Assembly (NCBI GenBank): GCA_017471945.1
Contig: JAFURH010000090.1
Location: forward strand, 1 to 32,420
Reading direction: 5' to 3'
From: Clostridia bacterium
GTDB lineage: Bacteria; Bacillota; Clostridia; Christensenellales; Borkfalkiaceae
Length of the DNA stretch: 32,420 nt
Part shown: positions 1 through 32,420 of the stretch, piece after piece
Position numbering within the stretch: the first letter of the stretch is position 1
Layout of the letters: each line of letters begins with the position of its first letter
Translations under genes and position numbers: made by a program
The notes under the pieces: generated by a model
Database searches by the model: none
Seen by the model: only the letters and a program-made list of their open reading frames with translations
Told to the model about the DNA's origin: nothing

Positions 1-804
1 ATCAAAGCGGTTTCCGACGCAGGGCTCGAAAATGCCAAGCTTAACGCGTTTTGCGCCGTCGTTGACGCGGGAAAATGCAAAACGTATCTGAAAAATTTCG
101 GCGAATTTTTCGCCGATCAGGTGGAGAATGCGAATTGTATCGTACTCTCGCATACGCAAAAGACTTCCGAAGAAAAACTTGCCGTTGCGGTAGAGCTTCT
201 CAAAGAAAAGAATCCCACGGCTACCCTCGTCACTGCGGATTGGGACGACTTAAACGGTAAAGAGATCCTCGCGGCGATGGAGCGTAAAAATTCTTTTCAA
301 GCGGAACTTGAAAATCTGGAACGCGAAGTGCACCACGAACATCACGAGCATCATCACCATCACGAGCACGACGAGGAATGTTGTTGTCACGAACATCACG
401 AACATCATCACCATCACGAGTACGACGAGGAATGTTGTTGTCACGAACATCACGAACATCATCACCATCACGAGCACGACGAGGAATGTTGTTGTCACGA
501 ACATCACGAACATCATCACCATCACCACGCGGACGAAGTGTTCACGAGCTGGGGCTTGGAAACTACGCGCAAATTCACGAAAGAAAAGATCCTTTCCGCG
601 TTGGAAGCGTTGCAAGACGAAGAAAAGTACGGCACGGTGCTTCGCGCAAAGGGTATCGTGGCGGGGGAAAACGGTTGGTTGCATTTCGACTACGTACCCG
701 GCGAGCCCGACGTGAGAGAAGGAAACGCGATCGTCACGGGCAGACTTTGCGTGATCGGCTGTAAGCTCAACGAAAAAGAACTCGAAACGCTTTTCAAAGC
801 GTAA
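1..804 (+). CDS. CobW/G3E-family metallochaperone-like protein with His/Cys-rich repeat (5'-truncated)
   Basis: The reading frame is open from the first base of the window, so the N-terminus with any Walker A motif lies upstream; the GTG at 121 is internal. About 267 residues are visible. The segment around visible residues 38-75 resembles the second half of a G3E (CobW/YjiA) GTPase, and the last ~85 residues resemble the CobW C-terminal domain (the AKGIVAGENGW...HFDYVPGE region). Between them lies a linker rich in His, Glu and Cys (nt 331-528; about 36 His and 9 Cys), which suggests binding of Zn, Ni or Co. Where G3E proteins have the guanine-specificity motif NKxD, this one reads SHTQ, so GTP preference is uncertain. 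A second CobW-like gene follows 22 bases later. The likely role is cytoplasmic metal delivery or storage; the metal is unknown. Confidence 0.75.
   Translation: MKAVSDAGLENAKLNAFCAVVDAGKCKTYLKNFGEFFADQVENANCIVLSHTQKTSEEKLAVAVELLKEKNPTATLVTADWDDLNGKEILAAMERKNSFQAELENLEREVHHEHHEHHHHHEHDEECCCHEHHEHHHHHEYDEECCCHEHHEHHHHHEHDEECCCHEHHEHHHHHHADEVFTSWGLETTRKFTKEKILSALEALQDEEKYGTVLRAKGIVAGENGWLHFDYVPGEPDVREGNAIVTGRLCVIGCKLNEKELETLFKA
331..528 (+). repeat. In-frame 54-bp tandem repeat encoding an 18-residue His/Cys/Glu-rich unit
   Basis: Four units lie head to tail inside the CobW-like gene. The first is 48 nt and lacks the three Cys codons, the second and third are full 54-nt copies (379-432 and 433-486), and the last is a shortened copy (487-528). 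A full unit encodes CCC, then HEHHEHHHHH, then E(H/Y)DEE. Copies are nearly identical at the DNA level, differing at a few positions such as CAC versus TAC. That points to recent expansion or slippage rather than ancient duplication. The 18-codon length keeps the frame whatever the copy number. Confidence 0.95.
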
Positions 805-826
805 AGTATTAAAGAGGAAAAAAGTT

Positions 827-1789
827 ATGAACAGACAACTTCCCCCCGAAACTCCCGTCTATTTGTTTTTAGGCTTTTTGGAATCGGGTAAAACCAAATT
901 TATTCAAGAAACCTTGGAAGATCCCCGTTTCAGCTCGGGTGAAAAAACTCTCCTTCTCGTCACCGAGGAGGGGGAAGAGGAATACGAAACCTATAAATTC
1001 GCGGACGCGGAAAACGTTACGCTCGCCGTAATCGAGGATAAATCCGATTTAAACGAGGAGTATTTAACGAAATTGCAGCTGGAAAACGGTTGCGATCGCG
1101 TCGTGGTGGAATATAACGGCACTTGGCTTTTGGAGGATTTTTTCGCGGCGATGCCCGAGGGCTGGATGATCAATCAGGTAATGACCTTTTTCGATTCCAA
1201 CACTTTTTTAAACTACAACGCGAATATGCGCCAGCTCACCTTCGATAAAATGCAGAATACCCAACTCGTGGTGTTCAATCGCTTCGATTCTACTTTCGAT
1301 AAAACGGCGTTTCATAAGATCGTGCGCGGCGTAACGAGAAGAAGTGATATCGTCTACGAATACGCAAACGGCAAAGCGGAATTCGACGATATCGAAGACC
1401 CGTTGCCTTTCGATATCAACGCGCCCGTGATCGAGATCGAGGACAGAGATTACGCGTTTTTCTATCGCGATCTAACCGAAGACCTTGAAAAATATATCGG
1501 TAAAACGGTAAAATTCAAAGGCTTGGTGGCGACGGACAAGCGTTTGCCCGAAGGGAATATCGTGGTAGGACGGCACGTGATGACCTGTTGCGAAGCGGAT
1601 ATCGAATACAGCGGCGTGGCTTGCGTTTTGCCGCAAACGATGGATTTAAAAACGCGCGACTGGATCGAGCTGACCGCGACGATCGAATTCAAAAAACATT
1701 ACGTATATAAAGGAAAAGGACCTGTGCTTATGGCGACGGAAGTCAAAAAATGCGAAGCCCCTGAAGAACAGCTCGCGACCTTTTATTAA
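827..1789 (+). CDS. CobW-like P-loop GTPase fused to a YcgQ/TIGR03943-type C-terminal domain
   Basis: This is a 320-residue cytoplasmic protein. The N-terminal ~180 residues form a G3E-type P-loop domain with Walker A GFLESGKT at residues 16-23 and an NRFD sequence that fits the NKxD motif. The usual CxCC metal motif of the family is not visible. From about residue 220 the sequence changes to a domain like the C-terminal half of YcgQ (DUF1980/TIGR03943), including the hallmark MTCC at residues 252-255. YcgQ-type proteins usually sit beside YcgR-type permeases and CobW proteins in zinc-responsive loci, so a fusion of GTPase and YcgQ domain fits metal trafficking. AGAGG at 813-817 supports the ATG at 827. 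The gene lies between another CobW-like gene and an MDR dehydrogenase, probably in one transcript. The metal and partner are unknown. Confidence 0.7.
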   Translation: MNRQLPPETPVYLFLGFLESGKTKFIQETLEDPRFSSGEKTLLLVTEEGEEEYETYKFADAENVTLAVIEDKSDLNEEYLTKLQLENGCDRVVVEYNGTWLLEDFFAAMPEGWMINQVMTFFDSNTFLNYNANMRQLTFDKMQNTQLVVFNRFDSTFDKTAFHKIVRGVTRRSDIVYEYANGKAEFDDIEDPLPFDINAPVIEIEDRDYAFFYRDLTEDLEKYIGKTVKFKGLVATDKRLPEGNIVVGRHVMTCCEADIEYSGVACVLPQTMDLKTRDWIELTATIEFKKHYVYKGKGPVLMATEVKKCEAPEEQLATFY

Positions 1790-1813
1790 CGAAAATTTCA
1801 AAAGGAGAGAAAA

Positions 1814-2848
1814 ATGAAAGACAGGCAACGGGCAATAGCCGCTCTCGAAAAAGGAAAACTCAGCGAAGTGGAAATCGCGATCCCCGAGCCCGATGACTAC
1901 GAAGTTCTGGTGAAAAACGAAGGTTGCGTGTTTTGTAACACGACCGATAAAATGATCGTGGACGATTTGTTCCGAACGCCCGATTATCCCGTCGTGATCG
2001 GTCACGAATGTTTCGGGAAGGTGATAAAAGTCGGAAAAAAAGTAAAAAAATACAAGCTGGGCGATCGCGTGATTTGTGCGAATGCGATCGTAAACGGCTA
2101 CGACGGAAAATATTATTCCTCTTGGGGCGGGTTTGCGGAATACGGAATTGCGGGCGATCTGGAAGCGTATCTTGCCGAAAACGGCGCGTTGGACGAAAAA
2201 AATGCGTATCGTGCCCGCTATGAAGCAAACGAAATCATTCCGAGCGATTTATCGTATGAAAAAGCTTGTCTTGCATTCCCGCTTGCGGAAACGGCGAGCG
2301 CGGTCAGACAGGTCGGGGATTTAACGGGCAAAACGGTCGTCGTGATCGGTACGGGGATCGTCGGATATTTCTTTACGTATTTGGCGAATATTTACGGCGC
2401 GAAAGAAGTGGTGGTTTTAGGACGCAGACAATCAAGACTGGAAGTGACGAAAAAAATCGGCGCAAGTCAAACTTTTATCGACGTAAACGAAGCGACGGAG
2501 TATTTGAACTCGCGAGGCGGAGCGGACGTCGTGTTCGAGTGTTCGGGCAACTATCAAGCGCTGGAAAGCGGATTGCCGTATTTGAAGGCAGGCGGTTTGT
2601 TTGCGGTATACGCCGTGCCCAAACAGGCGTATACGTTTGACCTTTTAAAATGCCCGAATACGTTTTTGTATCAGCGTATCGATCCGATCGTAAGCGAAGC
2701 GATCGGCGAAGTTTGCGAGCTTCTCGCCGCGGACAAAGTGCCCGTAGAAGTGTTTCTTACGCATCAATGGAGCTTTGACGAAGCGCCGAAGGCTTTTGAA
2801 GAGGTGCGAAAAGGAAACGTGATCAAAGGACTCGTCGTAATCTCTTAA
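1814..2848 (+). CDS. Zinc-type medium-chain dehydrogenase/reductase (MDR family), substrate unknown
   Basis: The product has 344 residues, normal for MDR alcohol or polyol dehydrogenases. The N-terminal GroES-like domain carries a catalytic-zinc pattern with Cys41, Asp45 and the GHE motif (His64-Glu65). The structural-zinc four-cysteine lobe usual around residues 95-115 is missing: that stretch is Gly/Tyr-rich. A Rossmann domain follows from about residue 172 (VVVIGTGIVG). RBS AAGGAG at 1802-1807 lies 6 nt before the ATG. The gene is 24 bp after the GTPase-YcgQ fusion, so it is probably in the same operon, perhaps as a zinc client or simply co-transcribed. The closest idea is a threonine- or sorbitol-dehydrogenase-like oxidoreductase, but nothing in the sequence fixes the substrate. 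Confidence 0.75.
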   Translation: MKDRQRAIAALEKGKLSEVEIAIPEPDDYEVLVKNEGCVFCNTTDKMIVDDLFRTPDYPVVIGHECFGKVIKVGKKVKKYKLGDRVICANAIVNGYDGKYYSSWGGFAEYGIAGDLEAYLAENGALDEKNAYRARYEANEIIPSDLSYEKACLAFPLAETASAVRQVGDLTGKTVVVIGTGIVGYFFTYLANIYGAKEVVVLGRRQSRLEVTKKIGASQTFIDVNEATEYLNSRGGADVVFECSGNYQALESGLPYLKAGGLFAVYAVPKQAYTFDLLKCPNTFLYQRIDPIVSEAIGEVCELLAADKVPVEVFLTHQWSFDEAPKAFEEVRKGNVIKGLVVIS

Positions 2849-2870
2849 ACGCATAAACCAACGAAAACAA

Positions 2871-2910
2871 TAATAGCCCGAAGTCGGATTGACTTCGGGC
2901 TATTATAATA
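2871..2910. terminator. Bidirectional intrinsic terminator between the convergent MDR gene and ychF
   Basis: A perfect 15-bp inverted repeat (2871-2885 with 2891-2905) encloses a 5-nt loop. AT-rich flanks give U-rich tails on both strands. It lies 22 bp after the plus-strand MDR gene and 19 bp from the end of minus-strand ychF, so it probably serves both. Confidence 0.85.
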
Positions 2911-2924
2911 AAAAAGTTCGGTTA

Positions 2925-4040
2925 TTATTTCGAGCTTTTGGAAACGTTGAAGTAATATTCTACGACGTCGCCGTCCTGCATAATATAGTCCTTGCCTTCC
3001 GAGCGGACTTTTCCCTTTTCTTTTGCCGCGGCGATAGAGCCGAGCTGAACGAGAATTTCCCAGTTTACGACGTCCGCGCGGATAAATCCCTTTTCGAAAT
3101 CGGTGTGAATTTTACCCGCCGCTTGCGGCGCTTTCGTGCCGTTTACGATCGTCCAAGCGCGCGTTTCCTTTTCGCCCGCCGTAAGATAGGAAATAAGCCC
3201 CAAAAGCGCGTAGGATTTTTTAATGAGTCTGTCTAAGCCGCTTTCGCCCAGCCCGAATTCTTCCATAAATACAGCCTTATCTTCCGGCTCCATTTGCGAA
3301 AGCTCTTCTTCGGTTTTCGCGCAGATCACGAGCACTTCGCTTCCTTCCTGCGCCGCCCAGTCCTTCACTTTATTGACGAATTCAAGGTCGTTTTCGTCCT
3401 TTCCCATATCGTCTTCTTTGATATTTGCCGCGTAGATCACGGGCTTGACCGTCAAAAGGAAGCAATTTTTGATAAATTCTTCTTCGCCGTCCGAAAGGGG
3501 AAAAGTACGCGCGGGCTTTTCCGATTCCAAATGCGCGTGTAGTCTTTCAAGGAACGCGTATTCCTCCGCGGCTTTTTTATCCGCGCCGCCGCGCGCCTGA
3601 ACCTTGACTTTATTCATACGGTTTTGCACGGCTTCCATATCCGAAAGGATAAGTTCGAGGTTGATCGTCTCAATGTCCGTCACGGGATCGATACGGTTAT
3701 CCACGTGCGTGATATTCGTATCTTCAAAGCACCGTACGACGTGCACGATCGCGTCCACTTCGCGGATATGAGAAAGGAATTTGTTGCCTAAGCCTTCGCC
3801 GCGCGACGCGCCTTTTACAAGCCCCGCGATATCGACGAATTCGATCACGGCGGGCGTGATCTTTTTGCTTGAATAGAGGGCGGCGAGCTTATCTAAGCGT
3901 TCGTCGGGAACGGCAACCACGCCGACGTTGGGTTCTATGGTGCAGAACGGATAGTTCGCACATTCCGCGCCTGCGTGAGTGATAGCGTTAAAAAGGGTGG
4001 ACTTTCCTACGTTGGGAAGTCCTACGACACCGAGTTTCAT
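2925..4040 (-). CDS. ychF: Ribosome-binding ATPase YchF (Obg-like family)
   Basis: This is a conserved cytoplasmic P-loop protein of 371 residues that hydrolyses ATP and binds ribosomes. G1 is GLPNVGKST at residues 7-15. The switch region [20 protein letters not shown] follows. The NIKE sequence stands where GTPases have NKxD, which is the known reason YchF prefers ATP. A C-terminal TGS-type domain ends the protein. I start it at 4040 (MKLGVV) because GGAAG lies 11 nt upstream and because the upstream ATG at 4085 falls at about the predicted transcription start. The gene is alone on its strand, divergent from argS. Confidence 0.95.
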
Positions 4041-4087
4041 AAGGTTTTTATCTTCCTTGTAAAGTTTTTTGCTGATTTTTCCCATAT

Positions 4088-4116
4088 ATTATAATATAAA
4101 ATCAAAAAATAATCAA
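4088..4116 (-). promoter_or_regulatory. Sigma-A-type promoter of ychF
   Basis: Read on the minus strand, -35 TTGATT (4116-4111), a 17-bp spacer and -10 TATAAT (4093-4088) precede ychF. The predicted transcription start is near 4081, which leaves a leader of about 40 nt before the ATG at 4040. Confidence 0.75.
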
Positions 4117-4123
4117 ATTAAAC

Positions 4124-4152
4124 TTGCCTAAAATCGAAAAATATGTTATTAT
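4124..4152 (+). promoter_or_regulatory. Sigma-A-type promoter of argS with extended -10
   Basis: TTGCCT (4124-4129), a 17-bp spacer and TATTAT (4147-4152) preceded by TGT (extended -10). Only 7 bp separate its -35 from the -35 of the divergent ychF promoter. Confidence 0.65.
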
Positions 4153-4198
4153 ATTTTCGAAAAAAATCAAACGAAAGGGATTTTATAAGGTAAACGGA

Positions 4199-5884
4199 AT
4201 GGATTATAAGAAATACATCGCGGAAAAAATAACGATCGAAGGGATCGGCGCAGAGGAACTCGTGGAGCTGATCGCGCTCCCGCCCAACACGGAAATGGGG
4301 GATTACGCCCTTCCCTGCTTTAAATTTGCAAAGCTTCTTCGCAAAAGCCCCGTAATGATCGCGGAGGATCTTAAAAACGCGTTCGTTACCGACGAGGTGA
4401 TCGGGGAAGTTTCCGCCGTAAACGGCTACGTAAACTTTAAGATCAATAAAAGCGATTTCGTCGCTTCCACGCTCAAACGAATTTTGTCGGAAAAGGAAGC
4501 TTACGGCTCGTCTAACGAGGGCGAAGGGAAAACGATTTGTATCGACTATTCGTCTATCAATATCGCAAAGCCCTTCCATATCGGGCATTTATCCACGACG
4601 GTGCTCGGCGGCGCGCTGTACCGCATTTTGAGCTTTTTAGGCTATAAAACGGTGGGTATCAACCATTTGGGCGACTACGGTACGCAATTTGGAAAACTAA
4701 TTTCCGCCTATAAGCGTTGGGGGGTAAAGGACGAGATCGAAAAGGGCGGTATCCGCGCTTTAAACGAGCTTTACGTGCGTTTCCACCAAGAAGCGGAAAA
4801 CCACCCCGAATACGACGACGAAGCCCGCGCGTATTTCAAAAAGATCGAGCAGGGCGACGAGGAATGTCAGGCTCTTTTCAAATGGTTTAAGGAATTGACG
4901 TTAAAAGACGTGCAAAAGATCTACGACCTTTTGGATATCCGTTTCGATTCCTACGCGGGCGAAAGCTTTTTCTCGGATAAAATGCAACCCATCGTGGACG
5001 AGCTGAAAGAAAAAGGCTTGCTTCAAGAAAGCCGCGGCGCGCAGGTCGTAGACCTCGAAGAATACTCAATGACGCCTTGTATGATCTTAAAATCGGACGG
5101 CTCGTCGCTGTACGCGACCCGCGATATGGCGGCTGCGACCTATCGTAAAAAAGAATACGATTTTTATAAATGTTTATACGTAGTGGCGTATCAACAAAAT
5201 CTGCATTTCAAGCAGTTCTTCAAAGTGCTGGAACTGATGGGCAAGGACTGGGCGAAAGACCTCGTTCACGTGGCGTACGGTATGGTTTCTTTGGAAGAAG
5301 GCACGATGTCCACGAGAAAGGGCAACGTCGTGTTTTTGGAAGACGTGATCAATAAGTGTATCGAAAAAGCGTATACGATTATCGACGAAAAGAATCCCGA
5401 TTTGGAAAACAAAAAGGACGTCGCGAAAAAAGTCGGTGTCGGCGCGGTCATTTTCGGCGCGCTGTATAATAGCAAGATCAAGGATATCGTATTCTCGTAT
5501 GATAAAGTGCTCACCTTTGACGGGGAAACGAGCGTATACGTGCAGTATACCTGCGCGCGCGCAAATTCCGTTTTAATGAAGGGCGGCGCGCCCGAAACCT
5601 TTGAAGTTCCCGAACTCACCGCTTCGGAGATCGAGCTTACCAAAGCTCTTGCCAATTTCCCTGAAACGGTAAAAGACGCGGCGGAAAAATACGAGCCTTC
5701 GTATATTGCCCGTTTTGCCGTGGACGTAGCGCAAAAGTTCAATAAGTTCTATATCGATTGCAAAATTCTTTCCGTCGAAGACGAAAAGACGAGGAACTTC
5801 CGTCTTGCGCTCACGAACGCGACCTGCCAGACCCTTAAAAACGCGTTTGGACTGCTCGGGATCGGAATCCCCGAAAAAATGTAA
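4199..5884 (+). CDS. argS: Arginine--tRNA ligase
   Basis: This class I aminoacyl-tRNA synthetase of 561 residues charges tRNA-Arg. The N-terminal Add1-type domain occupies about residues 1-100. The catalytic motif HIGH is at 127-130, and the KMSKS-equivalent MSTRKG is at 370-375. The C-terminal helical DALR domain ends in the usual proline-plus-methionine tail (IPEKM). I chose the ATG at 4199, preceded by AAGG at 4187-4190. A TTG at 4124 in the same frame lies inside the predicted -35 and would give a spurious 25-residue extension. An intrinsic terminator follows, so the gene appears to be transcribed alone. Length and motifs are complete. Confidence 0.96.
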   Translation: MDYKKYIAEKITIEGIGAEELVELIALPPNTEMGDYALPCFKFAKLLRKSPVMIAEDLKNAFVTDEVIGEVSAVNGYVNFKINKSDFVASTLKRILSEKEAYGSSNEGEGKTICIDYSSINIAKPFHIGHLSTTVLGGALYRILSFLGYKTVGINHLGDYGTQFGKLISAYKRWGVKDEIEKGGIRALNELYVRFHQEAENHPEYDDEARAYFKKIEQGDEECQALFKWFKELTLKDVQKIYDLLDIRFDSYAGESFFSDKMQPIVDELKEKGLLQESRGAQVVDLEEYSMTPCMILKSDGSSLYATRDMAAATYRKKEYDFYKCLYVVAYQQNLHFKQFFKVLELMGKDWAKDLVHVAYGMVSLEEGTMSTRKGNVVFLEDVINKCIEKAYTIIDEKNPDLENKKDVAKKVGVGAVIFGALYNSKIKDIVFSYDKVLTFDGETSVYVQYTCARANSVLMKGGAPETFEVPELTASEIELTKALANFPETVKDAAEKYEPSYIARFAVDVAQKFNKFYIDCKILSVEDEKTRNFRLALTNATCQTLKNAFGLLGIGIPEKM

Positions 5885-5890
5885 AATTTG

Positions 5891-5924
5891 TCCGCTCCTA
5901 CCTCAAAAGGGGCGGATTTTTTTT
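5891..5924 (+). terminator. Intrinsic terminator of argS
   Basis: An 8-bp GC-rich stem (5891-5898 with 5909-5916, including one G-U pair) and a 10-nt loop are followed by eight T residues (5917-5924). Confidence 0.85.
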
Positions 5925-5963
5925 GCGTAAAAAATTATTTTTGGGAAATTTTTCTTCAAACAG

Positions 5964-5992
5964 TTTCTTTTTTTCTCCGAATATGTTATTAT
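5964..5992 (+). promoter_or_regulatory. Promoter of helD with extended -10 TGTTATTAT
   Basis: The extended -10 TGT-TATTAT (hexamer 5987-5992) is the same word as at argS. The -35 position 17 bp upstream (TTTCTT, 5964-5969) is weak, as often seen with extended -10 promoters. Confidence 0.55.
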
Positions 5993-6017
5993 AAAAGATA
6001 TATTGAGGAGAACGGCT

Positions 6018-8429
6018 ATGGAAGGCAAAATGAGTTTTAGCGACCTTTTAAAGCTCATCGACCCGAAAAAGGCGGGAGATAAAGAATGGTTTCTCTCCCT
6101 TCTCGACGATGAAAAACAAAAAGAATACGAGGACGAACGAATACGGGCGGTAATGCAAATGCTGCGTATTCTTCGTATTCGTCCGATAAAAAATAAGATC
6201 AAAGCCGCGGAAGCCGAGATCGCCCGCCTCGAATCGGGCGAGCGTTCGGCGGAGGATTATCGCGCGGTGAAAAATTTGCTTGCGGAAATCCAAGGGTTTA
6301 AAGAAAAAATGAACGCGTTTAAGCCTTTTTTCGACGAGCCGTATTTCGCGCGAATGGACCTCGTCGATCAGATAGAAGGATACAACAGCTATTATATCGG
6401 CAAAAAAGGGGACGTGAAGCTGGAAATCGTGGACTGGCGCGCGCCGATTTCAAGGCGGTATTATCAAAAAAGCTGCGCGAATTTTAAAATCAACGAATAC
6501 GAATACAAAACGGTCTTGCGCCGCGCGATTCGTGCTGAAAGCGGAAAGGTGTTGGATTTTAAAAACGAATACCTTTCGTTGAAGGACTATCTTTCCGAAG
6601 CGGAGATCGGGGGAAAAGATCAGGAAAACATTCTCGATCCCTTTCTTCGTGAAATCATTAAAGACCGCAAAGAAGAATCCGCCGTCAAGGATATTATCCG
6701 AACGATACAGGAAAAGCAATACGAAATTATCACGCTACCCGAAAACGCGAATTTTGTGTTGCAAGGCTGCGCGGGAAGCGGCAAAACGATGGTGATGCTG
6801 CATAGGCTCAGCTATTTGATGTATAATAACGAGGAGATCAAGCCCCGCGACGTGCTCGTGATCACGCCGAGCGATTCTTTTAACGCGTTTATCGACGAGC
6901 TTTCCGCGATTTTGGAGCTGGAAAGAGTAAAAACTTCTACGGCGTACGATTATTTTCTGCGCGTTCTCAAAAACGAAAAGATCGATCTGACCGATAAAAT
7001 CGACCCTGCGCAAAAAGAGGACGAGCGGTATTTGCAATACGTTTATTCGGAAAAATTCGTCGAAGATATCCGAAAGTTTCTCGATAAGACTTACGACAGC
7101 TTATACGGGCTTTTCACGGGCGAGGAGTGCAAGGATTTTATCGCGCGCATTATAGAGGATTGCAAACGGCAGATTCTTGCCTACGAAGGGATCAAAAACG
7201 CCTCTATGCGCGTGCGCCGCGCCGTTTTGGGCGAGATCAAGGAGCGCAAAGAAGGGGGCTTATACTATACGAAGCCTTTCCGCGAACTGATGAACGGTAT
7301 TCTCGATATCGACGACTTTTTCGACGGCACGCTTAAAAGCGAAAACGCGAAAATTCCCGATTATTTTTATCGTCAGCTTCTTTCCTTTTATAAAAGCGCA
7401 AGCTTCGTCGCGCGGTATACGGAGCGTATCGTGAAAGAATCGTTGGATTGCTTGGATTCCCTTTTCTTAGAGGTGGAAAAAGAGCTTTTCGATCTGAAAC
7501 GCTTCCATCGTAAAATCGGGGAAACGGAAGTGTATATGTACGCCGACAGGATCGCTCGCCGAAAGGAGCTTTTAGAAGAGATCAAACGCGTCAGGGAAAA
7601 AACGGCTTCGATCGGGGAAAGCAACACGGCGTTTTTCGAATTTTACGGCTATTTGCGCGGGGAAAAGAATTTTGCCGCGATCGGCGGAGGCGAAAATTTC
7701 GTCGATATCATTCGCTATTTTTATAAGCAAACGGTCAAGAAATATAAGCTGAAATACGGAATGAACGTCAAGAAGATGTACCGTTCCGACGCTTACGCGC
7801 TCACCCTTTTATGCGCGCTGACGGGCAGACGGCTTGCACCCACCTATTCTCACCTGTTTATCGACGAAGGGCAGGATATTTCGCCAAGCGAATACGCGCT
7901 TTTGCGCGCAATCAATAAAAAAGGCTCGTTCAACGTGTTCGGGGATACCGAGCAGAATATCACCTCTTTTCGCGGCGTAAAGGATTGGAATGAATGTTTC
8001 CCCGACTTTTCGAAGTATACGCTCAATCAAAACTACCGCAACACCAACCAAATCGTTGAGTTTGTTTCGGATACATTGAATGTGGATATGTTCCCGATCG
8101 GGTTTGACGGCGAAGCGGTAAAAACGATCGCTCCGCGCGAGCTCAACTCGTTTTTTAAAGAGAAAAAAGGATTAAAAGCAATTATTTGTTCGGAGTTCGT
8201 GAAGGAGCAATATAAACGCAAAGCGTATAACGATCTTGCGGAAAAAAGGCGGGTTTCCGCGAAAAAGATCAATTTGATGACCGTGTACGAAAGCAAAGGC
8301 TTGGAATTTACCTCCGTGGCGGTCGTACCCGACGGAATGACCCCGAACGAGAAATATATCGCTTACACCCGCGCGCTCAAAGAACTTGCGATCGTAGAGC
8401 CAAAAGGGAAACGAACGGACAAAAAGTAG
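6018..8429 (+). CDS. helD: HelD-family RNA polymerase recycling ATPase (UvrD-like helicase fold)
   Basis: This is an 803-residue SF1 ATPase. The N-terminal ~200 residues are a charged coiled-coil arm followed by the YFARMD and DWRAPIS signatures of Gram-positive HelD. Walker A GCAGSGKT is at 250-257, and the Walker B region DEGQD is at 616-620. The C-terminal helicase motifs include NLMTVYESKGLEF. In the family, HelD prises stalled RNA polymerase off nucleic acid; it is not a processive DNA helicase. RBS GAGGAG (6005-6010) lies 7 nt before the ATG at 6018; the TTG at 6003 overlaps that site and is rejected. Somewhat longer than B. subtilis HelD, but with all motifs present. Confidence 0.88.
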   Translation: MEGKMSFSDLLKLIDPKKAGDKEWFLSLLDDEKQKEYEDERIRAVMQMLRILRIRPIKNKIKAAEAEIARLESGERSAEDYRAVKNLLAEIQGFKEKMNAFKPFFDEPYFARMDLVDQIEGYNSYYIGKKGDVKLEIVDWRAPISRRYYQKSCANFKINEYEYKTVLRRAIRAESGKVLDFKNEYLSLKDYLSEAEIGGKDQENILDPFLREIIKDRKEESAVKDIIRTIQEKQYEIITLPENANFVLQGCAGSGKTMVMLHRLSYLMYNNEEIKPRDVLVITPSDSFNAFIDELSAILELERVKTSTAYDYFLRVLKNEKIDLTDKIDPAQKEDERYLQYVYSEKFVEDIRKFLDKTYDSLYGLFTGEECKDFIARIIEDCKRQILAYEGIKNASMRVRRAVLGEIKERKEGGLYYTKPFRELMNGILDIDDFFDGTLKSENAKIPDYFYRQLLSFYKSASFVARYTERIVKESLDCLDSLFLEVEKELFDLKRFHRKIGETEVYMYADRIARRKELLEEIKRVREKTASIGESNTAFFEFYGYLRGEKNFAAIGGGENFVDIIRYFYKQTVKKYKLKYGMNVKKMYRSDAYALTLLCALTGRRLAPTYSHLFIDEGQDISPSEYALLRAINKKGSFNVFGDTEQNITSFRGVKDWNECFPDFSKYTLNQNYRNTNQIVEFVSDTLNVDMFPIGFDGEAVKTIAPRELNSFFKEKKGLKAIICSEFVKEQYKRKAYNDLAEKRRVSAKKINLMTVYESKGLEFTSVAVVPDGMTPNEKYIAYTRALKELAIVEPKGKRTDKK

Positions 8430-8433
8430 TTTT

Positions 8434-8442
8434 TGTGGATAA
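8434..8442 (-). promoter_or_regulatory. Perfect DnaA-box match (TTATCCACA)
   Basis: The plus strand reads TGTGGATAA, the exact complement of the consensus DnaA box. It lies in the 141-bp gap between helD and the topoisomerase operon, about 50 bp upstream of the promoter. No second clear box is visible nearby, so this is not an origin. A regulatory role is possible, but a chance match is also possible. Confidence 0.35.
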
Positions 8443-8489
8443 CTTATAAGAAAAATTCCTTTTTTTGTTAAAAATTTTTCGTCAAATAT

Positions 8490-8518
8490 TTGAAAAAAAA
8501 GTAAAAAAGTGCTATAAT
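8490..8518 (+). promoter_or_regulatory. Strong promoter of the topoisomerase operon
   Basis: TTGAAA (8490-8495), 17-bp spacer, TATAAT (8513-8518) with a TGC extended -10. AGAGG at 8561-8565 then precedes the ATG at 8571. Confidence 0.8.
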
Positions 8519-8570
8519 AAAATACAATGGGCGTTATTTTAACGCGTAATTCAAAAAAGCAGAGGAAAAA

Positions 8571-10757
8571 ATGGCAACGGAAAACAAAAAAAACACCCCC
8601 GACGCTACTTACAGCGCAAAAAATCTCGAAGTACTCGAAGGGCTTGACGCCGTCCGTATGAGACCCGGTATGTATATCGGCTCGACGGGCGTGAAAGGCT
8701 TGCATCACATACTTTGGGAGATCGTAGACAACGCCGTGGACGAAGCGGCGAACGGTTTCGCAACGAAGATCACGGTAACCCTTTATAAAGACGGAAGCGC
8801 TTCCGTGGAAGATAACGGGCGCGGAATCCCTACCGATATACACCCGAAGGAAAAGAAATCGGGTGTTGAACTCGTGTTCACGAAACTGCACGCAGGCGGT
8901 AAATTCGGGCAGGGTAACTACGAATATTCGGGCGGTCTGCACGGGGTCGGCGCGTCGGTCACTAACGCGCTTTCCGAATGGCTGACGGTAGAGGTGTACA
9001 GAAAGCACGTCTATAAGATGAGTTTTCATTCCGTTTACAATAAAAACAAGAAGAAGTTCGATTCGGGAAAGCCCGACGGACCGCTCGTGGATACGGGCGT
9101 AAGCACCCGCAGAACGGGCTCGCTGATCCGCTTTAAACCCGACGCAAACGTATTTTCGGAAGTGGATTTCGATTTGGAAACGGTCGAAGAGCGTTTGAAC
9201 GAGATCGCATATTTGAACCGCGGGATCGAGATCACTTTGATCGACGAACGCCTTTCGATGGCGGAAGCCAAACGCCGCCGTACTCTTTTCGACGGCGAAA
9301 CGAGCGCGGAAGAAGGAGAAAACGCGGAAAACGCAGAAGAAAACGAGGGAGTTGAAGAGGCCGAAGAAGTTGAGGAAACTTATTCCGCGCCTCAACAGAG
9401 CCTGTTTGCCGAAGTGGACGAGCTTGCGCTCGAAAGCGAGCCTTATAGAGTCGTGTTCAAATACGACGGCGGTATTTCCGATTTCGTGAAAAATCTAAAC
9501 GAAGGCAAGAAAAAGCTGTATTCCAACCCCATTTATTATAAAGTGGTGAAAAACGATATTCTCGTCGAGTTTGCCATTCAGCATACTGGGGATTATACCG
9601 AAAGTATTTTCTCGTTCGTCAACAATATTCCCACGCCCGAAGGCGGCTATCACGAGATAGGGTTTAAATCGGGTTTAGCAAGGGCGCTCAACGACCACGC
9701 GAGAAGTAACGGGCTTTTAAAAGACAAAGACCCGAATTTTCAAGGCGACGACTTCCGCGAAGGCTTGACGGCGGTCCTTTCGATAAAAATGAAAGAAGTG
9801 CAGTTCGAAGGGCAAACGAAAACCAAGCTCGGCAACACGGAGGCCCGTCCCGCGGTGGAATCGGCTGTGATCGAAGGGTTTAACTCGCTTTCGAATATTC
9901 GTGGCTATAAAAAGATGATCGAGGAGATCGTCAAAAAGGCGCAGGGCGCGGCAAAGGTTCGTATGGCGGCGAAGCAGGCAAAAGAAAACGCCCGCGCCAA
10001 AAACAGTATCGAGGGCTTAACGCTGATCGGCAAGCTCGCGGCTTGTTCGGGTCGAAAGCCCGAATTCAACGAAATGTTTATCGTGGAAGGGGATTCGGCA
10101 GGCGGCACGGCAAAACAGGCGCGTATCCGTCAGTTCCAGTCCATTTTGCCCCTTCGCGGAAAACCTCTCAACGTCGAGAAAAAGCGTTTGAATCAGATAC
10201 TGGAAAACGAAGAGATCAGAACGATGATCAGCGCGATCGGCGCGGGGATCGACCCCGATTTCAAGCTGGATAAGATCAACTATCATAAAGTGATCATTCT
10301 TTCGGATGCCGATCAAGACGGTATGCATATACGCTGTATTTTGCTTACCTTCTTCTTCCGTTATATGCGCCCGCTCGTCAACGCGGGGCACGTGTATATC
10401 GGTATGCCTCCTCTTTATAAAGTATATAAAGGGGATAAAGTGGAGTACGCCTACGACGATAAGGAGCTTAACGAAAAGATCGAAAAGATCGGAAAAGGCT
10501 ATCAGCTTCAACGCTATAAAGGGCTTGGCGAAATGAGCGCCGATCAGCTTTGGGAAACGACTATGAATCCCGCGACGAGAAACCTCATTCAAGTAACCGT
10601 CGAGGACGCGGCGAAAGCGGAACGAATGATCACCACGCTGATGGGCGATAAGGTCGAAGGCAGAAAAGAATTTTTGGCGAAGTACGCAAACTTCAATAAA
10701 AAAGACCTGTTTATGGAAAAAATAGAGAAGAAGGAGAAGGATAATGGCGAAAAGTAA
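8571..10757 (+). CDS. parE: Type IIA DNA topoisomerase subunit B (probably topoisomerase IV ParE; GyrB-like)
   Basis: This ATPase subunit of 728 residues drives strand passage. A GHKL ATPase domain comes first ([27 protein letters not shown]). Then come a transducer domain, the TOPRIM motif EGDSAGG with the metal-binding DADQDG, and the C-terminal QRYKGLGEM signature. Between about residues 243 and 288 lies a low-complexity, Glu-rich insertion that family members generally lack. It sits near the ATPase/transducer junction and raises the length above the ~640 residues usual in Bacillota. I prefer ParE because the partner A subunit lacks a GyrA box and the pair is not beside dnaN/recF, but GyrB cannot be excluded by eye. 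It overlaps the next gene by 14 bp. Confidence 0.85.
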
Positions 10758-13218
10758 AAAACAGCCCGAAACCCAAGTTAAACAAACGGGTCAATTATAC
10801 GTAGAACCGCTTGAAAAAGTTCTCCATTCTTCAATGCTCCCTTATGCCGAGTTCGTTATTCTCGACCGCGCTTTGCCTCGCGTAGAGGACGGATTAAAGC
10901 CCGTTCAGCGCCGTATTTTATACACGATGAACGAAATGGGCTTAACGCCCGATAAACCCCATAAAAAGAGCGCGCGTATCGTCGGGGATTGTATGGGTAA
11001 ATACCACCCCCACGGCGACAGCTCCGTCTACGACGCGATGGTGCGTATGGCGCAGCAATTTAATATGGGTAAAACGCTCGTAAACGGACACGGCAACTTC
11101 GGTTCGGTGGACGGCGACCCCGCCGCGGCTATGCGTTATACGGAAGCACGGTTAGAGCCGCTCGCGCTCGAACTCCTTCGCGATATCGATAAAGAAACGG
11201 TGAGCTTTTCGCTGAACTTCGACGACAGCTTGAAAGAACCGGATATCCTCCCCGGTCGATTCCCCAACCTGCTCGTAAACGGCTCGTCGGGGATCGCGGT
11301 AGGGCTTGCGACGAATATCCCCACGCATAACTTGGAAGAAGTGATCAACGGCGTGGTGGCGTATATTGACAATCCCGCGATCTCCCTCGAAGAAATGATG
11401 CAGTATATTCCTTGTCCCGATTTCCCTACGGGCGGTACGATTATTGCAAACGAGCTGATCCAAGCGTATAAAACGGGGCGCGGTAAGATTTCCATTCGAG
11501 CCAAGATCGTCACGGAAAAGACGGATAACGGCAAGACCAACTTGATCATCACGGAGCTTCCGTATCAAGTCAATAAGGCGCAGTTGCTTAGAAAAATCGC
11601 CGAGCTTCGTGAAGAAAAGAAAGAAGAACTCGCTTCGATCGATTACGTTGCGGATGAATCGGACAGATCGGGTATGCGCGCCGTCATTCGCTTGAAAAAG
11701 GACGCGGATATCGATTCTCTTTTAAAATATCTGTATAAATATACCGATCTGGAAGTGACGTTCGGTATCAATATGGTCGTGATCGCCGAGGGGAAACCTC
11801 AACAACTCGGCTTGATGGAAATTATCCGTCATTACGTAAAGTATCAGCAGCAGATCGTGTTGAAGCGTACGCGGTTTGATTTAAACCAAGCGGAACAAAG
11901 ATGCCATATTTTGGAAGGCTTGATCGTAGCGGTACAGAATATCGACGAGGTGATCGCGATCATCAAAAAATCCGAAGGCACTTCGGACGCGAGAACCAAG
12001 CTTATGGAACGCTTTTCGATCACCGAAGTACAGGCGCAGGCGATCCTCGATTTACGCCTTGCACGGCTCACGAAACTTGAAGTATTTAAGCTTGAAAACG
12101 AATTAAAAGAGCTTAAAAAACTCATTAAAAAACTCACGGCGATTTCAAAAAGCGGAGATTTACAGCTTCAAGTGGTCAAAGAGGAGATCACGGAGATCAA
12201 GGAACGTTATCCCTCGCCTCGCCGTTCTAAGCTCGTATTCAACCGTGAGGAAGCTGACGAGCTCGTAGCGACGGCGACCGAGAAAAAGCCCGGCGAACCT
12301 TGTACGCTCGTCTATACGGCGGACGATAAACTCAAAGTGTTGACTGGCAAGGAAGCTTTTGCGCTTTTAAAACCTCAGGAAGGGAAGTTTAAACCCCGCA
12401 CGGTTGCGGTGAAGTGGCTGCAAACGGTCACCGATAAACGCATTTTCGCGTTTACGAACTACGGCAACTGCCATAAGTTGGATATCTATGCCCCCGAGCT
12501 TCAATGTAAGCTTTCCGACGAAGGCGTTGCGCTCAAATCTCTTTCCAAAGACGCGGAAGAGGGCGAAAAGATCGTCGCACTGTTCGAGATCGGCGAGCGT
12601 ATGCCGTACGGTCAGCTTTTGTTCTATACCAAAACGGGTATGGTCAAAAAGACGGACTGGGCGGAATACGAACAAAGAAAAGACTCGTTCGTGGCGGTCA
12701 AGCTTAACGAAGAGGACGAGGTGATCGGCGTCGAGGAAGACGCGGGCGAAGAAACGACGGTTATTTTCGTGACCGAAAACGGCATTTGCCTGAACGCCAA
12801 GAAAGACGATATTCCCACCCAGGGCAGGATCGCCGCAGGCGTACACGGTATTTCTCTTCGCGAAGGCGACAGCGTGATTTATGCCGCGCAGATCAACGGC
12901 GAAGGGGAAATTATCGTCGCAACCGACGAAGGCAAGTTCAAAAAAGTGATTTCCTCTTTGATCGATCCGATGGGAAGAAACCGCAAAGGCTCTATGATCG
13001 TAGGACTCAAAGAGGGCGCGCGCGTGATCCAAGCAAGCGCGGTCACCGTACCGTATTATCTTGTCGTAGAGCTTAAAAACGGCTCGGTCGTCGAGCTTTC
13101 GAGCGAAGATATTTTCATTACGATCGCGAGCGGAAAGGCGAAAAAGGTGAAGGGGATCGAAGAAGATTCCGTCAAAGCCGTTTATCCGACGCCTTATAAA
13201 GAGGTTGTGGACGATTAA
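10744..13218 (+). CDS. parC: Type IIA DNA topoisomerase subunit A (probably topoisomerase IV ParC; GyrA-like)
   Basis: The product is an 824-residue DNA cleavage/religation subunit. The active-site tyrosine is Tyr132 in AAMRYTEAR. The quinolone-determining region GKYHPHGDS keeps Ser93 and Asp97 at the positions that mutate in resistance, so it looks wild type. A coiled-coil tower follows, then a beta-pinwheel C-terminal domain from about residue 500. At the place where GyrA carries QRRGG-type residues this protein reads EQRKDSF, so the GyrA box needed for supercoiling appears absent. This favours a decatenase of the topoisomerase IV type. The start overlaps the B subunit by 14 bp with AAGGAGAAGG just upstream, implying translational coupling. 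Confidence 0.85.
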
Positions 13219-13219
13219 A

Positions 13220-13249
13220 GTTATAATTCCGTAAAATCCGACATAGTAT
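13220..13249 (+). promoter_or_regulatory. Candidate sigma-E-type sporulation promoter of spoIIID
   Basis: GTTATAATT (13220-13228) and CATAGTAT (13242-13249), 13 bp apart, resemble the mother-cell sigma-E consensus (ATA-type -35, CATAC-type -10). A sigma-E promoter would fit the known control of spoIIID, but the match is imperfect and the site touches the parC stop codon. Confidence 0.35.
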
Positions 13250-13281
13250 ATTCCGTAACGAAAAATGCGGAGGTTGGGATT

Positions 13282-13551
13282 TTGTGGGAATATATTGAAG
13301 AAAGAACGAAAAGATGCGCGGAGTATATCGTCGCGACGGGCTGTACCGTGCGTGCGTGTTCCGCGCATTTCGGCGTCAGTAAATCGACGGTACATAAAGA
13401 CGTGACAGAACGCCTTCGGTTTGTGGATAACGAACTGTTTGAAAAGGTAAGAAAAATTTTGAATTTCAATTTGAGCGAACGGCATATTCGCGGCGGGATC
13501 GCTACGCGGGATAAGTATAAAGGTCGGCAAAATCATAAAGCAGACGAATAA
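13282..13551 (+). CDS. spoIIID: Sporulation transcriptional regulator SpoIIID
   Basis: The product is 89 residues, the usual SpoIIID size. The helix-turn-helix segment (FGVSKSTVHKDVTERL, about residues 32-47) and the C-terminal RHIRGGIATRDKYKG match the family closely. SpoIIID binds DNA and switches mother-cell gene expression from sigma-E to sigma-K during spore formation. The start is TTG at 13282, backed by GGAGG at 13269-13273 with an 8-nt gap; no ATG or GTG fits. It lies 63 bp after parC with no clear terminator between, so read-through from the topoisomerase operon is possible. Its presence implies a spore-forming lineage but does not prove that the organism sporulates. Confidence 0.92.
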   Translation: MWEYIEERTKRCAEYIVATGCTVRACSAHFGVSKSTVHKDVTERLRFVDNELFEKVRKILNFNLSERHIRGGIATRDKYKGRQNHKADE

Positions 13552-13577
13552 TTTTATGGAATGCTCCCGTCGAACGG

Positions 13578-13606
13578 TTGAAATTTTTTCGTAAATATGT
13601 TACTAT
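13578..13606 (+). promoter_or_regulatory. Promoter of tyrA
   Basis: TTGAAA (13578-13583), 17-bp spacer, TACTAT (13601-13606) with TGT extended -10. The predicted start near 13613 rules out translation from the upstream TTG/ATG-like codons at about 13597. Confidence 0.7.
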
Positions 13607-13638
13607 TTTATAAACCCAAGAAATACGGAGAAAGTAAG

Positions 13639-14463
13639 ATGAAAGAAATAGCGGTGATCGGATTGGGGATTATCGGCGGCTCTATTTGCGGCGCGCTCAC
13701 GAACGCGGGTTATACGGTGGACGGTACGGACTTGAACGAAGCGGCCGTCGAGATTGCCAAGCAAAAAGGCTATATTCGCAAAAAAGCGGAACGGCTCGAA
13801 AGTTACGACGCCGTTTTTATCGCCGTGTCTCCGCAAGCCACGATCGAGCTTTTAACGACGGAAAAGTTTAAAGACGGTGCGTTCGTCGCCGATATTTGCG
13901 GGGTAAAGCAAGCCCCCGAACGGGCGGTGTATTCCAAAAAGCGGAATTATCGCTATATCGGTCTGCATCCTATGGCGGGGAAAGAAACCTCGGGGATAGC
14001 GTCTGCAACGCCTGAACTTTTCAAAAATGCAAATCTCGTGATCGCGATTGCGGAACAAACGGACGAAACGACTTTAAAAGAAGCCCGCGCCTACGCCGAA
14101 GCGATGGGCTTTGGAAAGCTCGTGGAATGTAGCGCAAGGGAGCACGATCAAAAGATCGCGCTCACCTCTCAGCTCGCGCATATCGTTTCGAGCGCCTACG
14201 TAAAGAGCGATCGGGTGAAAAATTGCGACGGCTTCACGGGCGGCAGTTTTCAGGATATGACGCGTATCGCGGGCGTTGACGAGAAGATGTGGACGCAACT
14301 TTATTTTCATAATAAGGATTGCATTTTAGAGGAATTAAACGGGTTTATCGAGCATATTTCGGCTTATCGCGAAGCATTGGAAAGCGGGGATAAAGAAAAG
14401 CTTTCCGAGCTTTTAAAAGAAGGCAGACTCATTCGCGAAACGATAAAACGCGGTAACGATTAA
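13639..14463 (+). CDS. tyrA: Prephenate dehydrogenase (TyrA-type)
   Basis: The product has 274 residues. It oxidatively decarboxylates prephenate to 4-hydroxyphenylpyruvate in tyrosine synthesis, with NAD(P). An N-terminal Rossmann motif GLGIIGG begins at residue 8. The HPMAGKETSG segment is the family signature near the catalytic histidine. The helical C-terminal dimerisation domain contains the expected SQLAHIVSSAY segment. No ACT domain is present, so tyrosine feedback through that domain is not expected. I chose the ATG at 13639 because the promoter -10 lies at 13601-13606, downstream of the earlier in-frame ATG at 13597, and because the Rossmann strand starts right after. No other aromatic-pathway gene is adjacent. 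Confidence 0.88.
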   Translation: MKEIAVIGLGIIGGSICGALTNAGYTVDGTDLNEAAVEIAKQKGYIRKKAERLESYDAVFIAVSPQATIELLTTEKFKDGAFVADICGVKQAPERAVYSKKRNYRYIGLHPMAGKETSGIASATPELFKNANLVIAIAEQTDETTLKEARAYAEAMGFGKLVECSAREHDQKIALTSQLAHIVSSAYVKSDRVKNCDGFTGGSFQDMTRIAGVDEKMWTQLYFHNKDCILEELNGFIEHISAYREALESGDKEKLSELLKEGRLIRETIKRGND

Positions 14464-14504
14464 AAGGGTAAATTTTTCTTTCTTTTAAAAAGCGTGAAAA
14501 TCGG

Positions 14505-14533
14505 TTTACTTTTTCGATTTGATTTGTTATAAT
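14505..14533 (+). promoter_or_regulatory. Promoter of the small-protein/MBL/Rho-like operon
   Basis: TTTACT (14505-14510), 17-bp spacer, TATAAT (14528-14533) with TGT extended -10. The leader is about 30-45 nt, depending on which start codon is used. Confidence 0.7.
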
Positions 14534-14567
14534 AAACTATATCAGTATAAAACGACGGTTTAAAAAA

Positions 14568-14966
14568 GTGCAGGCTTGTGATTTGACGATCGTAACCATA
14601 GCGGACGGAACGGAAAAGAGTATTCGCCGCAACGCGGAAATGGAACTTACCCCTTTCTCCGCGGTTTTACGCTATCGGGAAGAAAACGCCGTCGTTACCG
14701 TTCGAATTGAAAACGGCAAAGTGTTTTTAAGTCGCGACGGAGATTATTCCTTATTTTTGCCTTTAAAAGAAGGGGAAGAAACGACGGGAACGCTTGGAAT
14801 AGGCGGTTCGGAAGGAGAAATTAAGATCTTTTCGGAACGGGTAGGATTTTCGATCGGACAAAGATCCCTGCTCGCCGTACTTAAATATACGCTCGATTTC
14901 GGGCGGGAAAAGCAAAAGATGCAAATCAGACTTAATGCAAGAGAAAAAATATCGGAGGAGAAATGA
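14568..14966 (+). CDS. Small calycin-like protein, possibly DUF1934/YwiB family
   Basis: This protein of 132 residues or fewer has no signal peptide. Its alternating beta-strand pattern and C-terminal segment (a strand ending in LKYTLDFG, then polar strands) look like the DUF1934/YwiB beta-barrel family, but the match is by eye and weak. The start is uncertain: GTG at 14568 has no good Shine-Dalgarno sequence, and an in-frame TTG at 14583 preceded by AGG is an alternative. The stop overlaps the ATG of the next gene (ATGA), so the two are translationally coupled. No function is assigned. Confidence 0.5.
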   Translation: MQACDLTIVTIADGTEKSIRRNAEMELTPFSAVLRYREENAVVTVRIENGKVFLSRDGDYSLFLPLKEGEETTGTLGIGGSEGEIKIFSERVGFSIGQRSLLAVLKYTLDFGREKQKMQIRLNAREKISEEK

Positions 14967-15619
14967 AAATTCAGTATTTGGGGCATTCTTGCTTCAAGCT
15001 AACCGAGAGTACGGGCACGACGGTGATCGCCGATCCGTATAAAGGCATCGGCTACGAGTTGCCCGAAGGGTTGACGGCGGACGCCGTGACCGTAAGCCAC
15101 GATCATTACGATCATAATAACGCGGGTGCGATCGGCGGTTCGCCCGCGGTGATAAAAAAGGACGGCTTTTTCGAACTGCCCGGGGTGGAGATCACGGGGA
15201 TCAAAAGCTACCACGACGACGAAGGGGGCAACCTTCGCGGCGAAAACGTCATTTATAAATTCCGTATGGACGGGCTTGAAATCTGTCATTTGGGCGATTT
15301 GGGCGAAGAGTGTTCAGCGGAACTTTTGGAACTTTTATTGCCCGTTAATATTTTGATCATTCCCGTCGGCGGAAATTATACCATCGACGCGGAGCTTGCG
15401 AAGGAATACGTAGACAGGATTATGCCCGATATCGTCATTCCTATGCATTATAAAACGCGGAACTCAAATATCGATATCGATAAGGCGCAAGCCTTTCTCG
15501 ACCTTTTCGACGACGAGGACGTAGACGTTTGCCATAAAGACGTTCTCGAATTCACCCGCGACGATCTCACGGAAGAAAACACGAAAATAATCTTAATGGA
15601 ACGGACGAAAATCGAATGA
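14963..15619 (+). CDS. Metal-dependent hydrolase, MBL fold (UPF0173-like)
   Basis: This is a 218-residue cytoplasmic metallo-beta-lactamase-fold protein. The binuclear metal motif HDHYDH is at residues 46-51. Further ligands are offered by HLGD (near residue 111) and the late PMHYK. Length and the MKIQYLGHSCF start agree with the UPF0173/YtkL group, whose substrate is not established. It is coupled by ATGA overlaps to the small protein upstream and to the Rho-like gene downstream. I see no secretion signal. Confidence 0.85.
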   Translation: MKIQYLGHSCFKLTESTGTTVIADPYKGIGYELPEGLTADAVTVSHDHYDHNNAGAIGGSPAVIKKDGFFELPGVEITGIKSYHDDEGGNLRGENVIYKFRMDGLEICHLGDLGEECSAELLELLLPVNILIIPVGGNYTIDAELAKEYVDRIMPDIVIPMHYKTRNSNIDIDKAQAFLDLFDDEDVDVCHKDVLEFTRDDLTEENTKIILMERTKIE

Positions 15620-17085
15620 AAAATTTTGCAATCAACGAATTCCGTTTTGCGGTTAAAGAATACCTGAACTCGGTCAGGATCTTAGAGTTGCGCTCTTACG
15701 GCAGATTTATCGGCGTTCAAAATCCAACCGAAAAGAAAAAAGGCGAGCTTTTAGACGACATTCTTTCCATTTTGATCGGCGAAGCGTATCCCGTAGAACC
15801 TTCAAAGCGCGGAGCTCCCGTGAAAAACGATTTCGTTGATCCGAACATCATTGATAAAATAGAAGAGTTGAAAAAGACCTATCTTCCCGACGGAATTCGG
15901 GAGGAAGAGTCTTTTTTTACCTTTGAGCCGAAGGAGAAATCTATGCTCGTCGTGAACGATCCGAATGGTACGAGCTTAGAGAATCTGAAAAATAAAGAGA
16001 TCTATTCGGGGCAGATCGCTACGGTAGACGGCGTGTCCCGACTCGTTCCTTTAAACGGCGAACTCGATTATCGAAAGATCGTGGTATCCGTCGAGCTGAT
16101 TCGGAAAAACGATCTTCGTGAAGGTGACATCGTCACTTGCTACGCCGATTCCCGTCCGCCTTGTTTATACGCGACGGAGATACTTTCTCGGAACGGATAT
16201 GCAAGCGATTCCCGTCCCCGCAAGAAATTCGACGAAACGGCGGTGGCGTATCCTTCGGACAAGTTACGGTTTATATTGGAAACAGACGATTCGATCGCTT
16301 CGAAATATTTTGAATGGCTGTTGCCGATCGGTAAAGGTCGGCGCGGGCTTCTTCTCTCCCCCCCGAAAGCGGGCAAGACCTTTTTATTGAAACGTTTGGT
16401 CGAATCGGCGCAAACGGCGAATCCGAATCTCACCGTTTACGCTTTATTGTTGGATCAAGCGCCAGAAACGGTCGGGGAATTCAGAAAAATACTTCCTGCC
16501 GATCACATTTTATATACCACTTACGAAGATTTGGCAGAAAAGCATATTTTTACGGCGGATTTCCTCTTGAACCGTGCAAAACGACAGGCTGAGGATGAAA
16601 AGGACGTACTGATCGTGGTCGATTCGCTGACGGCTCTTATGCGAGCCTATAACGAAACCGATTTGTCCTCGGGCGGAAAAACCTACGCTTGCGGACTTGA
16701 AAGCAAAACGCTTCACTATATTAAAAAATACTTGGGTTCTGCCCGTAACTTTGAAAAGGGCGGTTCGCTTACTATTCTCGGCGCAGTTTCCGTACAAACG
16801 GGAAACCCTGCCGACGATTTTGCGGCGGCTGAATTATTATCCGTAGCAAATCTGAGAATTTCTTTAAGCGGCGAGCTTGCGGCAAAGCGTATCTTTCCCT
16901 CCTTTGATTTTCTTTCCTCAAACACAGAGCAACCCGAACGGCTACTTTCGGATGCGGAAAGGGAGTGTGAATATCTTCTTAGAAACGGGTATTTTCAAAA
17001 AAAGAGCTTCGTAGATTTTCTGTTGCTCCTTAAAGCCTGTCAGAATGCAGAAGAATTGCGCGAAAAAATGAAAAAAGAACTATAA
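15616..17085 (+). CDS. rho: Divergent Rho-like RNA-binding ATPase, probably catalytically impaired
   Basis: The product has 489 residues in Rho order. A SAP-like Rho-N region is at about 20-60, an OB-fold RNA-binding region at about 135-215, and a RecA-type motor with Walker A SPPKAGKT at 248-255 and Walker B Asp336 (VVDSLT). The GSLTILG and KRIFP segments confirm the family. However, DERP of the motor reads DQAP, which puts Gln281 at the catalytic Glu (E. coli E211) and Ala at R212. The R269 position is Ala340. The GTGN loop reads SVAN, and the arginine finger R366 aligns with Glu438; R353 is kept as Arg425. Transcription termination activity is therefore doubtful. It may be a regulatory paralogue, with true Rho elsewhere. 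It is translationally coupled to the MBL gene and followed by a terminator. Confidence 0.78.
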   Translation: MKNFAINEFRFAVKEYLNSVRILELRSYGRFIGVQNPTEKKKGELLDDILSILIGEAYPVEPSKRGAPVKNDFVDPNIIDKIEELKKTYLPDGIREEESFFTFEPKEKSMLVVNDPNGTSLENLKNKEIYSGQIATVDGVSRLVPLNGELDYRKIVVSVELIRKNDLREGDIVTCYADSRPPCLYATEILSRNGYASDSRPRKKFDETAVAYPSDKLRFILETDDSIASKYFEWLLPIGKGRRGLLLSPPKAGKTFLLKRLVESAQTANPNLTVYALLLDQAPETVGEFRKILPADHILYTTYEDLAEKHIFTADFLLNRAKRQAEDEKDVLIVVDSLTALMRAYNETDLSSGGKTYACGLESKTLHYIKKYLGSARNFEKGGSLTILGAVSVQTGNPADDFAAAELLSVANLRISLSGELAAKRIFPSFDFLSSNTEQPERLLSDAERECEYLLRNGYFQKKSFVDFLLLLKACQNAEELREKMKKEL

Positions 17086-17098
17086 AATATCTTCCTTT

Positions 17099-17133
17099 AA
17101 ATGGACTACCGCTCGCGTAGTCCATTTTTTTTT
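17099..17133 (+). terminator. Intrinsic terminator after the Rho-like gene
   Basis: A perfect 9-bp stem (17101-17109 with 17117-17125), extendable by A-T pairs, has a 7-nt loop and eight T residues. It separates the Rho-like operon from the carbon/redox island. Confidence 0.88.
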
Positions 17134-17203
17134 GCAAATGACGAAAAAGATAAAAATTTATCGATTTAGCGATTAAAAGTTTGATGCAAGGTATGTCAAG
17201 TGG

Positions 17204-17232
17204 TTGAGATTCAAAAAAAAATATGATATAAT
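17204..17232 (+). promoter_or_regulatory. Strong promoter at the head of the malate/fumarate/Hdr island
   Basis: TTGAGA (17204-17209), 17-bp spacer, TATAAT (17227-17232) with TGA extended -10. It leaves a leader of about 100 nt before the ATG at 17340. No further promoter of this quality is seen until after the exchanger gene, consistent with one long transcript. Confidence 0.8.
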
Positions 17233-17339
17233 TTATATTGTACGCTTGGGATTGTGCGTATTTTTATCCAAAATCTTTTCTTGCCGAGATCGGGTGAGAA
17301 GAATTGATCAGAAAAATATTTAGAACGGAGAATAAAATT

Positions 17340-18290
17340 ATGAACAGCAAAGTTACTATCATCGGCGCAGGTTCGGTTGGCGCGACGATCGCGTATACGC
17401 TCGTTGCCAACGGTCCGGTTTCGGAAATCGTGTTGATCGATATCAATCGCGACAAAGCGATCGCAGAGGCAATGGATATCAAGCAGGCTACGCCTTTTTT
17501 GAATTCCGTTAATATCTACGAAGGGAGCTACGAGGACGCAGTGGGTTCTGATATCGTCGTGATCACGTCCGGGGTCGGCAGAAAACCCGGTCAGTCGCGT
17601 ATCGACTTAACGCAAACCAACGTGAATATTTTGAAATCGATCGCACCCGAAATCGTGAAATACGTTCCCGACGCGCTGTATCTGATCGTCGCGAACCCCG
17701 TAGACGTTTTAACCTACGTATTCCAAAAAGTAACGGGCGTTCCCGCAAGCCGCGTGATCGGTTCGGGTACGAGCCTTGATACCATTCGTTTGAGAACTCG
17801 TCTTTCCGAGCTTTATGCGGTGAACCAAAAGCAAGTGCACGCGTACGTGCTCGGCGAACACGGCGACAGTTCGTTCGTCGCTTGGTCTGCGGCGGATATT
17901 TCGGGAATTCACCTTTCCGACTATGAAAATTCCGTGACCAATCAAAAAGCGTTGGAAATTACGCCCTACACGAAGGAAGAAGTGGAAGAATACGTGAAAA
18001 AATCGGGCGGTAAGATCATCGCGGGCAAGGGCGCTACCTTCTACGGGATAGCAACCTCCGTCTGCCATATCATAAAGAATATCTATTCGGGCGCGGATAC
18101 GGTTGCAACCGTTTCCACCGTAATGAACGGCGAATACGGCGTTTCCGACGTCGCGCTCAGCACTCTTTGCGTGATTGGTACGGAAGGCGTTAAGACGACG
18201 CTCACGCCCAAGCTTTCCGACGAAGAAGTCGAAAAATTCCAACACAGCGCGCAGGTTTTAAAAGACGTTATTGCGCAGATCGATATTTAA
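17340..18290 (+). CDS. Lactate/malate dehydrogenase family (L-LDH scaffold), predicted malate-type
   Basis: This NAD-dependent 2-hydroxyacid dehydrogenase has 316 residues. GAGSVG (9-14) binds NAD, and the catalytic set Asp147, Arg150 and His174 (GEHGDSS) is intact. General annotation would be L-lactate dehydrogenase, and the GEHGD and GKGATFYGIA segments are LDH-like. Yet the residue before KPG, where LDH has the specificity glutamine Q102, is Arg81 (GVGRKPG). The Q102R change converts Bacillus LDH to malate/oxaloacetate use. Fumarase follows 10 bp later, which fits oxaloacetate to malate to fumarate. I chose ATG 17340 because GGAG lies 9 nt upstream; an upstream TTG at 17304 is unsupported. 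Substrate is inferred, not proven. Confidence 0.85.
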   Translation: MNSKVTIIGAGSVGATIAYTLVANGPVSEIVLIDINRDKAIAEAMDIKQATPFLNSVNIYEGSYEDAVGSDIVVITSGVGRKPGQSRIDLTQTNVNILKSIAPEIVKYVPDALYLIVANPVDVLTYVFQKVTGVPASRVIGSGTSLDTIRLRTRLSELYAVNQKQVHAYVLGEHGDSSFVAWSAADISGIHLSDYENSVTNQKALEITPYTKEEVEEYVKKSGGKIIAGKGATFYGIATSVCHIIKNIYSGADTVATVSTVMNGEYGVSDVALSTLCVIGTEGVKTTLTPKLSDEEVEKFQHSAQVLKDVIAQIDI

Positions 18291-18300
18291 GAGGTAACAA

Positions 18301-19677
18301 ATGGAATACCGTATTGAAAAAGACACGATGGGGGAAATGAAAGTCCCCGCAGACAGATATTGGGCGGCGCAAACGCAGAGAAGTTTTCAAAACTTCCCGA
18401 TCGGCGACGAGGTGATGCCTCGCGAGATCACGCGCGCTTTCGGCATATTGAAAAAAGCGGCGGCGCTTGCAAACAACAAGCTCGGGAAGCTTTCCGACGA
18501 AAAATTGCAGGCGATCAGCGCTGCTTGCGACGAGGTGATCTCGGGTTCTTTGAACGGTCATTTCCCGCTCGTCGTATGGCAGACGGGAAGCGGTACGCAG
18601 TCGAATATGAACGCAAACGAAGTTATCGCAAATCGCGGTAACGAGATTGCGGGCGCGAAAATTCTGCACCCCAACGACGATATCAATAAGAGTCAAAGCT
18701 CTAACGACACTTTCCCTACGGCGATGCATATCGCGGCGGTTCTTGCCATCGAAGATAAGCTTTTCCCCGCGATGGATAAACTTGTTGAAACATTCAAGAA
18801 ATTGGAAAAGGAAAACGAAGGGATCGTAAAGAGCGGCAGAACGCATTTGCAAGACGCCGTTCCCATCGCGTTTTCGCAAGAGATCAGCGGTTGGAGAAAT
18901 ATGATCGAAAAGACCAAAGCTCAGCTTACGCTCGCGCTTTCGGGGCTTAAAGAACTTGCGCTCGGAGGCACGGCGGTCGGAACGGGGCTCAACGCGCCCA
19001 AGGGCTTTGCGGAAGAGGTCGCAAATCAAGTAAGTATTCTTACGGGTAAGACCTTCGTTACCGCGGAAAACAAATATCACGCGCTTACGGCGAAAGACGA
19101 ACTCGTATTCGCGCACGGCGCGATCAAAGCGCTTGCGTGCAACCTTATGAAGATCGCAAACGATATCCGTTGGCTTGCCAGCGGACCTCGCGACGGACTC
19201 GGCGAAATTTTCATTCCCGAAAACGAGCCCGGCTCGTCGATTATGCCCGGGAAAGTCAACCCCACGCAATGCGAATCGATGACGATGGTCGCCGTGCAAG
19301 TAATGGCAAACGACGTCGCGGTGTCGGTCGGTGCTTCACAAGGCAACTTCGAACTCAACGTATTTATGCCCGTTATCATTTATAATTTCCTGCAATCGGT
19401 GCGACTTCTTTCCGACGGTATCGCTTCGTTTGAAAAGAACTGCGTAACGGGGATCAAAGCGAATAAGGAAAAAATGAAGCATAATCTGTATAATTCTTTG
19501 ATGCTCGTCACCGCGCTCAATCCGTATATCGGCTATGAAAACGCGGCGAAAACGGCAAAGAAGGCTTATAAAGAAAACGTTTCTTTGAAAGAAGCTTGCG
19601 TGGAACTCGGCTTCCTTACGGCGGAAAAGTTCGATGAAGTCTTCCGTCCCGAAGAAATGGCTTACCCGCAAAAGTAA
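18301..19677 (+). CDS. fumC: Fumarate hydratase, class II
   Basis: This oxygen-stable, iron-free fumarase has 458 residues and interconverts malate and fumarate. It has the superfamily signature [11 protein letters not shown] from residue 311, the active-site strands GSGTQSNMN and [10 protein letters not shown], and the SGRTHLQDA segment. The length is that of FumC; aspartase, a paralogue, differs in the residues around the substrate carboxylate, so FumC is the better call. It lies 10 bp after the malate/lactate dehydrogenase gene and 22 bp before hdrB, which places it in the same transcript as the fumarate reductase genes. Confidence 0.93.
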
Positions 19678-19699
19678 AAGAAAAAGGGAATGGATTAGA

Positions 19700-20479
19700 A
19701 TGAAAATCAGTTATTATCCCGGCTGTACGCTTAGAACGAAAGCCAAAGAATTGGACGTGACCGCCCGTCTTTGCGCAAAGGCTCTCGGCGTAGAAATGGA
19801 AGAAATCGAAAATTGGCAGTGTTGCGGCGCGGTATATCCCACGGGCACGGACGAGATCGCCACGAAGCTCTCCGCCGTCCGCGCGCTTGATCACGCTAAG
19901 CACAACGGCGGCAAACTTTTGACGCTTTGTTCGGCTTGCCACAACGTGATCAAACGCACGAACGAGGATATGAAGGCGGACGGAGATATATGTTTGCGCG
20001 CAAACAATTATTTAAAGCTCGACGAACCCTATAAGGGCGAAACGGAGGTTTTACATTATCTCGAAATGCTCAAAAAGATCGTCGGCTTCGACAATATCAA
20101 AAAAGCCGTCGTCAATCCCATCAATCGCAAAGTGGGGGCGTATTACGGGTGTTTGCTCCTTCGTCCCAGCGGCGTAATGGCGTTCGATAATCCCGAAAAT
20201 CCGACGATCATCGAGGATTTTATCCGTGCGATCGGCGGTACGCCCGTCAGCTATCCTTTCCGCAACGAATGTTGCGGCGCGTACGTTTCCTTGAAGAACA
20301 GCGAGTTGCCCAAAAAGAAGAGCAAAAAGGTGTTGGAAAGCGCAAAAGAAAAGGGTGCGGAAGAAGTGATCACGGCTTGCCCGCTCTGTCTTTATAATTT
20401 GCAAGTCAACGGCGAGGGGATCTTGCCCGTGAAATACTTTACGGAGCTTTTGGCAGAAGCGTTGGGGGTAAGCAAATGA
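19700..20479 (+). CDS. hdrB: Heterodisulfide reductase subunit B-like (HdrB), two CCG domains
   Basis: The product has 259 residues with two complete CCG motifs: C9-x31-CC(41-42)-x34-C77-x2-C80, and C151-x39-CC(191-192)-x34-C227-x2-C230. In methanogen HdrB these hold two non-cubane [4Fe-4S] clusters that cleave a disulfide. The first CCG begins YPGC and the second YYGC. I chose the ATG at 19700: the frame runs further up, but the upstream start would overlap fumC and lacks support. It is coupled to hdrC by ATGA. Bacteria with HdrABC-Flx usually lack CoM/CoB, so the disulfide or other acceptor is unknown here; fumarate chemistry nearby suggests a link to FrdB. Confidence 0.9.
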   Translation: MKISYYPGCTLRTKAKELDVTARLCAKALGVEMEEIENWQCCGAVYPTGTDEIATKLSAVRALDHAKHNGGKLLTLCSACHNVIKRTNEDMKADGDICLRANNYLKLDEPYKGETEVLHYLEMLKKIVGFDNIKKAVVNPINRKVGAYYGCLLLRPSGVMAFDNPENPTIIEDFIRAIGGTPVSYPFRNECCGAYVSLKNSELPKKKSKKVLESAKEKGAEEVITACPLCLYNLQVNGEGILPVKYFTELLAEALGVSK

Positions 20480-20862
20480 CGAAAGAAGAACGCATTGAAA
20501 ATATCAAACGGCTCAGCGGTACGGACGTAAGGAAGTGTATGAAATGCGGGAAATGCTCGGGTAGATGCCCCGCGTTCAAGGATATGGATATCAAGCCGCA
20601 TCAGTTCGTTTCTATGCTCGAAAAAGGAAAGATCGAGGAACTGTTGGAATGTAAAGCGATTTGGAACTGTCTTTCCTGTATGGCTTGCGTAGAGCGTTGC
20701 CCGCGCGGAGTCGCGCCCGCTTCCGTCGTCGAAGCGGTGAGAGATACCGTCGTGAGAATGCAAGGCAAGAACGGCATCAAAGCAGAGGATGTTCCTCCGA
20801 TCGTTGACGAACTCATTCCTCAACAACTCCTCGTCAGCGCGTATAGAAAATATAATAAGTAA
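20476..20862 (+). CDS. hdrC: Heterodisulfide reductase subunit C-like (HdrC), two [4Fe-4S]
   Basis: The product has 128 residues. Two CxxCxxCxxxC motifs (Cys21/24/27/31 and Cys65/68/71/75) bind two [4Fe-4S] clusters in the alpha-helical ferredoxin fold of HdrC. It passes electrons between HdrA and HdrB. The ATGA overlap with hdrB indicates translational coupling and a tight 1:1 partnership. A 44-bp gap then leads to hdrA, without a visible terminator. Confidence 0.9.
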   Translation: MTKEERIENIKRLSGTDVRKCMKCGKCSGRCPAFKDMDIKPHQFVSMLEKGKIEELLECKAIWNCLSCMACVERCPRGVAPASVVEAVRDTVVRMQGKNGIKAEDVPPIVDELIPQQLLVSAYRKYNK

Positions 20863-20906
20863 CGAGTTATTAAAAATCGAAAATCTAAACAAAGTGAGAA
20901 GATAAA

Positions 20907-22898
20907 ATGCAAAGAATCGGTGTTTTTATTTGTTGGTGCGGCAGTAATATCGCGGCAACGGTAGACGTAGAAAAAGTTGCGGAAGTGATCAAAAGCGAGC
21001 CCGGCGTCGTTTATTCCGTAAACTATCAGTATATGTGCTCCGAAAACGGTCAACAGCTCATCAAGAACGCAATCAAAGAACATAATCTTACGGGTATCGT
21101 GGTAGGGGCTTGCTCGCCCAGAATGCACGAAGCGACCTTCCGCAAAGCTGCGGAAAGCGTGGGGTTGAATCCGTATATGGTTGAAATCGCGAATATTCGC
21201 GAGCATTGTTCGTGGATTCATAAGGATATGGCAGAAGCGACGGAAAAAGCTATCATCCTCGTTCGTACCGCGATCGCGAAAGTAAAATTAAACGCTCCGC
21301 TCACGGCGGGCGAAAGCCCCGTCGTGAAACGTGCTCTCGTGATCGGGGGCGGTATCGCGGGGATTCAAGCCGCTTTGGATATTGCCGACGCGGGCTTTGA
21401 AGTGGATATCGTGGAAAAGAACGCGACGATCGGCGGCAGAATGGCGCAGCTCGATAAAACGTTCCCCACCCTCGACTGTTCGGCTTGTATTTTAACGCCG
21501 AAAATGGTGGATTGCGCGCAGCACGAAAAAATCGATATTCTCTCCTATTCGGAAATAGAGGACGTAAAAGGCTTCGTCGGGAATTTTAGCGTTAAGATCC
21601 GCCGCAAAGCGAGATACGTTGACGAAACGAAGTGCACGGGCTGTAAGATCTGTATGGAAAAATGCCCTTCGAAAAAAGGGTTGAACGATTTCAATATGAA
21701 CCTTAACACCCGCCCTGCGATTCATATTCCGTTCGCACAGGCGATCCCCAACGTAGCGGTGATCGATCCCGCACAATGCATCAAGCTCAAAACGGGTAAA
21801 TGCGGAATCTGTCAAAAATTCTGCGGCGTAGGCGCGATCGACTACGAGCAAAAAGATACCTTTATCGAACGTCAATACGGCGCGATCGTCGTGGCGACGG
21901 GCTTTAAGCCTATTTCTCTCGACGCGTTCAACGAGTACGGCTATACGGAAAACAAAGACGTTATCACTTCTCTTGAACTCGAAAGATTGATGAATGCGGC
22001 AGGTCCTTCCAACGGCGTTCTCGTCCGTCCTTCCGACGGTCAGCACCCGAAGGTAATCACCTTCATTCAATGCGTCGGTTCGCGTGATACGAGCGGTTGC
22101 GGCAAGCCTTATTGCTCTAAGATCTGCTGTATGTACACGGCGAAACACGCGATGCTTATCCGCGAAAAATACCCCGACACCGAAGTACACGTATTCTATA
22201 TCGACGTGCGTACGCCGGGGAAAAACTACGACGAATTCTTCCGTCGCGCGGTGGAACAGTACGGCGTTGACTATATCAAAGGTATGGTCGGAAAAGTGTA
22301 TAACGAAAACGGCAAGCTGATGGTGCAGGGCTCTAACCTTATCGATAACGAGCAGGTTACGATCGAATCCGATCTCGTCGTTTTAGCGGCGGCGATCGAA
22401 CCCGAACCTTCCGTAAGAAAGGTTGCGACGTTGCTTACGGCAAGTATCGATACGAATAATTTCCTTACCGAATCGCACGCGAAGCTTCGTCCTGTGGAAA
22501 GCCCTACGGCGGGCGTATATCTTGCGGGCGTATGCCAAGGACCTAAGGATATCCCCGAAACCGTTTCGCAGGCTTCCGCTTGCGCGGCGAAAGTGATCGG
22601 GCTTTTGGTGAAAGATAAGTTAAAGACGAATCCCTGCGTTGCCACGCCCGACGAAATGATGTGTAACGGCTGTTCGCAATGCGCGAACGTGTGCGCGTAC
22701 GGCGCGATCACCTACGTCGATAAAGAATTCAGACTCGGCGGAGGCAAGACGGAAGTAAGGCGCGTAGCGTCCGTAAATCCCGCGGTATGTCAGGGATGCG
22801 GCGCTTGTACGGTCACTTGTCCGTCGGGGGCGATGGACCTTAAAGGATTCAGCTCCAAGCAAATTATGTCGGAGGTGGAAGCGATATGCAAAATGTAA
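20907..22898 (+). CDS. hdrA: Heterodisulfide reductase subunit A-like flavoprotein (HdrA), bifurcation core
   Basis: The product has 663 residues. The N-terminal HdrA-specific domain begins with CWCG. The thioredoxin-reductase-like FAD domain carries GGGIAG at 147-152 and the cysteine segment FPTLDCSACILTPKM, which in HdrA holds an extra cluster near the flavin. Internal ferredoxin motifs (CTGCKICMEKCP; CGICQKFC) and two C-terminal ones (CNGCSQCANVC; CQGCGACTVTC) give several [4Fe-4S] sites. HdrA is the flavin bifurcation site in methanogen complexes. The 3' end overlaps the MvhD-like gene by 13 bp. Whether this copy bifurcates cannot be told from sequence by eye. Confidence 0.9.
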   Translation: MQRIGVFICWCGSNIAATVDVEKVAEVIKSEPGVVYSVNYQYMCSENGQQLIKNAIKEHNLTGIVVGACSPRMHEATFRKAAESVGLNPYMVEIANIREHCSWIHKDMAEATEKAIILVRTAIAKVKLNAPLTAGESPVVKRALVIGGGIAGIQAALDIADAGFEVDIVEKNATIGGRMAQLDKTFPTLDCSACILTPKMVDCAQHEKIDILSYSEIEDVKGFVGNFSVKIRRKARYVDETKCTGCKICMEKCPSKKGLNDFNMNLNTRPAIHIPFAQAIPNVAVIDPAQCIKLKTGKCGICQKFCGVGAIDYEQKDTFIERQYGAIVVATGFKPISLDAFNEYGYTENKDVITSLELERLMNAAGPSNGVLVRPSDGQHPKVITFIQCVGSRDTSGCGKPYCSKICCMYTAKHAMLIREKYPDTEVHVFYIDVRTPGKNYDEFFRRAVEQYGVDYIKGMVGKVYNENGKLMVQGSNLIDNEQVTIESDLVVLAAAIEPEPSVRKVATLLTASIDTNNFLTESHAKLRPVESPTAGVYLAGVCQGPKDIPETVSQASACAAKVIGLLVKDKLKTNPCVATPDEMMCNGCSQCANVCAYGAITYVDKEFRLGGGKTEVRRVASVNPAVCQGCGACTVTCPSGAMDLKGFSSKQIMSEVEAICKM

Positions 22899-23338
22899 CG
22901 GAAAAGAAAGAATTTACGCCTAATATCGTAGCGTTTTGCTGTAACTGGTGCTCGTATGCAGGCGCAGACCTTGCTGGTTCAAGCCGTTTGAGCTACCCCG
23001 CAAACGTGAAGATCATTCGCGTACCTTGCTCTTGTCGCGTGAATCCGTCCTTTATTTTAAAAGCCTATCAACAAGGCGCGGACGGCGTGATCCTTTGCGG
23101 TTGCCATCCCGGCGATTGCCACTACGTGACGGGGAACTATTATACGAGAAGAAGAATGTCCCTCTTATTCAGCTTTTTGAATTATATGGGCATCGAGAAA
23201 GAACGCACCCGCGTGGAATGGGTTTCCGCTGCGGAAGGCGCGCGCTTCTCCGCCGTTATGAACGATTTCGTGCAAAAAATCACCGAACTCGGCGAAAATA
23301 AACGCCTGACCGATTTGAGAGTAAAGGAGGGCGAATAA
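22886..23338 (+). CDS. mvhD: MvhD/FlxD-like [2Fe-2S] electron-transfer subunit
   Basis: The product has 150 residues. The cysteine pattern FCCNWCSYAGAD, CSCRVNP and GCHPGDCHY is the MvhD (methyl-viologen hydrogenase delta) family signature. That subunit binds one [2Fe-2S] and feeds electrons into HdrA. In bacteria the same family is FlxD of the HdrABC-FlxABCD complex. The start overlaps the hdrA end by 13 bp, a sign of direct physical partnership. The gap to the next gene is 1 nt. The product is soluble, with no export signal. Confidence 0.9.
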   Translation: MQNVTEKKEFTPNIVAFCCNWCSYAGADLAGSSRLSYPANVKIIRVPCSCRVNPSFILKAYQQGADGVILCGCHPGDCHYVTGNYYTRRRMSLLFSFLNYMGIEKERTRVEWVSAAEGARFSAVMNDFVQKITELGENKRLTDLRVKEGE

Positions 23339-23339
23339 A

Positions 23340-24320
23340 ATGCGTGACGTTGAATTGAAAATGAAAGAACGCGCGAGCGAGCTCCTTAAAAGCGGCGAAG
23401 TTGCCCGCGTGATCGGTTGGAAAAAAGGCGAATTTTATCACGACCCCCAGCCCGCTTCTTTTGAAAGCGTAGAAGAGTTGAACGCATTCGTCTATAACGG
23501 ATTTTGCGGCGCGAATCTTTCCAAATACCTCATTCAAATGAGCAAAAAAGAAGGAAAGACGGCGATTTTCTTAAAGCCTTGCGATTCGTACAGCTTTAAT
23601 CAGCTCGTAAAAGAACACCGTATCGTTCGTGAAAATATCCACGTGATCGCGATCGAATGTCAAGGCAAACTCGATATCGAAAAGATCAAGGCGAAGGGCT
23701 TTGATTTCGTCACGGAAGTAGAAGAAAACGGCGACGAAATTGCCGTCGCTTCTCTCTACGGCAACGGAGCGGTTCAAAAGGACGAAGTGCTTTTGGGAAA
23801 ATGCGAAACCTGTAAAGGAAAAGTGCATCAAGTAAAGGATGAGGAGATCATTCTCCACGAAATGCAAGCGGGTAAGAAAAACCGCTTTGAAGAGGTTGAA
23901 AAACTCGAAGCGATGACGGAGGACGAACGGTTTGCGTTCTGGCGCGAACAGCTTCAAAAATGTATCCGTTGCAACGCGTGCAGAAACGTTTGCCCCGCGT
24001 GCTCGTGCTTAAAATGCGTGTTCGATAACCCCGCTTCGGGGATCGCGGCGAAAGCGAACGACGATAAATTCGAAGAACAGCTTTTCCATATCATTCGCGC
24101 CTTTCACGTTTCGGGCCGTTGCACGGATTGCGGCGAGTGTTCGAGAGTTTGTCCGCAGAACATTCCTTTGCACCTTCTCAACCGTAAATTTATCAAGGAT
24201 ATCGACGGCTTATACGGCGAATATCAGGCGGGGGAAACCGCCGAAGGCAAAACGCCTTTGACTTCTTATACGGAAGGCGACGCCGAACCCAACGACGTAG
24301 TGAACGGGGAGGTTAGATAA
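23340..24320 (+). CDS. Flx-type [4Fe-4S] subunit with FrhB/FdhB-like domain (FlxB/FlxC role)
   Basis: The product has 326 residues. The first ~150 residues resemble the FrhB/FdhB-like segment of F420-hydrogenase and formate-dehydrogenase beta subunits (KPCDSYSF, then HVIAIECQG). This kind of subunit can bind flavin. A CETC pair follows near residue 160. Two ferredoxin motifs come next: CIRCNACRNVCPAC, with a further CxxC, and CTDCGECSRVCP. The last ~45 residues are polar and low complexity. It follows the MvhD-like gene by 1 nt and overlaps the next gene by 1 nt. I cannot decide whether it corresponds to the named FlxB or FlxC. Confidence 0.75.
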   Translation: MRDVELKMKERASELLKSGEVARVIGWKKGEFYHDPQPASFESVEELNAFVYNGFCGANLSKYLIQMSKKEGKTAIFLKPCDSYSFNQLVKEHRIVRENIHVIAIECQGKLDIEKIKAKGFDFVTEVEENGDEIAVASLYGNGAVQKDEVLLGKCETCKGKVHQVKDEEIILHEMQAGKKNRFEEVEKLEAMTEDERFAFWREQLQKCIRCNACRNVCPACSCLKCVFDNPASGIAAKANDDKFEEQLFHIIRAFHVSGRCTDCGECSRVCPQNIPLHLLNRKFIKDIDGLYGEYQAGETAEGKTPLTSYTEGDAEPNDVVNGEVR

Positions 24321-25354
24321 TGTTTAAGATTGCAAAAGAAAGATTAAACGAACTTTATTCCAAGATCGCCGAAACGTTCGGGCTTTTTATTCCTATCAAA
24401 AAAGGCGGAGAGGTCAACTATCACGTTTGGGGAGAAGGGAAAGAAGTTTCTTTGGAAACCTTGAAAACGGTAAAATCCCCCAAAAACGCCTTTTTCCCGC
24501 AGTCGGAAAATTTGATGAAGTTCAAAACCGAAGGGAAAAATCTTGAAATTATCGACGTGCGCTGGGATAAAACGGAGAAACCTTTCGTTATGTTCGGCGT
24601 AAAGGCTTGCGATTATAAGGCGATCGAAGTGCTCGATAAGGTATTCCTTGCCGATCCCGTAGACACCTATTATCAGTCCAGAAGAGAAGCGACTACGATC
24701 GTAACGCTCGCTTGCTCCCGTCCCGAAGAAAGCTGTTTTTGTAACGCGTTCGGGATCGACGCGACCGCGCCGCAAGGCGACGTGACCACTTGGCTCGACG
24801 GCGAAAACCTCTATTGGCAGGCGAACACCCAAAAAGGCGAAGCGCTCACCGCGGCGGTGAAAGAGCTGTTGACGGAAGGGGGAGAAGAAAAGGTCGAAGC
24901 GCAAAAGGCAAGCACCAAAGCGATTATGGAAAAATTGCCGTTTGCTTCCCTTGATCTTTCGCGCTTTAAGCCCGAAAATTTGAACGAGCTTTTCGAGGAT
25001 CCCGCTTGGGAATCTATGAGCGAGGCTTGCTTGGGTTGCGGCACGTGTACCTTCGTTTGCCCGACCTGTCAATGCTTCGATATCCGCGATTTCAAAACCA
25101 ACGAAGGCGTGATCCGTTATCGTTGTTGGGATTCTTGTATGTATTCCGATTTCACGCTTATGGCGCACGGAAATTCGAGAACTACGCAAATGCAGAGATT
25201 CCGTCAGCGGTTTATGCACAAGCTCGTGTATTATCCTTCGCAGAACGACGGTTTGTATTCCTGCGTAGGCTGCGGCAGATGCGTAAATAAATGCCCGCAG
25301 AAGCTGAATATCGTGAAAGTGATCAAAACGCTGGGAGGTAAAAACAATGATTGA
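24320..25354 (+). CDS. Sulfhydrogenase-beta/AsrA-like [4Fe-4S] dicluster subunit (Flx-type)
   Basis: The product has 344 residues. The N-terminal ~220 residues form the domain of sulfhydrogenase beta and anaerobic sulfite reductase A (MFGVKACDYKAI; ACSRPEESCFC). The C-terminal part carries two ferredoxin motifs, CLGCGTCTFVCPTC and CVGCGRCVNKCP. Members shuttle electrons between a flavin NAD subunit and a partner, here probably the FlxA-like product of the next gene, whose ATG overlaps this stop by 8 bp. Sulfite reductase itself is unlikely: no siroheme AsrC-like subunit is encoded here. Confidence 0.78.
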   Translation: MFKIAKERLNELYSKIAETFGLFIPIKKGGEVNYHVWGEGKEVSLETLKTVKSPKNAFFPQSENLMKFKTEGKNLEIIDVRWDKTEKPFVMFGVKACDYKAIEVLDKVFLADPVDTYYQSRREATTIVTLACSRPEESCFCNAFGIDATAPQGDVTTWLDGENLYWQANTQKGEALTAAVKELLTEGGEEKVEAQKASTKAIMEKLPFASLDLSRFKPENLNELFEDPAWESMSEACLGCGTCTFVCPTCQCFDIRDFKTNEGVIRYRCWDSCMYSDFTLMAHGNSRTTQMQRFRQRFMHKLVYYPSQNDGLYSCVGCGRCVNKCPQKLNIVKVIKTLGGKNND

Positions 25355-26174
25355 AGAAACTTTGATTCCGAAAATCGGCGTCGTAACGGATATCCGTAAG
25401 GATACGCCCGACGTAAAAACTTTCCGCGTGGTCGGCACGGACGGCAAAAAGCTTTTCAAGCATATGCCCGGTCAATGCGCGATGGTTTCTATTCCCGGGG
25501 TAGGAGAATGTATGTTTTCCATTACTTCTTCCCCCACGAACGAGGAATATATGGAATTTTCCATTAAAAAATGCGGTTGCGTGACGGAAGTTATCCACGC
25601 GCTCGAAGTAGGCGCGCAGATCACCGTCAGAGGGCCGTACGGCAAAAATTTCCCCGTAGAAGAAGATTTCAAGGGTAAGGATTTGCTCTTTATCGCAGGC
25701 GGTATCGGACTTGCGCCGCTCAGAAGCGTTATCAACTACGTTCGGCACTATCGAAAAAACTACGGTAAAGTCGTGATCGTTTACGGCGCGAGAAGCAAAG
25801 ACGACCTCGTAGATATCGATGAAATCCAGAACGAGTGGGTAAACGAGCCGAATATGGAAGTTTATCTCACGATCGACCGCCCGCAGGAAGGCTGGGACGG
25901 ACACGTTGGATTCGTACCTGCCTACGTCAAAGAGCTCGGACTCGACCCGAATATGACGGCGGTGCTTTGCGGTCCTCCCATTATGATCAAGTTCACGCTC
26001 GCAGGACTTTTGGAACTTGGATTTGAAAAATCCCGCGTCTACACGACGCTCGAGCTCCGTATGAAATGCGGCGTCGGAAAATGCGGAAGATGTAACGTCG
26101 GCGATAAATTCGTGTGCAAAGACGGTCCCGTATTCCGTATGACGGAACTCGACGAATTACCCGACGAATATTAA
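25347..26174 (+). CDS. flxA: FlxA-like FAD/NAD(P)-binding oxidoreductase (PyrK/AsrB type)
   Basis: The product has 275 residues. An FAD-binding beta-barrel spans about 1-105, an NAD(P) domain 108-225 (LLFIAGGIGLAPL; CGPPIM), and a C-terminal [2Fe-2S] motif of the dihydroorotate-dehydrogenase-B type is at about 235-260 (CGVGKCGRCN and a later Cys). This is the NADH entry subunit in HdrABC-Flx complexes. AsrB and HydG of sulfhydrogenase share the fold. The 8-bp overlap with the previous gene supports one complex. NAD versus NADP cannot be settled by eye. Confidence 0.83.
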   Translation: MIEETLIPKIGVVTDIRKDTPDVKTFRVVGTDGKKLFKHMPGQCAMVSIPGVGECMFSITSSPTNEEYMEFSIKKCGCVTEVIHALEVGAQITVRGPYGKNFPVEEDFKGKDLLFIAGGIGLAPLRSVINYVRHYRKNYGKVVIVYGARSKDDLVDIDEIQNEWVNEPNMEVYLTIDRPQEGWDGHVGFVPAYVKELGLDPNMTAVLCGPPIMIKFTLAGLLELGFEKSRVYTTLELRMKCGVGKCGRCNVGDKFVCKDGPVFRMTELDELPDEY

Positions 26175-26186
26175 GGAGAAAAACCA

Positions 26187-26861
26187 ATGGAAAAAATGGT
26201 AAACGTATTTCTTTTCGGAAAAAAGTATGAAGTTCCGGAAAGTTTGACGATAATGAAAGCGATGGAATACGCGGGATATCAGCTCGTGCGCGGATGCGGT
26301 TGCAGAAACGGCTTTTGCGGCGCGTGCTCGACGATCTATCGTATCAAAGGTCAGCAGGAGCTTAAAACCTGCCTTGCTTGCCAAACGAAAGTCGAAGAGG
26401 GTATGTACGTAGCAACGCTTCCTTTCTTCCCGCTCGTAAAACAAGTTTACGATATCGAAAAGATCAAGCCCACGCAGCAGATTATGATGCAGCTCTATCC
26501 CGAAATTTATTCGTGTATCGGTTGCAACGCTTGCACGAAGAGCTGTACGCAGGAACTCAACGTTATGCAGTATATCGCGTACGCGCAACGCGGCGAATAC
26601 GAAAAAGCTGCGGAAGAGAGCTTTGACTGCGTAATGTGCGGAGTATGTTCTTCCCGTTGCCCTGCGGGGATCTCGCATCCTCAGGTCGCGGTGCTTGCTC
26701 GTAGACTTACGGGCAAATACCTTGCGCCGAAGAGCGAGCATCTCGTCAGCCGCGTAGCGGAAATCGACAAAGGGGATTGCAAAGCGGCTCTCGAAGCGAT
26801 TATGAACACCCCGCTCGAAGAACAAAAACATCTCTACAACACGAGAGAGATCGAGAAATAA
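26187..26861 (+). CDS. frdB: Fumarate reductase iron-sulfur subunit, TfrB-like without CCG domain
   Basis: The product has 224 residues. An N-terminal plant-type [2Fe-2S] ferredoxin domain (Cys39, Cys44, Cys47 and Cys62 or Cys65) is followed by an alpha-helical domain with two CxxCxxCxxxC motifs (Cys110/113/116/120; Cys148/151/154/158). Membrane SdhB/FrdB has one [3Fe-4S] next to a quinone site; here both clusters look like HdrC-type [4Fe-4S]. Archaeal TfrB has this same order plus a C-terminal CCG (HdrB) domain that is missing here, while HdrB is encoded seven genes upstream. AAGGAG precedes the ATG. The gene is 10 bp before frdA. It is soluble, with no membrane segment. Confidence 0.82.
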   Translation: MEKMVNVFLFGKKYEVPESLTIMKAMEYAGYQLVRGCGCRNGFCGACSTIYRIKGQQELKTCLACQTKVEEGMYVATLPFFPLVKQVYDIEKIKPTQQIMMQLYPEIYSCIGCNACTKSCTQELNVMQYIAYAQRGEYEKAAEESFDCVMCGVCSSRCPAGISHPQVAVLARRLTGKYLAPKSEHLVSRVAEIDKGDCKAALEAIMNTPLEEQKHLYNTREIEK

Positions 26862-26871
26862 GGAGAAGCGT

Positions 26872-28476
26872 ATGTATCAGTATACTCAAGAACAACTTGA
26901 ATCAATGAAAAAAGTAGAAGAAACCCGCGCTTCCCGTATTGAAAAATTACACGCGCGTATGTCGGCGGAAGAAAAGGACGCCGTTTTGGCGGAATTCCAT
27001 CCCGACTATATCACTTCGGCGTATGAAGAACTCAAAGTCGGAAAAAATAAAGGAGGGAAGGTGCTCCACGAGCTTGCCGATCTTTTGCAGGGTCGTTCCA
27101 GAACGCTTGACCTTACGATCGATCTTACGAAGATCGACTACGACGTAGACGTGCTCGTGATCGGCGGAGGCGGCGCAGGATCTTCGGCGGCGATCGAAGC
27201 GCACGAACGCGGCGCAAACGTTATGATCGTCACGAAACTCCGTTTGGGCGACGCGAACACGGCGATGGCGGAAGGCGGTATCCAAGCGGCGGATAAACCC
27301 AACGACAGCCCTGCAACGCACTATCTCGACGCGCTCGGCGGGGGGCATTTCAAAAATAAGCCCGAGCTTTTGTATAAGCTGGTAAACGAAGCGCCCGAAG
27401 CCATTCTTTGGCTTAACAACCTCGGCGTTATGTTCGATAAGGAAGAGGACGGCACGATGGTCACCACGCACGGCGGCGGTACGTCCAGAAAGCGTATGCA
27501 CGCTTGCCGCGACTATTCGGGCTCGGAAATTATGAGAACGCTTCGCGACGAAGTGTTTAACCGCGGTATCACCGTCGTCGATTTCACTTCCGCGATCGAA
27601 CTTATCAAGGATACCGAAGGCAAGGTCGCGGGCGCGGTCTTAATGAATATGGAAACGCAGGAAATCTTGATCGCAAGGGCAAAAACCATCGTGATCGCAA
27701 CGGGCGGCGCGGGCAGATTGCACTATCAAGGCTTCCCGACTTCCAATCACTACGGCGCAACGGCGGACGGACTCGTTTTGGGGTACAGAGCGGGCGCGAA
27801 GCTTCTCTATCCCGAAACCCTTCAATATCACCCTACGGGCGCGGCAGAGCCCACGCAAATCTACGGCGCGCTCGTAACCGAAAAGGTGCGTTCGTTGGGC
27901 GCACAGCTCGTCAATAAAGACGGCGAAGCGTTCGTCTATTCGCTCGAAACGCGCGACGTTACGGCTTCTTCCATTATCCGCGAATGTAAAGCGCATAAGA
28001 AAGGCATTAAAACGACGGACGGCGAGGGCGTATGGCTGGATACGCCGCTGATCGATATCTTAAACGGCGAAGGAACGATCGAAAAACGTATTCCCGCAAT
28101 GCTTCGTATGTTTGGCAAATACGGGATCGATATTCGGAAAGAACCCATTTTGATCTATCCTACTCTTCATTATCAGAACGGCGGTTTGGATATAGGCGCA
28201 AACGGTATGACTTGCGTGGAAAATCTCTACGTTGCGGGCGAAGCGGTCGGGGGGATTCACGGCACGAACCGCTTGATGGGGAACTCCCTTCTCGATATTA
28301 TCGTATTCGGCAGAAACGCCGGTCAGCAAGCGGGCGAGAAGTGCAAGAGCGTTCAGCTTAAAGAACTCACGCTCGATCACGTGCAAGAATTCGAGAAAGA
28401 ACGTAAAGAAGCGGGAATTTCTTCGGAGATGCCTTCTCCCAGACTTCTTCCCGATTACAGAAGAAAAGTGAATTGA
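26872..28476 (+). CDS. frdA: Fumarate reductase flavoprotein subunit, soluble TfrA/FrdA type
   Basis: The product has 534 residues. An unusual ~90-residue charged N-terminal extension precedes the FAD motif GGGGAG (98-103). Fumarate-site residues are all present: HPTG (His320), Arg361 in RDVT, His433 in LHYQNGG, and Arg467 in NRLMGNSLLD. The histidine that binds FAD covalently in membrane FrdA/SdhA is replaced by Asn129 (ANTAMAEGG), so FAD should be non-covalent, as in thiol:fumarate reductase and L-aspartate oxidase. The C-terminal helical domain is short: only ~50 residues follow the second FAD region. L-aspartate oxidase (NadB) is the main alternative, but pairing with frdB and the fumC-Hdr operon favours fumarate reductase. 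Confidence 0.87.
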   Translation: MYQYTQEQLESMKKVEETRASRIEKLHARMSAEEKDAVLAEFHPDYITSAYEELKVGKNKGGKVLHELADLLQGRSRTLDLTIDLTKIDYDVDVLVIGGGGAGSSAAIEAHERGANVMIVTKLRLGDANTAMAEGGIQAADKPNDSPATHYLDALGGGHFKNKPELLYKLVNEAPEAILWLNNLGVMFDKEEDGTMVTTHGGGTSRKRMHACRDYSGSEIMRTLRDEVFNRGITVVDFTSAIELIKDTEGKVAGAVLMNMETQEILIARAKTIVIATGGAGRLHYQGFPTSNHYGATADGLVLGYRAGAKLLYPETLQYHPTGAAEPTQIYGALVTEKVRSLGAQLVNKDGEAFVYSLETRDVTASSIIRECKAHKKGIKTTDGEGVWLDTPLIDILNGEGTIEKRIPAMLRMFGKYGIDIRKEPILIYPTLHYQNGGLDIGANGMTCVENLYVAGEAVGGIHGTNRLMGNSLLDIIVFGRNAGQQAGEKCKSVQLKELTLDHVQEFEKERKEAGISSEMPSPRLLPDYRRKVN

Positions 28477-28501
28477 TAGTGAATAGAGAAAAGCACGAGA
28501 C

Positions 28502-28533
28502 AAAACGCACGAAGGTACGCTTTGTGCGTTTTT
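28502..28533 (+). terminator. Hairpin between frdA and the exchanger gene (terminator or attenuator)
   Basis: A 9-bp stem (28502-28510 with 28524-28532) and a 13-nt loop end in five T residues. It lies after frdA and just before the exchanger RBS, with no clear new promoter between. It may partially terminate and set a lower exchanger level. Confidence 0.55.
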
Positions 28534-28558
28534 GTCCGCAAATCGGAGGTTTAATAGT

Positions 28559-29800
28559 ATGATTTATTTAGGTAGTGTCGCGGGCTCGTTGTTATCGACT
28601 TTATTTATCGTTTTTGCGATTGCTGCGATAGGGTATTTGGTCGGCGGGATCAAGATCAAAGGTATTTCTCTCGGTACGGCAGGGGTACTTCTGATTGCCC
28701 TCGTCGTCGGAATCGTATTCAGTCTTTGCGGAGATAAGATCGGCGATAGCGTAACGCTCGCCTTTACGATCGGAAAAACGAAGATCACGCTCTACGACGC
28801 GTCGATCAAAAAACTGTTCGATCTCGTATCGAATATCGGTACGGCAATGTTCGTCACGGCAGTCGGCTTGATTGCTGGACCGAAATTTTTCCGTTCCTTT
28901 AATAAAAGTATGATTTCCTACGTCGCTATGGGCGCGATCATCATCGTGCTCGGCGTTGGTATGACGGTACTTATTTCCGCTCTCGGCGGAATGGATATGG
29001 CAACGGGCACGGGGCTTTTGGCTGGTTCGCTTACGTCTACACCCGCTTTCTCGGCGGCAAAAGACGCGGCGAAAGAAATCAGCGAAGCGTTGGAATCCAA
29101 AGTTGCGGCGGGGTATGGTATCGGATATCTCTACGGCGTTTTAGGCGTAGTGTTGTTCGTGCAGATTATGCCGAAGATCTTAAAAGTCAATATCGAAGAA
29201 GAGCGCGCAAACTTTATCGCGGCAGGTACGGTCGTCCTCCAGGAGGACGATAAAAAGCGTGTCGATATCGACGATTTCGGCTTCTTTCCGTTCTGTTTAA
29301 CGGTTGTTTTAGGTCTTATTATCGGGGCAATCAAGATCCCCGGGATCAATTTCAGCCTCGGTTCAAGCGGCGGTACGCTCGTTTCCGGTCTTATCGTAGG
29401 GCATTTCGGTCACGTGGGAAAAATCAATTTACGAGTATCCAAAACCACGTTGAATTTCTTCCGCGAACTCGGTCTTATGCTCTTTTTGATCGGTGCGGGT
29501 GTTCCTGCGGGACTTCGGTTTATCGATAGTTTCAGTCCTTGGTATTTTGTTTACGGTATCATTTTAACGACCGTTCCTATGATAGTAGGCTTTATTCTCG
29601 GAAAGTACGTGTTCAAACTCTCGATTTTCAACAATCTCGGTTCGATCACGGGTGGTATGACTTCTACTCCCGCTTTGGGCTCTTTGATCAACGTAGCGGG
29701 CACGGACGACGTTTCTTCGGCATACGCCGCAACGTATCCGATCGCCTTGGTTTTGATCGTAGTCTCGGCTAATTTAATGGTAACGATCGGTTGTATGTAA
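28559..29800 (+). CDS. AAE/SucE-family dicarboxylate or amino-acid exchanger, short form
   Basis: This is a polytopic membrane protein of 413 residues, with two hydrophobic halves each carrying the family repeat (GSLTSTPAF and GGMTSTPAL) of the aspartate:alanine exchanger (AspT/YidE/SucE) group. Corynebacterium SucE is a succinate exporter of this family, and the neighbours make succinate, so succinate export or fumarate/succinate or aspartate/succinate exchange is the best guess. SucE and AspT are ~540-560 residues and carry TrkA-C domains between the halves. Here that linker is short, so cytoplasmic regulatory domains are absent. ATG 28559 is preceded by GGAGG at 28545-28549. Two terminator-like hairpins bracket it. 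Confidence 0.68.
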   Translation: MIYLGSVAGSLLSTLFIVFAIAAIGYLVGGIKIKGISLGTAGVLLIALVVGIVFSLCGDKIGDSVTLAFTIGKTKITLYDASIKKLFDLVSNIGTAMFVTAVGLIAGPKFFRSFNKSMISYVAMGAIIIVLGVGMTVLISALGGMDMATGTGLLAGSLTSTPAFSAAKDAAKEISEALESKVAAGYGIGYLYGVLGVVLFVQIMPKILKVNIEEERANFIAAGTVVLQEDDKKRVDIDDFGFFPFCLTVVLGLIIGAIKIPGINFSLGSSGGTLVSGLIVGHFGHVGKINLRVSKTTLNFFRELGLMLFLIGAGVPAGLRFIDSFSPWYFVYGIILTTVPMIVGFILGKYVFKLSIFNNLGSITGGMTSTPALGSLINVAGTDDVSSAYAATYPIALVLIVVSANLMVTIGCM

Positions 29801-29805
29801 AAACG

Positions 29806-29847
29806 AAAGAGTGGATTTCTCTTCGCGGGAAATCCACTCTTTTCTTG
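29806..29847 (+). terminator. Strong intrinsic terminator after the exchanger gene
   Basis: A 13-bp perfect stem (29806-29818 with 29830-29842), closed by one further C-G pair, with a short loop and a T-rich tail. It ends the carbon/redox island. Confidence 0.9.
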
Positions 29848-29875
29848 AAAAATGAAAAAACATAGCGAAAAACAC

Positions 29876-29904
29876 TTGCATTTTTTATTGGAATGGTATA
29901 TAAT
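29876..29904 (+). promoter_or_regulatory. Promoter of the tRNA-Ser gene
   Basis: TTGCAT (29876-29881), 17-bp spacer and TATAAT (29899-29904), starting 12 bp before the mature tRNA 5' end. Confidence 0.75.
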
Positions 29905-29916
29905 AAGTAGGCTGTT

Positions 29917-30006
29917 GCAGAGATGGCGGAGCGGCTGAACGCGCACGATTCGAAATCGTGTTATGCAGGAATGTATACGAGGGTTCAAATCCCTCTCTCT
30001 GCGCCA
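29917..30006 (+). tRNA. tRNA-Ser, anticodon CGA
   Basis: The acceptor stem GCAGAGA pairs with TCTCTGC. The anticodon stem CACGA/TCGTG encloses loop TTCGAAA, with anticodon CGA at 29951-29953 reading UCG. The T arm is GAGGG-TTCAAAT-CCCTC, with a long class II variable arm before it as in tRNA-Ser. CCA is encoded at 30004-30006. Confidence 0.95.
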
Positions 30007-30043
30007 AAAAATAAGGAAAGGTGAAAACCTTTCCTTATTTTTT
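30006..30043 (+). terminator. Intrinsic terminator after tRNA-Ser
   Basis: A 16-bp inverted repeat (30006-30021 with 30028-30043), a 6-nt loop and a T-rich 3' arm. It abuts the CCA end. Confidence 0.85.
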
Positions 30044-30048
30044 AAATG

Positions 30049-30086
30049 AAAAACCGTTGGTTTGTTATAAGACCGACGGTTTTTTC
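30049..30086 (+). terminator. Second terminator-like hairpin downstream of tRNA-Ser
   Basis: A ~12-bp stem with one G-U pair (about 30049-30061 with 30072-30085) and a T run. The tandem arrangement with the preceding hairpin gives tight insulation. Confidence 0.7.
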
Positions 30087-30221
30087 TTTATATATCACGG
30101 AAAACGGAAATGATGGAATGTAACGCTTTCATCAAAAGCAACGATAAAAATCAACAAAAGAAAAGTTCGTTCAGAGAAGCATAAAGGTTTATTTTGAAGA
30201 AAATCGGGTTTGTTTTACATA

Positions 30222-30250
30222 TTTATTTTTTAATTTTGATTTGTTATAAT
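30222..30250 (+). promoter_or_regulatory. Promoter of the repeat lipoprotein gene
   Basis: The extended -10 TGT-TATAAT (hexamer 30245-30250) has a weak TTTATT at the -35 position 17 bp upstream. The ~70-nt leader ends in AGGAGG. Apart from this, 30087-30328 holds nothing I can support; I see no riboswitch pattern. Confidence 0.65.
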
Positions 30251-30328
30251 GATTACACTCCTATCTTGACGTAGCTTTTCAGTCGGGACGGGTAGCAGGT
30301 TTTGTTAAAAATAGTACAGGAGGAAACT

Positions 30329-32353
30329 ATGAAAAGGAAAGTAACTTTATGGCTTTTAACAGCGATGTTTTGCCTTTGCGGAGGCGGCTTGATCGCTTGC
30401 GACGACGGCGACGGTCAAAACAATTCCTCGGGCGGAAATTCGGAGACGGTAACGTGTACTCACGATTATAAGCTTGAAGGAACGGTGGAAGCTACTTGCG
30501 TAAAAGACGGTGCGAAAACGTATAAGTGCTCGAAGTGCGAAGATACATACAGCGAAACACTCGTCAAAACGGGGCACAACTACGGCGAATGGACTCAGAC
30601 CAAAGACCCCGATTGTGCGCAAGACGGGGAAAAACAGCGGACTTGCTCCATCTGCAACGTGGTGGAAACGGATTACGTAGCGTCCCTGCCGCATACTTAT
30701 ATTGAAATGCTTACCGAGAACTCGTCGTGTACGGAGCAAGGCTACGTGGTTTACGTTTGCGAAGAGTGTGAGGACACGTATACGACGTACCAAGACGCAC
30801 TCGGGCATACGCCTACGGGAGAAGGCGAAGTGACGGCGGCAAAATGCTTGGAGGACGGATACACGACTTACCACTGTTCCGTTTGCAACGAGGATTATAC
30901 CGAGGTTATCGAAAAGCTCGGGCATAACTATCAAAAGACGAGCGCCGTAGCCGCGACTTGCGACAATTTCGGCTATAACGTGGAGACTTGTCAAAACTGC
31001 CAAGATATAAAGCACGTATACGCGGCACAGAAATTGGAACATACTTTCGATGATTCGGGAGTATGCGAAGACTGTAAGTTACATATCACGGATGCGATGT
31101 TGTTCAACACGAAAGACGGCAAAAATTTCTCCTTCGTGGAAAAGTCGGCGGATTACGGTTACGTGGTAAACGCCATTGATAATACTTATTTTCATAAGTT
31201 GATCATATCCCGCGCGACGATCGACGCGCTTATCCAACAGTCGATAACGGGCTTTAAAATGGAATTCGGGTGTCCTGATACTACCTGGCGTGCGTTTGGA
31301 TACAAGACGGCGGATATGATCGATTACAGCTATTATAACGTATTCCAGCAAGGCTACGGTGGTACGGCGAAATTTGAAATCGAGTTCGCGCCGAAGGGCG
31401 TATTGAACGAAGAGATGGTAACGAGCGAAGGTCTGGTGATCGACGTGTTATACCGCGCTAACGGAAATGCGACGGAAGGCGTCTTATATCAGGACGAGGG
31501 AACTTGTTCGGATTATGCTTTGAGCGTAGGTTATAATATTTCGTATAACGAAAAACTTCCCGCGACGTGGATCTCTTCCGAGCTTGAAGTTTCGTACGAC
31601 GGTTCGAAGTGGGAGCTTTTTAAGTCAAGCGGAGTAAACGGTTTCGTAAACATCGCCGTACAAGCGGGTGCGATCGAAAAATGGATGGAATCCGGCGTAA
31701 CGAAGCTTACCTTTACCGTTGAGCATAAGACCGATAAAGGTATGTACGGCGGTCTTTCGCTCAAATCGCCTCAGGTAACCGCCAACGGCAAGATCTCCTT
31801 TACCATTGATCTTACAGAGGAAATGAAGGAAACGGGTTATACTTTCAACGAATTGTACGTGAGCGATTATTTCGGAAAAGCATCAAATGCAACGGTGAAG
31901 TGCGACGGCTTCTATCTCACGGTTTCGCCTGTAAAAGCGTTTAATATCAGCGACGCTTCGACGTGGCTTATCGCCGAAGATATGACGTTTACGCAAAAGG
32001 ACGCAACGATTACCTTCACGGGTAAAGCTACAGGCGGACACGCGACGACCTTCTCCAAAGAATGGGTTGCGTATTATCTCGACAAGGGCGTTACCTCGCT
32101 TACCTTCTCGTTTGCGTCGAAAGATGGGGAATTGTCGTCGTTGGCGAGTACCTATCTGACGGGCGGCGTCAACTCAAAGGGCTCGTTTACGCTTACGCTC
32201 ACTGAAGCGATGAGGACGAACGGCGTTAATATCAATTTCTGGTATTATACGTGGACGGCAGGGTGGACGAGCGAACAGGAGAAAAATCCCGATCTCGAGA
32301 TAGTGGAATCTACCGGCTTCGTCCTTACGATCACGGAAACGGTTGCGGAATAA
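30329..32353 (+). CDS. Large surface lipoprotein with CxxC repeats and C-terminal beta-sandwich-like repeats
   Basis: The product has 674 residues. It begins with a lipoprotein signal peptide (hydrophobic helix, then lipobox LIAC with Cys24) and a Gly/Asn/Ser linker. Residues ~43-250 hold five to six imperfect ~40-45-residue units, each with a late CxxC (CSKC, CSIC, CEEC, CSVC, CQNC, CEDC) and a GHxY/PHTY turn, a pattern that may bind zinc or form disulfides. The last ~350 residues contain about two copies of a beta-rich unit with a tryptophan start, GVT(S/K)LTF, and LTEEM/LTEAM near the end. AGGAGG at 30318-30323 fixes ATG 30329. The function is unknown; binding or adhesion at the cell surface is likely. 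It is probably an acquired, rapidly evolving gene type. Confidence 0.75.
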   Translation: MKRKVTLWLLTAMFCLCGGGLIACDDGDGQNNSSGGNSETVTCTHDYKLEGTVEATCVKDGAKTYKCSKCEDTYSETLVKTGHNYGEWTQTKDPDCAQDGEKQRTCSICNVVETDYVASLPHTYIEMLTENSSCTEQGYVVYVCEECEDTYTTYQDALGHTPTGEGEVTAAKCLEDGYTTYHCSVCNEDYTEVIEKLGHNYQKTSAVAATCDNFGYNVETCQNCQDIKHVYAAQKLEHTFDDSGVCEDCKLHITDAMLFNTKDGKNFSFVEKSADYGYVVNAIDNTYFHKLIISRATIDALIQQSITGFKMEFGCPDTTWRAFGYKTADMIDYSYYNVFQQGYGGTAKFEIEFAPKGVLNEEMVTSEGLVIDVLYRANGNATEGVLYQDEGTCSDYALSVGYNISYNEKLPATWISSELEVSYDGSKWELFKSSGVNGFVNIAVQAGAIEKWMESGVTKLTFTVEHKTDKGMYGGLSLKSPQVTANGKISFTIDLTEEMKETGYTFNELYVSDYFGKASNATVKCDGFYLTVSPVKAFNISDASTWLIAEDMTFTQKDATITFTGKATGGHATTFSKEWVAYYLDKGVTSLTFSFASKDGELSSLASTYLTGGVNSKGSFTLTLTEAMRTNGVNINFWYYTWTAGWTSEQEKNPDLEIVESTGFVLTITETVAE

Positions 32354-32371
32354 TTTAGGAAATCAACTATT

Positions 32372-32420
32372 ATGGAAATGAACGAAACCAAAAACGTTTT
32401 AACTCGGAAGGAAAAACATA
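32372..32420 (+). CDS. Start of an unidentified gene (3'-truncated by window end)
   Basis: An ATG preceded at 11 nt by AGGA opens a frame that runs to the window edge (about 16 polar residues). It lies 18 bp after the lipoprotein stop, so it may be co-transcribed. Nothing can be recognised. Confidence 0.4.
   Translation, partial: MEMNETKNVLTRKEKH

Follow-up and report, generated by a model that had tools for sequence, protein, structure and literature searches.

A clostridial operon encoding a candidate NADH-dependent, electron-bifurcating fumarate reductase

The window, a stretch of 32,420 nucleotides, carries an operon that probably encodes the reductive branch to succinate, in which flavin-based electron bifurcation would drive a soluble fumarate reductase that works without quinones. 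The first-pass annotation left open whether such an arrangement had been described. It has: the idea of a bifurcating fumarate reductase is not new and, as the available text of PMC7282089 has it, was already proposed, as a hypothesis, for Pseudoclostridium thermosuccinogenes. The gene-family comparison reported here lends that idea fresh support. New here are the conservation of gene order in 52/52 loci, the five arrangements found across the phylum, a distinct HdrB subtype that tracks FrdB, and the pattern of absences within the genus.

Operon layout and the flanking enzymes

Region 17340-29800 holds twelve plus-strand open frames in the order mdh-fumC-hdrBCA-flxDCBA-frdBA-transporter. Open frames and domain matches confirm the gene order first read from the letters, and the coordinates confirm the 0-44 bp gaps or overlaps claimed for the first eleven genes.

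15616-17085: upstream gene, Rho-like, with a match to the ATP-synt_ab domain
17099..17127, +: intrinsic terminator 3' of the Rho-like gene (hairpin z -4.6)
17204..17232, +: promoter-like site, TTGAGA-17-TATAAT with TG (extended -10), consensus match only
17340..18290, +: mdh, of the lactate/malate dehydrogenase family; malate type by Arg81 of its specificity loop
18301..19677, +: fumC, class II fumarase (TIGR00979, 730 bits, cut-off 664.75)
19700..20479, +: hdrB, FrdBA-associated subtype, ten CCG cysteines intact
20476..20862, +: hdrC, 128 aa (short form), with two 4Fe-4S sites
20907..22898, +: hdrA, predicted FAD subunit for bifurcation; E359/K413 correspond to E356/K409
22886..23338, +: flxD/mvhD, FlpD family (PF02662, 186 bits)
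23340..24320, +: flxC, Fe-S protein
24320..25354, +: flxB, Fer4_22/sulfhydrogenase-beta-like Fe-S protein
25347..26174, +: flxA, AsrB/DHODB-like, with domains for FAD and NAD binding and a 2Fe-2S domain
26187..26861, +: frdB, with 2Fe-2S and two 4Fe-4S motifs but without a CCG domain
26872..28476, +: frdA, flavoprotein of fumarate reductase, extended at the N-terminus by ~88 aa
28496..28538 (about), +: hairpin between frdA and the transporter gene (z -4.05)
28559..29800, +: AspT/YidE-type exchanger, possible succinate exporter (PF06826; scanned from 28562)
30048..30085, +: operon-end terminator (z -7.1)

Gaps separate mdh and fumC (10 bp), fumC and hdrB (22 bp), hdrC and hdrA (44 bp), flxD and flxC (1 bp), flxA and frdB (12 bp) and frdB and frdA (10 bp), while hdrB/hdrC, hdrA/flxD, flxC/flxB and flxB/flxA overlap by 4, 13, 1 and 8 bp. 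The transporter (ATG at 28559) lies 82 bp beyond frdA, and the stability of the intervening hairpin suggests that its transcription may be partly separate from that of the other genes. At the other end, the terminator hairpin sets the operon apart from the Rho-like gene. The promoter claimed at the head of the operon corresponds to one predicted site, an 11/12 consensus match ~108 bp 5' of the mdh start codon (ATG); the region as a whole has 10 promoter-like sites against 12.3 +/- 3.5 expected, no excess over chance. The residues checked in the operon proteins are intact.

The mdh product scores 349.5 against the NCBIfam L-lactate dehydrogenase model, above the cut-off of 339. It was nonetheless rejected as a lactate dehydrogenase because Arg81 is invariant in 47/47 mdh proteins, at a position where Arg presumably specifies malate and Gln lactate; the second-best solved match, the lactate dehydrogenase 2zqy, has Gln. 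The malate-type assignment of the first-pass annotation is thus right in this reading. Its proposal that succinate leaves through the exchanger stands as far as the family assignment goes: judged by PF06826 membership, export is possible.

Conservation of the HdrABC-Flx and FrdBA components

The alignment of HdrA with the solved HdrA of 5odc covers the whole protein (686 bits), and the equivalents of K409 and E356 (K413 and E359 here) are present in 83/83 proteins of one set and 53/53 of another. This pair has been proposed as a mark of bifurcating HdrA in the accessible part of PMC12054007, and by that Lys/Glu criterion the protein qualifies as a predicted electron-bifurcating HdrA. The pair is also found in 16/16 HdrA from genomes without frdB and therefore marks competence for bifurcation, not coupling to fumarate.

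FrdA has Asn129 at the position of the flavin-linking His of SdhA, as do 118/118 FrdA. Equally invariant (118/118) are His320, Glu337, Arg340, Arg361, His433 and Arg467, aligned with SdhA residues that we take to be those of the active site. The domain scan found no CCG domain in FrdB. The 488-position model of methanogen TfrB is matched in succession by FrdB (19-101), HdrC (123-218) and HdrB (262-465), so that HdrC and HdrB could supply what FrdB is missing relative to TfrB; the initial reading of FrdB as a TfrB without CCG domains, which HdrB might provide, is borne out to that extent. FrdA, FrdB and HdrB do not reach the equivalog cut-offs for thiol:fumarate reductase (TfrB, FrdB 39 bits and HdrB 42 bits against 385; TfrA, FrdA 350 against 718). 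Nor does the operon encode a cytochrome b or other membrane anchor, as had been noted from the outset, which separates it from membrane quinol:fumarate reductases (FrdABCD).

In a tree of chosen rows, 36 FrdBA-associated and 29 canonical HdrB are separated by a single branch with 100/100 support (L224, with a very long branch, was left out). HdrC differs in parallel, being 117-134 aa long in the 36 FrdBA-associated rows and 171-193 aa in the 29 canonical ones. A tree of HdrA divides in the same way but is weakly supported there (67). When 398 whole genomes were scanned with a profile of the HdrB subtype, to which 17 of the 28 positive genomes had contributed no row, 28 scored 305-424 bits, the next best score being 284.8 bits. 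All 28 have frdB, and in seven of them the two genes lie at separate loci. The two lowest scores are those of G151 (319 bits) and G341 (305 bits), whose families had contributed no row to the profile; by eye, a different Fe-S ORF lies upstream of frdBA in G151. Conversely, the subtype is missing in 11/39 frdB+ genomes: one (G314) is cut off by the end of its contig, five appear on reading to have frdB beside cytochrome-type genes, and five are unexplained. HdrA at E <= 1e-120 occurs in 35/39 frdB+ genomes versus 94/359 others. In the available text of PMC7282089, PMC9044749, PMC5861303 and PMC12054007, no description of an FrdBA-specific HdrB subtype was found.

The first-pass annotation had proposed a search of genomes for frdBA adjoining hdr-flx genes. 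Among 80 relatives fetched by FrdB, 52 loci span at least 9000 bp upstream and 2400 bp downstream, and in 52/52 of these the nine-gene core (hdrBCA-flxDCBA-frdBA) has the same order on the same strand, which exceeds what chance would give. In the phylum sample, hdr genes lie within 10.5 kb at 21/38 frdB loci outside the window's genome and are absent from that distance at 17/38. Five arrangements were seen across the phylum, the window's and four others: frdBA-hdrBCA-flxDCBA; hdrCBA-flxDCBA-frdBA; hdrCBA, further HdrA-like stretches, flxD-flxC and frdBA; and hdrCB-frdBA. A single gain of the linkage was rejected, since the FrdBA tree (55/57 candidate rows, two dropped for length; L122 mislabelled, its contig beginning inside hdrA) needs three changes; its root is not known, so gains and losses are indistinguishable. 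FrdBA thus occurs without Hdr as well and does not depend on it everywhere, as the 17/38 loci and the 4/39 frdB+ genomes without HdrA at E <= 1e-120 show. At two hdrCB-frdBA loci (L086, L087), fumarase-like and large membrane-protein-like ORFs were read by eye upstream.

The predicted electron path and its alternatives

The operon would convert oxaloacetate via malate and fumarate to succinate. NADH would be oxidised at FlxA, from which electrons would reach the flavin of HdrA by way of the Fe-S proteins FlxB/C and of FlxD. There they would be split, the low-potential electron reducing ferredoxin and the high-potential one travelling through HdrC, HdrB and FrdB to FrdA, where fumarate is reduced. 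HdrB would then be an electron relay to FrdB and not a disulfide reductase, and the net reaction would be 2 NADH + fumarate + 2 Fd(ox) -> 2 NAD+ + succinate + 2 Fd(red). The potentials given in the part of PMC5861303 at hand are +33 mV for fumarate/succinate, -10 mV for crotonyl-CoA and -320 mV for NAD. Reduced ferredoxin would be reoxidised by [FeFe]-hydrogenase, so that one succinate would dispose of three NADH (one at malate dehydrogenase) rather than two, and more pyruvate would remain available for making acetate and ATP.

Since the window's genome, a MAG from gut Clostridia that we place in the genus of Candidatus Scatosoma, is only 79% complete, absences were judged on 41 genomes of the genus. 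MenD, Sdh_cyt and DsrC are over cut-off in 0/41 (Sdh_cyt with two weak matches), and MqnA/D gave no match at any score in the 41. MenD-like matches in 36/41, all below cut-off, were read as other ThDP enzymes. [FeFe]-hydrogenase is present in 38/41. Rnf was rejected as ferredoxin sink: RnfC is weak in 40/41 and over cut-off in none, and PF03116 (RnfD-type, Rnf/Nqr) is found in 0/41. In the window's genome, the RnfC match falls on a protein of 451 aa that carries the N-terminal RnfC part at its C-terminal end; by eye, its gene lies in a glycyl-radical microcompartment-type operon.

A soluble complex coupling NADH oxidation to both reductions, as first envisaged, is the reading that we favour as probable. 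It is supported in part, by comparison, through the gene order, the HdrB subtype, the K409/E356 pair and the lack of quinone, DsrC and anchor genes over cut-off in the genus; from these we infer complex formation, electron path, bifurcation, direction and export. It appears unlikely that the same complex operates as a plain NADH:fumarate wire, with ferredoxin no obligate partner. The energy drop would permit an uncoupled enzyme, and co-occurrence of HdrB and FrdBA does not by itself show ferredoxin reduction; the full-length alignment of HdrA, its conserved pair and the hydrogenase as possible ferredoxin sink argue against it. Slightly less likely still is that HdrABC-Flx is an ordinary disulfide reductase merely co-transcribed with FrdBA, the latter being fed by the resulting thiol or another donor. 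All ten HdrB cluster cysteines are kept, so that disulfide chemistry is still possible, FlxABCD-HdrABC is reportedly an NADH dehydrogenase/heterodisulfide reductase, and TfrAB uses thiols. Against this, FrdB has no CCG domain, DsrC is lacking over cut-off in the genus, and the HdrB subtype occurs only with frdB among the 398 genomes, even unlinked.

It is improbable that the system runs in reverse, with reduced ferredoxin driving the oxidation of succinate (confurcation), a reaction that would serve a syntroph. The ORFs upstream at L086 and L087 could fit it in those relatives, but FrdA has Asn in place of the flavin-linking His, and E. coli FrdA without the flavin link is spared in fumarate reduction, not in succinate oxidation; moreover, mdh and fumC stand at the head of the operon and an exchanger gene at its end. 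We give very little credence to an enzyme that, like the 8-methylmenaquinol:fumarate reductase SdhABE, would be linked to quinol and use HdrB as its anchor. Among NCBIfam models, HdrB scores best with the SdhE anchor (135 bits, E 3e-39), on a par with the HdrB model (131 bits; 5odc_B is matched at 102 bits), but the SdhE match ends at model position 236/282, far under the cut-off of 500, and MenD over cut-off and MqnA/D are lacking in the genus. Just as improbable is a free-standing soluble FrdBA using reduced ferredoxin or flavodoxin, which would suit the four frdB+ genomes without HdrA but not the conserved cis linkage and the co-occurring HdrB subtype.

Relation to known systems

A broader proposal, which we hold at a little under an even chance, is that HdrABC-Flx serves as an all-purpose engine of bifurcation whose acceptor end can be exchanged. 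In the separate HdrB/HdrC subtype, a disulfide reductase would have been turned into a dedicated, thiol-free relay to soluble FrdBA, taking the place of the membrane quinol module on which some other FrdBA seem to rely, and gut Clostridia that lack quinones would thereby make succinate and H2 together from NADH, with no need of Rnf. If true, the bifurcating scheme would account for fermenters that form both products without quinones or Rnf. The HdrB subtype offers a sequence marker for tracing such systems among bacteria of the gut and rumen, habitats in which propionate formation and methanogenesis draw on succinate and H2. Should HdrB act as a relay, this would also show how the HdrA engine gains new electron acceptors.

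Reportedly, FlxABCD-HdrABC of Desulfovibrio vulgaris was described by Ramos et al. in 2015 as an NADH dehydrogenase/heterodisulfide reductase. By description, the same seven kinds of subunit occur here in one cluster; unlike there, FrdBA follows in the same operon, the HdrB/HdrC subtype is found only with frdB (phylum sample), and DsrC is over cut-off in none of the genus genomes. Methanogen TfrAB is alike in its FrdA-like TfrA and in a TfrB that joins FrdB-, HdrC- and HdrB-like stretches in one chain, whereas here these are three separate proteins beside HdrA and Flx, with FrdA, FrdB and HdrB below the TfrA/TfrB cut-offs. Methanogen HdrABC-MvhADG (5odc) shares the full HdrA chain, a matching HdrB and the MvhD family (FlxD); here an NAD-binding module replaces the hydrogenase subunits, and fumarate reductase would replace CoM-S-S-CoB as acceptor.

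Of PMC7282089, PMC9044749, PMC5861303 and PMC12054007, as far as their accessible text goes, only PMC7282089, from 2020, describes this operon type. The 'succinate operon' of P. thermosuccinogenes comprises fumarate hydratase, a seven-gene Flx-Hdr set, fumarate reductase and a possible transporter, for which coupling of fumarate reduction to ferredoxin reduction was proposed, citing a bifurcation preprint (Koendjbiharie and van Kranenburg 2019, 10.20944/preprints201912.0288.v1). Compared by that partial description, the two operons share adjacent fumarase, Flx-Hdr, fumarate reductase and transporter genes; unlike here, no mdh is listed, and the lineage is another. CRISPRi has been described for this species (PMC9044749). 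PMC7282089 reports the operon to be ~4-fold up under CO2 limitation, not significantly for every subunit. It also relates that H2 nearly abolished succinate in an older study of P. thermosuccinogenes and that Na2S had the opposite effect, which its authors call confusing.

Organization and conserved residues of the operon

Twelve genes on the + strand fill window positions 17340-29800 in the order mdh-fumC-hdrB-hdrC-hdrA-flxD-flxC-flxB-flxA-frdB-frdA-transporter, as the first-pass annotation had read them, and the first eleven are as tightly packed as it claimed (no gap exceeds 44 bp, and some genes overlap). A candidate for the promoter that it placed at the operon head is a promoter-like site about 108 bp ahead of mdh, with 11 of 12 consensus matches. 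The transporter gene is separated from frdA by 82 bp and a stable hairpin. Terminators lie at two places:
end of the gene upstream of the operon, terminator
3' of the transporter gene, terminator
Cys-rich repeats lie in the first third of a 683-aa ORF at 30302-32353, which begins like a lipoprotein and has no Pfam match at E ≤ 0.001.

The mdh product exceeds the NCBIfam lactate dehydrogenase cut-off. That assignment was set aside since Arg81 occupies the specificity position in 47/47 homologues, which we take to denote the malate type in the lactate/malate dehydrogenase family; the earlier "malate-type" label thus appears correct. The best solved match, PDB 1y6j, is titled L-lactate dehydrogenase; it likewise carries Arg at this position and is possibly a malate dehydrogenase.

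In FrdA, six residues aligned with active-site residues of SdhA are kept in 118/118 rows, and Asn129 is equally invariant (118/118) at the position of the SdhA His to which FAD is covalently bound. The protein is extended at its N-terminus by about 88 aa (26872-27135); this extension, in which R19, R29, H43 and D45 are invariant in 118/118, falls outside the matches to solved structures and is present also in unlinked FrdA. FrdB has motifs for one 2Fe-2S and two 4Fe-4S clusters, whose cysteines are invariant in 127/127 rows except C37 (97%); the ten cluster cysteines of HdrB are invariant (83/83). HdrA matches the solved HdrA 5odc over its full length (686 bits) and has residues equivalent to K409 and E356 (83/83), which, according to PMC12054007, had been proposed to separate bifurcating from non-bifurcating HdrA. 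Because 16/16 HdrA from genomes without frdB keep the pair too, it signals bifurcation competence only, which the HdrA of the operon could possess. Many HdrA genes of the phylum contain one in-frame TGA, probably encoding selenocysteine. In seven of the loci concerned (L220, L222, L226, L227, L232, L238, L239) the HdrA frame ends near codon 195, all seven with the canonical kind of HdrB described below.

Distribution and linkage of FrdBA and Hdr genes

The operon is real and well conserved, and probably functional. Within the genus, placed by NCBI in Bacillota, Clostridia, FrdB occurs in 32 of 37 genomes, the window's own included; the five lacking a match are 61-73% complete. Strong matches were found in 5/24 other genera of the order, and FrdB in none of the 14 further phylum-sample genomes from the same class. 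A contig scan confirmed at least 529 of 596 candidate stretches as relatives. The best 80 of these were fetched, by their titles largely gut MAGs, and 52 extend 9000 bp upstream and 2400 bp downstream of frdB. All 52 keep the nine-gene core, hdrB to frdA, in the same order, accompanied by mdh in 38, fumC in 51 and the transporter in 42. One locus, L157, on a contig titled as a Spirochaetales MAG, has frdB at 81% identity with flxB, flxA and frdA, through either misbinning or transfer.

Across the phylum, 39/398 sampled genomes, the window's included, are FrdB-positive at E ≤ 1e-30. Surroundings of frdB were fetched for the 38 others: same-strand hdr genes lie within 10.5 kb in 21, and 17 have none there. 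Five of the 21 carry HdrABC and FlxABCD, eleven HdrA and FlxD (in most cases alongside HdrBC and additional HdrA-like stretches), and five HdrCB alone. Gene order varies from group to group, and the hdr-linked rows require three changes on the FrdBA tree. L081, the member of the HdrA-FlxD group whose locus was read throughout, encodes a second protein, 1084 aa long, with HdrA-like parts in both halves; this Qmo-like protein (6377-9631) lies between hdrA and flxD inside the FrdBA operon, and related loci show similar additional HdrA matches.

Where FrdBA has no adjacent hdr gene, G093, G135 and G140 share a similar ORF directly 3' of frdA, scanned in the G135 locus, L095:
L095 4848-5855, after frdA, fusion of a ferredoxin with a cytochrome b561 domain
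In G099 and G442, ORFs with haem-binding-type motifs, read by eye, lie 5' of frdB. We infer from these genes a quinol-linked input to FrdBA, with the L095 protein as an alternative, and probably quinol-linked, partner of the same FrdBA.

A distinct HdrB subtype

HdrABC-Flx operons away from frdBA fall into two kinds, a sorting made after viewing the first tree: one with short HdrC (117-134 aa), in seven frdB-positive genomes, and one with long HdrC (171-193 aa), in 19 frdB-negative and ten frdB-positive genomes, five of which also carry the short kind beside frdBA. The frdB-negative loci came from 22 of 94 such genomes with HdrA, chosen from the HdrA match list; three of them (L212, L218, L219) yielded no HdrB. 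In a careful tree of 65 HdrB, from which L224 (G190) was excluded for its very long branch, 36 FrdBA-associated and 29 canonical sequences split at one branch with support 100/100.

A scan free of locus picking searched all 398 genomes with a profile from 14 FrdBA-type HdrB. It scored 305-424 bits in 28 genomes from 11 families and at most 284.8 in the remainder. All 28 are frdB-positive (Fisher p 2e-34 for all 28, kinship ignored), including 17 with no row in the model (hypergeometric 1e-22, kinship ignored); the lowest two of the 28 scores, 319 and 305, come from families f101 and f148, which have no row there. Since seven genomes keep this HdrB and frdBA at separate places, a shared operon alone does not explain the co-occurrence. 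Eleven of the 39 frdB-positive genomes lack the subtype: five have cytochrome-type neighbours (G093, G099, G135, G140, G442), G314 meets a contig end, HdrA is absent at E ≤ 1e-120 in G127, G131, G356 and G440, and G190 is the last. The subtype is a clear marker for these systems; among the texts consulted in a full-text literature search, none was found to describe it or its co-occurrence with FrdB.

Proposed electron path and metabolic setting

TfrB of methanogens is a natural fusion, and successive stretches of its model (positions 19-101, 123-218 and 262-465) match FrdB, HdrC and HdrB of the window, respectively, a Rosetta-stone hint that the three touch. Given this match and the co-occurring HdrB subtype, electrons would most likely pass from NADH through FlxA, FlxB/C and FlxD to HdrA, one side then reducing ferredoxin and the other passing through HdrC, HdrB, FrdB and FrdA to fumarate. 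The potentials quoted in PMC5861303 (fumarate +33 mV, NAD -320 mV) would leave ample energy. The central idea of the first-pass annotation, coupling of NADH oxidation to the reduction of both fumarate and ferredoxin, had already been published as a hypothesis: PMC7282089 describes the "succinate operon" of Pseudoclostridium thermosuccinogenes, and the window operon, rather than being of a new kind, is a further member of that type in gut Clostridia. Comparison of genomes strengthens the hypothesis and supplies a marker and a clear test. In an older study recounted there, H2 almost abolished succinate, which fits; Na2S had the opposite effect, "confusing" to the authors.

If the reductase bifurcates, three NADH would be used per succinate, MDH included; by our arithmetic, redox balance on glucose would need 2/3 instead of 1 succinate per glucose, freeing 1/3 more acetate. 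Profile searches of 41 genus genomes gave no match over cut-off for MenD (36 weaker), Sdh_cyt (two weak), DsrC (one weak) or RnfC (40 weaker), and none for MqnA/D or PF03116. [FeFe]-hydrogenase is found in 38/41 while Rnf models have no over-cut-off match, so ferredoxin reduced by the system would exit most simply as H2. A hydrogenase of the window's genome exceeds the monomeric group B cut-off (602 bits vs 450). This genome also encodes an RnfC-like 451-aa protein, within a region (L193 5146-15525) that, by eye, resembles a microcompartment operon of the glycyl-radical-enzyme type.
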